Source of the DNA: Daphnia carinata | Lineage: Eukaryota > Arthropoda > Branchiopoda > Diplostraca > Daphniidae | Direction of reading: 5' to 3' | Length of the DNA: 64,000 nucleotides | NCBI RefSeq assembly: GCF_022539665.2 | Contig: NW_026712518.1 | Location: 35,703 to 99,702, forward strand | Translations under genes and position numbers: made by a program | The notes under the pieces: generated by a model | What the model was told of the DNA's origin: nothing | Databases searched by the model: none | What the model saw: the letters and a program-made list of their open reading frames with translations, nothing else | Shown here: piece after piece, positions 1 through 64,000 of the stretch | Numbering within the stretch: the first letter of the stretch is position 1 | Layout: each line of letters begins with the position of its first letter

Positions 1-540
1 TGATCTCCTCGCAAGCGCGTAGCTCCGCCCACATTCTTCCCCCTCTGTTTTTCTGCCCTATCCCTTCCCTTGCGTTGGACTTAGGAAAAAGCCAAACTCC
101 GTATGACCTTTCACGGCAAAACCTTTTCCGCCGAAAACTTTTAAACGTTTCTTTTCTTTTCTTCCCCGCTAAACTATACTATATTTTCTTGTTTTTTCTT
201 TTCGATAATTAAGTTTATCTTCTCCTCGTTCCAACGATACTAAATTCTTTTAATAATAAATTATCCTTCCTCCCGAAAATGCTATTATATTACAATGCCC
301 TACAATCTTTCTCCCTTTTTGCCGTAGCTAGCTAGCAAAGCCGACGAAAAAAAAAGTTGACCTTTCAAAAGCCGTAGAATATTTTTCACTTTTCCTTTTC
401 TTTCTTCTTTCCTATATATTTTTGTTCTACTTAGCTTTAAGAAGCCCACATGATGATATATATATATTTTGTCAGTTACATTCCTTCTTTTGTTTTGTTT
501 TTGTATGTATTGCTTTTCTATATACCTTCCGTATATAGAA
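1..540. other. Gene-free AT/pyrimidine-rich stretch
   Basis: I see no coding, RNA or repeat feature here. The sequence is rich in T/C runs with short AT tracts (for example tatatata near 459-468). It lies directly upstream of the glycoprotein-like ORF and could hold its promoter, but no specific signal can be defended. Confidence 0.5.
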
Positions 541-939
541 ATGTCCCCACTTCCATTTATACTGCTACTATGCCTTTACGGGTTACACCCGCAAGCATTT
601 GAAACGACCGTATGCGATTGCGCAGAGCCGTTGAAGATGGGAATTCTTCAATTTTCTGACGTGAATTGCCAACCGATATCTACCGATAATAAGGCCATCC
701 GCGTAAAATATGCAGTTTATAGTGAAGAACGTGCTGCAATCAAGTTTCCGGGATATATTTGTGCGCATTGGAAAAATATACGGCATATCACCATGAATTT
801 TTTCGGACAACTAGTGGTAGTGCCAGATAAAATTTCCATCGACACATCAACCGCCGAGTGCAACGAAATGATTCATAATAAAAGGTGCAACGAAAATCGA
901 ATGACTTTTTCAGACGGAAAATTTGTGTTCAGCAAGTGA
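541..939 (+). CDS. Viral-envelope-like glycoprotein N-terminal fragment (132 aa)
   Basis: The ATG at 541 is followed by a hydrophobic signal-peptide-like stretch (MSPLPFILLLCL), which is why I prefer it to upstream non-ATG starts. The mature part begins ETTVCDCAEPLKMGIL and keeps a regular cysteine pattern: CDC, a later NC, then GYICAHW, then AECNEM and KRCNENRM. The same layout (CNC near the start, GHTCSMW, CRRI, QCRG) occurs in the relic at 7449-8127. From family knowledge it resembles the N-terminal ectodomain of chuvirus/rhabdovirus-like glycoproteins, which some arthropod BEL and Gypsy elements carry as env; this was not searched. The ORF stops at about a quarter of a full glycoprotein and lacks fusion and transmembrane parts, so it is a truncated element gene or an endogenous viral scrap. 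The frame is open throughout. Neighbouring BEL debris is on the other strand. Confidence 0.5.
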   Translation: MSPLPFILLLCLYGLHPQAFETTVCDCAEPLKMGILQFSDVNCQPISTDNKAIRVKYAVYSEERAAIKFPGYICAHWKNIRHITMNFFGQLVVVPDKISIDTSTAECNEMIHNKRCNENRMTFSDGKFVFSK

Positions 940-1159
940 TCTGTTTGTGTGTATGTGTTTGTGTGTGTTGGGAATCTCGAAAAAGCGTTTCAACTTGTGT
1001 ATCCATCGCAAAAAGAACTACTTTCAGTTACCATCTCCATCAGTCTACCTTTAGTCTTCAGTAAGCCTTTCGGTCTTTACAAACACTTGTACCACAGTGC
1101 AACAATACAACTTATCACCACTATTTCCCACATTCTCTAATATTTGAAAAGTAAGGAAC
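940..1159. other. Non-coding spacer with GT-rich tract
   Basis: A short GT-rich run (gtttgtgtgtatgtgtttgtgtgtgttggg, described here only as a simple repeat) follows the glycoprotein-like ORF at about 943-972. Nothing else is recognisable up to the BEL fragment. Confidence 0.4.
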
Positions 1160-1680
1160 AGACATTTCGCACCTTACAATGATTCATCGTTCACCTCATC
1201 GGATGCACTAAAGGAGTTGAGACCTTGATCATTGGAACTACACGATTTCAGCGTGAAACCAGCTTTTTGGACTATAAAGTTCGTTTCTTTATAGTAAATT
1301 AGTGATTCTTCAGTGATGTCACCTCCAGTCAAGAGATTATCCAGTATATATTGTCCATATCTTGTGCTATTTCGTTTGTTTCAGATGAAAGATGATTTTT
1401 GATGACTGATAAGAGGATGAAAAGTGAACTGTTGGCGCCAAAGGAGAAACGGTAAATTTTCATATCCGACTCGGATCCTTGCCATCTTTGATCCAAGAAA
1501 ATCACACGAAATCGTGGGCGTCTTCGTGAAGTTGGACTTGGTGATAGGCCTTTTCAATGTCCGCTGTTATGGCGATTACGTGAGCACGAAAGCGAAGTAG
1601 AATCTCCACCATATTATTTTGCAATGATGGTTCCGTTTTCAAACAGTGGTTGAGACTCACATCGTCGATGCTAGATTGGA
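1160..1680 (-). pseudogene. BEL/Pao reverse-transcriptase fragment
   Basis: Read on the minus strand from about 1680 downward. It gives a BEL/Pao-type RT segment: DDVSLNHCLKTEPSLQNN, then LLRFRAHVIAITADIEKAYH, where the Asp of TADIEKA is the first polymerase catalytic residue of the family. It continues as an interrupted fingers/palm segment (FSWIKDG). After a frame change comes YRFSFGANSSLFIL and an LLTGGDITEES-like stretch near 1290-1340, matching the usual order around the catalytic YVDD region. At least one in-frame stop (in the segment after HDFV) and one frameshift are present. The YVDD-equivalent itself is degraded. This is an isolated scrap; the BEL pol at 4.2-6.7 kb has the same orientation but is a different copy. 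Confidence 0.7.
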
Positions 1681-2228
1681 TGAGTCTCGTGATGGCACCA
1701 CGATTACCCGCCCTTCTGCTTACGATAGCGTTGAGATACGCTATTGTTCACTTGGCGATCCTGGTTACGACACCAATTTATGTCGGTCTTTCATAACAAT
1801 CCCGAGAAGAGGAAGTTGTAGATAGATTGAAACTATTCTAGTAATTGCAGAAAGAGTACACTCCAACGTGGAGTATTTTCGAAGTTGTAGTCGCTTTCAA
1901 ATTGATTGTGCTGAGTTGACACACCACTCAACGCGAAAGGACTTACAATGCAACTGCCTTTGGTGGTCACACGAGGAGCCGAAGTTTTCTGAAAACCAAT
2001 GACACACGAAAACAAAAGAGACGCGAAAATCAGCGTGATTTTGGGATGGAAAAGAAGGGGTAGACGCGAGAATGAACAGTGGGATAAAGATGAAGATGGG
2101 GAATGAGAAAGCCCTTGGGGAAAGTGAAGGAGATTTAGAAAATTTCCGACATTGATCAACGACCAGAACAACTGGACTCGATGCCGCTCTCAAATCGATC
2201 TCTGGTTTTGGTCCCGACTCTAAATTCT
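1681..2228. other. No supportable gene
   Basis: Overlapping open frames on the minus strand at 1833-2193 have low-complexity Ser/Pro/Phe composition and no recognisable domain. The stretch may be decayed BEL sequence upstream of the RT fragment. I see nothing definite. Confidence 0.4.
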
Positions 2229-2462
2229 TTACAGTCCTGACCGATCCACCCTGACCGTCAGCTTCCTCAAAACGGATTCTTGTGTAGGATCTTCAAAATT
2301 TTCGACTTCGCCAGCAACAGCAATTTTCTTCTCTGACAGTGAATCTGGGGTAGGCAAACTTTTTACTGGAACGCTTGACAGCTCTCGAAACGGATGTAAT
2401 CGTTGCTTGGGATCTCTTGGGCAAACAATCTCTTGGGGGGAACAAACAATCTGAGTGTACAC
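2229..2462 (-). pseudogene. Gypsy gag N-terminus relic
   Basis: The minus-strand open frame contains CPRDPKQRLHPFRELSSVP. This aligns by eye with the start of the gag of the complete Gypsy element at 55.76 kb (FPRDPSRRLHPLRDLPTAL), so I read it as a gag N-terminal relic of a related Gypsy lineage. No ATG start is present in the frame; the open stretch begins at a GTG codon. No other part of that element is recognisable nearby. Confidence rests on a single conserved block, so a search against Gypsy gag proteins would settle it. Confidence 0.45.
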
Positions 2463-4199
2463 TGATAATCTGAATCAGAACGGCACTTTAGCAAAGGCAG
2501 TAGGAGCGAGGTCTTGTTGGCTCGAGAGTTGGAAAGAGACTAAATAGCGTGGGGCGAAACGTGGTCGAAAAAGGACGCTACTCGCCCACGCCATCTAGGC
2601 TGGCTGGAGCGTATTTCTCCTACGAGCGCTAGATGACGTGGTGGCAGCCACAAACTCGACTAAACGAGTTGGTAACTGCATTTTGTACTCTTCTGTAAAT
2701 TACTCTCATTTTGGTGGACGCATCCACGTATCTCTCTAAATGCTGATTCTTTTACTGATTTCTTCCCCACGGTCCTAGCTGAAGAGCGGGTGACTCATCT
2801 CTGTGAAGAGACAACCACTTCTCTTTTTTATCCGCAACAATATTTGCCTCGAACTACATTATCGTAGGACCAGCTTGTCCTTTAGCAAAATTAACATATG
2901 AAGGATTCAAGATTTTCTTAGCCGTCTGCCTGGCACACTGGTGATTAAAACATTTCGTCATGTTGCAACTGCTAAATAATCAGAACGAAAAAACACAACA
3001 AATATATAATGTATTAATCGGCAAAGCCAGCCATGTCTGTAAAACAGCTGAAAGGACTAAATTGTAGACAAAAACCACTCAGTGGCAAAACGCCTGTTTA
3101 AAATTAACAGAATCTAGAGTAACGGTCATACGATGTGATGACAAAACTTCTAGCCAACGTGCACACTGAGCTCAGAATAACAAGCATCCAAGTTAACTTG
3201 AGACCATAACTGACAATGATTCAGACTTCTTTTTAAATATTCAAAATATTTCATGTATTGCACAAAAAACTGAAAAGAATTCCAACAAATATAATGACGA
3301 CGAAGGCCGTTTTCATAAAGAAGGTGAGAATAAAGCATATTGACATCGATATTTCATGTAGCAACTGGAAAAGTTTTCCGTCTAGCTAAATATCAATCAA
3401 AATTTTTTACGCGAATTTCAGTTTGCAAAACTTTTGATATTTTTATCAGATGCCAAGTTCCTTTTTTAAAAAATCATTAACTGTCTAATCGTGTAAAAAA
3501 CGAAGATTAAAAAAAAATATGAGCAAAATCGCCGAAGTTATGCAACAAAAGGTGTTTCATGATCTTTACCGTTGGCTTGTTTCATGTTCATCACTTTTGC
3601 GGTTTTCATGCCAACATATTGCCTGCGGATTTCGTCCAAAGTGAAAGGAACGAACTTTCTTGTCCGGTAGGGCAGTATGTTAGTAAAGGCCATCTAGATG
3701 AAACATTGCAGCCCCATTTCTGTTTCTTACGGCTACCACCCGCTCCAGTTGAAATAAAATTCAAAATCACTTTCCAACAAATATTCATTTTCAACTCATT
3801 TAAAATCATCCCTCATCACACATTTATCTTTGCCACACTTCACATGCACGTGGTGTACTGCATAGATTTAGTTGTGCCTAGCAAATAGGGGGGTTTGAAA
3901 AGTACGTGACAATTAAGGCAGCATTAAAATACCCGATAGGCAGACGGACCAAATGGCCACACACAACCACAACGACATGCAGCTTCGTACAAGTCAATGT
4001 TTTAAGTGGGAATCTACTAACATGGGTATAAAAAACCGGATCCGTGATAAGAATAAGAGAACATGATTACCAACAAAGTAGACACGTCAAAAGAGCAATT
4101 GTTCTTTCATCAGATGGCATTTGTTCACAAAGAGAGGAATTGACATGCAGTGAGAAGTGTCAGAAACGTGGGGTTTAGAAGCAGATGAAACATAATTGC
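2463..4199. other. No supportable gene
   Basis: Open frames such as 3559-3888 (+) have no recognisable domain and no splice support. Small features seen: a short hairpin AACTCG-actaaa-CGAGTT at about 2654-2671, and a tggaaagagactaaa block near 2530 that recurs near 7357. That shared block may mark related LTR or leader sequence, but this is weak. Confidence 0.4.
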
Positions 4200-6730
4200 A
4201 GTTGATCAGTAGAGCGGATTAGTAGGCCTAAAACTGTACCACCACAAGGCTCTGGTGGCCGCTCTGACGCAACCATCTGATCCCGGATAGATTTGGACTC
4301 TATGGCCGATTCTCGAATACCAGGACCGATGCCTTACTTTTTTTCAAGATCAATATCTCTCATCTCAAGGTTCCGACGTTGATTTTTCCATTTTCCCGCG
4401 TGGCGAAAAATTGCACATAGACGGCTTCTAGAGGTGTTAAAATAGGTTTCACGTACGATACAAATATCCATAGCGCTCTTGTGGTTACGTGTCGTCGTAG
4501 AATCCGGCACCTGCATAGGCGGTCGGTGCACGATTTAGGAAGGCGTTTGGAGTGAAAGGGTTTCATAGAGCAAAGTTCAAAGTGCATCCTGGCTAGGTAG
4601 ACGAAAAGCTCCTTTCTCTCTTTCCAGGGCCTCCCACACTAATGAAATCTGTCCCGCTATCCGAATGAAGAACCTCCGGGATACGATACGTGTTGATGAA
4701 TTTGCGTAGAGACAGGAGAAAGTTCTGAGGAGAGAGCGACAGTACTAGCTACACGAATACTGCTCAGGTTACTAGACATGTATAGAGTACGATCCATCTT
4801 TTGGGTAATCTGTTACCACATTGATTGCTTTCTAACGGAACAGCATGAATGGTGCTCTGGTCGCATCGGAACTCCGGTAGATCAGCCATCAGTTGTTCGA
4901 ATAATCGGGCTCGATTACGTTTACAGATGGAGCAGTCCCAATGGATTTTCTACGCCAACTCTCTTCCGCTTGTTACCCAATAATGTTTGCGTGTTATCCG
5001 TAAGATGAAAATCTCCCCACAAAATTGAGTTGCACATGAAACGCACGAGCAATTTTCTCTTCGAACGGATGTTTTCCAATCAAGAAAATCGGATACTACT
5101 GGTCGTCGGGCACACGTTCGTGCGAATCGTCCACCTAGTCTGAGCAACCTGTCGTCGCCCTGTGTCGGTAACAGGGCCAGCAGAGACGAGCTAGAATGTA
5201 GGATTTATTTTTCCTTATGCGTCGCAATTCCTCGGAGAACACCTCGTTCTGGCATTGTTTAAGAAGATAAAGGAAGGCGGTGTCTAGTTGGTACAGCTAG
5301 GGAAGGTCCTCGTAAGTAATTTCGACTTGGGTTCAATGCCTTTGGCAGGTTGCGTTATGATTATTCTGCGCGCGAGCCGTTTTTCCTCATCTACCTTCTT
5401 CCAGAGAAGGCCAACCGGCTATTCTTGCCCAGACTGTAAAAAAATTTCGGTTCTTTCAGCCAGGACGCTGGGAAGATGATCCCTCTCTGGTGGAACAAAC
5501 CCTTTCGCCGAATTCAGGGCTCCCGGAACCAAACGTCATTCGTCGGGTTGGGTGATAGTTTTGAGTTTTCCCATACGGTTCCTCGGGAAAACTTGATAAT
5601 AGGCCGCCGTCGCTCGGGGCAAATTTCTGGACGGTGCTACTGTCGGTCCCGAATTTTCGAGAGAATATCCTCCCAGTTGGGAGTGACGATCCAACAGGTT
5701 TTGCGAGATGAGCGCCCAGCAAGGCCGCGTTCAATTCTAGTTCCGGAACCGAGAGGCCTTTTTTTTTTAGCTAACTTGTTAGCCGCTTTGACTTATAGTA
5801 CCGTTACTCTCCACTCGCAATTTTCAGCGGTAATAATTTCGGATGTAGACTACTGCTGGGTAGGCTTATTCTGAAACATCACAGAAGAGTTGTATGTCTT
5901 AAGAGGTGAGATACCTTTGGAAAGAGACATTGAGGGGTTGTTTGGTCACTCAATAATTTGAGAGCGCTAAACCACTGTTCCCACTATATCCCATCTTCAC
6001 CTATTACTTCGTCAATCCATTTTAATCCCTGGACGCTGAGTTCCATCAGGTTAATTTTGGCCTTTACTATCAATAGAGAGGCCGCACCAAAGGAGTAATG
6101 GACACTGGCCACCAAACTAATGAGACTTACGCGGATAAAGCAGGTGTCGGAATAGCTAGCCATTGAATCCAAGGGAATCCGACCGGGGTGTTCCAGAATA
6201 CTCCGAGAACTTTTTCATCGGAATTTGGAACTAGGGAATGGGTGGGTGCTGAGAAAGGCAGTATAGTTTCTTCCCCATCACGAATTCACGAATCCATCCC
6301 TGCAGTTCGAGGTCGGTGACGAGCAGGTGATTGTAAATTGTAATGGCTTCTTTCATTGCCTCAGTGATGCCGGGGCGAAATTAAGATAGTCGTCCAGATA
6401 TGTGTTGTATCGGACAGCTGTGGTGAACATTTTGTTTGCACCCGTGTGTTCCATAATCTTTCGGATTGTATGAATGGCGACGAAAGGTGAGCGGCTCGCC
6501 CCAAACGGTAGACGATCCATCCGGAAAACTTGCACCTCGGTTTTCCTTCCTTGACTCCACAAAAAGCATAAGTTGTTAGCTTCTTCACTGCTCAGCAGAA
6601 CCTGCTAAACGTGGCCTCTATATCTGCCGCCCAAACAATTTTGTGCAATCGGAAGCAAGTGACAGCCCAGCAGGTGCATATCCTTGATTAACGGTTTTAT
6701 ACATGGCGATGAGATCATCAACGGATGTGC
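4200..6730 (-). pseudogene. BEL/Pao retrotransposon pol, decayed (RT, RNase H, integrase)
   Basis: On the minus strand the BEL/Pao domains follow in order. RT lies at about 6720-6300 (KIVWAADIEATF with the first catalytic Asp; RMDRLPFGASRSPFVAI; TYLDDYL with the catalytic Asp pair). Next comes the post-RT domain at 6172-5984 (SLISLVASV, KINLMELSVQGLKWIDE). The RNase H-like part at about 5770-5460 includes LELNAALLGAHLAKPV and DSSTV. The integrase zinc-binding region is at 5147-4950 (LRLGGRFART, RITRKHYWVTSGR). The integrase core at about 4930-4620 includes PKRWIVLYTCLVT and LHSDSGTDFI, which contains a catalytic Asp. The C-terminal tail reaches about 4200. Every junction needs a frame change and several stops interrupt it, so no polyprotein can be made. 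Gag and protease were not found. Confidence 0.8.
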
Positions 6731-7417
6731 TACTGATGGCTCAGTTGCTGCGGATGGTTGTCCAGGTGTCTTGGGTGTTCGTTACGCTATTGATGATATT
6801 ACGCCAATTACGTACTAGAGGCTATGATTTCTCTTGTGCCCTCTCGATATTCTTGCAATAATCAAGACCCAGTCACGTCTGACGCAACTGGGGGATTATA
6901 ACACACACACAATACTGACAACGGTCAGGTTAATTTCATAATTTAACATTCTGGTCAGCATTTGGTGCGTGGTGCATAATTAGGTTTGTTAGGATCCGTC
7001 AGCCAGTCACGTCGGCTGCACGGATATGAAAAGAACAATGGTAGAGAGTTAAGAAGGATAGGGGTGTGAGGATACTTACATGGGGGTCATGGCTCTAGCG
7101 GAGATGTTGCGACGCAGCGTCTGATGAACGGAGGACGGCGTCGGGAAGAGTGAGAGCAGCCTCTCGGCCAGACACTTGTAGCGGTAGATTAAAGAACACG
7201 GTGGATGGGTGTTGGGTCACAGTGTATTCACTCTCACAGTCAAGATTACACGACACTTGCACAAGGTATCTAATACACTCTAACACCAGGCAAGCGACAC
7301 ACTCGAACGTGGCTAAAACGCTGCTACACTACTATACGACTACACGAACGGCAGGGTGGAAAGAGACTAAAAAAAGGCACAGCTCAGGCGTGGGTCTTAT
7401 ACCACGCTTTGGCTTGG
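6731..7417. other. Unresolved stretch between BEL pol and glycoprotein relic
   Basis: No gene is supported. A CA-repeat (cacacacac) lies at about 6901-6909. This interval should contain the BEL 5' part, an LTR, or the 3' end of the minus-strand Gypsy element, but I could not find a paired LTR copy. The block ggtggaaagagactaaa near 7353-7369 has a partial match near 2530. Confidence 0.35.
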
Positions 7418-7485
7418 TGATGCTAAAGTTAGCGCGGGTACGCTAAAGTTAGCGAGGTGACGCTAAAGTTAGCGTGGGTACGCGA
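7418..7485. repeat. Three tandem ~21-bp units, each with a CGCTAAAGTTAGCG palindrome
   Basis: Three consecutive units contain GCTAAAGTTAGCG followed by CGGGTAC, AGGTGAC or TGGGTAC. Each core is a near-perfect palindrome (GCTAA-AG-TTAGC). The array overlaps the stop-codon end of the minus-strand glycoprotein relic, a position where an LTR U3 or 3' UTR would be expected. Direct repeats of a palindrome suggest a protein-binding array, possibly an LTR enhancer; this is inference. Confidence 0.6.
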
Positions 7486-8127
7486 AAAATGGTGTTGTTT
7501 CTAACGCCGAGTCCGCGCTCTATCATTCTTACTTCGCATGGTTTCGATTCTTTCCAGGAGTTTTCCCATACGAGGGTCACTAGGTTGTGCTGGAGGGAGC
7601 CGCTTACTGCTCCAGGAGCATCTCCAAGTGGGGAACTGATGGTACAATTTGGACACTCCGATTGTAGGGTTACTTCTTCGAGACGGCAGTTAGTCATCTT
7701 TTCTGTGGTGGTCTGTAGCCAACTCGTCTCTATGAACGGGTAACCTTCCAGGGCAAAAGCGTTTGGACCGCTGATGTCCATGGCCTTTCCCCGGCACTGT
7801 CGCGAGTCTCTGATCCGTCGGCATGATGCTGCGTCTACTTCGATGGGCTTGCGGCTGTGTGACACTTGGTTCCACTGCAGGAAATCCTTGTAAACCGTTG
7901 TGGTCACTTCCCACATGCTGCATGTGTGTCCAGCGAACCGTTTGACTTCTGGAAGTGAGGAGTAGATAGCGTACGCCACCGGCGTTGGTGGTGCGGGGGC
8001 CGCTTCGTTATGTACACTCCTCCTCTTCCATTTTGAGGAACCCTAGATTCACCGCGTTGTCGCAGTTGCATACGGTGACGTTGAAAGCAGCCGCGGGGAT
8101 AAGGGACGAAAAGGCGAGTAAAGTCAT
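7449..8127 (-). pseudogene. Envelope-like glycoprotein N-terminal relic, frameshifted
   Basis: On the minus strand an ATG at 8127 starts a signal-peptide-like sequence (MTLLAFSSLIPAAAF) followed by NVTVCNCDNAV. A single-base frame break lies near 8015, just after a Glu-rich stretch ending in Cys. The second part (7979-7449) carries FAGHTCSMW, CRRIRDSRQCRG, NCRLEEVTL and CPNCTISSPLGD. The cysteine order matches the ORF at 541-939 and extends further C-terminal. Knowledge of the families points to a chuvirus/rhabdovirus-like glycoprotein ectodomain used as env by arthropod LTR elements. It ends without a transmembrane segment. Position and strand, just 3' of the Gypsy integrase (8465-9151), suggest it was that element's env, but it could instead belong to the adjacent BEL copy. 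No reconstruction is given. Confidence 0.55.
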
Positions 8128-8464
8128 CGCAAAAAATCTAGGGGTACAAGACATGACAGGATTTGAGAACACAAAACATAAAAAGAATTCCTACACTACT
8201 TAATCGAAGGGATAATGAAATAATGGGGACCCAGTTGGGATTTGTACGAAGGTACACACGGAATTGGGGATGCTACATTTACTACTCTAATGCTACCGTA
8301 ATTTTAATTATTCAAAAAGGGGCGGGGGTCTAAGGATGTTTCGTGGTCGGAGGCCGGGGTGGCGTTCGGGTAAGGGGGGTATGGCGGGGATGGGTAGGGT
8401 GGAAAGGTTGGGGTTTGTCGACACTGGCACTATCTCGTGGACTCAGCTTTCTTCTCCGGCTCCT
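8128..8464. other. Gap between integrase and glycoprotein relics, G-rich
   Basis: The stretch includes a strongly G-rich plus-strand tract at about 8318-8416. It should hold the missing integrase C-terminus of the minus-strand Gypsy element, but I could not follow the frame past the stop at 8465. Confidence 0.4.
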
Positions 8465-9151
8465 TCACAGGCCTAACATTTCTTCCCACTTCGAGAATCC
8501 TTGGTCCATGTACTTCCGTAACATTTCTACGACCGTTTTGTTGAATCTCTCCGTGAGGCCGTTAGTCTGGGGGTGGTAGGCGGTTGTTTTCAGATGCTTG
8601 ATTTGTAATTTGTTACACAACGACGAGAATAGTTCGGAGGTGAAGTTTGACCCGCGGTCGGTGATAATCTCTCTTGGGGGGCCGTGATATAAAATGATTT
8701 TGTCCATCAGGGCTTTACTCGTCGTCCGGGCTGTCTGGTCTGGTAGAGGGATGACTTCCACCCATTTTGTGAAATAGTCGGTGATGACGAGGATGTGGTT
8801 GTTCCCTTGTATAGAGTGAAGCTGGATGGGCCCTGGGAAATCCATTCCCAGTACTTCGAATGGTCTCGACGCAAGGTCTAGCGGGTTCAGAAAGGCTCGT
8901 AAACTGGATCGTCGTTGGAGGGTGCAGGATGCACAGGCCAGACAATACTCTTTGACGTCGGAAAGCATTGTCGGCCAGTAATACTTATCCCGCAGCCGTA
9001 GGACGGTTCTTTGGTAGACTAAGTGGCCGGAGATTGGGGAGTCGTGGTACTCTTGTAGCAGAGGTTTTCTCAAGCTTAAGGGGACTACCACTTGTTGTTG
9101 GGCGAAGGGTCGCCTCTTTTTGGATGTTGGTTCGTTCCGGCGGAACAGCAC
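8465..9151 (-). pseudogene. Gypsy integrase (truncated)
   Basis: The minus-strand frame encodes the HHCC zinc-binding region (YHDSPISGH, then CLACASC) and an rve catalytic core with all three acidic residues: VLGMDFPGPIQL, IITDRGSNFTSEL and NGLTERFNKTV. The core is therefore unbroken. The frame ends at a stop (KWEEMLGL) where the family normally continues with the substrate-conserved AYN and GPF/Y module, so the C-terminal about 100 residues are missing or out of frame. The N-terminal side joins the tether/linker region by overlapping frames at 9085-9151. Confidence 0.85.
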
Positions 9152-9951
9152 GCCGCTGGAGATCGAGTATAGGTATCTTTCACCCAGATCTGAGTGTTGT
9201 TTTCTTCACTGAGGGCCCCGTTTTCTAGGTAGTTCTTGTTGTCGTTGCAGAGAGCGTCCTTTTGTTGCTCGATCAGCATGGCATCTTCTGTTTTCGGGAA
9301 GGTTTGAGCCGCGTTGACGGGGATCCGTGATAAGAAGTCAGCGTTCTCGTGTACTCTACCAGGGCGATACTTGATGGAGTACTTGAGGTTAGCCAACATT
9401 ATGGCCCACCTTCCAAGCCGGCCGGTTTCATCTTTGAAAGTTTGTAACCATTGTAATGGTCGGTGGTCGCTGATGATGACAAAGGGCTCATCTTGAAGAT
9501 AGTGGCGGAAGCATTTTATCCCAAAATTACTGCCGCAGCTTCCTTTTCGATGGTTGAGTAGTTCACTTCGGTTTTGTTCAGGTGCCGACTTGCAAAAGCG
9601 ATCGGCTGATCCTTCCCTTCATATAATTGGGACAGGACGGCACCTATCCGTAGTCGCTGGCGTCGGTGTATATTAGGAACTCCTTCGTGAAATCTGGGTA
9701 AGCCAGGATTGGCTCCGACGTCAGACTATTCTTGAGGAACTCGAAAGCCTTCTCTTCTTCGGTGCCCCACATTATCTTGTCTTGCGGTCTTGCTTTTGTC
9801 TGAGATAGTAGTGGATGGGCAATAGTGGAGAATCCTTCGATGAACCGGCGATAATAGGAGGCCAGCCCCAAAAAAGACTGCAACTCCTTGACGGTTTGGG
9901 GTCTACGGTAGGTAGCTAGTGCTTCTACTTTAGCTGGGTCTGGCGCTACCC
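9085..9951 (-). pseudogene. Gypsy RNase H and linker, frameshifted
   Basis: From about 9951 downward the minus strand reads the RT-RNase H connection (VKELQSFLGLASYYRRFIEG) and then FLIYTDASDYG with the first RNase H Asp. After a frame change at about 9645 it reads FASRHLNKTEVNYSTIEKE with the catalytic Glu, then VIISDHRPLQWL with another catalytic Asp. The linker KYRPGRVHENADFLSRIP follows in the frame at 9399-9085. The catalytic acidic residues are present; only the frame is broken. Confidence 0.8.
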
Positions 9952-10034
9952 TATAATTATTTTAACAAGAATTTTTCCTAGTTAGGTTTCATTTTTATTA
10001 TTTGAGAATCTTCCGCTGAAATGACGTGGCCCAA
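9952..10034. other. Short AT-rich interruption between RT and RNase H
   Basis: The RT frame ends at the stop at 10035 just after KLSKCKFLA, and RNase H linker coding resumes at about 9951. The intervening AT-rich stretch does not look like Gypsy coding sequence and is probably a small insertion or a decayed patch. Confidence 0.4.
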
Positions 10035-10680
10035 TTATTGCACTGACCTCGCCAAGAATTTGCACTTTGAAAGTTTTACTCTGATGTTGGCTTTCTCCAG
10101 TAGTGCGAAAACCTTGCCTAAGTTCTCGATGTGTTCTGCGTGGGTTTTCGAAAACACGATGATGTCGTCTAGATACACAAGGCAGGTCTTTCCGATTTCT
10201 TCCTGCAGGACGAAGTTCATGAGCCTCTGGAAGGTCCCGGGGGCGTTAATGAGGCCGAATGCAAGGCGGTTCCATTCATACAGGTTGTTCTCCACGATGA
10301 AGGCGGTCTTCTCTTTTGAAGCTTCCTCCATCTCTATCTGCCAGTAGCAGGAGGCTATATCCAGGGTGGAAAAGCATTTCTGGCCGTGTAACAGGTCTAG
10401 CACGTCGTCGATTCTTGGTAAGGGGAATGAGTCTTTCTTTGTAACCGAGTTCAGCTTCCGGTAGTCTATACATAGACGGTCGTCTCCTGTCTTCTTTTTC
10501 ACAAGTACAATTGGAGCGACCCAAGGAGAGAGTGACGGTCGTATGTACCATTCTCCAGTAATTCTTCGATGATCTTCTTCGACACTTTCTTTTGACGGGG
10601 TGATGCTCGGTAAGGCCTCTGGCGGATGGGTCCTTGTCCTTGCGTGTCGATCACATGTTTTACTAACCCTGTGTTGCCTC
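10035..10680 (-). pseudogene. Gypsy reverse transcriptase
   Basis: The RT core is nearly intact on the minus strand: SLSPWVAPIVLVKKKTG, RLCIDYRKLNSVT, FSTLDIASCYWQIEM (first catalytic Asp), TAFIVENNLYEW, AFGLINAPGTFQRLMN, and CLVYLDDIIVFS with the catalytic YLDD. The N-terminal entry (GPIRQRPYRASP) is in another frame, with a frame change at about 10,550. An in-frame TGA lies just before GNTGLVKHVI at about 10,680. A stop follows KLSKCKFLA at 10035. Confidence 0.88.
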
Positions 10681-11460
10681 AATCGCTGGTTTTGAATGCG
10701 AAGATGTGCTGGTTTGCCAACAGCAGGTTGCGCAGACTGTTCTTGACGTCTTCGGCGACATCTGGCAGGGCGGCTTCGAGAACGGCGGGGTGAAAGATAG
10801 GGGCTTCGGTGGAGCAAGAAGCCACGTAGGTACCTGGTTTGACAGTCAAGTGCCCTTGAGTGGTGTAGCGAGGCAGGTTGAGGGTGCAGTTGGTCTCGTT
10901 GATTAACACGATGCAAAACAGCCCATTTTTCAACGGTGGCGAGACGAAAGGATCCAATCGGAGTCCGGGGGGTAGACGGGAGTCTTTGACGAAGAAACAG
11001 GCATTGTCGAGAGATAGCTTGAAGTCACTATTCTCGCTCTCCACCACGCATGCAGATGATGGAGGTACTTTAATTCGATGGGACGCCATCATAGTCGGCT
11101 GGTCTTCGGCCTGGAGTTGATCAGACTCCTTCACACGATAGACACGCCTCTCACGACCGTCGATCATGAACTTATGTTTATAAAGAGCGTCTAAACCTAG
11201 AACGCAATCTTCCATAATCCCTTGAACGACGATGAACTCTTGCTGGAAGGGTTCACGGGGCCTCTCGTCCTCGACGAGAAGGTTTATCTGCGGCTTCCCT
11301 GGCAGATCAGGGGCCTGTTGTTTATGTAAAAGAGGTCGTCGGCTACCGCCTTTAAATGTTCCAGATCGATTCCTTGCTTTAGGAGTTTGTTGAAGAGTGT
11401 GCTGCTGACGAGACTCTTTCCTGCTCCGCTATATACTAGTTTCCTCGGAATAAGCAGTCT
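10681..11460 (-). pseudogene. Gypsy aspartic protease and protease-RT linker
   Basis: The protease-like region at about 11,450-11,130 has SGAGKSLVSSTLFNKLL near its start and DCVLGLDALYKHKF near its end, the usual first and last conserved blocks of retroviral-type aspartic proteases. The catalytic triad normally reads D-S/T-G; here it is preceded by LVY and reads Y-S-G, so the active-site Asp appears to be replaced by Tyr. Stops and a frame change interrupt the middle (about 11,280). The linker (10,681-11,215) is open and contains NETNCTLNLPRYTTQG and ends NQHIFAFKTSD before the TGA. Confidence 0.7.
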
Positions 11461-11639
11461 CCTAAGTATAGATTAAGTCTGGGGGTGGCTGGGGTGTCGG
11501 ATACGGCCTTGACGAATTGTTGGGGCTTAGGGTATTCAACGAGGCGCCCAACATGCTGATCGGTGGCGTCTAGTTTTCCGCCCGCGATCGCAGAATACCC
11601 GGTCAAGCTGAGGGCGATTCTGACGTATGCGATGGTGGT

Positions 11640-12892
11640 GGAGGATTTTTGATCGCGTGGCAAAAACTGTGGCGATGCCCAACTTCGTTGCATCGGCTGC
11701 ATTTATCGTTTCGCTGTTGATATTTGGCGAAGCAGTTTTCCGTGTTATGATCTCAGTACGTGTTGTGAAATTCACACGACACCGCTGTTCTTCGAAAAGC
11801 TTCGGGCTGCGAGGCGATGAGGTCTCGTGATTTAGCTGTTTGTTGTTGTCGTGCCAACTGGCGTTGCAAATTGGTCAAACGATGTTGTAGCTCTAGATTC
11901 TGGTCGGAGGCGTTTCTTTCAATTTTTGTGTTCAGCTTATCGAAAGCCTCCAGTACTCCTGCTAGCTCGGAGTTGCGGTTGCTTGGGATGCTAGGTGACG
12001 CATACGCAGCCTGAATGCGCACCCTTGCCTGGCCTTCTTCGATAGCCATCGCTGCCAACTCGGCTTTGTCAATTAGTGTTTCGAAGGAGTGAAACTCCTT
12101 GTGTTTTAGCCGTGGTTGAAGGTCATATTGGAGGCCTGCGATGAATCTGTCCATCATCATTTGTTCCCGTGATGCTGCAGTGGCAGCGTCTAGGGCACCT
12201 TCCATAGGACAGGCTTTGTAAAACGCCTTCCGTATACGGTTAGCGTAACGTCGCATATTCTCTTCGGGTTCTCGTCTCATGTTGTGAAATTCTACGCTCC
12301 TTTGCGACCTTGTCTCGGTCGAGAGGAAGAGTTTGAGAGGCCTTTCTTTGACTGCTGCGTAATCCTGAGAGCGAATGGGGTTGTCCAGTTTGAAATTGTC
12401 AAATTCTTCGGCGGCTTCTCCGTAGAGTTTGGACCGCATGAGGCGGAGTTTCCTCGCCTCTTCAAAATTGCCCAAGTCGAGGGTGGCCTCGAGGTGAGCC
12501 ACCCAATCGTCGAAACGACTGGATCTTTGTCTGTCGCAAAAGATGGCTACCGAGCTGAACGCCTGCATGGCCTGCTCTTGCTAGGCTAACCTAATCTTGT
12601 CTTCGATGGTTATGCTGAGCGTGATTGACGACTGGGGTGGCTCTGGTTCGGTACGTACGTCGAGGGTTCTTGAACACCTCTCCAGTGCGGGTGGGATGGC
12701 CCGTCCGTCGCCTATTGGGCGTTCAGTGGAGTTAACGTTACGATACCCTGGGGAAGGTACGTTCGTGGGGGTAGTGCGTCCTTCAGTAGGGGTTTCTTCT
12801 CCGACGCGGTCTTCGGGGATGTCAGGCTGTTGGGTGGGCGCGGACGGCTGTGGGTGTGGAGTCTTGGGTCGGGCTCCTAGGCGTTCCCACAC
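11640..12892 (-). pseudogene. Gypsy gag with one in-frame TAG
   Basis: A capsid-like helical region spans 12,568-11,753 (RFDDWVAHLEATLDLG, FKLDNPIRSQDYAAVKER, AFYKACPMEGALDAAT, DRFIAGLQYDLQP). It is followed by a Gln/Arg-rich coiled segment and, after a frame change near 11,755, a zinc knuckle CSRCNEVGHRHSFCH at about 11,690-11,640. The Pro-rich N-terminal part (12,892-12,581) is in the same frame as the capsid part, separated only by a TAG at 12,581-12,583 in the context IRLA-stop-QEQAM. Coding similarity continues upstream of 12,892, where no ATG is present in frame, so the true start is further 5'. Confidence 0.78.
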
Positions 12893-12950
12893 GGCTTCGT
12901 TGGCGTGCTCCTGTACTTCTTGCGAAGTGAAGTAGTCTGTCTCTGGGTGC

Positions 12951-13450
12951 GTATCAGTCCTGCAGCTTGTGACGAAATCCTTTAGTTGGTCTTCAATGTA
13001 TTGTTGGTCTGTAGCGGGCTGATTTTGTCCTGTTCCTCTCCTAAAGGGGGGAATGTTTTGGCGGAAGGACTTTCCCAGCGTTTAAAGAGCGGAATCCTTT
13101 TCTCGAAGTTCGACACTCCTTTTGACATATCTTCGGATGTTGTAGAGGAGGGATTCGGGCAGTAGAGGGTCCTCCTGAGGTTGGCGGTTTTCCTTACCGG
13201 GTCGGCGTGAGTCAGCGTGAATCGGCGTGAATCCTTTTCCGTTCGCTAGCTCCGCGTGAGGCTTCGGGAGTCTGCGGGAGTCAGGAGTCGGCGAGATTCT
13301 CGGGAGTCGGCTTGAGTCTCGGCCGTCAGTGTGAAGTCTTCGTGACGTGTTGCGGGTGCGCGGGTGATGGGGACATAGGTAGGGGTAGGGTTTTTTACAA
13401 ATTAAGCGACCCAAAAAAGGAAAAACAAAAAATTTCAAAAGAAGCTTCTA
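12951..13450 (-). repeat. Gypsy leader region with degenerate GGGAGTC-type repeats
   Basis: Between about 13,198 and 13,330 the plus strand carries many short degenerate copies of (C)GGGAGTC(G/T)GC and CGTGAATC. A minus-strand open frame spans 13,082-13,438, but its Arg/Pro composition reflects these repeats and I do not call it a gene. It lies upstream of gag where a leader or LTR would be expected. Confidence 0.45.
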
Positions 13451-14256
13451 CTTTTTCGTTTTCTCAGTTAGGCTGAGTTCTGGGCTGAACGGCAAAAACG
13501 AAGAAGAATTTTTTGGTTAATTTGTAGTTTTTCTTTTTCCCACTATAAGTTTTACAGATTTCGATAGACCTTGTTAACATCTAACCATTCCTATAAGATT
13601 TACTATATTTGAACCTAAAACAAGGTAGCAATGAATTTTAAGAGTTTTGCTGAAATTTGGATGAAGGGGAAACGTAAGTATCTGGCTACCAATGACGTCA
13701 TTAAGAAGCTTTTTAAAAACATCTTTCTAAGTATTTTCCGTGAATTACATAGGTTCTTTTCAAGTTTTCTTTGGTCGTTGAACTGTTAAGTCATTGTCTT
13801 CTACGAAGATGCCTTCAAACATATATGAAAGACTTCCTTCCTTTTAATACCAAATGTTTAACTCACCTAAAGACCAAATCACCATTAAAATGATAAACTT
13901 TGTAACTCATGTATTCCGGCAGTAGTTTCTATATACTACTTAAAACATGAAAGGGAAGCAACAGCGTCTTCCTCTGTGTCTGGAATATTTGAATTTTTAT
14001 CTTTTCCTGAAATCAAATGATGAAGAAACAAATTTAAAAAATACCACAAACATGCAACCGAAACACATGTATGACCATATACAATAAATATTAAAATCTT
14101 CTACTTAAGTAGCTTGCAGCTGTCACCTAAATGTAGAAACGTCACAAAAACATCACTGAAATGTCATTCAAGCAGACGAATTTCAGATGTTCTACAGACA
14201 ATTTCGTCCAAGAAGAATAAGGGCTTCGGTTAGAAGAGGTTTCGAAAAACCTGTGG

Positions 14257-14304
14257 CCTAAGCCAACTGTCTGGCTCAATGCAAGAGCCAAACAGTTGGC
14301 CTAG
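14257..14304. repeat. Perfect-loop hairpin, ~20-bp stem
   Basis: The arm CTAAGCCAACTGTCTGGCTC is followed by a 7-base loop (aatgcaa) and the complementary arm GAGCCAAACAGTTGGCCTAG, with only two mismatched pairs. A hairpin this tight can be a pre-miRNA-like fold or the remnant of a minimal fold-back element. Nothing nearby decides which. Confidence 0.6.
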
Positions 14305-15140
14305 GTGACGGAGACCAAGTTGAAATTGCCAAATACAGCCCTTGAAATTTCCTATTTTGATAAATATCGTCTGCTGGTTGGCTTGTATATACCGTCTGCA
14401 TAACATTTATTTATTTTTTTACAACGTTGTCAACTTTACGTTGCTTGAACTAATGAATTAGTAAAATTCAATTATTTTCATTAATAACAATAGGGTATAT
14501 GTTTTAACATGCAATAAATGCTACTATAAAAAATTGATTTTCATATTGGCAACCGTTTCCTATTTTAGTGACTTATTATGAAGCTAGTTTGGAAAAATGA
14601 CGAAAAATCATTAAATAATATTTAGTTGCTCCAAGAAGTTCTAAAATACCTCAAAAAATGTAGAATAAAGGTACTTATATTCTAGCAAAAATTCCATGGA
14701 TATGTGTGTAATATATGTGTCCCCGATTCTGAGATATCTTCATTTTAGTTTCATTATAAAAACGGGAGCTTCCTTATGGGAAAACGCACGTTTCAATCGC
14801 CCAGACGTCCTGTTTCAATTTCCCAGAAGGATTGGCAATTGTAACATCTCGAGATACCTCCAGTTTTTTACGTATTACAGATGTTCACCTGTGCCGAACC
14901 CCCCCCCCCCCCAAAAAAAAAAAAAATTATTGTTATGTATCTGAGATAACTGGATACAAATATATACATTTTTTTAGCTTAGTTGAACGATTTTTGTAAT
15001 CGTAGGGAACAGAAACTAGTTTTTTTTCCAACAACGCTGTACCTCTCCTACGGTATGTTAAAACCCATATAAAAAAGACAGGCCCCAATCCACGTTTCAA
15101 GCCAGATTTTTATAAGGCTTACTCGGGCTTACTTCTTGCG

Positions 15141-15227
15141 ATTGATCTGCACCATGCCGAGACTGGATGCACTACAATGCAAAACAGTATACTTTACCAG
15201 TCCGGTATCCGTTTGGTGCAGATCAAT
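15141..15227. repeat. Mini inverted-repeat unit
   Basis: ATTGATCTGCACCA at 15,141 pairs with TGGTGCAGATCAAT ending at about 15,227. Weaker inner pairing extends inward (GACTGG with CCAGTC). The total length is about 87 bp. It looks like a very short MITE or hairpin; no target duplication is evident. Confidence 0.5.
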
Positions 15228-15687
15228 TGAAAACGGTACGGCAATCAGATCTATGACTACTATTTATTTGAAAATTTCTGCGGTATGGCAATGCTTATTA
15301 CATGACTCCTTTTATCCTTATGAAAACAATTTTTCATGTTTGTCCAAAGAAAAGCTTGGATTGTTGTTGTGCTTTTTCTGTTTTTGCCTCCCAAAGTGAA
15401 GAATTATAATGTGTTTCACAAGATTTGAACAACAGTCAAATTTGTGGGTAGAAATCAAGGATGAAATTGGGTAATCGGGGTGAAAGTGGTGTAACCGGGT
15501 ATTGAAATCGGATATTGGAACCGGTTTAGTTCTCCTTACCCCTGATTTTTAAACTGAGTGATACCAACATGGTCTCACTACATATGTACTAAGTAGTACA
15601 TAGTCACAGATGCACTTTTTCTTATGGGCAAAATGCGCTGCGTGTTTGTCAATTGTTTTTTTTGCACTTTGTCTGTACCAAATGCGT

Positions 15688-15798
15688 TGTGCACTTTTCA
15701 ATTGTTTTTTGTTTTGATTTTTGCTGTGCACTTTTCAATTGTGTTTTGTTTTGATTTTTGCTGTGCACTTTTCAATTGTGTTTTGTTTTGATTTTTGT
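15688..15798. repeat. Three tandem 37-bp repeats upstream of the KDZ transposase
   Basis: Copies begin at 15,688, 15,725 and 15,762. Each reads TGTGCACTTTTCAATTG and then a T/G-rich stretch ending in TTTTGATTTTTG. A diverged fourth copy can be seen just to the left (about 15,650-15,685). They lie between the left TIR and the transposase ATG at 15,827, so they are candidate subterminal transposase-binding sites or promoter elements. Confidence 0.7.
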
Positions 15799-15826
15799 AA
15801 CATCAAACCAATCTTGTCAAAATAAA

Positions 15827-18800
15827 ATGGACCCAATGTGCACAGAAATCCAAAGAAAACTTGTATCTTTCCTTAGATTCAAGGAAAGAGGTGACACATT
15901 GAATGAAAAACGCAAAAGCTATCGAATATTAAGTCAATCTTCTGGCACAGGTATGCGATTCTGTGGTATTTACAAACATAAAAGTTCTGGTTCTTCACTT
16001 TCTAGTAAAAAGAAGACATTAAAGGAATATAGTGTAGTGATTCAAAAAGCAACTTTGGTGAGTTCTTCAAAAAATTTGGATTGCTGCCCAGTTGAGTCTC
16101 GTTCCAGTAAAGCACCAGAAGACAATCTTGCCCAAGATTGCCTTAATTATGTTGAAGAACAAGTAAATTTAATTGAGTGCCAAGAATCTTTCATTCACGA
16201 AGAACTGGAAGAAACTAAAACTGCAACATCAAATTGGACTCGAAGAATCAATGAGATTCATAAAGACTGGGCTTCTGCCAAACACAATTTTCTAGAAGCC
16301 TTCGTTTCATCACAATCATTTGCAACATCTTGGTGTGCTGACTGCCAAGCTCCACTTTCCCAGCACTACATTTCCTGTGGCAATTGTAGGAAAAAAAGAT
16401 GTGAGAAATGTGATGAAGCTTTTCACAAATCTAATCCTTTTCATCTGCGAACACTCTACAAAGAAGAAACGTCAAAGACTCTCCTACCTGAAGAATCTGT
16501 TTTGTCAGGCCAAATTATTGTTTGTGGTAAGTAGGCTACTTAGAACTAAAATCATTTTTATTATTTTAATTTTTAAATTCTTATTTTACAGATGTTCCAG
16601 TTCCATGTTTTCCAGTATCGTTGAGATGTCAAACATGTGAGTGTTTGACAGCTTTTTCATTAACAGCTGGGAAAAGGAGAATAGTTATCATAACTGAAAG
16701 TGGTATGGGTTATAGACTATCAAATTTGTATTTTATCTAATCTTTCTCCTTTCATTAAATACCTAGGGAGATTTGATCTTCATACCTACATATTCCTGTG
16801 TGCCATATGTGGCGAAAAAAAGGATGCCAACGAAGCGGATTACGTCGTGTCTGGCTGGTGGCCAACATTGGCAAAAAATCGCTCTCACTTTTTTCTCCAG
16901 TGAATTACTTCAAATGTGGCGCCATTTGAAACACCAAGCTCCCGGCACATCGGAGAGAAAGTTTGTTGAAACCCTCTCTGAAATTTCCAAGACGTCTAAT
17001 AGAGTATTTCTAGTTGACAAGTACTTGTTTCAAAATAACCTTTACTAACCATTTTTTTTATGTAGTGCGCAACAATTGATAGGAAATTGTTTGGCCTGGC
17101 AAGCCGCCAATATGACCATCTTCTCTACCTTCTTAATACGGAAATAAATGGAAGGGAACTATTCAAATGCCTGGCATGTGGAACATGTCCATTAGCTATT
17201 CATGTGGATGGAAACATGAAGCTGTATCGCTGGCTGTCTGCGCTTGGGTGAGTATCATTATTTAGAATTGTACTGTGAAATTAAATTTTTAACCATAGAA
17301 AAATCCAACTGTTTCAAGCGTGGATGTCCCCTCCCTCTTCGCAGATGCTGGTATTGTTGACACAATAAAGTTTTTGAATTTTGTTGCCAAAATTAATGCG
17401 GCAAAAATTCCGGTAAGTCACAATTTTGTTCATACTCTACGTTCATAAAAATTTACCGTCTATCTAACTAACGCAGTGTTAATTTATTTTTTATGACAGT
17501 GTGGGTCAAGCAGTAAGGATTCATGTGGCTCCGCTAAGTACAAAGCAGGAAAAGAAGATTCAAGTCACAAGAAGGCACTAGCTGAAACTGGGATTGTATT
17601 TTGCAGTTGCCGTCACGGTGTTCTGTGGAGAGCCGTTGATATGGACAAGGGAGAATCCTACAGGCATATCCTCTACCTTCACGACTTTGCGTTGCAACAA
17701 AAATTCAATTTTTTTTGCTACGACGTTGTATGCAAATATTGGCCATTTGCGAAAGATGTTGGAAGAAAATTGGAAACAGAGGATTTCCAAAAACATACCA
17801 AGGAAATGATTCCATTTCTTAGCCGATTTCATGGTAAAACCCACACAATGTTTTGTCAGGTAATAGTTTTTAAAAATAATGGTTGTTTCCTTCTTTGCTT
17901 ATTACAGCTTTTATTTTGGTTTAGCTTTTGTATGGAGGTCATTGGATGACTGGAGCTGCGTCAACAACAGGCGAGACGACTGAACAGACTAACTCCAAAA
18001 TGTCTCGTTATGGATCCACTACAAAACACATGAGTAATCCAAGTAAGTTTTTATTACTAATCCATGTCGGTACTTTTCTTAGAACAATTTGATTTTATTA
18101 GATAGAAGGGACCATTTAACCGATGCAATGATCTACTGGAATCAAGGAAAGGAATGCGGAATGGCCAAGCAACTAGCGAAATTCTATAATGCTGTAGGTT
18201 TTTCTCTTTAAATAACTTAAAACATTACATTTTCACAACGCTTCGTGTTTTAATTTCCAGGCTCTTGATGATTCGGTTCGTTATGATAAAGAGTTTGAAA
18301 AGCAAAAACAAACATGGCTAGAGGAAACTAAGCGTCAATTGCACGAAGCCCGTGAGAAACTATCCAAGGTATTAATTCGTCTCTAAACAAGTAATACGCA
18401 AATTCTACAATCTTTTTTTCCCCAGGCTCAGCAGGCTATGGATGAAATTCCATACAAACTCAAAAAGTTATTGCAGATAAAATCTCCGGCTAAGAAATTA
18501 AGAGATTTTGCTGTGGTCCAATCAAACAAACTGTGATCCGTACTATCGATATGATTGACGAAAAGTTAGTTTTGATTATTCATTAAGTTTTCTTATATTT
18601 CAAGCAGAATCCATAGTACCACAACTTACATCGGATATCTTTAAACTTGAAAAAAGTCTTGGCGAAGGAGTTGTGCCTCAACTTCCCAAAATTCTTGAAG
18701 ACCTCCGGAACGAAGCGTCTCGCTGCCAGAGTAATGTTAATATCATGCAATCATACTCTTCTTAATAAAATCTTACTAATAAAATAGGCTGATTTTCTTT

Positions 18801-19675
18801 TGTTTTTCGTTTGCAGGGAAGAGGAATGGACAGAAGACTAAAAAAACTCCTCTTGATGTTGCAAGGAAGAGTCTCGAAGCGACACATCTGCTAATGAGGA
18901 ATTTAAAAAATCGTATAGCGAAGGAGGCAGGTAAGAGCACTTATATAGCAGTAAGATCATTCCTAAACCAATAATATTGATAATCTTTCTCAGACAGCTC
19001 CAAGTCGCGATCAGAGTTCAAAAGGCAGTTGCAGAAATGTTCCGAGAAAGTCCAAATCATCATTGGAACAATAAATGAGCAGACAATACTCGATAGTGAA
19101 AAAGTAACGATAGAAAATTGTTACAATGGAATTTTTCCCTGGCAGTCTTCTTCTGAAAGTATTTCCTGTTTATATTAGACCTACATGGCTTATACCAGAA
19201 TAAAAATTACATTCTTTGTTTCAGTTTCATTTCAATTGAAATATCACCTCATCGATGCTCTATGTTTCATCAGAGAAGTCGTGAAGAAATTATTCAAGTT
19301 AAAAAGGGAATGGAGCATTTCTACATTGGACTTTGTGACAAGAAAAAGTTACTTTCCGAAGAGATACAGAAGAATTCAACCCAAGATAAACCGTTTTACA
19401 AAGGGAAAGTGAACCTTTTAAGAAGAGAAAGTTCCAGAATTGGTGCTCTCTTGGAAGACGCATCATCATGGTTTTGTGGCATTATCAATGTACCAAGCCC
19501 TGAAATTCGTCAAACAATGGACAGGAGCAACCTCAACGAAAACACGTCGGATTCGGATACCACTTCAGAAGATGATGGGGAAAGCAATTTTGGTATTACG
19601 TTTGAAGGAACTGAAATTGCGGATTCTAGTTCTTCCGACGAAGCTGATAATAGTTTTAATTCAACTGTGGAATGA
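15827..19675 (+). CDS. KDZ transposase gene, ~14 exons, with several one-base frame breaks
   Basis: Cut-and-paste transposase of the Kyakuja-Dileera-Zisupton group. Exons read by eye: 15827-16526, 16592-16702, 16767-~17003, 17066-17247, 17299-17412, 17500-17859, 17925-18042, 18102-18193, 18261-18368, 18426-~18564, 18605-18730, 18817-18930, 18994-19158, 19225-19675. Exon 1 carries a Cys cluster (WCADCQAP, SCGNCRKKRCEKC) of the kind called CxC in KDZ proteins. Core motifs follow: CPLAIHVDGNMKLYR, GIVFCSCRHG, FFCYDVVCKYW, RFHGKTHTMFCQ and TTGETTEQTNSKMSRYG (the GE..E signature). The C-terminus is Glu/Lys-rich then acidic (SEDDGESNF). Frame breaks occur at a T6 run near 16,893, near the exon 4/5 join, and at about 18,510. 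It is therefore probably inactive, unless these are homopolymer sequencing errors. AATAAA signals lie at about 19,720-19,735. Confidence 0.85.
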
Positions 19676-20021
19676 GGTATGTTCAACTGATACCTCGCTT
19701 TAACTCCGTGTTTCTGTGAAAATAAAGAATAAATACAGCTGCGCTCATAATCAAATTGTACGTTTGGTTTATCCCTTCTATTTTTTTTTAAGGGAGTAGT
19801 GCGAAGGTTACTAACCATAAATTTGTCCAATAACATAATGTATACAATATATACGACAAAGAAAAATACAGTAGATAAAAGTAAACAAATTTAGTCTTAT
19901 TTGTCAGCAAAGTTCGGTATTCGAAGCAAGAAGGGATTACAAAAATAAATATATGTATAACTATAACAATACAAGAAGAACAAAGAAGCATTACGGTGTT
20001 CGCTAGATTTAATGGCAATCC

Positions 20022-20042
20022 ATAGCCCTTTATAAGAACTAT
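20022..20042. repeat. KDZ subterminal palindrome, copy 1
   Basis: ATAGCCCTT-tat-AAGAACTAT, an imperfect inverted repeat with a 3-base spacer. It pairs with a second copy 193 bp downstream, the same arrangement seen in two related sequences at 37.5 and 51.2 kb. Confidence 0.7.
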
Positions 20043-20214
20043 CCATTTCTGTGTGATTTTTGTAAACATTTTCAAAAACAGAAAAAATTTAAAAGCAAAA
20101 TTTGATTTTTTCGATCTAGGGCTGTAATGGACCCAACAGATAAAAACACAAAAATGGATGATACTCTTAAACTTTTTTCTTTTCTGAAATTTGCACGTAA
20201 ATTTAACAGGAATG

Positions 20215-20237
20215 GACAGCCCTTAACAAGAGCTATC
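20215..20237. repeat. KDZ subterminal palindrome, copy 2
   Basis: GACAGCCCTT-aac-AAGAGCTATC. Second member of the pair, followed by CGATTGGTGCAA as in the derivative. Confidence 0.7.
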
Positions 20238-20348
20238 GATTGGTGCAAACTTGATCAATTTTGACCGTAAATTTTATCCACAAATAATTATGAAAGGTTT
20301 TCATGATTTTAGAAAGTGGAGGGCAGGATGTGAAAATGACGAAGCTTT

Positions 20349-20701
20349 TGTTACAAGTTTCATACCCCATAACAGTGTCCTGTCATGTACCCCCATCTCG
20401 TGTCCCGATTCCATTTCCCCTCAATAGATGGCCAACCGGAATGTAGGCGACGGGTCGTCTGCTCGCAGTTACGCGGGGCAGTCTGTGATCTCGCCGTCTA
20501 CTGTGTGGTTGAAAGAAGGAGCTTTGCGTTAAGCGCTGGCTTCCCTTCGCGAACTTGTGTGAAAGTGTATCAATTTGTTTCTCCTGACTAATACACTTCG
20601 TCTTGCCTGACTTTTGGAATTATCCATCTATATTTCCGCCTCAGCGTCTATCCGTGCTCGTTGTCAGGCTTCTGGGTACAACGCCGGCTACATCCGTAAC
20701 A
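20349..20701 (+). mobile_element. Solo LTR (353 bp) in KDZ element
   Basis: Starts TGTTACAAG and ends GTAACA, an inverted terminal pair typical of LTRs. It is flanked by CTTT at 20,345-20,348 and 20,702-20,705. The uninterrupted derivative at about 37,850-37,880 reads GACGAAACTTTGCATTGATTG where this copy reads GACGAAGCTTT-LTR-CTTTACACCGATCG, which supplies the empty site directly. The family is not recognised from internal sequence because none is present; orientation is arbitrary. Confidence 0.8.
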
Positions 20702-20863
20702 CTTTACACCGATCGTTTGGTGCTTATTCTTCGTCAAAACACGTAAGAATTGTGATATTTGTGTTTCTGGTGAAGCCAGGAACCCGTTGTTACATACGAA
20801 CTCTTTTAAATCGCTTTATTTAACCCCGAACATTACGTTGGAAAATACTAGTTTTTGACATAT

Positions 20864-21245
20864 TGTCACACTGGACTTTGCTTTGTTAATGAATTGTATT
20901 GAATTTAAAAGGGGAAAATACAAAACATAGCAAACATAAAGAATAACCACTTTTCTACTTAACTTCGAACGTGAAGAGAACTGTAGGAGAACTTGAAGGG
21001 AACTTAAGAACTTCAGAGCTGACAAGAACTAACTTAGGGCTAAAAATGTAGGGGTTTTTATACCCTTCGTGAAGAATATACGCCCCATCTCTAGGGTTAC
21101 ATGAATTCTAGGGATAACTATCTTTTACTACTTATTGGCGTGTTGCAGCATCCTTTTCAAGAGAAGCTGCATTGTACGCCATTCAAACGTTGGTTGTCAC
21201 GTCTTTTCAGAAATGACAATCACGTCACTATTTCCCCTCGCGACA
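20864..21245 (-). mobile_element. Solo LTR of the window's Gypsy-2 family, reverse orientation
   Basis: TGTCACACTGGACTTTG to CCCCTCGCGACA is the reverse complement of the LTRs at 55,342-55,696 and 62,843-63,205 (TGTCGCGAGGGG ... CCAGTGTGACA). Shared landmarks include GCCCCATCTCTAGGGTT and TGTCACGTC. The 4-bp target duplication is ATAT (20,860-20,863 and 21,246-21,249), the same tetranucleotide that flanks the full-length copy. The derivative at 38.0 kb carries the corresponding site without the LTR. It is somewhat diverged from the full element's LTRs, so it is an older or different insertion. Confidence 0.88.
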
Positions 21246-21249
21246 ATAT

Positions 21250-21894
21250 CATGATGGCGGCCATTTTCTTTCCGCGCCAAGTTCAAATTTTTTTCCGTTT
21301 TATTTTTTTAAATAGTAAACTTGGTGTAGCAAATATATTCGTTATCATTTATGTGGTCTTCATCGTCATTGTGGTCTTTAACATCGAAGACTAAACCTTT
21401 AGCTGTCATGGCTTTAGTTGGCTGAGTGTAAAAAGTATTAATTGCAAAACATGTATGAAAAACGTAATTTATTTTTTTTGCTCTTCAGAAAAAGCAAGTA
21501 AACATTCGCATTTCTTTGTTTCAAGAGAATCTCAACGTCCGTCTTAGATATACAAAAATTAACTGGGTTATGTTACACAAACAGAGTAACGTACACGATA
21601 AAAAATCGATCAAGCTTAATTTAAAAAAAACAGTCTGACTTAGTTAGCAGCAAAAATTTTCTTAGTATCAGATTACATAACATTTTCGAATGAAAATGGT
21701 GTTCAGGCAGAGCTGTTTGGTTCGTTATAGTGGTTTACGGCTGACTATCCGGATTGGCAGAGCATCGGCGGGGATAAAAGACTTTTTTCAGCTTAAGAAC
21801 ATTTTCGAGAAGATTTACTTTGTTGAAATCAGCAAGCGAAGTGGTTAACTGTTGTGCTTGAAGTGGCTTTTTTTTCATTCAGGCGGTTTCCTGT
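21250..21894. other. KDZ 3' region continued, AT-rich
   Basis: Matches the derivative up to about 21,565 (atggcggccatttt; ccgtctta...aaaattaact). Beyond that the derivative jumps to the right terminus, so 21,570-36,840 is what the derivative has deleted. No gene is seen in this part except the 3' end of the accessory gene. Confidence 0.55.
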
Positions 21895-22373
21895 TTACAG
21901 GGAAAAATAATATATATATATGTTTGTTGGCTTTAGTCGTTTAAGTAAAATTTTTTTTAAATTATACCGATTCGGTAGAGTTGTACTGGTAACCATAGTT
22001 TTTTTTACAGTCGTCATGGCAAGATATGCTGTAGGCGGTGATGGTGGCTGAATGGCTGAATTTGCCTGTTGTTCTGTATTAATATCTGACATTGCAGTGA
22101 CATCATGACTGGCTAAAACTCTGCTAGAAGTTGTTGAACCAGTTTCAGCAACAGAGTCAATGATAGATTCGCTGGATGCTCCGAACCATTCATCAACTTC
22201 AGCTACAAATAAAGTGTCAATGTGATTGTTATGCTGCGAGGTACTATTTTATGGCGACATAATTACCCAAAATTGCAGATTGGAAGGCCTGCCTCCAGTG
22301 GTAGCGGAATCTATATCGGCAGTTACTTGGGTTTCGGTGGCAGCGCCATGTATTTGTGGCGATTTTCCATAGG
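21895..22373 (-). CDS. KDZ accessory gene, 3' exons (minus strand)
   Basis: Two exon-like blocks: about 22,373-22,268 (HGAATETQVTADIDSATTGG, ending at a gtaatt donor) and about 22,217-21,895 (VDEWFGASSESIIDSVAETG, then MSDINTEQQANSAIQPPSPP, stop at 21,895). Composition is hydrophilic and Ser/Thr/Glu-rich with no domain I recognise. The 5' exons are on the far side of the fold-back insertion at 35,842-36,802. KDZ elements are known to carry extra genes, but this one cannot be named. Its joining across the insertion is inferred from strand, splice signals and similar composition. Confidence 0.5.
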
Positions 22374-22381
22374 TAAAAAAC
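22374..22381. repeat. 8-bp target-site duplication, left copy
   Basis: TAAAAAAC immediately left of the fold-back element. The matching copy is at 29,140-29,147. In the second tandem copy the right-hand match at 35,784 has one additional A. Confidence 0.8.
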
Positions 22382-22387
22382 GATTGG

Positions 22388-22500
22388 CGGAGAAAAAGGC
22401 CCAGACGAAAAAGGCCCAGACGAAAAAGGCCCGCGAAAAAGGCCCAGACGAAAAAGACCCATACAAAAAAGGCCCACTTTATTCCAAATTTTAAAATGGG
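22388..22500. repeat. Left subterminal GAAAAAGGCCCAGAC array
   Basis: Five to six copies of GAAAAAGGCCC separated by AGAC, GC or ATAC. An inverted GGGCCTTTTTCTCC follows at about 22,497-22,511, giving a local hairpin. The same array, inverted, closes the right end at about 29,010-29,135. Confidence 0.8.
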
Positions 22501-23574
22501 CCTTTTTCTCCATTAAACTGGGTCTTTTTCTCCGCTTAATTTCCATGTTCCTAAATCTTTATTGAGTTTCCAAAAAGTATTTCCCACCTCCTATTCCGTG
22601 GAAGTTGGAATATATAAAGGTTGCTGAAACCGTGACCTTCTATAAGGTTTGCCCATATGAAACAATGTTAGCGTACATACGCTAGTTAATCTTTGATTAT
22701 TTATTATGTAGCTATCGGATTTTGGATTATGTTAGTATTTATCTATTGCTAATATCCCGTTAAATAAAGTTCATTTTTCACAATTTTTGTTTATTGAACT
22801 ACTTTAGCTTCTTTAAATATAATATAAGAATTATAAGTTTTCCGCACTTAGCCTTGTTCTGTCCACCCTCTTTGATCATTCCTCCCAACCCCCAGTCCAT
22901 TTCCCTTATCACTTCCCTTTGTCGATGCTTATGCCATAGGTAAAGACCACTGATTCGTTGTGAATACGGAAACTGAATAAGTTCCGCGGGGCTTTTGTGG
23001 TTGCTGGGAACAAAGATATGTACCACGAAGACTAGTTTATTATTATTAACATTTGATAAGTAATGTTTATAGGAATAATATTACAAACTTAAACTATCAT
23101 CTGAGGCAACAAGGACTATTGTAATTCAAGATTCCAATACCATTTATTCCTTATACATTTTCAATTCTTTTAACAATTTCAAAGAGCCCAATAAATATAT
23201 TAAAATCAAAACCTACTGCTATAAATGATTTTGCTCGTTCTTCGTGTCCTGTTTTCACCTTTTGCACATTTTCAAGCAGCTATTGATTACCTTATTACAC
23301 ATTACATACTACATTGAGATATAAGGAACCTTTACACTTTGCGTTAACAAAGCTACTAATAAGGCCAAATCAATTTTCTACCATGACGGACTTTTTTTTA
23401 AATGGGAGTCTGTTATTAGTGAAGACACTAAACCTTTTTAAATGAATCTAAGATTTTTTTTTCTTCAAATTTTCCACGATCATGGAAGGCATGCCAGTGT
23501 ATTTTTCTAAAAAACTATCACGCATAGCTGCACATAAAAGAACACGAGTTTAGCTCATCCATGAGTCAGTTTCA

Positions 23575-24880
23575 GTCTTTCATACGACAAATTTGCCTCT
23601 TTTCTTTAGTTTATTCACTTTATGTTCTTTCTTTTCAGTTTTCTTTTTCTACATGCTGGCTTTTCTCTTTTTCTGTTGTTATTCTTTTCTCTTTTCCTTT
23701 TCTTCGATTCGTTCGGCGCAATTTATGTGACTTTCTGATTTGATCTCGTTCATTAATTGATTTGGCAAGCAATTCCACATAGTCTTTTACCTATTGCAAT
23801 ACAGAAAGGTTAAAAGTTTTGAAGATCTTACAAATATTTTTGTCAAATTGGAAGTTTACCTGAAAACCTTCAGCTATTTGCAGAGCACCATTTCATGCCT
23901 GTTTCTCTTCAATGCTTCTTGCATTCTCAACTTCAGCTTGGCCTACTAAGATTTTCATCTTGGGTTTAAATTTTATTTTCTTTCATTTTAATCGTTGCCA
24001 CTTTGGATCTAAAGTGGTCGTTTCCAGAATGGGTGGGGAATTAGAAAGTTCTCCAAAATCAAATTTGCTGGAAACTAGACAGCCTTCACTGTTAAAAATT
24101 GTTGTTGGCAGTGTACTTGCTAGTCTTCCGTTTAAGTTTGATTTTCGTTGTCTTATCAGACAATTACAGCTTTTTCCCTGAAAATCAATGGAATAAACTG
24201 GCCGGTCTTCCTTAAATGTAAATGTTAAAACGTACCTGTAAAGTGTGAGGTGTTCATTCGGATTATGTTCTTTCTTTTCAGTTTTCTTTTTCTTAATGTT
24301 GGGTTTTTTCGTTTTCTGTTGTTATTCCTTTCTCTTTTCCTATTCTTCAATGCGTTCAGCCAACTTCTTTTTACTATCTGATTTGATTTCATCTTGTTTC
24401 TTAATAGATTTAGCAAGTAATTCCACATTGTTTTTTTACCTATTGCAATACAGAAAGGTTAAAATTATTTAAGATCTTACAAATATGTTTGTCAAATTGA
24501 AAGTTTACCTGAAATACTTCGGCTATTTGCAGGGCACCTTTTCATGCCCGTTTCTCTTCAATACTTCTCGCATTCTCAACTTCAGCTTGGCCATCCAAGA
24601 TTTTAACTTTGGCTTTGAGTTTTTTTTTTGTTGCCACTTTTGAATCTAAAGTGGTCTTGTTCAGAATGGGTGAGGGATTAGATAGTTCTCCTAAATCAAA
24701 TTTGCTGAATACTAGGCAGCCTTCACTGTTGAAAATTGGTGTTGGCGGTGTACTTGTTTGTCTTGGTTCAGGAATACCTGTTTTGACAAACTCTGTTTGC
24801 CTTTTCCCTGAAAACAGATGGAATAAGCTGGCCCGTCTTCCTTAAACTTAAAGATTAACACATACCTGTTAAGTGTGAGG
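23575..24880 (-). pseudogene. Captured Lys/Glu-rich coding module, two tandem copies (left arm)
   Basis: On the minus strand two successive, diverged modules (about 24,870-24,240 and 24,185-23,575) have an exon-intron look. One exon reads TPPTPIFNSEGCLVFSKFDL, then LSNPSPILNKTTLDSKVAT, then KAKVKILDGQAEVENARSIE and ends LQIAEVFQ at a gtaaac donor. After a short intron with a tattgcaatag acceptor the next exon reads VKNNVELLAKSIKKQDEIKS and continues Lys/Glu-rich. Stops interrupt both copies. The protein would be a charged alpha-helical (coiled-coil-like) segment. I do not recognise it; a stathmin-like or spindle-protein origin is only a guess. An inverted third copy lies at 27,010-27,710. Confidence 0.45.
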
Positions 24881-25269
24881 TGTTAGCTGCTAGACATTCT
24901 TCCAATTCAACACCAACCTTATTGCTATTGAGATCTTCAACTGTAGATACACTTTCAGTTGAAATGTTGGTCAATAAGCTAGAAATGACAAAATCTTCAG
25001 GAGAGAGTTACTTTTTAAGAGCGACGATGTCAATGGACCCTCGCGTTTTATAAGGCTCTTGATTTTTTGGGTCCTCATTTCCTACAAATTTTGTTTAGAC
25101 GACACTTTCAAGTACTTGTTTTCTCTTTTTCCATTTACAAAAACTGCCTCTCATCTTATAACCTTTAAACTTTATTATTAATTATTTGATCTCTCAACAT
25201 TATCACTGATCACTCCATAGATCAAACTATACGAAACAAGTCTATTGTTATTTTCTTTAGGGAACGGCA

Positions 25270-26012
25270 TTTCAAGCCAAATCCAGCTTCAGGACGCCTC
25301 CACTTGAGGGCAGTATAAGCAGATGGAAACCATGAACAATAAAAAAGTAGCTAAATTTTGTTGAATTTGTAATATAAGAATTACATTTTTTTTTAATTCA
25401 ATCGGTAATCTTAAGAATTTATTTTACTACGTTTATTTTTTGTACTACCCATCATACGATTTATTGGATACTTACTCTGCTTATACTGCCCTCAGGTGGA
25501 GGCGTCCTGAAGGTAGATTTGTCTTGAAAATGTCGTTCTCTACAGCAATAACAATAGGCTAGGATCGTCGACATTTTCAAGCCAAATCTAGCTTCAGGAC
25601 GCCTCCACCTGAAGGCAGTATAAGCAGATGGAAACCATGAGCAATAACAAAGTAACTAAATTGTGTTGAATTTGTATAAGATATAAGAATATTATTATAT
25701 TTGTATAATATAAGAATTAATTTTCTTAAAATTTCAATAGACAATCATAAGAATTTATTTTACTACATTTGTTTTTTGTACTACCTTTCAAGCCAAATCT
25801 TGCTTGAGGACGCCTCCACCTTAGGGCAGTCTAAGCAGAGAAAGTATACAAAAAATCGTATGAACCGTAGTTCAAAAAACAAACGTGGTAAAATAAACCC
25901 CTAAGATTGCCTATTGAAATTAAAAAAAAATTAAGTCTTATATTACAAATTCAATAAAATTTAGTTACTTTGTTATTGTTCATGGCCTCCATCTATCTGT
26001 GTAGTACGAAAA
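25270..26012. repeat. Cluster of three related MITE-like units
   Basis: Unit 1 (about 25,275-25,545) has inverted ends TTTCAAGCCAAATCCAGC and GTAGATTTGTCTTGAAAA, each with GGACGCCTCCAC. Unit 2 (about 25,572-25,786) repeats the left half in the same orientation. Unit 3 (about 25,787-26,012) has a left end but an interior that is the reverse complement of unit 1. They are non-coding and occupy the centre of the fold-back element. Confidence 0.65.
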
Positions 26013-26133
26013 TTCCATTGATAGCTTTGCTGTTATTGTCTGCTAGCATCGAAGCTAATACCGAAAAATTCAGTGAAACAAGGGAAAAGGCCGTTATTGC
26101 AACAAAATGTTTGGTGCAATAGACTCTACGAAA

Positions 26134-26862
26134 AACTCCTTTTATCATAAAGGACGGCTAGCTGCTTTAAAGAGGTAAGTTGAGTAAGCTCTTCTTCAGA
26201 GACTTACGTGCAGCTTGCAATCAAATTGTTGATGTGGAATATATTATGCATTCTCATTCACATTCAATGTTTATTTTGTTTCCTAGGAGAACACAAAAAA
26301 AAAATTGGCGTCAAGGATGTTTTGTTATACGGGATTATTGATTATTACTAGGATCCAAGCATAAACCAAAGCCAAACTTAGGACTTGCTTAACCACTCAA
26401 CAATTTTACTGTGAAAGGATGCAAAATTATGAAAGCGGTATAACATTTTAGTAACCAATATGTCTTAGAATATCTTTACTTTGTTTTTGCATGATGCCAG
26501 GGGATCACCCAAACCATGCACCTTTCAGATTGGAGGTCTTAAATGGATGAATGTAATTGAAACGAGTTTTCATATTGAGCCTGAAAAAAAGGTATGTGAA
26601 GGGTCAAAACCTAATTTTAAAAATTTTCATACATTGTGGTTTTCTTGTGCATCATATAACAAAAACTGAGAGCATAAATTTGTTATTGGATTCTAGGGAA
26701 GAATGGATGACTGCTGTTGATTATGCTGCTGAACAGATTCATACAGATCCTGATTGCAATGATTTGGATATGCCAGCCGTTTCTGAAAAAACACCAGGAA
26801 CCATGCTTCCAATCCTTAAGAAATGGAAAAACAGCTAACAGCTAAGCTCTCGCTTTTCACAG
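26134..26862 (+). pseudogene. Akt/PKB pleckstrin-homology exons captured by the transposon, copy A
   Basis: Four exon-like blocks with intron boundaries retained. Block i, about 26,134-26,174, ends IIKDG...RG at a gtaagt donor. Block ii, 26,287-26,437, reads GEH-KNWRQGCFVIRDY, then LLLGSKHKPKPNLGLA, then PLNNFTVKGCKIMKA. Block iii, 26,501-26,591, reads SPKPCTFQIGGLKWMNVIET followed by SFHIEPEKK and a gtatgtg donor. Block iv, 26,697-26,862, reads REEWMTAVDYAAEQIHTD. This order is characteristic of the Akt PH domain, which binds PIP3 at the plasma membrane. In-frame stops in blocks i and ii and a frame offset between ii and iii make it a pseudogene. Retained introns mean capture at the DNA level, not via mRNA. 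The kinase domain is absent. Confidence 0.82.
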
Positions 26863-27009
26863 GTATGTGTTACTCTTTACATTTAAGTAAGACCTGCCAG
26901 TTTATTCCATTGATTTTCAGGAAAAAAGCTGGATTTATCTGATAAGAAAACAAAAATCAAACTAAACAGAAGTTAAATGAAATGAAGAAAAAATTATAAA
27001 GCAAAAAGA

Positions 27010-27710
27010 AGAAGAGGAGTTCCTGAATTGCCAAACTTGCATGAGCAACCAAGGTAGCATCTGTGTCACCAACCTCTGTTCTTTCAGAGTTTGTCTAAAC
27101 AGAAATTTCTGAACCAAGACTAGCAAGTACATTGCCAACACCAATTTTCAACAGTGAAGGCTGCCCAGTTTTCAGCAAATTTGATTTTGGAGAACTATTT
27201 AATCCCTCACCCATTCTGAAAAAGACCACTTTAGATCCATAATTGGCAACGATTAAAATGAAAAAAAAAATACTTAAACAAAAAGTGAAAATCTTGGTAG
27301 GCCAAGCTGAAGGTGAGAATCCAGAAGCATGGAAGAAAAACAGGCTTGCAATGGTGCTCTACACATAGCTGAAGGTTTTCAGGTAAACTATCAATTTGAC
27401 AATCATATTTGTAAAGTGTTCAAAACTTCTAACGTTTCTGTATTGCAATAGGTAGAAGACTGTGGAATTCCTTGGCAAATAAATAAAGAAACGAGGTAAA
27501 ATCAAATCAGAAAATTAAATAAATTGGGCTGATCGCAACGAAGAAAAGGAAAAGAGAAAGGAATGACAACAGAAAAAGAGAAAGGAATGACAACAGTAAA
27601 AGAGAAAGGAATGACAACAGAAAAAGAGAAAAGCCAACATTAAGAAAAAGAAACTGAAAAAAAAGAACATACAGTGATTAAACCAAATCAAAAAAAGGAA
27701 AATTTATCGT
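27010..27710 (+). pseudogene. Captured Lys/Glu-rich module, right-arm copy
   Basis: Inverted counterpart of the left-arm modules. It reads FSKFDFGELFNPSPILKKTT, then KVKILVGQAEGENPEAWKK, and ends AEGFQ at a gtaaac donor. The intron ends in tattgcaatag, and the next exon begins near 27,451. A local expansion of a 24-bp unit (AGAGAAAGGAATGACAACAG plus AAAA) occurs three to four times at about 27,556-27,635. Stops are present. Confidence 0.45.
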
Positions 27711-29009
27711 ATGAAATAATGATACCGACTCATAGATGAGCTAAACTCGTGTTCTTTCATGTGCAAGCCATGGCGCGACAGTCTTTTAGAAAAATACACT
27801 GGCATGCCTTTCATGATTTTGGAAAATTTGAAGAAAAAAATCTTAGATTCATTTTTAATTGTTTAGTGTCTTCACTATAGCAGACTCATAAAAACAGTCT
27901 TTCATGGTAGAAAATAATTAAAATTGATTTGTACTTGTTAATAGCTTTGTCAACTTCAGGTGCAAGGCTTCCTTATTGTTCATTGTAGTATGTGATGTGA
28001 ATTAGGTAAACAATAGCAGCTGGAATATGTGCATAAGGGGAAAACAAGACACGAAGAACGTAAAAAATTATTTATCATTGCTTGAAAACGCGAGTTCTCA
28101 CCAGAGACGTATATGGTTCTCTCGGACTAAAGGTGAGGTTACTCTTTAACAAAAGACTGCTCTTTACCAAAAGCCATTACTATTTAAGTTTGACTCATAG
28201 ACGTTCTTATGCAAATTAAATATTCCAGTTACGGTAGAACTATTTATAGTTTTGCTGAAAAGCGCTCCAAGACAACAGTTAGCAGTAAAAGGCCTGGCAT
28301 ATTTATAGCAGTAGGTTATGATTTTAATATATTTATTGGGCTCTTTGTAATCGTGAAAAAAATTGAAAATGTGATAAGGAAATAAATGGTATGAAAATCA
28401 ATATTGAATTACAATATTCTTTCTTTTTGTCCTTATCGCAAACGATAGTTTAAGCTTGTAGTGTTCTTCCTCAAAAAATTATTTATCAAATGTTAATAAT
28501 AATGAACTAGTCTTCGTATTAACATATCTTTGTTCCCAGCAACCACAAAAGCCCCGCGGAACTCATTCAGTTTCCGTATTCATAACAAATCAGTGGTCTT
28601 AACCTATGGAATAAGTATCGACAAAGAGAAGTTATAATGAAGATGGATTTAGAGTTGGGGGGAATGATCAAAGAGGGTGGACAGAACAAGGCTAAGTGTG
28701 GAAAACTTATAATTCTTATATTATATTTAAAGAAGCTAAAGTAGTTCAATAAACAAAAATTGTGAAAAATGAACTTTATTTAACGGGATATTAGCAATAG
28801 ATAAATACTAACATAATCCGAAATCCGATAGCTACATAATAAATAATCAAAGATTAACTAGCGTATATACGCTAACATTGTTTCATATGGGCAAACCTTA
28901 TAGAAGGTCACGGTTTCAGCAACCTTTATATATTCCAACTTCCACGGAATAGGAAGTGGGAAATACTTTTTGGAAACTCAATAAAGATTTAGGAACATGG
29001 AAATTAAGC

Positions 29010-29135
29010 GTAGAAAAAGGCCCACTTTAAAATTTGGAAAAAAGTGGGCCTTTTTTGTATGGGCCTTTTTCGTCTGGGCCTTTTTCGCGGGCCTTTTTCG
29101 TCTGGGCCTTTTTCGTCTGGGCCTTTTTCTCCGAC
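29010..29135. repeat. Right subterminal array of the fold-back element, copy A
   Basis: Inverted counterpart of the left array: repeated GGGCCTTTTTCGTCT. A local hairpin forms between aaaaaggcccacttt and aaagtgggccttttt at about 29,011-29,056. Confidence 0.8.
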
Positions 29136-29139
29136 CTCC

Positions 29140-29147
29140 TAAAAAAC
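29140..29147. repeat. 8-bp target-site duplication, right copy
   Basis: TAAAAAAC directly after the right terminus, matching 22,374-22,381. Confidence 0.8.
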
Positions 29148-29195
29148 ACCCACGATCCGTAAAACAAACCATTTCAAATTAACAATCCAAATTTG

Positions 29196-29490
29196 TTACC
29201 TTGTGAGTGCAGTGGTATGCAGCGGAAGACCTGAGGATTCCTTTGTCATCACAGTTCTAGATTGACGAAGACGTTTGGCTTTGGCAGTTCGACGTCTTTC
29301 AGTTTCAAGAACCGTGGAGGTAGTCGGCGGTGTTGTCTGGCGAACCACAATGTGCGTCAATTCGTTTGCTGATTTTGTTTCGGCTTCTGCTGATGGCGTT
29401 CCACACAATAATAACTGATTTTCTTCTTCAAGATTCTCTACCATATCAGTTGCTGATTCCTCATTAATACCATTTGCACCAAAAGCTGTA
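29196..29490 (-). pseudogene. KDZ accessory-gene exon, duplicated copy
   Basis: Nearly identical to the exon at 35,842-36,136 and duplicated along with the 6.64-kb tandem unit. It sits between the two fold-back copies, and nothing upstream of it here continues the gene, so this copy is stranded. Confidence 0.6.
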
Positions 29491-29506
29491 AGAAAGAAAC
29501 TATTAT

Positions 29507-32500
29507 TGTCCACCCTCTTTGATCATTCCTCCCAACCCCCAGTCCATTTCCCTTATCACTTCCCTTTGTCGATGCTTATGCCATAGGTAAAGACCACTGA
29601 TTCGTTGTGAATACGGAAACTGAATAAGTTCCGCGGGGCTTTTGTGGTTGCTGGGAACAAAGATATGTACCACGAAGACTAGTTTATTATTATTAACATT
29701 TGATAAGTAATGTTTATAGGAATAATATTACAAACTTAAACTATCATCTGAGGCAACAAGGACTATTGTAATTCAAGATTCCAATACCATTTATTCCTTA
29801 TACATTTTCAATTCTTTTAACAATTTCAAAGAGCCCAATAAATATATTAAAATCAAAACCTACTGCTATAAATGATTTTGCTCGTTCTTCGTGTCCTGTT
29901 TTCACCTTTTGCACATTTTCAAGCAGCTATTGATTACCTTATTACACATTACATACTACATTGAGATATAAGGAACCTTTACACTTTGCGTTAACAAAGC
30001 TACTAATAAGGCCAAATCAATTTTCTACCATGACGGACTTTTTTTAAATGGGAGTCTGTTATTAGTGAAGACACTAAACCTTTTTAAATGAATCTAAGAT
30101 TTTTTTTTCTTCAAATTTTCCACGATCATGGAAGGCATGCCAGTGTATTTTTCTAAAAAACTATCACGCATAGCTGCACATAAAAGAACACGAGTTTAGC
30201 TCATCCATGAGTCAGTTTCAGTCTTTCATACGACAAATTTGCCTCTTTTCTTTAGTTTATTCACTTTATGTTCTTTCTTTTCAGTTTTCTTTTTCTACAT
30301 GCTGGCTTTTCTCTTTTTCTGTTGTTATTCTTTTCTCTTTTCCTTTTCTTCGATTCGTTCGGCGCAATTTATGTGACTTTCTGATTTGATCTCGTTCATT
30401 AATTGATTTGGCAAGCAATTCCACATAGTCTTTTACCTATTGCAATACAGAAAGGTTAAAAGTTTTGAAGATCTTACAAATATTTTTGTCAAATTGGAAG
30501 TTTACCTGAAAACCTTCAGCTATTTGCAGAGCACCATTTCATGCCTGTTTCTCTTCAATGCTTCTTGCATTCTCAACTTCAGCTTGGCCTACTAAGATTT
30601 TCATCTTGGGTTTAAATTTTATTTTCTTTCATTTTAATCGTTGCCACTTTGGATCTAAAGTGGTCGTTTCCAGAATGGGTGGGGAATTAGAAAGTTCTCC
30701 AAAATCAAATTTGCTGGAAACTAGACAGCCTTCACTGTTAAAAATTGTTGTTGGCAGTGTACTTGCTAGTCTTCCGTTTAAGTTTGATTTTCGTTGTCTT
30801 ATCAGACAATTACAGCTTTTTCCCTGAAAATCAATGGAATAAACTGGCCGGTCTTCCTTAAATGTAAATGTTAAAACGTACCTGTAAAGTGTGAGGTGTT
30901 CATTCGGATTATGTTCTTTCTTTTCAGTTTTCTTTTTCTTAATGTTGGGTTTTTTCGTTTTCTGTTGTTATTCCTTTCTCTTTTCCTATTCTTCAATGCG
31001 TTCAGCCAACTTCTTTTTACTATCTGATTTGATTTCATCTTGTTTCTTAATAGATTTAGCAAGTAATTCCACATTGTTTTTTTACCTATTGCAATACAGA
31101 AAGGTTAAAATTATTTAAGATCTTACAAATATGTTTGTCAAATTGAAAGTTTACCTGAAATACTTCGGCTATTTGCAGGGCACCTTTTCATGCCCGTTTC
31201 TCTTCAATACTTCTCGCATTCTCAACTTCAGCTTGGCCATCCAAGATTTTAACTTTGGCTTTGAGTTTTTTTTTGTTGCCACTTTTGAATCTAAAGTGGT
31301 CTTGTTCAGAATGGGTGAGGGATTAGATAGTTCTCCTAAATCAAATTTGCTGAATACTAGGCAGCCTTCACTGTTGAAAATTGGTGTTGGCGGTGTACTT
31401 GTTTGTCTTGGTTCAGGAATACCTGTTTTGACAAACTCTGTTTGCCTTTTCCCTGAAAACAGATGGAATAAGCTGGCCCGTCTTCCTTAAACTTAAAGAT
31501 TAACACATACCTGTTAAGTGTGAGGTGTTAGCTGCTAGACATTCTTCCAATTCAACACCAACCTTATTGCTATTGAGATCTTCAACTGTAGATACACTTT
31601 CAGTTGAAATGTTGGTCAATAAGCTAGAAATGACAAAATCTTCAGGAGAGAGTTACTTTTTAAGAGCGACGATGTCAATGGACCCTCGCGTTTTATAAGG
31701 CTCTTGATTTTTTGGGTCCTCATTTCCTACAAATTTTGTTTAGACGACACTTTCAAGTACTTGTTTTCTCTTTTTCCATTTACAAAAACTGCCTCTCATC
31801 TTATAACCTTTAAACTTTATTATTAATTATTTGATCTCTCAACATTATCACTGATCACTCCATAGATCAAACTATACGAAACAAGTCTATTGTTATTTTC
31901 TTTAGGGAACGGCATTTCAAGCCAAATCCAGCTTCAGGACGCCTCCACTTGAGGGCAGTATAAGCAGATGGAAACCATGAACAATAAAAAAGTAGCTAAA
32001 TTTTGTTGAATTTGTAATATAAGAATTACATTTTTTTTTAATTCAATCGGTAATCTTAAGAATTTATTTTACTACGTTTATTTTTTGTACTACCCATCAT
32101 ACGATTTATTGGATACTTACTCTGCTTATACTGCCCTCAGGTGGAGGCGTCCTGAAGGTAGATTTGTCTTGAAAATGTCGTTCTCTACAGCAATAACAAT
32201 AGGCTAGGATCGTCGACATTTTCAAGCCAAATCTAGCTTCAGGACGCCTCCACCTGAAGGCAGTATAAGCAGATGGAAACCATGAGCAATAACAAAGTAA
32301 CTAAATTGTGTTGAATTTGTATAAGATATAAGAATATTATTATATTTGTATAATATAAGAATTAATTTTCTTAAAATTTCAATAGACAATCATAAGAATT
32401 TATTTTACTACATTTGTTTTTTGTACTACCTTTCAAGCCAAATCTTGCTTGAGGACGCCTCCACCTTAGGGCAGTCTAAGCAGAGAAAGTATACAAAAAA

Positions 32501-35500
32501 TCGTATGAACCGTAGTTCAAAAAACAAACGTGGTAAAATAAACCCCTAAGATTGCCTATTGAAATTAAAAAAAAATTAAGTCTTATATTACAAATTCAAT
32601 AAAATTTAGTTACTTTGTTATTGTTCATGGCCTCCATCTATCTGTGTAGTACGAAAATTCCATTGATAGCTTTGCTGTTATTGTCTGCTAGCATCGAAGC
32701 TAATACCGAAAAAATTCAGTGAAACAAGGGAAAAGGCCGTTATTGCAACAAAATGTTTGGTGCAATAGACTCTACGAAAAACTCCTTTTATCATAAAGGA
32801 CGGCTAGCTGCTTTAAAGAGGTAAGTTGAGTAAGCTCTTCTTCAGAGACTTACGTGCAGCTTGCAATCAAATTGTTGATGTGGAATATATTATGCATTCT
32901 CATTCACATTCAATGTTTATTTTGTTTCCTAGGAGAACACAAAAAAAATTGGCGTCAAGGATGTTTTGTTATACGGGATTATTGATTATTACTAGGATCC
33001 AAGCATAAACCAAAGCCAAACTTAGGACTTGCTTAACCACTCAACAATTTTACTGTGAAAGGATGCAAAATTATGAAAGCGGTATAACATTTTAGTAACC
33101 AATATGTCTTAGAATATCTTTACTTTGTTTTTGCATGATGCCAGGGGATCACCCAAACCATGCACCTTTCAGATTGGAGGTCTTAAATGGATGAATGTAA
33201 TTGAAACGAGTTTTCATATTGAGCCTGAATAAAATGTATGTGAAGGGTCAAAACCTAATTTTAAAAATTTTCATACATTGTGGTTTTCTTGTGCATCATA
33301 TAACAAAAACTGAGAGCATAAATTTGTTATTGGATTCTAGGGAAGAATGGATGACTGCTGTTGATTATGCTGCTGAACAGATTCATACAGATCCTGATTG
33401 CAATGATTTGGATATGCCAGCCGTTTCTGAAAAAACACCAGGAACCATGCTTCCAATCCTTAAGAAATGGAAAAACAGCTAACAGCTAAGCTCTCGCTTT
33501 TCACAGGTATGTGTTACTCTTTACATTTAAGTAAGACCTGCCAGTTTATTCCATTGATTTTCAGGAAAAAAGCTGGATTTATCTGATAAGAAAACAAAAA
33601 TCAAACTAAACAGAAGTTAAATGAAATGAAGAAAAAATTATAAAGCAAAAAGAAGAAGAGGAGTTCCTGAATTGCCAAACTTGCATGAGCAACCAAGGTA
33701 GCATCTGTGTCACCAACCTCTGTTCTTTCAGAGTTTGTCTAAACAGAAATTTCTGAACCAAGACTAGCAAGTACATTGCCAACACCAATTTTCAACAGTG
33801 AAGGCTGCCCAGTTTTCAGCAAATTTGATTTTGGAGAACTATTTAATCCCTCACCCATTCTGAAAAAGACCACTTTAGATCCATAATTGGCAACGATTAA
33901 AATGAAAAAAAAAATACTTAAACAAAAAGTGAAAATCTTGGTAGGCCAAGCTGAAGGTGAGAATCCAGAAGCATGGAAGAAAAACAGGCTTGCAATGGTG
34001 CTCTACACATAGCTGAAGGTTTTCAGGTAAACTATCAATTTGACAATCATATTTGTAAAGTGTTCAAAACTTCTAACGTTTCTGTATTGCAATAGGTAGA
34101 AGACTGTGGAATTCCTTGGCAAATAAATAAAGAAACGAGGTAAAATCAAATCAGAAAATTAAATAAATTGGGCTGATCGCAACGAAGAAAAGGAAAAGAG
34201 AAAGGAATGACAACAGAAAAAGAGAAAGGAATGACAACAGTAAAAGAGAAAGGAATGACAACAGAAAAAGAGAAAAGCCAACATTAAGAAAAAGAAACTG
34301 AAAAAAAAGAACATACAGTGATTAAACCAAATCAAAAAAAGGAAAATTTATCGTATGAAATAATGATACCGACTCATAGATGAGCTAAACTCGTGTTCTT
34401 TCATGTGCAAGCCATGGCGCGACAGTCTTTTAGAAAAATACACTGGCATGCCTTTCATGATTTTGGAAAATTTGAAGAAAAAAATCTTAGATTCATTTTT
34501 AATTGTTTAGTGTCTTCACTATAGCAGACTCATAAAAACAGTCTTTCATGGTAGAAAATAATTAAAATTGATTTGTACTTGTTAATAGCTTTGTCAACTT
34601 CAGGTGCAAGGCTTCCTTATTGTTCATTGTAGTATGTGATGTGAATTAGGTAAACAATAGCAGCTGGAATATGTGCATAAGGGGAAAACAAGACACGAAG
34701 AACGTAAAAAATTATTTATCATTGCTTGAAAACGCGAGTTCTCACCAGAGACGTATATGGTTCTCTCGGACTAAAGGTGAGGTTACTCTTTAACAAAAGA
34801 CTGCTCTTTACCAAAAGCCATTACTATTTAAGTTTGACTCATAGACGTTCTTATGCAAATTAAATATTCCAGTTACGGTAGAACTATTTATAGTTTTGCT
34901 GAAAAGCGCTCCAAGACAACAGTTAGCAGTAAAAGGCCTGGCATATTTATAGCAGTAGGTTATGATTTTAATATATTTATTGGGCTCTTTGTAATCGTGA
35001 AAAAAATTGAAAATGTGATAAGGAAATAAATGGTATGAAAATCAATATTGAATTACAATATTCTTTCTTTTTGTCCTTATCGCAAACGATAGTTTAAGCT
35101 TGTAGTGTTCTTCCTCAAAAAATTATTTATCAAATGTTAATAATAATGAACTAGTCTTCGTATTAACATATCTTTGTTCCCAGCAACCACAAAAGCCCCG
35201 CGGAACTCATTCAGTTTCCGTATTCATAACAAATCAGTGGTCTTAACCTATGGAATAAGTATCGACAAAGAGAAGTTATAATGAAGATGGATTTAGAGTT
35301 GGGGGGAATGATCAAAGAGGGTGGACAGAACAAGGCTAAGTGTGGAAAACTTATAATTCTTATATTATATTTAAAGAAGCTAAAGTAGTTCAATAAACAA
35401 AAATTGTGAAAAATGAACTTTATTTAACGGGATATTAGCAATAGATAAATACTAACATAATCCGAAATCCGATAGCTACATAATAAATAATCAAAGATTA

Positions 35501-35783
35501 ACTAGCGTATATACGCTAACATTGTTTCATATGGGCAAACCTTATAGAAGGTCACGGTTTCAGCAACCTTTATATATTCCAACTTCCACGGAATAGGAAG
35601 TGGGAAATACTTTTTGGAAACTCAATAAAGATTTAGGAACATGGAAATTAAGCGTAGAAAAAGGCCCACTTTAAAATTTGGAAAAAAGTGGGCCTTTTTT
35701 GTATGGGCCTTTTTCGTCTGGGCCTTTTTCGCGGGCCTTTTTCGTCTGGGCCTTTTTCGTCTGGGCCTTTTTCTCCGACCTCC
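29507..35783. mobile_element. Fold-back element copy B, left terminus missing
   Basis: Lacks the first about 478 bp (left TIR and GAAAAAGGCCC array) because the tandem duplication began inside the element. The right terminus is intact, ending CTCCGACCTCC before taaaaaaac. Confidence 0.8.
32780..33506 (+). pseudogene. Akt/PKB pleckstrin-homology exons, copy B
   Basis: Same four blocks as copy A, offset by about 6,644-6,646. Differences: a shorter A run after GEH in block ii, and the end of block iii changed (ctgaaaaaaaggtatg in A, ctgaataaaatgtatg in B). The change introduces a TAA-containing sequence and weakens the 5' splice site. It is non-functional. Confidence 0.8.
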
Positions 35784-35841
35784 TAAAAAAACACCCACGA
35801 TCCGTAAAACAAACCATTTCAAATTAACAATCCAAATTTGT

Positions 35842-36310
35842 TACCTTGTGAGTGCAGTGGTATGCAGCGGAAGACCTGAGGATTCCTTTGTCATCACAGT
35901 TCTAGATTGACGAAGACGTTTGGCTTTGGCAGTTCGACGTCTTTCAGTTTCAAGAACCGTGGAGGTAGTCGGCGGTGTTGTCTGGCGAACCACAATGTGC
36001 GTCAATTCGTTTGCTGATTTTGTTTCGGCTTCTGCTGATGGCGTTCCACACAATAATAACTGATTTTCTTCTTCAAGATTCTCTACCATATCAGTTGCTG
36101 ATTCCTCATTAATACCATTTGCACCAAAAGCTGTAAGAAAGAAACTATATAGTAACAAAAACTTAATATTGTCACTTTGTTGATAATAATACAAAAATTG
36201 TTATTTCACTTAATATTAAGACCTACCTTGTTCTTGAAGATTGCAATCAATATCATCAGCTGTGCCTCCATACTGAATGTCAAACACATTTGGTGGAACA
36301 GTTTTTACAT
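35842..36310 (-). CDS. KDZ accessory gene, middle exons
   Basis: Exon about 36,136-35,842 follows a tttcttacag acceptor and reads FGANGINEESATDMVENLEE, then VVRQTTPPTTSTVLETERRR and AKRLRQSRTVMTKESSGLPL, ending at a gtaaca donor. The preceding exon (about 36,310-36,222; acceptor tttttatcag, donor gtaggt) reads VPPNVFDIQYGGTADDIDCN. The basic patch RRRTAKAKRLRQ looks like a nuclear-localisation signal. No enzyme or DNA-binding domain is recognised. The gene runs antisense to the transposase and its 3' exons lie beyond the insertion at 21,895-22,373. Confidence 0.5.
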
Positions 36311-36607
36311 TGCGAAGGCCTGATAAAAAGTTAACATTACTGAACGGAACATTCCACACAACAACATACATAGTTACACTCAAGCCTGGCAGTCACCATC
36401 ATCCAATATTGGTTGAAATCTTTCAGTGGTTTAGACGTATTGTGTATGTCATGAGTTTTCTTGCCAAATTGTTTGAATCTTCATGTTCCAATTTTTTTGT
36501 TCGGAAAGTAAGTGAACAGTAAGATTTCAGCATCAACATCCCTAGAAATTTGTGATGCCTAATTAGAAGAAAACAATAGTTACATAAATATAGAAACAAA
36601 AGAAATT

Positions 36608-36802
36608 CTAAGGGTATGCTAAGACCAGAAATTCCATATGTTCCAAACGTTTTTGGTTAGCATTATAGTCAGAAGTGTGACAGTCCCGTCTTCTAAACGA
36701 TTTTCCACTTTCACCGAGCTTCCCCCTCTTTCTAACACGTTTACGGGCTGGCTGTTCTTCATTCCGGTTATCACTATCACTATTTAGTTCATTCATTTCC
36801 AA
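36608..36802 (-). CDS. KDZ accessory gene, probable first exon
   Basis: ATG at 36,802 gives MEMNELNSDSDNRNEEQP followed by ARKRVRKRGKLGESGKSFRR, a basic nuclear-localisation-like segment. The frame stops at 36,608; a splice donor before that is likely but not certain. It lies just inside the right terminus of the KDZ element, as expected for the promoter-proximal exon of a gene reading inward. Confidence 0.45.
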   Translation of the reverse strand: MEMNELNSDSDNRNEEQPARKRVRKRGKLGESGKSFRRRDCHTSDYNANQKRLEHMEFLVLAYP

Positions 36803-36890
36803 TATTTATTTGGTTTACATTTAAGGTTTTTTTTTTAAATTTCCGCCGGAAAAGAAGGAAGCAGACAACAGTACCAACAACAAACAATTG

Positions 36891-37188
36891 ACATGCGCCA
36901 CACGCATAGTTGTTTAACCGGTTTAACTTTAACGGCTTAACCACTAAACTAAACTAAATCAAACCCCTAGTGGCGACTCCAAACACTTTGCTCATAAAGA
37001 AAACTGCAGGCGCGATTATGTACTAAGTAGTACATACTAAGTATACATACTAAGTAGTACATAATCGCGCCTACAGTTTTCTTTATGGGGAAAGTGTATG
37101 TTTTCACCCCTAGGGCTTTGATTTGGTTGCTTTAATGGCTAAACCGTTAAAGTTAAACCAGTTAAACAAAAATGCGTGTAGCGCATGT
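36891..37188. repeat. ~300-bp imperfect palindrome at the KDZ right end
   Basis: ACATGCGCCACACGCAT at 36,891 pairs with ATGCGTGTAGCGCATGT ending at 37,188. The arms continue through GTTTAACCGGTTTAACTTTAACGG (given in parts: GTTTAACC, GGTTTAACTTTAACGG), AAACCCCTAG and CGCGATTATGTACTA to a centre at about 37,040. Two inverted KDZ termini meet here: the right end of the large element and the left end of the derivative. Confidence 0.75.
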
Positions 37189-37204
37189 CTTAATTTTTTC
37201 AAAG

Positions 37205-37440
37205 CGAATATTATGAATTAGGTTTATATAAATTTATATTTATAATATTATGATAATGTACATAAATGTTACAATATAATAAATACACATATATACAGTA
37301 TATTACAATTATATATATATATTTATACATACGTACAATTATATTTATATATTTATACATACATACAATTACAATATATATATTACTATTATATATATGT
37401 ACAATAGTTATGGTAATTGAAATAAACGAATATAAGAGAA
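37205..37440. repeat. TA/ATAC-rich simple-sequence tract
   Basis: Irregular tata/atac repeats without coding significance, located inside the left half of the derivative and absent from the parent at the equivalent place. Confidence 0.7.
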
Positions 37441-37523
37441 ACAATTTTTTTATTACTTGTCAGCAAAATTAATTATGATATTCGCTGATTTAATATATAA
37501 ATAATATAAATATAATATAAATC

Positions 37524-37546
37524 GATGGCCCTTGGTAAGGGCTATC
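37524..37546. repeat. Derivative palindrome, copy 1
   Basis: GATGGCCCTT-ggt-AAGGGCTATC. Equivalent of 20,022-20,042. Confidence 0.75.
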
Positions 37547-37722
37547 CATTTTTAGATAATTGTAATCAATATTTTCAAATCGAAAAAATCTTAAACGCAA
37601 AATGCGTTTTTGTTGTTTTTCGATCTAAGGTTCTAATGGACGCAACCGATAAAACAAAAAAATTGATGTTACACTTGAACTTTTTCGTTTTCCGAAAATT
37701 TAACATAAGTTTTATAGAATTA

Positions 37723-37745
37723 GATAGCTCTTGATAAGAGCTATC
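37723..37745. repeat. Derivative palindrome, copy 2
   Basis: GATAGCTCTT-gat-AAGAGCTATC, with perfect 10-bp arms. It lies 199 bp after copy 1. Confidence 0.8.
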
Positions 37746-38386
37746 GATTGATGCAAAATTTGTCAATTTTAACTGTTTATTTTCTTCATAAATAATTATT
37801 AAAGGATTTCATGATTTTAGAAGGGGAGGGGGTGTGTGAAAAAGACGAAACTTTGCATTGATTGTTTGATGCTTAATCTTCGTCAAAACAGGAAACCATT
37901 ATAATATTTTTGTTCCTGGTGATTGAGGAACAAGTTGTTCTAAACGTTTATTTTTAAGATGCTATATTTAACCCCAAAAATTACGTTTGAAAAAGTGGTT
38001 TTTGATAAACCATTATGGCGGCCATTTTTTTACCATTGCCAATTTTCAAATTTTAAAAAGTGTATATAAGTGTAAAAAATTTTAATTATACATATTTACA
38101 TTTTGTTTGTGTCTAGAAAATTTCAGCATTCCGTCTTATATTAAAAATTAACTAGATAATTTAAATAAATTTATTTCATGGGTTCTCATTTAATTTACAA
38201 TTTTAGGTGTCTTTTTTCACATTCCGCATGGAAAACCACGTTTTATCGCGACTTCCGCGTGGAAAAGCTCCAAGCAGACAATATTTAAAAAAAACAATTG
38301 ACTAACGCCCTGCGCGTTTATCATTTACCCCATAAGAAAAAGTGCATCTGCAACTATGTACTACTTAGTACATATGTAGTGAGACC

Positions 38387-38906
38387 ATGTTGCCTATCTG
38401 GATAAACTGAACCGAAAACAAAAACGACCCGACAGATCGTCCAAAAAGCTGCTCGGTTGGTTCCGTGCCAATCGCTATCCTGTTCGTTACGATCGGTTCT
38501 AATTTGCAGTAATCGGGTAATCGGGGTTGTAATCGGGACAAGCGCTTTGATTTTATTGGAATAACCAAGACAACTCCATCCAGTATGCTCTACATAAATC
38601 GACAGCTTGCATTCGGGGTTGCATCCTCAATTTTAGATCTGGTTTGAAACAAGATAGATTCCGGGTAAAAATTTTGAGTCGAATACACGGAATGGAGCAT
38701 GGACTTTATCAGAATCGTAAACATGGGGCTCCTGCAAAATTATTGGAGATTCCGACCCAGTTCGCGCCTGTAAGTCCGCAGTTTACTCGGATTTCAATTC
38801 GCGTCCGCACTTTACCCTAACCCGCCAAGCAGTCGACAAATGTCAACCAACCAGATTCAGTAGTGACACGTGAAAGTATCGTCGCTCGTCGGATTTTGAT
38901 TCTGTC
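38387..38906. other. URM1 upstream region
   Basis: Unique sequence between the transposon terminus and the URM1 ATG. No TATA box or other core promoter element can be assigned confidently. A gggtaatcggggt block at about 38,514-38,526 resembles one at about 15,470-15,483, left of the KDZ composite. Confidence 0.45.
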
Positions 38907-39644
38907 ATGGAAGTTTCCTTGAATTTCAGGTGGAAAATTTTTATATTTCAGCGCTTAACTGGCAATTATCAATGAAATGTGTAATATGATTTTTGTAGTG
39001 GTGGAGCTGAGTTACTCTTTGGAAAAATCAAGCATCATACAATTAATCTGCCTGCTGAGGAAGCGTGTGAGTTTGTTTTTTTTATGAATTTCATGTGGTT
39101 GAACTAATTTTGCACTTTTTAAAGGGAGTATGAGGAAACTGCTTAATTGGATAAAAGATAATCTATTGAAAGAGAGACCTGAGCTTTTTCTTCAAGGAGA
39201 TACAGTGTAAGTGAACTTAGCCTTTTGCCACTTTGTTGAAATCAAATCCTAAAATATAAAAAAAAAAATGTGTAGCAAGCAATACACTATAATAAATTTC
39301 GTGGACATATCCCAATTGGAATTAAGCCTACAAAAATATATATTTTTTAAATCCACGATGAAGTGGTGTAATTCAAATTTGTCTATTTTGGTAATTTATC
39401 GTTGTTGTACTGGAAAACAAGAATTCATTTTGTTGTTTAAATCAGGAGACCTGGAATTTTAGTGCTTGTTAACAATGCTGACTGGGAATTAGTGGTAAGA
39501 TCAAGAAAAGAAAATGCACCTTGCAATCATTATTCATATAAGCTGCATTTCATATTTGAAATTGAATTTTTACAGGGACAGCTGGATTATCACTTGCAGA
39601 ATAAGGATGACTTAGTTTTCATATCAACACTTCACGGAGGATAG
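38907..39644 (+). CDS. URM1: Ubiquitin-related modifier 1
   Basis: Host gene with five exons: 38907-38929, 38999-39066, 39125-39206, 39446-39494 and 39576-39644. All have GT/AG boundaries and consistent phases, giving 96 residues (human URM1 has 101). Diagnostic pieces: [77 protein letters not shown], and VFISTLHGG at the extreme C-terminus. The terminal Gly-Gly is the site activated by the E1-like Uba4/MOCS3. The thiocarboxylated protein donates sulfur for 2-thiouridine at tRNA wobble position 34 and can be conjugated to proteins under oxidative stress. Fold: beta-grasp. Introns are 69, 58, 239 and 81 bp. No disabling change is seen. The nearest transposon end is about 520 bp upstream of the ATG. 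Confidence 0.95.
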
Positions 39645-42600
39645 ATGGTGACCTTACTCATTTTTTATTTGTCAATTTGACAGTGTCTTTCATCCAAATT
39701 TGTGAATACATTGAACCAAAAAGGATCACTTGTGTCCCTCTTAAGCAGGTTTCTGTGTGCCTGACTTGACATCCACAAAGTAGGCATAACTTTCTACGTT
39801 AAACCTGGTGTTGGTCACAAGTTATCAACCTCATCCTTAGTTCCTTACTATCGTGTCCACCATCGTCGTACTATTTAATCACTGGTTCATTTTTGCAAGT
39901 AATTTGTTTGGGTGTGAAGCGAAAACTGAAGTTCTTTCTCTCTGCGAATTAAAAATATATTCAAGAAATGCGACCATGTGTGTTATACAAAATATTGAAT
40001 GTTGCATGGGATGAAATTTCATTTTTCTTTACGCTTACATTGCGTTCTAATTACGTTACAAAGTCTTGAAAGAAAAACCATTGTATCGGCGAAAAGTTGT
40101 TGCCAGATGTACCTTTGTTTCAGCTTTTACCTTTTTCAGAATTATTTGGCATGATTACGTTTGCTGCTCTCTGTTCACCATTAATCACTTTGGTAAAAAC
40201 ATGCGATAAATAATAGTTATTTCCCACGATAGGAAATCCGCTATGGCTCAAGTTAGCTTCAGAGCCAATGCTCGTACTGCGCGACATATTATTGTTGCTT
40301 GGTTGATCAATAGTCGACACAGGAAAACTTTTTCATTTATTTATTTTTATTTTGTTTTTTTTTTTATTCTCTACAAGTCTAACCGAACATGGAAAAGGTT
40401 GGACCTATCCAGCAGTTTGCTATTTACCAATACCTTATCTGGCCAGTGCGTATAGGTCAAAATGAATGAGAAAAAAAACGGTAATGTCCTACTGCAAAAC
40501 GTGATAGGGAGCGAAATCATTTTAAGATTAGAATTACCAATGTAAAAGAAAAACTGCGCCGCATGCTCAGCGTTGTACAGTCCATCAGAAAACGAAACCT
40601 TCCTTTTGTCAGCTGATATTTACACTGTAACATACTCTTCGATAAACTGACGTCGGGATTAAAGTACTTGAATGTCGCATGTGGTGAGAGAATGCTGAAT
40701 TTAGTATTTATGGATATGCAATTTGAGCAATCTATTTCCGTTATGTTATAGGGACTTTTGAAGGAAGAAAAAAGGTATTTTGAAGAGACTTTCTAAGGAA
40801 GCAAGAAACTTTACAAATGGACAAATTAAATCTTTACGCGCCTACCTTAATGCAATTAGCTTGTCACGTATGTCGTTTCATACGTTCATGTACCGGCCTG
40901 AAGTTATTTCTACATTAAAGGCATTATCGAAGGCTACACCCTTTGTTTATCAAGCCAATCAAGATTTACTAAAAACTATGATGATTGACCTCTCCTAGAA
41001 CCTTTGCTAATCAAGACGAAAAGGAAAGGCGAACGGAGCGACTACCGGCACGGGAGCAGTTCTACCACCATCTTCGCTGCAGGTTAATGGCCATGGATAC
41101 GACTGGTGCAGACGTTTGGTGGATGGATGCCAAATGGGAAGGAACAGAGGAAGAGGCTTCTATACTTTTTATCATCAACCTTAGCATCTAACAAAACGAG
41201 TGGCTTTCTCATTCGTCTCTCCTCTCTGTCTTCTCCTTGTCTCCTCTTCGTGTACTGTATGGTCTCCTCTTTTCGCTTCTTGGCCCCAAGTCTCAGATTT
41301 TATCCGGTAGCCCTTCAGAGTCTTGTAGGCGTGCGAGAACACGATTGCATCGCATCGCTACGGAAAATGTACCTATCTTCTTTCTTTCTCGCTGGGTTTT
41401 CGCCCTCTAATGATTTTTATGACCCTTACCCCTGCCTTCCCACCATCGCCGTACGCACGTAAAATGGTAATAAGATGGAGTAAAAGATTTCCGGTTAAGT
41501 GATCTTGCATTCTTTCTAATTAACATCCAGTCCATTTACCATCGGCTTCCATTTGATGCAAACGAGCCGACCATTAAAGCATCCATAATGAATTTGTTTT
41601 ACAAAATGAATACGAGAAGGTTTCTTAAAGAAACACGATGATGTGAAAACGAATAACACCGCGTAGATTTCTTGGGTAGGAAACCAAACCGTAAGTTTTA
41701 TTTTTCGTCCAGTTTCTGGATATAGGTAAAGCAGGAAGGGGTCGACTGATCGATTTGGATCGGAGCTGTTCTGGCTCAGAGCCAGATCATATGCTGAAGA
41801 AATATTTTTTTTCCCTTCCTTTCCCTTCCTATATGTATATATATTCCTTTCTTTCTCTGGTTCTAGATTCCCCGCCATTTCAGACTAACTGACTGAATTC
41901 GATAGCAGTGGGTTTTCATTTCTTTACACAACCAGGATCGAATGAATTTTACTAAGGATTTAGAAGATCCGTGGCACCAGCGATGGTATGACTTCAGTGC
42001 TACACATCAAACATCGAATTAATCAATTCGGTGTGTGCCGTGTGGAAACTTTCAGTATCGTAGCCCGTGTTCGATGTTTCTCTATTCTTTGTTGACGTTA
42101 CGTATGCGGCATTGCCGAAGAAAACCGAAAGAAAAAGTTATAGTCAAATTAAACTTTGGTTCTGTCATTGCAATACCCTCAACTGATTACACAAAGTCCG
42201 AGACACATTTGGATTACTGTGTACGTCGTAAACAACTCAAACAAAGGATGCTAGGGTTAGTAAACGGAAACAAATTCATTGGGTTGAGTCTACAAAACTA
42301 CGTTGGGTTGGATGGTCGTTCTCTTCCCTTCCCTCTTGTACGTACCTACTGCTATGTGAGGCATGAGTGTTGCACAAAAAAACGCGTGAGCTACGAAGAT
42401 ATTCAAGATCATTCTTATGCTAAGCGCATCCACAGTTCATGGGAACGGTATCATCCAATTCGTTGGGAAAGGCTACCCGTTTTGAATCCAAAGCACCGTT
42501 TGGAACATCGAACCAATTCCCGCCGTGGGGAAAAGAGGGGTGGATAAATTCTTCCGGTTTTCTTTAGACGATAAAAAGGAATGAAATTATGGCGGGCTTG

Positions 42601-45600
42601 TTAGAACGGATCATATTCGACATGAATAAAAAAAGTTTAAATACAAAAATTATGGATACACAGTTACAAGTTGGCGACCGTTTAGTGAACATGTCTATGC
42701 CAAGATTTTACTGTTGGGTATACTAATAACCGCCAATGCTTCATTGCAGGCGTGCGCTATTGAGGAAGCGGGATAAAAGCAACCAATCATCGGAAATCCA
42801 GATGCAATATATGTAAATGAAGACGGTTGATTATGATTACAAATGCCCAAGCGAAAAGCAATAATATTTCAATGAAAGAAGATAAAAGTAAAAGCAATTT
42901 GGCCTGACGCATTCTTTGGAAATTCTATAGGCATACAGGCAATAGTTTTAAAACATGTGATTTATTATTCTAGGCGAATGAGGAAAATAATTTCCTTAGT
43001 CTATAATACCAAATACATAGTCTTTGTTTTGTTTTCCCTTTATCCGTTTTTTTGCAATTAAATAATTTGCGTTCTTCCGTTTTCCCTTTTTTCCGTTGTC
43101 TGATTTCCTTATTTTTTTGTTGAGTTGAAATTGTTATGTCTTTTTTAAGAAAAAATATTATAAATATTAGTAATGCAAATCTTGTTTTCTACCATTTCTT
43201 GATGTTTATTTTACATTAAAACAATTTTTAAAAACATCTTGTCGATATTTTGGCAATTCCTGGTGAGACGAAATAGCTGACAAGTTTTGAAAATTCTTCA
43301 ATATATTGAAACGTTTATTTGCACTTTTTGGAGGCCAAAATCGATTTTGAAAGATAAAAGACAAGAAAATGGTAGACAATACAAAAAAAAACGAATGCCA
43401 AATTTTGCTACTCTTTCCTACCAACGTTGAACATGCCATTTATTTGTTGGGGAATTTATTTTAATTCAAGAAACTTCAGAGGAACTTCGATAATTGATCA
43501 TTTTTTGCAAATACGCGATTGATTGGTCGAAAAGCAAAGCACAGAAGAACCGCGTGTAAAAGAATAGAAGTCTACACAGCATTTTCCCCCTGTTTTCATT
43601 CAGCACTCTGCAGAGCATCAGCAGTACACGAAAGTTTTCATGTGTGCACCTTTAGATGTCTGCATGGAGTTGTAAATGATTAATTTATTCGAACTTCCCA
43701 CTCGTTAAAAATGATAAAAGTTGTATGTCGGCGAAAAACCAAAACAATTTTAATTAGTAAAAAAATCACAATCAAAGAAGTTTTTCCAGTCGCTACGTCA
43801 CAAGAACATCAGCTTGTTGACAATTTAGTTGACACGTGATTGTACCGATGTATCTGGAATAAAGACTAACTACTCCAGTTGCAAATCTACTACTATTATG
43901 CACGTGGCTGAACAACTATTGGTGCCGTTAAAGTTGAAATTCATTTCTAATTTTACTCCCGTTCTAACACTTATCACAAAAAGCAACCAAAAAATATGCA
44001 GAGAACATAGAACATTCTTGCCGATATTTGACAGCCAATAAACATGAGAGATATATCGAAATTTTATACTACTCGCTATCGCTTCGCTGTTACTTTCAGT
44101 GTTATACAGCTGCCATTCGAAGTAGGTGGAAGGGCACATATTTTCATGACCGTTAGATTTTTGGGCAAAGGTTGGGAAAAGGAGACAATGGCTTCTCTTA
44201 GTTCTCTTTTCAATGTACCATACAGCTGAGCGCTTTGTGTTTGAAACTACATAAAGGCTTTGAAAATAGTGAAAATCGTTTCCGTTTTGAAATTTCCACG
44301 CATTGTTATCAGTAATTCTAGCGAACATAAAAATTTAGGCCTGAAAACGAAGTAAAAGACGGAAAAAAAACTGATTCAAACAAAGTTGTATGGTCAGTTG
44401 CTTTTTTTAAACACCATACAGCGTTCGTTTCTTCTGTCTTGAGCGACGCTTATCTCCCAAATCAAAACTAGGTATATTGCGTGAAAAAACCAAAAACCAA
44501 ACGCATGTGATCCTATAAAATAGTGAATTACGTGTCTCATCGTACAAAATTGAAATTCCAAACCAATTACACATGAAAACATTATGCTTATTTAAATTGG
44601 GTCATTATAACCAAATGAAGAAGCCACCAATAACCAGCCGTAATATAAAAAAACTTAAAAATACATTCTTTCAACTTTTCTGTATGTTTAGACATGCAAG
44701 ACAATTCAGGAAACGAACAGTTGAAGATGCATGTCAGCAATAAATGCACTCTGTTTTGATTAACCGACCGATTTTACTCTTAGGAACATTTCGGACTGAA
44801 AAAATTTAGATTGAAAGCGAAGATTGCGTACGTGCAAGCAGCGATGCCCCTACACATTTCTTGGTTTCATATTTGTACAAGAATTGCGTTTGGACAATCA
44901 GGGCCTGCAACGTCTCCTGAACAAAACATTTTCACAGCTTCGTCTAACTCGCGATGACAGGTTATGGACTGCTTGCGATTATTAACGTGGAAATAGTTAC
45001 TTTATCCATCGCCACTCTCTTGTTGTAAACAAAGGAAAAAAATATGAATAGAAAAAACGGATGAGAATGGAAATCGAAAAATCCCGGATGGAAAATGGAC
45101 ACCGTAATTAATCATAAGCCAAACCAACTACGGTTGTTTAATTTTTGCTATCACCTTGTGATTTGCTGGCAGGTTCGATCAGTATTAGCCGCTTCTTTGG
45201 AGAATTACTTAAACAAAACATATGGGTTCCACGGGAAACGACACCGTATGTTTGAAAATCCTGCAATACAGGCACAACGTAATCAATTAATATAACCTAT
45301 GGTAAAAGTTTAACTTGATTTAGGATTTGGTGGAGTTAGTGGAATCGTAGGAGTCTAGAAATTCATCGTCGAAATATGAAAAATGTTGTTCAACTGCCGG
45401 TAATTGGCTACGACGTCTTAGAATTGTATCCAAAGTCCAAAAAGATTTTATTGGCCGCGAGCTGACACCAAATGTCGAGTGTGAATATTTTGGGTGCAAA
45501 AGACCCTCTGATGTCGCTAAAAATCCGGGAAATAACATAAGCAAGCTTAGTTCAAAAATAGAAAAAAAAAACTGAAACGGTAAGTAAAACACAATATATT

Positions 45601-48600
45601 TACGTTGGCGCCTGTTTTTCACGACTTAGATAAAATTTTCTTCTATCTGAACCCTTGACATTGGTCACAATAATAGAATTAGTACTGCATTTCTGTTCAA
45701 TACAGATTACTTCCGCCTCAGTACACTAGGCGCTTAAAACCCCCATCCATCAACAGAGTCTGAAACAGCTAGAAAAGCTTTGTCGCTTCCCACCGTCGTT
45801 TTTGTGAGTATAAGGTTCTACTGCAATGCCATATGGACGCACATACATCACCCTTGGCGTCTTTTTTAATCGGTAAAAAGGGAAAAGATTCGCTCGACCT
45901 CCCTGCCCAAGTTGGAACCAATGTCCATCACTGACAGGTCGGTCTACCGACGCACGACTCTTTATCAAGTAGTAAAATCGGTTCGCTTGAATGAAAATCG
46001 GTAAATGCACGTCACTTTTAATACGTATCGGGTCAGATAGTGATTAGCGAAGGCCACGTTGTTGCGCACAACCCGTAGTTTTTGGCGTATTCGAAGTAGT
46101 TCATAAATATTAGCATAGAAGGCAATGTGTAAGGGGATTCGAGATCGCCATAATGCTCCTGAATGTTGTATGAAAACTTAACTACCTTTCCCCGTTCAAT
46201 CCAACAACACTTCGGTAATATCGTTTATCTTCATTCAACACACTGAATAACTATTTCTGTTATTTGCTGCTGGTAAGGCGAAATTGTGAGTGCACTAGAT
46301 GGAAAAAATTATTCGAATCGCGCTACAGCAAGCAATGTCATAGCACTACTTTGTCGAATTCCTAGTGACATAAACAAGTGTTTTAGGTGAAATCAATGTT
46401 AATTAGTTTAAAAGGAGTTAGCTTAAAAGGAGATGGGGAGAGTGAGCAAAAGGCAAGGCACGAAAAAAAGCCTAAAGGGAAGAATAAAAACACCATTTAG
46501 AAAACTTAATTTGCCTAGTCACCATGGAAAACGATATTGAACAAAATGAAACAAACGAATAGTACATTACCGCGTGGATAGAAAAATAGCTAGTATCTTC
46601 CGTATGAACACTTTTCATCGATTATTGCCGACCGAAAGCCAAAGACGTCCACAAACTTGGTTATTCTGCCCTCTCTAGAGACCCTTTATATGCTTCATGT
46701 ATTAACAGCCGACGACTGGCGGTAAAAAAAAAGAAAAGGAGCAGGATTTTTTCCATATGGAAGTGTGTGAATCAATAGACTCAACTTCACGATGACGGAA
46801 AACGAACAGTATTTAGCACACGTGGAGAACCGCGAGTCTACATGTGGGATGTTACGTAGAAATTTCAAAACTCTTGTGCAGGAAAGGTTGAAATAAAGAA
46901 TATCAGCATTCAACTGACCGCAAAGTATTTTCTTTTTCAATTTTACTAAATGATATAGTATCCGTGCAACAAGATAATACCAGGGAAACTCTTAAAACCC
47001 CAATTGAAAATGACCAATAAGAGAAAGTGCTAAAGAAGGTTAAAAGACAAAACAAAAAACAAACCTGCTGAAAGTGAAGTTAGCTAAAACTCTGTCACGA
47101 TCCGATAACATTCACTGCATACTGTTATGTCAACAACAGCAATGCAACGAAATGCCGGAGAAGTCGACCGACTAGTCGACAACGGGAAACTGTCGATTTC
47201 AAACGCTTCTACTTCGCCTCGTCGGTTGGCTTTGATATCGTTTCTTAGTAGACGAAGCTGACTTCCTACATCTCCACCTCTTCCAAAGACCTCTCTGTCG
47301 CGTCCCCGCCCTCCGTTTCTTTGGCTTGGATATCTGCTCGCTGCTGGCGTCAGGGAAGAAAAGGGCGGAGCTTTTTTCGTCCCAAAGATGTTCTTTACTG
47401 AAGCGGAAATCGTACAAGAAGAAGAAAGAGAGAGAGAGAGGAAAAAAAAAAAAGGCAGGCAGGCGCGTGACGACAAAAGAACTTCCTAGTTCCGACGATT
47501 TTGAACTACGCCACCAGGCATCTATGCTGCACTCGCCAATCCAAGTCCTTTGTTATCCTGTGTGTCACCAGCTGCCGATAACACCAGGGTCCAAAACTTC
47601 GCGCATTGGACTCCGTACACATCTTTGCCTCCATTGTCCAGTTTATAAGCATCAAGGAGTTTATTTCTATCGTTATGGCAGCATGATTTCATCGCTGTTT
47701 CTCTTTTCCCTCTATTTTGCACGTTTCCTTCTTCCTGAAAGTTTAAGACGATTGCCTTCATTTTACTTTTACAGGGTGACACCTTTTGTAACAGACAATG
47801 GACAAATTAACGCTTGTTTAAACTACTCTAAGGTGGCGGTTGTTAAAACGAAAGAAAAACTAGATGTATGCTTGATGCATTGATGTGGTCAAAAAAAAAG
47901 TCTACATTTAGTTTTGAAGTAGGGACAATAGTACTTTGTTGTTGCTTTTTCAACGGGAATATGTTTTTCGAAGCTCGTATTTAACATTTAATGTTTCTTT
48001 ATCGAAATATGTGTGCTGTATAAATCTATCAAATGAAGCAGAAGAGAGTTTGAAGGCTTAATCCATGATAAGAATACTAAAAAAATATATATTTAGCTGA
48101 AAAAAAATGTGCAGCCTTCGAAACTGAAAGAAATACAGTTTTCGGGAAGAGACTGTCGAAATAGAGGCATAAGATGATTGTGGCATTTCAGTGGGCAACA
48201 TGCCGCGAGATAAGTATATGCTATTGGCTGTATTCCCTTCGCCTGAAAACCTTACTGCAAGGCAAAGGATGATATAATAGGTTGCTTGAAGTCGAAGAAA
48301 AATGAGTTGTGGCGCGTAGATAAGACCTGAGTCGAGCGATGAAGAGGCCGCCATCGATCATAGTGTGTCCCTGACAGGCAAAGGCGAAAAATGGGGTTGA
48401 CAGGTTGTGGCCAAAGTGGACAAAAAATACAAACAAACGGGATGACTGTCCTACTGTCAAGACATTTTCTAGTTTAGATAGCACCAATGTGTGTGACCTA
48501 AGCGGATCGATTCCTGAAGCCAAACGCCCTGCTAAAGTCGGTTAACGCGTTGTTTAATGTAATATATTACATTAAACCTAATAACTGATTTATTTGTGTA

Positions 48601-51189
48601 ATGTACGTTTGAATGTAAGGTATTAAATGTTTTTAAAAAATTCGTGAAAACGGTATTACTTTTAATAATAATAATAATACACCAAGCATCGTGAATTCCA
48701 CGCAAAGGAATGAGTTATGCCCAAGGTTAGCACAAGCGCTACTTATAAGCTTTCTTGCCATTTCTAGCAGCTAAGTTAGGGAGAATGATACTTGCCATAG
48801 GCTATACATATCACGTGGTAATGTTAATTTGCAAAAGATGAGCCGAGACGACCAGAAAAACTCTATTAACTATACCATTTTTGTCCTGAAATCAGTGCTA
48901 GCTAGGTTGTCGACTTTTTCAGCCGTGACCCATAAGATTTCAACGAGAAAAAAAAAAGAAATGTTAGCTGATTTCATGATAAGTTACTGCTACCAAATGC
49001 AGTTATGCTTACGTAATTATCGTAACAAAGATTTTTTTTTCTCTTGAAATGTTGCTTCACATCAGCTACTTGCGTTTTAATGATGTAAGCCACTAGAACA
49101 ATGTTTACCATCTGCAATGTCTTCTTGTTATTGCTACGACCATCAAACTGAAGAAATGTAGCTTCACATCATAGCTTGGATTTTTATTGATATGTGACTA
49201 CCGGAGGCGCCCTGCAGCAGCAACAAAAGAACTGAGACTGAATAAAGGGAAGGGCAACACCTGGTCTATTCATTCTTCTAAACACATACTGCTTCTCCAT
49301 AGTGAACACTATCGTACTGACGCACCCGATTTCTTCTTCTCTCCATGTCTTCTATATTTTCTTGACGGTTTCCTTCTTGAAAACCATCCCCCTCTAAACT
49401 TGTCCCTCAAGTTTTACTCTCCTCTGGGTTTCAGACGTTTTTCGGATTAAGCTGCTTTTATACAAGCCATTCATCCATGACGTAAAACTTATCGAATGCT
49501 TGGCCATTGTGCCAAACTTTGGGGGCGAACTTCTTCATATTCAAAGGCTCATTGGGCGTTCAGTTTACTAAGAGAGGGGTGGAAAAAAAATGAAAGAAAG
49601 AAAGGGATTTTCAAAATCGATTTATTTTGAATGATACTGTTAAAAACGAATTTGTGTTAGAAGAAATGCGTACAGTATACGCACGGGATTCTACAGGTTA
49701 AAAAATTCAGTTTGTTGCTTTGGAAATGTGAACGTTCATCGAGATCTCCATGTGATACCGTACAAAATCTACACCGTATACGTAAAAAAGGACATGCTCT
49801 AGCTAATTTTTTGGGCTATTTATCAAGCCAACAAATGTGCATGACTATAGGGATGAAAATTATACCAGGCGGTTGAGGGAAATATTATAACGATCCAGTA
49901 AGAAAAATGCGCGGAATGATGTTTAAAAAAATATATAGCATACAAAATTGAAAACGAAATTAGTCTGCTTTGTGACGTTTGCAGCCCATTATTGTTCTCA
50001 ATAAATGAAGTCCTATTTAAAAAACTGAAAACTTTTTCCAACATGGACGTTAAACTTTTCATTGTAGCATGTTTACAGACAAAGTCATACAACCAACTGC
50101 TAGGTATATGGAAAAGTAACCCTTTAAAAAGAAATAACATTAAAGCAGAAAACACTACGATTTCAAAATATCTTTCTTAATTTAACTTGCATAATCTTCA
50201 ATTTTCTAAATTCTAGGCGAAAAGCAAATTGTGATTGGTTAAAAAACATGGCGTATAACACGTTGCGGCTAGCAAATTCCTTTTCCTCTCTACCGTTTCA
50301 AGGCTGCTGGCAATTGGGGATTCAAATGATGCTCGGCCATTTGACAACCAAATTGAGATGCAATCTAGCTAATGTCATTGTTAGCGCGTAACTTACAAAA
50401 TTTATATAAACCAGCAAAAAATGCTATGCAAATAGATTTGCTTCTTTTACCAGTCGCAAACGTGAAGCGTCTCAAAATCTTCTTTTTTTATGGAACAGCG
50501 GAAATACCCTGATAATCTAATAGGCGGGAATTGGCAATGTTGGTTAAGCAATTCTAATTATAACTAAATTAGTGGTGCAAGGTACAGTCTGATATGCATT
50601 TACTGTAGCATTGATAAATAGCTATTTTGGCCTTAATATTTTTCCCTCGAAAAGTTTCTGTTGTCATTAACAAATGTATTTACCGTTCAACTCATCACAC
50701 CCTGGTTGAACTTCCATAATGGAATTCGTATGCCCTATATGTGCCGTCGTTTTCTTCATGGCAGTTGCTGAATATCAGTGCCATCTCTTCTTCACATTAT
50801 TACATTCATTCTTTGTTTTAATTTATACGTAATGCATCTTAATAAAACTTTCATTTCATAGAATATTGTTTTTTAAGTAACAATGCGTTTTCATGAAAAG
50901 ATTTAAAATTGTCATTACTATCACGCCAGTACCTCCCGATATTTTTGTGCAAGCTTAAATACTTTCAGTTATAAATAACTAGACTTAATTTCCAAACACA
51001 CTACAACTTTTTTTATCTGAAGAGGAATCTAACAATTGCCTTTCTCTTGTTTAAAAATAAAAAACGACGCCCTAAACGAAGGACCAAAAGCTTCAAATTT
51101 GTCATTTTTTTTCCCCTTCTCTCAGTTGTGCATCAAATAAAAATTGTTATTATCGGAAAAGCTATAAACTCCAATTACACAAATTTCAC
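39645..51189. other. Long interval without a supportable gene
   Basis: Includes the URM1 3' UTR. I scanned both strands and found only short open frames without recognisable domains. The longest are 42,035-42,547 (+, about 170 codons, basic, no ATG near its start), 47,326-47,883 (+, overlapping a low-complexity minus frame) and 43,870-44,328 (-). A Ser/Asn-rich minus frame at 40,120-40,320 is the only one with exon-like composition, and it lacks splice support. Small features: a purine repeat at about 47,418-47,452, TAA repeats at 48,664-48,680 and the palindrome at 48,552. Unique intergenic or intronic host DNA is the simplest reading. Confidence 0.5.
48552..48577. repeat. 26-bp perfect palindrome
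   Basis: GTTTAATGTAATA and its exact reverse complement with no spacer, AT-rich. No flanking repeats identify an element. Confidence 0.7.
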
Positions 51190-51450
51190 AGAAATAAAAG
51201 ATAGCTAATATTGATAAATAGATAGCTCTCATCAAGGGCTATTTATTTCTGTAAAATTTGTAAAAGAAACTTTATAAACAACAAAGTTGAAACACAATTT
51301 TATTTTAGTTTTTGCGCTCGACCTAATAGCCATAAGTAAAAATACCATGCCTTCTGAAACTTGAATTAAAATGAAAATTCTTCTGCAAAAATTTAGAAAA
51401 ATGGATAGCACTAGTCAAGGGCTATCATTGCTATTTGTTCATTTCAGACT
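51190..51450. mobile_element. Diverged relic of a KDZ-derivative-like element
   Basis: Carries both palindromes (51,221-51,243 GATAGCTCTC-atc-AAGGGCTAT; 51,404-51,426 GATAGCACTA-gtc-AAGGGCTATC), 183 bp apart as in the other two copies. Between them are faint similarities (tttctgtaaaatttgtaaa; cgctcgacctaatagcc compared with cgatctagggctg). Termini were not found. Confidence 0.55.
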
Positions 51451-52497
51451 AATAGTTTTCTTGATAATAATGATTTTATTTGTGTATTACAAGGAGAAAG
51501 AGATCATCTCATGCCTGTCAAACCGCACAGACCTGGCCGAAAACAGACCAATCTGTTACTACCCTGAAAGGCATTTTTAAAGTAGTTTGTTTCGGCTCGA
51601 AATACCAATGTAACCATTACTACCTTCCACAAACTTAAGAAAATGGCGACAAAGTGACGTGAATTAAAAATAATTCAATGAGTTACATGTGGGGCAGACG
51701 AGGTACAAAGCAGTGTAATCGGGTTTTTGAACTGTTTTTTCCTGGCACTGGTTGGGCCTAGATACGTACCCAACCGCCTATGAACAGAAACAACCATTAG
51801 AACTGCACCGAAACGTTTGGCTTTTCGTTCGTTTGACATTGTTTCTTTGCTTTTTAAACGGTAACGAAATAATTTTTAGACTTCATTTAACAGGAAATTT
51901 AAAATGTAACTTAAAAATCAAATATATACAGTTCAATCAAACTACTTCTTTTATATCTTTTCTTTATTACTTCTTTTCGTTACTTTTTCGATCAATTTTT
52001 CAATTCAAATTGTTTTAAAAAAAGAAATAGGCTATTATTTCTTTACTTTTTAATTTTTAAATTTAAAACAGAATAAAAGCCAGGTTCAAACTTGCTTCTT
52101 TTTTCTTTATTTTAAAGTATTTAGGCGTGTGCTCAAATACTGGAATATACTGGTGTAACAGTAGTGACAATTTACGTCAATTTCTCCGAAAATGCATCTT
52201 GGATTAGCTAAAGCTTATCCTATCAAATAAAATAAGATTTAATCAAGATAAAATGCACGTATTGGATTTAGTAGTTTTTTAAACTTAAAACTAAATCATC
52301 GAAAAAAAGTTCCGTCAAATCGGATCCAAATCAAATCACGTGAAAAAATCGGTTTTCAAATGAAATCTTTGAAAATAATGCCGAAATCCAAATCGTTTCA
52401 TTTAAAAAAAAAATTCAAATCAAATCCAAGTCAAATCCGATGTATTCGTTTTTTTTTTTTTGGCGATTGACAGTTTCCAAGAGATGAGCATTTCGTT
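51451..52497. other. No supportable gene
   Basis: AT-rich sequence. Imperfect repeats of a CAAATCAAATCC-like motif occur at about 52,290-52,440. No coding or RNA feature is recognised. Confidence 0.45.
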
Positions 52498-52888
52498 TTA
52501 TGAACACAAGTACGTCAAATAATTTGGGTTTGCTTTGTTTCGTTTTGTTGACAAAATGTCAACTACCGTGTCAAATGCACGTTTAGTATTAGCGGAAGAA
52601 CATGGCATTCCCATAATATCCCTTGCAATTGGGGGGTAAGGCTCGGAATCTGTGTTGGTTAAGGTTCCAATATTCACACGGGCTAAAATGGAGATCAAAT
52701 TGACCCTTTTTATTGACAATTCGAGACTTTTTGAAATAACTATCAAATTTATCGTGCACTTTCAATACACCCCATGACTAATTTCGAGGGCGAACGAGTA
52801 CGATGGCAAGTAAAGGTCGGAAGGATTGTCTTGTTCGCTTATGAACAGGAGTAGCTGAAAGATTTTCATTTGCTGTATGCGTCATCTA

Positions 52889-53829
52889 GGGGAGACCGGA
52901 CCCATCTTGGACAGTTTCGGTTTTACCCCAATATTTACTATCCCACTTACGCAAAATTCGCAAAATTTGTTAAAAATGAATTTACTACTTTTCCTCCACC
53001 CCCTGAAATTTTTTCAGGAATGTAATGTAATTTTTTTAGTATTTATTACGATTTATATTTTGCGGTGAGTTTAGACCGAACCGGGGTGACTTTGGACTGA
53101 CACCTGTACCACTTTGGACGGGGTCAAAATAGGTAGAATGAGTTGTTTTAAAATTTTACTTTTATTGTAGCTTATTGGTATTAAATTAGGGAACAATTTA
53201 AATGCAGTCTTAATAAGATGTTACATGAAATAAAAGACTTTTGTTATACCTGAAATATTTTTATTTTACTGATAGGGAAGACATAGGAGGAGGCGGAGCC
53301 AACACATTTCGATAATTTTTTTTTAAATTTAGATAAAAAATATGAATAAGCTTTAGCTATATTCTACATGTTCCGTTAAATTGAAATATTTCAAACTTTC
53401 ACGCTTTGACTTAACTCCTCCATTGCACGCCTATTTCGTGTCCAATATCACCCATGCCGTCTGTACAACTTGGCCCCAAAAAATAGCTTTCGCAGGAAAA
53501 CTGATATGTTTAAAGTTGTATCACTAAAACTATTTTTACTTTCAAATATTATTAATTAATCTCTGCTCTACTTACTGCCATTATTTATAAACAAATAATT
53601 GTAAGATAACTTAGGAAAAAATCACCAATAAGGAACCAAAAAAATACAAACTTTTTCTCATTTTTTTGTTTATTAAATAACTCAGTAAATAATTAAGACA
53701 CGAAACTCAAACTTTTACACTATTTAAAAAAACCTGTTTCAAACAAAATCTATAAATATTATATTTTTATTATTACAACTTATATTTTTTGCGGCACTGT
53801 ACAACTTGGTACGGTGTCCAAGATGGGTC
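52889..53829. mobile_element. TA-flanked MITE (941 bp)
   Basis: Terminal inverted repeats GGGGAGACCGGACCCATCTT and its inverse AAGATGGGTCCGGTCTCCCC, flanked by TA on both sides (52,887-52,888 and 53,830-53,831). TA duplication is the Tc1/mariner (and Pogo) hallmark. The interior is AT-rich with motifs such as ACTTTGGACGGGGTC but no transposase, so it is non-autonomous. Confidence 0.85.
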
Positions 53830-53977
53830 CGGTCTCCCCTATCATCTTCACCACCATTGCCAGAGTTGTCTTCATGGCCTTCACTTCTTCGTTTTCACCT
53901 AAAATTTTAAATAATTATTTCGACAGTATAAAGCAGCTCACATAAGACACAAATGTGCATAAGACGCATGAATATAA

Positions 53978-54824
53978 GATCGGCGGTGAAATAGGACTGA
54001 AACGAAATAGGACTGGAGAAATAGGACTGGGAGAAATGGGACTGACTTTTAACAACTTTTAGGACAGTCCTATTTCTCCATGGCATCAGTCCTATTTCTC
54101 CTTAGAAATAGTTCTCTTTCACTTATCTTGTTCCAAGGGGAACGATGAGCCTCCAATCCGATAGGCAATATATTGCGTAAGAGCGCTGGCTTATATCCAT
54201 TTCTCTTTTTCAAAAACCGATGGCGTTTACTCATTATTTAAATAGTTCACAAATGTTTTATCTCTTATCCTATTTTAATTTTAATTGCTGGTGAACATGA
54301 ATTATTTTGAATCTATTAGAGTTCATTTAATAAAATATTATTAGAGCAAAATCAGAATATGTAAGAGCTGTATATAACGAAAGATGTATGAAATAGTAAA
54401 ACATTAGTTCAATTGGAAAAGTTGGTTATGACCACATAATGTGCGATATAAGTAATAAATATTTCTGTAGTATGTCTAATAGTGGTTTGTTAAATGAACT
54501 CTATTAAATACAATATAGTTCATGTTCTCCTGTAATTTAAATTAAAATAGGATAAGAAAAAAGTTTTGTGAACCATTTATCTAATGAGTTAACACCATCA
54601 GTTTTTTAAAAGGAAATGGATAATAAGCCGCCGCTCTTAAGTAATACATTGCCCGGATTGGAGGCTCATCGTTCCCTTTAAAACAAGGTAAATGAAATAG
54701 AACTATTTCTAAGGAGAAATAGGACTGGCCCTAAAGTTTTTAAAAGTCAGTCCTATTTCTCCGGTAGAAATAGGACTGGAAATTTTCAGTCCTATTTCGT
54801 TTCAGTCCTATTTCACCGGCTACC
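53978..54824. mobile_element. 847-bp fold-back element with GAAATAGGACTG arrays
   Basis: Left end GATCGGCGGTGAAATAGG; inverted right end GGTAGCCGGTGAAATAGG. Each end carries several GAAATAGGACTG copies. The arms pair over several hundred bases (for example the AACGATGAGCCTCCAATCC block at 54,139 and its inverse at about 54,655). An 8-bp near-duplication flanks it: GAATATAA (53,970-53,977) and GAAAATAA (54,825-54,832). Terminal sequence and duplication length match the larger fold-back element at 22,382. Confidence 0.78.
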
Positions 54825-55341
54825 GAAAATAAAAGTGTTTTTCTATCAGACTGCACTATAGCGCAAACTAATTAATTCTTAAGTAGTAGCAATGACGTCT
54901 TCTTCTTCTCCGGCTGCTGTTATCCACGTTCCCTTTATACTTGAATCAAGCAGTGATCCTGCAATAGTTCACAAAATTTCAGAAATAGTAACAATACCAT
55001 ATTATTGACTTCAACGTTACACACCCAATACAAAGCAAAGTGTCTTCTGTAACTCAATCGTTTAGTGAGATGTATACTTAATTCTTTTGCCATGCTTTTA
55101 CACAAAATTATGAATTTCGCATCTTGATTTATTTTTGGATCCAATGAACATTCATTTACCAAATCCAAATAAAATGAAACATCCAGTCCTACGGTTTCCG
55201 TATTCTTCTGGAAAACGACTGTTACAATTTTGAAGGGTTCCAGTAGGGTCAAGAATTCTTTTAAACACTTCAATTCCAGATATGAAAGGGATCCGTGCGT
55301 ATTACAAGAATTCAATTTAGATTGAAGGGTCGAGCCAATAT

Positions 55342-55696
55342 TGTCGCGAGGGGAAAATAGTGACGTGATTGTCATTTCGGAAAAGACGTGACAACCAACG
55401 TTTGAATTGCGTACAATACAGCTTCTCTTGAAAAAAAGGATGCTACAACACGCCGATAATAGAAAAGATAATTAAATCCTAGAATTCATGCAACCCTAGA
55501 GATGGGGCGTATATCCCTCACGGTGGTATAAAAGCCCCTACATTTTTAGCCCTCAGTTAGTTCTCTCCCGGAATTCCCTAAGTTCTCTTCACGTTCCTGT
55601 GTTCAGTTAAGTAAAAGAGTAGTTATTCTTCATTTCTGCTATGTTTTGTATTCTTTCCTAAAACTCAATGCAAATCATTTACAGTCCAGTGTGACA
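55342..55696 (+). repeat. Gypsy-2 5' LTR
   Basis: Starts TGTCGCGAGGGG and ends CAGTGTGACA. A tataaaa-type box (ggtataaaagccc) lies at about 55,525-55,537, followed by a CAGTTAGTT-like initiator region, so the promoter and start are around 55,530-55,560. The sequence right after it (ttggtggagatgcag) is in the primer-binding-site position. Confidence 0.92.
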
Positions 55697-55758
55697 ATTG
55701 GTGGAGATGCAGCTCGTTACCCGTTGTTAACGAATTAGTGCTGCTTTAAAGATAGTCG

Positions 55759-56985
55759 ATGCAGAAGAAGAATAGCTCACGTTTACCTAGTTTCCCCCGG
55801 GATCCAAGTAGACGATTGCACCCGCTTCGTGACTTGCCCACCGCGCTGTCTGGTAACGAGACCACAGAAACTAACGAGGCACAAGATTCTGAAATTTCTA
55901 CGTCAAGAGAAGATTTAGCGACGTCATCTACAGAGACGATTCGCCAGAGAGGGTTTGAAAATCCTGCAAGTCAGTTAGAATCAAGTTCTGACTCCGAACA
56001 AGATTTAATAGAACCCACGCACCCGGTTGTTCCTCCGATAGGAACACATTTTCGGACCTCCAAGACAATTGCAAGAAACAGTCATGTCGACTGGGAGAAA
56101 ATTTATAAGTCCTCCTATTTTTCGAGGTAGCCCAACGGAAGACGCTCGTCAATGGTTAGAGCGCTACGAGACTATCTCTACCCACAATGGTTGGGGTGAC
56201 GCGGACAAACGTAATAATTTTTGCATGTACTTGGATGATGCCGCAAGAAATTGCTTCTTCTTTGCAAGAGTGCCAAACGACTGGCAAGATGTGGCAGCAC
56301 AGCCGGCTGCCGGAGAAAACCAAGCAAGACCTGCAGTTCCCGGTCTACGTTCGGTATTTTTGAAAGAATTTTAGCCCAATTCTTATGGTCTTTTCAAGAA
56401 ACTAGACTCAGAAGTAGAACCCAAGGGGTGGACGAGCCGACCACCAGGTACTACTACGAAATTCTTAGTCTTTGCAGACTGGTCGATCCGAATATGTCGG
56501 AAATCCACCGTCTAGAGCATCTTTTTACAGGCCTTCGACCAGCACTTTTTAGAAAAATCTATCCTCAGAAGCCACAAACGTGTGAAGAATTCTTAGAACT
56601 GGCAAAAGTCTATACGGAGACATCGATGATGTCAGATGCTAGAGGATGGAAGGAACCCATGACAGAGCCCCAAAATTCGTTTGAACAAGTTCCAAACCTT
56701 TCAGTGGTCGATCCTGATCAACAAGCAGATCTTTTAAAGACGATGCGTGAAGTAATTCAAGAAACTTGTGAAAATTGTTTAAACAAGGCAGTCAAGAGCA
56801 AGCGAAACCAAGAGGGCCATTCAGACCCAAAGGACGCACAACAAGCGGTAAACCACAGTGCTTTTACTGTAAGAAAGCAGGGCACATTGCCCGGAACTGT
56901 TTCAGAAATCCTGAATCAGAACAGTATAAAAGCCCCGCAAAGGACGCTGGATCAGGGACAACTTCAAAAGAGAATCCATCTGTAA
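55759..56985 (+). pseudogene. Gypsy-2 gag
   Basis: The ATG at 55,759 opens a frame to 56,130 (RDPSRRLHPLRDLPTAL, then Ser/Thr/Glu-rich). Capsid-like coding continues in two other frames: 56,069-56,374 (PPIFRGSPTEDARQWLERYE) and 56,392-56,985 (STRSRTQGVDEPTTRYYYEI-like, HRLEHLFTGLRPALFRKI). A zinc knuckle CFYCKKAGHIARNC, classic C-X2-C-X4-H-X4-C, lies at about 56,858-56,899 in the frame at 56,775-57,086. At least three frame changes separate these parts. Confidence 0.8.
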
Positions 56986-57033
56986 ACTCCAGCATACTCA
57001 ATCAAGCAAATTTCAAGAACAGTTTCCAGCAAG

Positions 57034-60000
57034 ATGGAAGGCTCCTGCATTGTGACACCCTCGGAGTCATTGCTAGCAACAAGTAGCCTATCGCCTGGTC
57101 ATGCACTAGTACAAAAAGATTTAGAAAAAATTCCTGTTGCCAACTTGTCTCCGAAAACGATTTGGATAGAAAAAAGAGTGACCTTAGAGACGTTAGAAGA
57201 ACATCCTGAAACAAAAGAAATAGAAACAAGCCAAGAAGTGCTAGCGATGGACACCTCATTCGAGGAACAAGATTTGAATCAAGATGAAAAGCAATTGTTA
57301 GAACACCTAGAAGGAAGAATTAGAACGGGTCTAACAAAGGAAGAGAAAGAAGAAACACAAAAAATTCTCAAACAGCTTATCCACTGTTTTGCACTAAATG
57401 AAGATGATTTGGGATACTGTGCAGTAGTCAAACATGACATTAATACCGGAACAGCTTCCCTAATACATCAACTCCCTTACAAAAGCGCTTGGAAGGAAAG
57501 AGCTGTAGTTCAAAATTAAGTGGAATGAATGTTACGTCGAGGAGTAATTGAACCGTCTTACAGCCCTTGGTCTTCCCCAGTGGTTCTGGTGAAGAAGAAA
57601 GACGGAACTTTGCGTTTTTGTGTAGATTATCACAAGCTCAACACGGTAACAGTTAAAGATTCCTACCCCTTTCCACGCATAGCCGATACACTGAGTCCGC
57701 TAGAAGGAGCTACATTTTTTTCAAGTATGGATTTGCAAGCAGGATACCACCAAGTTCCAGTGGTTAGCAGTGATAGACAGAAGACAGCCTTCATCATTGC
57801 AGATGGATTGTACCAGTTTCGCACTCTTCCGTTTGGTCTAACTAATGCCCCAGGCACTTTTCAGAGAGCCATGGACATTATTTTGGCTGGACTTCGCTGG
57901 ACAACATGTCTGATATACCTGGATGACGTCATAATTTACTTAGCAACTTTCCAACAACACTTGGAACGTCTTCGCTTAGTGCTGAGTTGCCTTGTGAAAG
58001 CTGGATTGAAACTAAAAACTAAAGTGGTCAAAATACTTATTCCTAGAACACACTCTAAAAATTTTGGGACATCTGATTTCAAAAGACGGTGTAGCACCAG
58101 ATCCTGAAAAGCACTAGGCAGTCTCAAACTTCCCATCACCTAGTGAAGGCCATTCAACAGCGAACATAGTTAAACGAGTGAAAAGTTTTTGGGCCTATGT
58201 TCATACTGTCGACGTCATATCCAAGGTATCGCTTCAATTGCTCGCCCACTCACGTCACGCACGAAAAAAAAATTCCGCTTGTGTGTGGAGAAGATCAGGC
58301 TAACAGTTTCAACACCCTGAAAAAAGCGCTTACTTCAACTCCAGTTTTAGCCCATCCCAACTACGACTTGCCGATGGAAATTTTTCCTGATGCCTGCGGA
58401 TACGGGATAGGAGGTGTACTAGCCCAGCGCATAGATGAAGCAGAACGTCCCATCGCATACGCCAGCCGTTTACTGACTAAATCGTAAGGGAACTATTCCA
58501 TAACTGAAAAAGAGTGTCTTGCATTAGTGTGGTGTCTCTCCAAGTTTAGATGTTTTGTATGGGTCTGTAAAGTGAAAGTCGTCAAGATCACCAAGCTCTA
58601 TGGTGGTTGATGAGCAAAAAAGACCTAGCAGGCCGTCTAGCACGTTGGAGCTTATCGCTACAAGAATACGATATCACGATTGTATATCGCAGTGGAAAAA
58701 CGCATGACAACGCAGATTGTGTTTCCAGAAATCCATTACCAAAAAAGGAGGAGCTAGAAGACGACCGTTGTGTCGTCATAGGGGCACTAACAGATGACCC
58801 AACACTCTCCGAAGAAAAAAACGAGTCCCTAGCAGACAAGCAAAAAGCCTGCAGTAATTGAAATCAGCTAATTCAAAAAATCCAAAGTGGAAAAGCAAGA
58901 GTAAAAAATTTTGTGATGAACAATGAAAAAGTCTACAAAGAAACAATAAAGAATGGAAAAAGTTACAGAAGATTATGCGTACCTGTTGACTATCGTGAAA
59001 GAATCCTATACGCATACCATGATGACTTGTCTCTGGTCACCTTGGCATCAGTCGCACATTGCAAAAAAATTGTGATCGTTTCTACTGGCCGAAGATGACA
59101 CTAGAAATAGTTCGTCATGTGCAGACTTGCGTTAACTGTCAGAACAGAAAAGGAGTTCCAGATAATCCTCCAGGACTTCTACAATGCATCAAAGTGGAAA
59201 GACCGTTTCAAAAAATAGGATGGACCTTCCTAGGGCCATACCCGCTCTCCACAAAACGAAACAGAATGATTATAGTCGCAGTTGATTACCTAACCAAATG
59301 GGTTGAGTTAAAAGCCATGCCCACTGGAAAGCCAGACGACGTTGCAGAGTTTTTCGTTCAACAAATCTTTCTACGCCATGGGGCTCCAGAACAAATAATT
59401 ACCTATCGAGGAAAGTGCTTCATCGCCGATCTAACTCAAGCTGTTGTGAAGAAACTACTTACCAACCACAAGACGACTTCTAGTTACCACCCTCAGGCAA
59501 ATGGAGCAGTGGAAAGGATGAACCATACATTGGCAGCAATGCTTTCAATGTACGTCAGCAGTGTTCAACGAGATTGGGATGAAACCTTGCAGTACGTGTG
59601 CTTCGCATACAACACAGCCAGACAAGAGTCTACGGGATATTCACCATTCTTTCTCCTCTACGGACGTTAGCCAAGACTTCCCATCGATTTGAAGGTGGAA
59701 GCAGATCCAAACCCATTGCTGGAAGAAGAAGCAGCAGCATTGGGATATGCAGATCGTTTAATAGCAGGCTTAGCAGCAGCTAAAGAAAAAGTGAAAATTA
59801 GAATGGAGCGTGTACAGCAAAAGCAAAAAGAAACTTACGATGCACGCCAGAGAATTGACATTCAAAGAAGGAGATTTAGTGTTGGTGTACAAGCCTGTGC
59901 CAAAGTGGGAAAATCAGAAAAACTTCTTCACCGTTGGCTAGGACCATTTAAAGTGTTGAGACAAACCACACCAGTAAACTATGAAGTGATACCGGCAACG

Positions 60001-60219
60001 GGCCGAGGGAAAACAGACATCGTTCACGTAGTGCGGATGAAATCATTCCACGAAGCTGTGTCAGGTCCTAGCATTACCGAAGAAGTCTCAGAGAAAGAAG
60101 ATGAAAATCATCAAGAAGAAGAAATACAAGAGATACCTCCTTCAAGTGATCCACAAACTCAGGCTGATCCAGAAGAAAAACTAGTAGAACAGAGCGGTGA
60201 ATCACCAGACATCGAATAA
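57034..60219 (+). pseudogene. Gypsy-2 pol (RT, RNase H, integrase), protease not found
   Basis: Order of parts: protease-RT linker 57,034-57,519 (no D-S/T-G motif seen, so the protease seems deleted). RT 57,529-58,107: SPWSSPVVLVKKKDGTLRF, FSSMDLQAGYHQVPV, FGLTNAPGTFQRAMD, CLIYLDDVIIY. RNase H 58,300-58,600: MEIFPDACGYGIGG, with the Asp kept but preceded by Pro. Linker 58,607-58,861: [17 protein letters not shown]. Integrase 58,913-59,670: CVNCQNRKG and NGAVERMNHTL (Glu kept), but the two catalytic Asp positions read GWTFLGP and ITYRGKCF, so both appear substituted. C-terminal RWLGPFKVL module 59,689-60,219. Several stops and frameshifts. Confidence 0.88.
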
Positions 60220-60329
60220 AATGAGGTGGTCCCGCCCACTCCGGAAGTAATCACGCCAACTTCCACATGAAGACCCATCCGTAGTAGAAGACCTCCAGCG
60301 ACATATCTCACTCTACTCGTACCGTTCCT

Positions 60330-62108
60330 CATCTTTCTGATTGGGACGCTGTCAAGCAACTCACTGATCCTGAGGGAAACGCAATATTTAAACAACAAAC
60401 CGATGTGGCGTTCAGGGAATCATCGTGGACCATCGTAACAGACCTTGACTTGGGAGTGGCCGATACAGCAACAGCATACTTGAAGCAGAAGATAATCCAA
60501 CAACAGCAAGTGGCAGAAAAGTGGAAGAATACAGGTTCACGACTACAACGGATGGCAGCCAGAAGAATCACTAGCAGAACGGAAACAATCCTAAAAGGAA
60601 TGGAGAATGTAGCAGACCGATTGACAAACATTAGAAAAGCCTAAAATCCTCACCAGATAAATCATCGAAGTCTCGTTGACGATGGAGGATCAATCTGAAA
60701 TGATTATTTGGAGTTTCAACACAAAAAGATTTAGAAGAATTAAACAATCAAGTACAACTTATTTGCTTGAGATCAGAAAGTAATTCACATCATCCCGATA
60801 AATAAGCAACAATAGTAAATGAATCGCTTTGAAGTCCAGAACAAACGCAAAACTCATGTTGTGAGGCCAGTATTCCCTACTAAGTAATGTTTACAAACCT
60901 CACGGAAAGGATGGTGAACATAAAAAAGCTATAACTAAATCCACTTCAAGAATAACATCTAACTGGATGAAGCATTTGAAGCGATGAACCGAATCTTGTA
61001 GCTACCAACATAGCCGATAATCTCGACGTCGGCTTTAGTCTGACAACGAACGATTTTGGCACCACAAATTGTCTCTCCAGCAAGATTCAATAAATTTAAT
61101 AAAAATGATAACAAAATACCAAGAGGGTGGTCTATCTCAGTGAAAAGCTTTGGGTGCCTACCGAAAGTCAACTCACCATGGCGGCCATGGAAAACTCGTT
61201 TCGCCTCTTCTATAAAAATGTTCCCATTTTCGATCACAGCCAGCAATACAAGCTTTCCGAAATAAACAACTTGCCGGCGCTTCTACGGATAATGGAACAC
61301 ATGAATTTGTCCTTTTCAAAATCTACCAAGAATACCTTACTGTCTGCCGACCTCGAAACGTACCTAAATTTATCAGGAAGATGTGAAAGACTGCAGTAAG
61401 ATAGGACGACCACTTTGTAAATTTCGCCTGGCATCAGCAGAACAGCCCGAAAATCACCATGACAGCTGTCTTTTAAATGATTCGGCCCGAATCAATACAC
61501 AATACAAAAGAAGTTCACAGACCTGGCGCGGGCCTGGAAAATAGTTACATGGGATCCAATCAATGGGTCTACTCAACCACAAAGCCGCACAGATTGTGTT
61601 TTCATGTCCAGCAGGAGGAGAGCAGCCACCTTTGAGAACAACAACGTTACCAGCTGTAGGAATGTTTGAAGTAACTTTGGGATACACCGCTCGAACCGAA
61701 GAATGGGTATTCCCAGCCAGCATGGAAGGAAGTATAACTGCAAGCAATTGTTCTACCAACAGTGAAAATTTTTGCTCAAGATGTCCAAGCAATGGATGGC
61801 AAAAAGCAGACTTTCGTCGAGCTTCCACGAGAAAATACTTCGTTTGTAGACATCATCAGTCAGCTGCTTCATCGCAACGCACAAGCAACGTTGTCATCTG
61901 AAATGACTGGAGAGCAAATTCACAATTTAATTATGGAAAAAGAAAAACAAACAGAATTTACCTTACTCGTTATCCTTACGAGTTAGTGGCTTTCAACATT
62001 CTTTTTATGTGTGGAATAGTGTTCTTAGTGCTTAAATTCTACATGTTACATCAGGGTCTTATCGCTCATGAACAGTGTGACAGCGCTCCACCCGGAGACG
62101 GCGGGTGA
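60330..62108 (+). pseudogene. Gypsy-2 env-like region, heavily decayed
   Basis: Position downstream of pol, plus a start segment (FRESSWTIVTDLDLG, 60,405-60,644) and Lys/Gln-rich helical stretch, fit the beginning of an errantivirus env. Further pieces occur at 61,127-61,399 (SQLTMAAMENSFRLFYKN), 61,563-61,901 and 61,762-61,986 (FVELPRENTSFVDIISQLLH). A hydrophobic segment (FNILFMCGIVFLVLKFYML) at about 61,990-62,050 ends in a short tail with stop at 62,106; this is the expected transmembrane anchor near the C-terminus. Stops and frame changes break every part. No reconstruction is attempted, and assignment to a specific fusion-protein class is not possible by eye. Confidence 0.6.
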
Positions 62109-62842
62109 GATCATATGGAGATTGAAAATCTCTAAAAGAAAATTGTTAGTGATAAAGTGAAAGAAAAACAACTGCTGTGTGAGAAAAGTGAAAAAGGTTT
62201 ATTATCGTCAGATACGCTCGTGAAGATATCCAAAAACTCCGCACGGTCATATGGGGATAGGCGACTAAAACGGCTCCTATCACTGGGAAAGTTAGTCTCA
62301 ACAAAACACACAATGGCACACTCAACAAAGCGAAGATTTTGAAGAATCAAATCGAAAGTGAACATTTTTGTTTGGAGGCAAGAACCAAATTGAAGCTGAA
62401 ACGCAGCAGTTGAATTTCTTAGACGTCATAACGTTGTAGTTTTTTTTTTTTCACACCTACAAGTGAATTGCTAATTATAGCCGTCTTTTTTATTCTTGTA
62501 TCCCTTCCGTAGCGCTAGCCTTTCTCATAAAAGCACATTGACCTCTCTAAAGCGACATCGCTACATCGTATGTTTGACTTCTACTATAGCTTGTTCCTTT
62601 ACCTCTCTAAAGCGACCGCGCTTTATCGTATGTTTGACTTTTACTACAGTTGATCCTTTACCTTACTAAAGCGACCTCGCTCTATGGTATGCTTTCTTAT
62701 TACTATAGTTATTCATTCTCTACTAGCTTTTGCTGAAATTTTGAAAAATCACCGGTTCTCTCCCCAATATTTGATTATGCCCTTTATTTTCTTTTAATAA
62801 TTGTTAGTAAAGTCGGGTCGCCTGTCTTGAAGAAAGGGGACC
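62109..62842 (+). repeat. Gypsy-2 3' untranslated region with three 60-bp tandem repeats
   Basis: Repeats start at 62,541, 62,601 and 62,660. Each contains ACCTCTCTAAAGCGAC, CATCGTATGTTTGACTT and CTACTATAG with small changes. Tandem repeats between env and the polypurine tract are seen in some errantiviruses, where they act in regulation. The purine tract GAAGAAAGGGGACC lies at about 62,829-62,842 against the 3' LTR. Confidence 0.7.
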
Positions 62843-63205
62843 TGTCGCGAGGGGAAAATAGTGACGTGATTGTCATTTCCGGAAAAGACGTGACAACCAA
62901 CGTTTGAATTGCGTACAATACAGCTTCTCTTGAAAAAAGGATGCTGCAACACGCCGATAACTAGAAAAGATAATTAAATCCTAAAATTCATGCAACCCTA
63001 GAGATGGGGCGTATATCCCTCACGGTGGTATAAAAGCCCCTACATTTTTAGCCCTCAGTTAGTTCTCTCCCGGAATTCCCTAAGTTCTCTTCAAGTTCCT
63101 GTATTCAGTTAAATAAAAGAGTAGTTATTCTTCATTTCCGCTATGTTTTGTATTCTTCCTAAAACTCAATACAAATCCTTTACAAAAATAAAGTCCAGTG
63201 TGACA
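62843..63205 (+). repeat. Gypsy-2 3' LTR
   Basis: Nearly the same as the 5' LTR, with an additional 8-bp AAAAATAA near its end. Flanked on the right by ATAT. Confidence 0.92.
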
Positions 63206-63330
63206 ATATTAATGCAGTTGAGAAAGTACTTCACCATTGGCAATTTGGAATTCCATCTAGTAAAATTCATCATTGGTATTTTAAATCCGACGGAATCTAT
63301 CAGAACCTTTGTATCTACGACACTTCGTCA
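63206..63330 (-). pseudogene. hAT transposase fragment continuing beyond the Gypsy insertion
   Basis: Minus strand reads MMNFTRWNSKLPMVKYFL directly up to the Gypsy-2 target site. TRWNS is the conserved hAT motif that precedes the segment found at 55,341-54,935, and the codon phase is kept across the ATAT duplication, which shows that Gypsy-2 landed inside this gene. Upstream coding fades after about 63,330. Confidence 0.75.
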
Positions 63331-63410
63331 AAGTCCTCCTTACACAACAACCAGGGCCTTAGAAACTAATTTCTAAACAAAAGTTGAGAATTGGTTAGTG
63401 GATAGCTAAT

Positions 63411-63955
63411 GTAAGGATCGAAAAGAATCTATTCCTTACTTTTAATTGTTGGATAGTGATGATGCGTTGTATTGTTGCACAGATGTTTGAGTATTTTACA
63501 ATGACCAAATTATTAGTTGCCGAAAGAAGACTTACTGAGACAGACTGACTGAAAGTTAAGAGTAGACGGCTTCAAGGCTTAAAAATACACTTGGCTGAAA
63601 GTTAAAAGTGGACTCGCTGTGATGACAGCTGAAAGTAGACTGCACTGAAGAATTACTAAAAGTGGACTGCCTGATGGCTAGAAGTAGACTGACTCAAAGC
63701 TTGAAACACACTGACTGACAATCTGGAAAAAGGGCAACATTTATAAGCGGAGAAGCAGGGTCGTTTAGAATAGGTGTCCCAACGGGAATAAATATTCTGC
63801 GTGTAAATGTAACACCTTTGTGAAGAATTGGCAAGTTTGAAGGCCCGCGCCATCGGCAGTTGACCTGTTGGGGGAAGCGGGGGGGGGAAGGGTTGCAAGC
63901 GTGGGAACGAGAGGGGAAGGTAAGGGAGTACGTGGATGGCCGTTCCTTACATAGC
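63411..63955. mobile_element. Possible solo LTR with degenerate 20-bp repeats
   Basis: Begins TGTAAGGATCG and ends GTTCCTTACA, a TG...CA boundary with 8-bp inverted ends. Interior at 63,530-63,720 has degenerate copies of CTGAAAGTTAAAAGTGGACT. A convincing target duplication is not seen (ATAGC occurs nearby on both sides, offset). No internal coding sequence is present. Confidence 0.4.
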
Positions 63956-64000
63956 ATCCTGTCGAAAGATTATGTCCTGCAATCTATAAAGAGAGATATT
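63956..64000. other. Window end, nothing recognised
   Basis: Too short to classify. Confidence 0.3.

Follow-up and report, generated by a model that had tools for sequence, protein, structure and literature searches.

The genome of Daphnia carinata very probably harbors a family of fold-back elements with long terminal inverted repeats (TIRs) that carries broken, intron-containing pieces of two host genes, Akt and SURF6, and whose examined copies lack a transposase frame; Akt was likely captured once, by template switching, and its piece is predicted to have reached its many loci by means of a transposase made elsewhere. The element described in most detail lies in assembly GCF_022539665.2, contig NW_026712518.1, positions 35,703–99,702 of the forward strand. 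This stretch of 64,000 nt is referred to as the window, and its coordinates count from 1 at its first letter.

The whole element occupies 22382–29139 (6,758 bp). Its left terminus, GATTGGCGGAGAAAAAGGCCC, begins at 22382, the inverted counterpart ends at 29139, and both are flanked by a perfect 8-bp target-site duplication, TAAAAAAC (22374–22381 on the left, 29140–29147 on the right). Near the ends lie a left terminal array of the 15-bp unit GAAAAAGGCCCAGAC (22392–22476, + strand) and an inverted right array, also of period 15 (29045–29129, − strand). The outer part of the left arm (22388–23021, + strand) pairs with that of the right arm (28522–29133, − strand) over 122 bp at 98% and 509 bp at 95%, shorter inverted blocks follow further inward, and inverted-repeat analysis placed nested inverted repeats in the center (25270–25994). 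The element thus combines the marks of a fold-back transposon (long inverted repeats, short tandem repeats close to the termini, and an interior lacking a transposase) with those of a Pack-TIR (TIRs and a target-site duplication around an interior derived from host genes, introns kept, and the parental genes still present elsewhere). The initial annotation, which had read 22382–29139 as a fold-back DNA transposon from its matching inverted ends, inward arrays and 8-bp duplication, was borne out in each of these features, and the sequence agrees with its view of a non-autonomous animal TIR element that holds a genomic fragment of Akt. A second insertion at 29507–36148 (+ strand), where another Akt piece starts at 32777, was ruled out, as this stretch is a tandem duplicate of 22860–29503, flank included, at 99.88%.

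The captured Akt piece at 26131–26791 (+ strand) begins in the last part of exon 1, stops within exon 4, and includes introns 1–3; in the DNA alignment with host Akt, 538 of 669 columns are identical (80.4%), continuously through all three introns. Exon coordinates were taken from the sequence by eye, guided by the host alignment. On this basis, the 3′ part of exon 1 (26131–26174, GT at 26175) aligns to the host exon at 4969–5035, exon 2 (26287–26437, AG before and GT after) contains a frameshift and stops, and exon 3 (26503–26591) is followed by the 5′ part of exon 4 (26697–26791), which is joined to SURF6 (all + strand). The GT/AG boundaries originally described are kept at five of the six intron ends and fail at the acceptor of intron 2, before exon 3, where GG occupies the homologous place and an AG lies two bases upstream (by eye). 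That the four blocks represent the Akt PH domain was corroborated by their joined match to the AKT1 PH domain in PDB (E = 2.8e-14; Pfam PH on its own falls below the cut-off, E = 0.051), and the capture of introns along with exons by the alignment described above. The extent previously given for Akt, 26134–26862, needs correction: its right edge was set 71 bp too far, the last 71 bases (26792–26862) belonging to host SURF6. The reading frame of the window piece is broken by stops at host codons 18, 21, 40, and 57 and by indels in exons 2 and 3. A processed pseudogene was rejected because the introns are kept, and an Akt–SURF6 fusion protein because the joint is out of frame (by eye) and the frame is already broken upstream. 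Within the fetched records, the sequence just 5′ of the Akt piece (26031–26140) matched copies of the family and, over 14 bases, one other sequence, which is taken as a chance match.

SURF6, the second captured gene, is present in the arms of the window element as three pieces, introns included, which match the host gene at the DNA level across introns. Two copies lie in the left arm (23580–24249, with two matches of 73.8% and 83% to host SURF6, and 24268–24908, with two matches of 74.6% and 82%; both − strand) and one in the right arm (26791–27714, + strand, matching at 26791–27583 and 27624–27714). When frames were joined by eye from several copies, Pfam identified SURF6 (PF04935) with an E value of 5.6e-20. 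The host gene, at C3:8059517, is unbroken over its two matched exons.

Host Akt is located at C3:9921995 and has an unbroken frame of 532 codons. Pieces of it occur at no fewer than 32 loci in the D. carinata genome, if matches at most 12 kb apart are merged into one locus; the sequence of 19 of the 32 was read. Long, intermediate and short forms coexist in this one family. Four near-complete copies (L028, L034, L035, and L037) cover host positions 4830–6997 contiguously at 82.5–84.3% identity, that is, 2,168 bp that begin 139 bp ahead of the start codon, end at codon 475 (of 532), and include all seven introns. The short pieces cover host 4991–5657; L032 is grouped with them, yet continues beyond their right boundary as far as host 5912 and covers 6747–6997 as well (its row in the codon and lesion alignment is unreliable beyond its deletion, where a global alignment spans the gap). 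The Akt piece of the window is, hence, a remnant. The initial annotation had overlooked the SURF6 cargo, the near-complete Akt copies, and the spread over 32 loci. Further copies of the termini, the search for which the initial annotation had proposed, were indeed found genome-wide: 81 left ends, 70 of them exact, versus none for the backwards control. Perfect 8-bp duplications, each different, flank four Akt-bearing copies (the window element, L020, L026, and L027); therefore, the cargo has moved. Among 12 two-ended copies, the duplication is 8 bp long in eight and 9 bp in L037, and the remaining three (L022, L029, and L033) have none; L029 and L033 look like one insertion that was itself duplicated.

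Every Akt copy checked is broken. Codon 21 is changed from AAA to TAA in all 19 aligned Akt pieces that cover it (two of the 21 aligned pieces lack this codon), and this one shared stop makes a single capture the most likely course of events, as judged from the alignments. Beyond it, four further amino-acid changes are common to the near-complete and the short lineage, both of which share a change at five of 81 sites relative to the host, D. pulicaria, and D. galeata; other lesions are common to all four near-complete copies. When the near-complete copies are compared between pairs (four comparisons), they differ by 6.0–7.8% at codon positions 1 and 2 and by 8.5–9.4% at position 3, suggesting that little constraint is visible among them. 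That position 3 differs a little more than positions 1 and 2 in six of six near-complete comparisons counts against the favored explanation.

Had Akt been captured twice, as the near-complete piece (host 4830–6997) and separately as the short piece (host 4991–5657), the different left breakpoints of the two sets and their divergence of about 0.15–0.23 would be accounted for, as would the DNA tree, in which the two form separate groups with host Akt between them, a placement by itself also compatible with two captures. However, the codon-21 stop and the four additional amino-acid changes are common to both sets, the element sequence found 80 bases 5′ of the window's short piece recurs 15–20 bases 5′ of the near-complete piece in L034, L037, L028, and L035, and L032, a member of the short group, reaches far into the longer region; two captures are, thus, decidedly improbable. 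Another difficulty is posed by the host branch, on which divergence amounts to 0.286 at third codon positions but 0.137 for introns and 0.059 for positions 1 and 2. This third-position divergence is larger than simple decay after a single capture predicts, so the donor may not be a direct ancestor of this host's Akt. It could have been the Akt of another Daphnia lineage, the element arriving by horizontal transfer or hybridization, and the concentration of divergence at position 3 would fit two functional genes that diverged prior to the capture. Such an origin is unlikely, though it keeps some weight: divergence in the introns is consistent with simple decay, and of the 16 sites that set the host apart from both D. 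pulicaria and D. galeata, 11 carry the host state in the near-complete copies, three the other state, and two yet another, which places the donor near this host's lineage. Virtually no credence is given to a processed pseudogene, chance similarity, or an assembly error; the window does lie in an unplaced 99.7-kb contig, and the 99.88% tandem duplication could be an assembly artifact, but the introns are kept and the same cargo is present at many sites on chromosome-size contigs, with separate duplications.

Some copies contain Akt in opposite orientations, and RNA transcribed from them would form an Akt hairpin; in L028, the inverted Akt pieces match each other at 85% over 658 columns, and the window element has SURF6 in both arms. 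It is conceivable, at very low probability, that palindromic arms setting Akt or SURF6 face to face would, upon read-through transcription, yield double-stranded RNA against host Akt and SURF6. If true, a selfish element has made two host growth genes into a genome-wide, heritable natural RNA-interference array. That the fold-back copies might act as natural hairpin RNA genes damping host Akt or SURF6 is equally hard to credit: the four near-complete copies share 50–101 exact 21-mers with the host Akt coding sequence, but three short pieces tested besides the window copy share 0, 3, and 4, and the pieces are decaying with little visible constraint. Silencing of Akt by the window copy looks weak because none of its 641 21-mers matches the Akt coding sequence exactly. 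Most likely, the cargo serves no function as a protein and survives as passenger DNA.

Under the favored explanation of a single capture, repair or replication would have slipped from the repetitive arms of the element to Akt and copied the stretch between 139 bp 5′ of the start codon and codon 475, after the FoSTeST model published for Ssk-FB4 (PMC8277862). The captured Akt would then have lost its coding function and given rise to two lineages, one near-complete and the other shorter, with Akt exon 4 joined to SURF6, both spreading along with the element as a transposase presumably encoded elsewhere mobilized it to many loci. Little microhomology is seen at the capture junctions (by eye), so template switching rests on precedent.

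The window element contains no transposase-sized reading frame, six examined elements have no stop-to-stop frame longer than 169 aa, and none of ten frames scanned is a transposase. Target-site duplications of 8 bp are a mark of the hAT, P, and Merlin superfamilies; the Mutator superfamily (Pack-MULEs) gives about 9–10 bp, the length stated for FB4, and the Harbinger superfamily usually gives 3 bp. A genome-wide search covered the MULE, hAT, Merlin, and P families, and its matches were compared with the 81 left ends. MULE (PF10551) gave 19 matches, two of them at most 15 kb inward of a left end. The match inside L038 is part of a nested MULE that has ends and a 9-bp duplication of its own, which is why the family is not assigned to Mutator, and the PF10551 match in L032 lies beyond recognized element sequence, the far end of L032 not having been found. 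For hAT (PF05699), two of 46 matches fall inside the same 15-kb limit, 8.8 and 12.5 kb from a left end, and for P (PF21788), two of 19, at 13.6 and 13.9 kb; no hAT or P match falls within the element stretches read, and Merlin (PF12762, DDE_Tnp_IS1595) has no match in the genome. The hAT match at 8.8 kb (C9:1591050, inward of the copy at C9:1582204) is close enough to fall within a long copy.

The best-known cases of gene capture by DNA transposons come from plants. Animal Pack-TIRs have gene-derived sequence between TIRs and a parental copy elsewhere, and section 7 of the survey covering 100 animal reference genomes reports only four multicopy cases of gene capture (PMC8277862); the Daphnia cargo is likewise situated between TIRs, with parental genes elsewhere in the genome, but has dozens of Akt loci. 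The word "Daphnia" does not occur in the main text of that survey. As described there, Ssk-FB4 of Drosophila melanogaster is a non-autonomous fold-back with long TIRs that captured a nearly complete, intron-containing gene and then moved it, and a transposase was identified neither there nor here. In contrast, FB4 has duplications of 9–10 bp (mostly 8 bp in the Daphnia family), three loci with four copies (at least 32 loci for the Akt cargo), and a young, expressed protein, whereas the Daphnia frames are broken and a second gene was captured. Turmoil-1 of Caenorhabditis elegans also captured fragments of two host genes, one of them including an intron, into its inverted repeats, but according to PMC2572040, it is a Harbinger element with its own transposase, its fragments measure 205 and 131 bp, and it exists as one complete copy and eight fragments. 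Tetris of Drosophila virilis, likewise a non-autonomous fold-back, resembles the family in the tandem repeats of its TIRs, in its duplications of 8–10 bp, and in that no transposase was found for it; the corresponding parts of PMC4079207 mention no captured gene. With Ssk-FB4 and Turmoil-1 as close precedents, the copy number, the two captured genes, and the palindromic Akt–Akt arms of some copies are unusual for an animal. A single animal family carries two genes, including a nearly whole kinase gene, and because its long, intermediate, and short forms coexist with surviving donor genes in the same genome, capture, decay, internal inverted duplication, and spread are each testable. For annotators, LOC130689161 is a caution: this 130-aa database protein of D. 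carinata is a composite of SURF6 repeats resembling those of the fold-back family.

The intact Akt gene of D. carinata was located on the chromosome-size contig C3 (L019); its eight exons, defined by splice sites, join into an unbroken frame of 532 residues, 509 of which are identical in D. pulicaria and 503 in D. galeata. The proposal of the initial annotation that Akt exons had been captured together with their introns held up: window positions 26131–26791 align with 4992–5657 of the host locus at 80.4% identity, spanning introns 1–3. Four near-complete copies (L028, L034, L035, and L037) match host 4830–6997 as a single piece (82.5–84.3%), whose left edge lies 139 bp ahead of the start codon and whose right edge falls at codon 475 of 532, with all seven introns inside. 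The Akt of L032 is intermediate (host 4996–5912 and 6747–6997), and L027 carries one short piece plus host 5728–6997, inverted relative to it. Genome-wide, a first query, which had SURF6 at its end, found 41 matches, with 40 of 53 candidates being scored: one to host Akt, 32 to Akt in elements, and eight to the SURF6 end only, one of these being host SURF6. The kinase half matched 19 times, once in the host gene and 18 times in elements. With matches joined within 12 kb and the tandem pair in the window counted once, this corresponds to 24 (first query) and 16 (kinase half) element loci, at least 32 in union (a lower bound); DNA was read for 19 of these 32, namely the window plus 18 further loci spread over 19 fetched 10-kb stretches.

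Twenty-one Akt pieces were aligned to the host gene, excluding L024, L038, the broken short piece of L035, and the tandem copy in the window. At codon 21, all 19 covering pieces read TAA and the host AAA (L029 and L033, probably one insertion, are among the 19). Five of 81 comparable residues, the codon-21 stop included, are changed in both the near-complete and the short lineage (the latter having Akt exon 4 joined to SURF6) relative to the host as well as to both D. pulicaria and D. galeata; 14 changes are confined to the short and three to the near-complete lineage. All four near-complete copies have in common deletions at host 5156, 5614, 6095, 6546, and 6980, an insertion at host 6116, and stops read at codons 348 and 474; GA instead of GT at the intron-6 donor is found in these four and in L027. 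A tree of 19 rows placed the four near-complete pieces in one group and 14 short pieces in another, with the host between them. In all six pairwise comparisons among near-complete copies, third positions are only slightly more divergent than first and second positions, a pattern close to the expectation without selection. The best-supported reading is that Akt was captured once and then decayed.

The divergence values speak against a simple course of events. Measured between the host and the root of the near-complete group, the distance is 0.059 (0.044–0.073) at positions 1 and 2, 0.286 (0.236–0.354) at position 3, and 0.137 (0.109–0.175) in introns. A third-position distance of 0.286 is not easily obtained by decay since one capture from host Akt. 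Because part of the path from host to cargo was probably travelled by functional genes, the donor may be a related Akt lineage. Sixteen sites set the host apart from both other Daphnia; at 11 of them the near-complete copies agree with the host, at three with the other two species, and at two with neither. This places the putative donor near the host's lineage, not certainly on that lineage itself.

The second cargo is SURF6 (Pfam E 5.6e-20, for reading frames pieced together by eye across several copies). Host SURF6, of which 921 bp were read (L043), matches the right arm of the window element at 26791–27583 (74.9%) and 27624–27714 and, inverted, parts of 23580–24249 and 24268–24908. The right-arm piece contains a 24-bp tandem array (27544–27631), not reported for the left-arm pieces. 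Genome-wide, 38 matches comprise two host exons on C3, without stops, and 36 elsewhere. In the short lineage, the joint between Akt exon 4 and SURF6 is out of frame, as read by eye. L039, L040, and L041 each hold four SURF6 pieces, two in each orientation, and have no Akt match when aligned to Akt; on this sequence evidence, SURF6 is thus cargo of the wider family and Akt that of a subset. A D. carinata database protein, LOC130689161 (P0121), consists of SURF6 repeats like those of the fold-back family, and its pieces are 92–100% identical to L039 2502–2981.

The element itself (window 22382–29139) has GATTGGCGGAGAAAAAGGCCC as its left terminus, the inverted counterpart GGGCCTTTTTCTCCGACCTCC as its right terminus, and TAAAAAAC on either side. 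Its two arms match each other in inverted orientation along 122 bp (98%) and 509 bp (95%) and in shorter, more internal blocks; each end contains a period-15 array. The left end matched 81 times in the genome (108 Mb, 106 contigs) with at most two mismatches, 70 times exactly, and the backwards pattern zero times. Two termini 2–12 kb apart were present in 12 of 25 scanned records (the window, L019, and L020–L042). Eight of these 12 copies (window, L020, L026, L027, L039, L040, L041, and L042) have a perfect 8-bp duplication; no target-site duplication was found at L022, L029, and L033. L029 and L033, whose common flanks stand in inverted order, seem to be a single insertion that was duplicated on C10. 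L037 belongs to a sister family whose ends are GATTGCC/GGCTACC; provided that its ends are placed correctly, its duplication is a perfect one of 9 bp, CGTAACAAG. As L034 and L037, which have the GGAGAAATAGGACC-type ends of this sister fold-back family, likewise hold the near-complete Akt piece, the capture probably predates the divergence of the two end types.

The longest stop-to-stop frame in six elements examined is 169 aa. Ten element frames scanned with Pfam contained no transposase; one frame, representing the Akt cargo, gave kinase matches, and a single weak match fell below the cut-off. Genome-wide, transposase matches numbered 19 for MULE, 46 for hAT, 19 for P, and zero for Merlin, and two each of MULE, hAT, and P lie on the inner side of a left end at a distance of up to 15 kb. 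The MULE in L038 was rejected as the family's own transposase, being a nested element: at about 743–4307, with ends GGGTCAGCGTAAAATGCGGACGCGGAC and the 9-bp duplication GAGAACGAC, it is inserted in an Akt-bearing copy, and its frames encode a MULE transposase and, by eye, an Ulp1-like protease and a PHD-like finger. The MULE match in L032 falls outside recognised element sequence. A hAT dimerisation match (C9:1591050–1591298) lies 8.8 kb inside the left end of a fold-back copy; it may point to the transposase or simply be a neighbour.

By its sequence, the family of the window element has both Pack-TIR and fold-back features. In the best-supported account, host DNA would have been copied into an element during replication or repair, on the FoSTeST precedent of Ssk-FB4; the captured copy would then have lost function, the cargo been rearranged inside the repetitive arms, and element and cargo moved in trans. 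Ssk-FB4 (PMC8277862) and Turmoil-1 (PMC2572040) are true precedents. No such element in Daphnia was apparent from titles and abstract openings among the literature matches listed, nor from excerpts of PMC8277862, PMC2572040, and PMC4079207.

In L028, a short Akt piece faces the near-complete one (85.4% over 658 columns), and a transcript spanning both would fold back on itself as a hairpin made of Akt sequence; Akt occurs in both orientations also within L027 and L035. The four near-complete copies have 50–101 exact 21-mers in common with the Akt coding sequence, and the four short pieces that were tested have 0, 0, 3, and 4, the piece in the window being one of the two with none (0 of 641).

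Window 29507–36148 is a tandem duplicate of 22860–29503, with 99.88% identity; the contig, 99.7 kb long, is unplaced, and the duplication is either real or an assembly artefact. On the minus strand, a coding-looking stretch (29196–29500) ends at a GT near the insertion, whose site may be an intron of a gene on that strand. A small palindrome at about 53984–54818 (74.6% self-inverted) has GAAATAGGACT arrays and ends resembling the sister fold-back family, and gypsy-like retroelement frames (reverse transcriptase and integrase, by eye) lie at 8465–12580 (−) and 56239–59670 (+).
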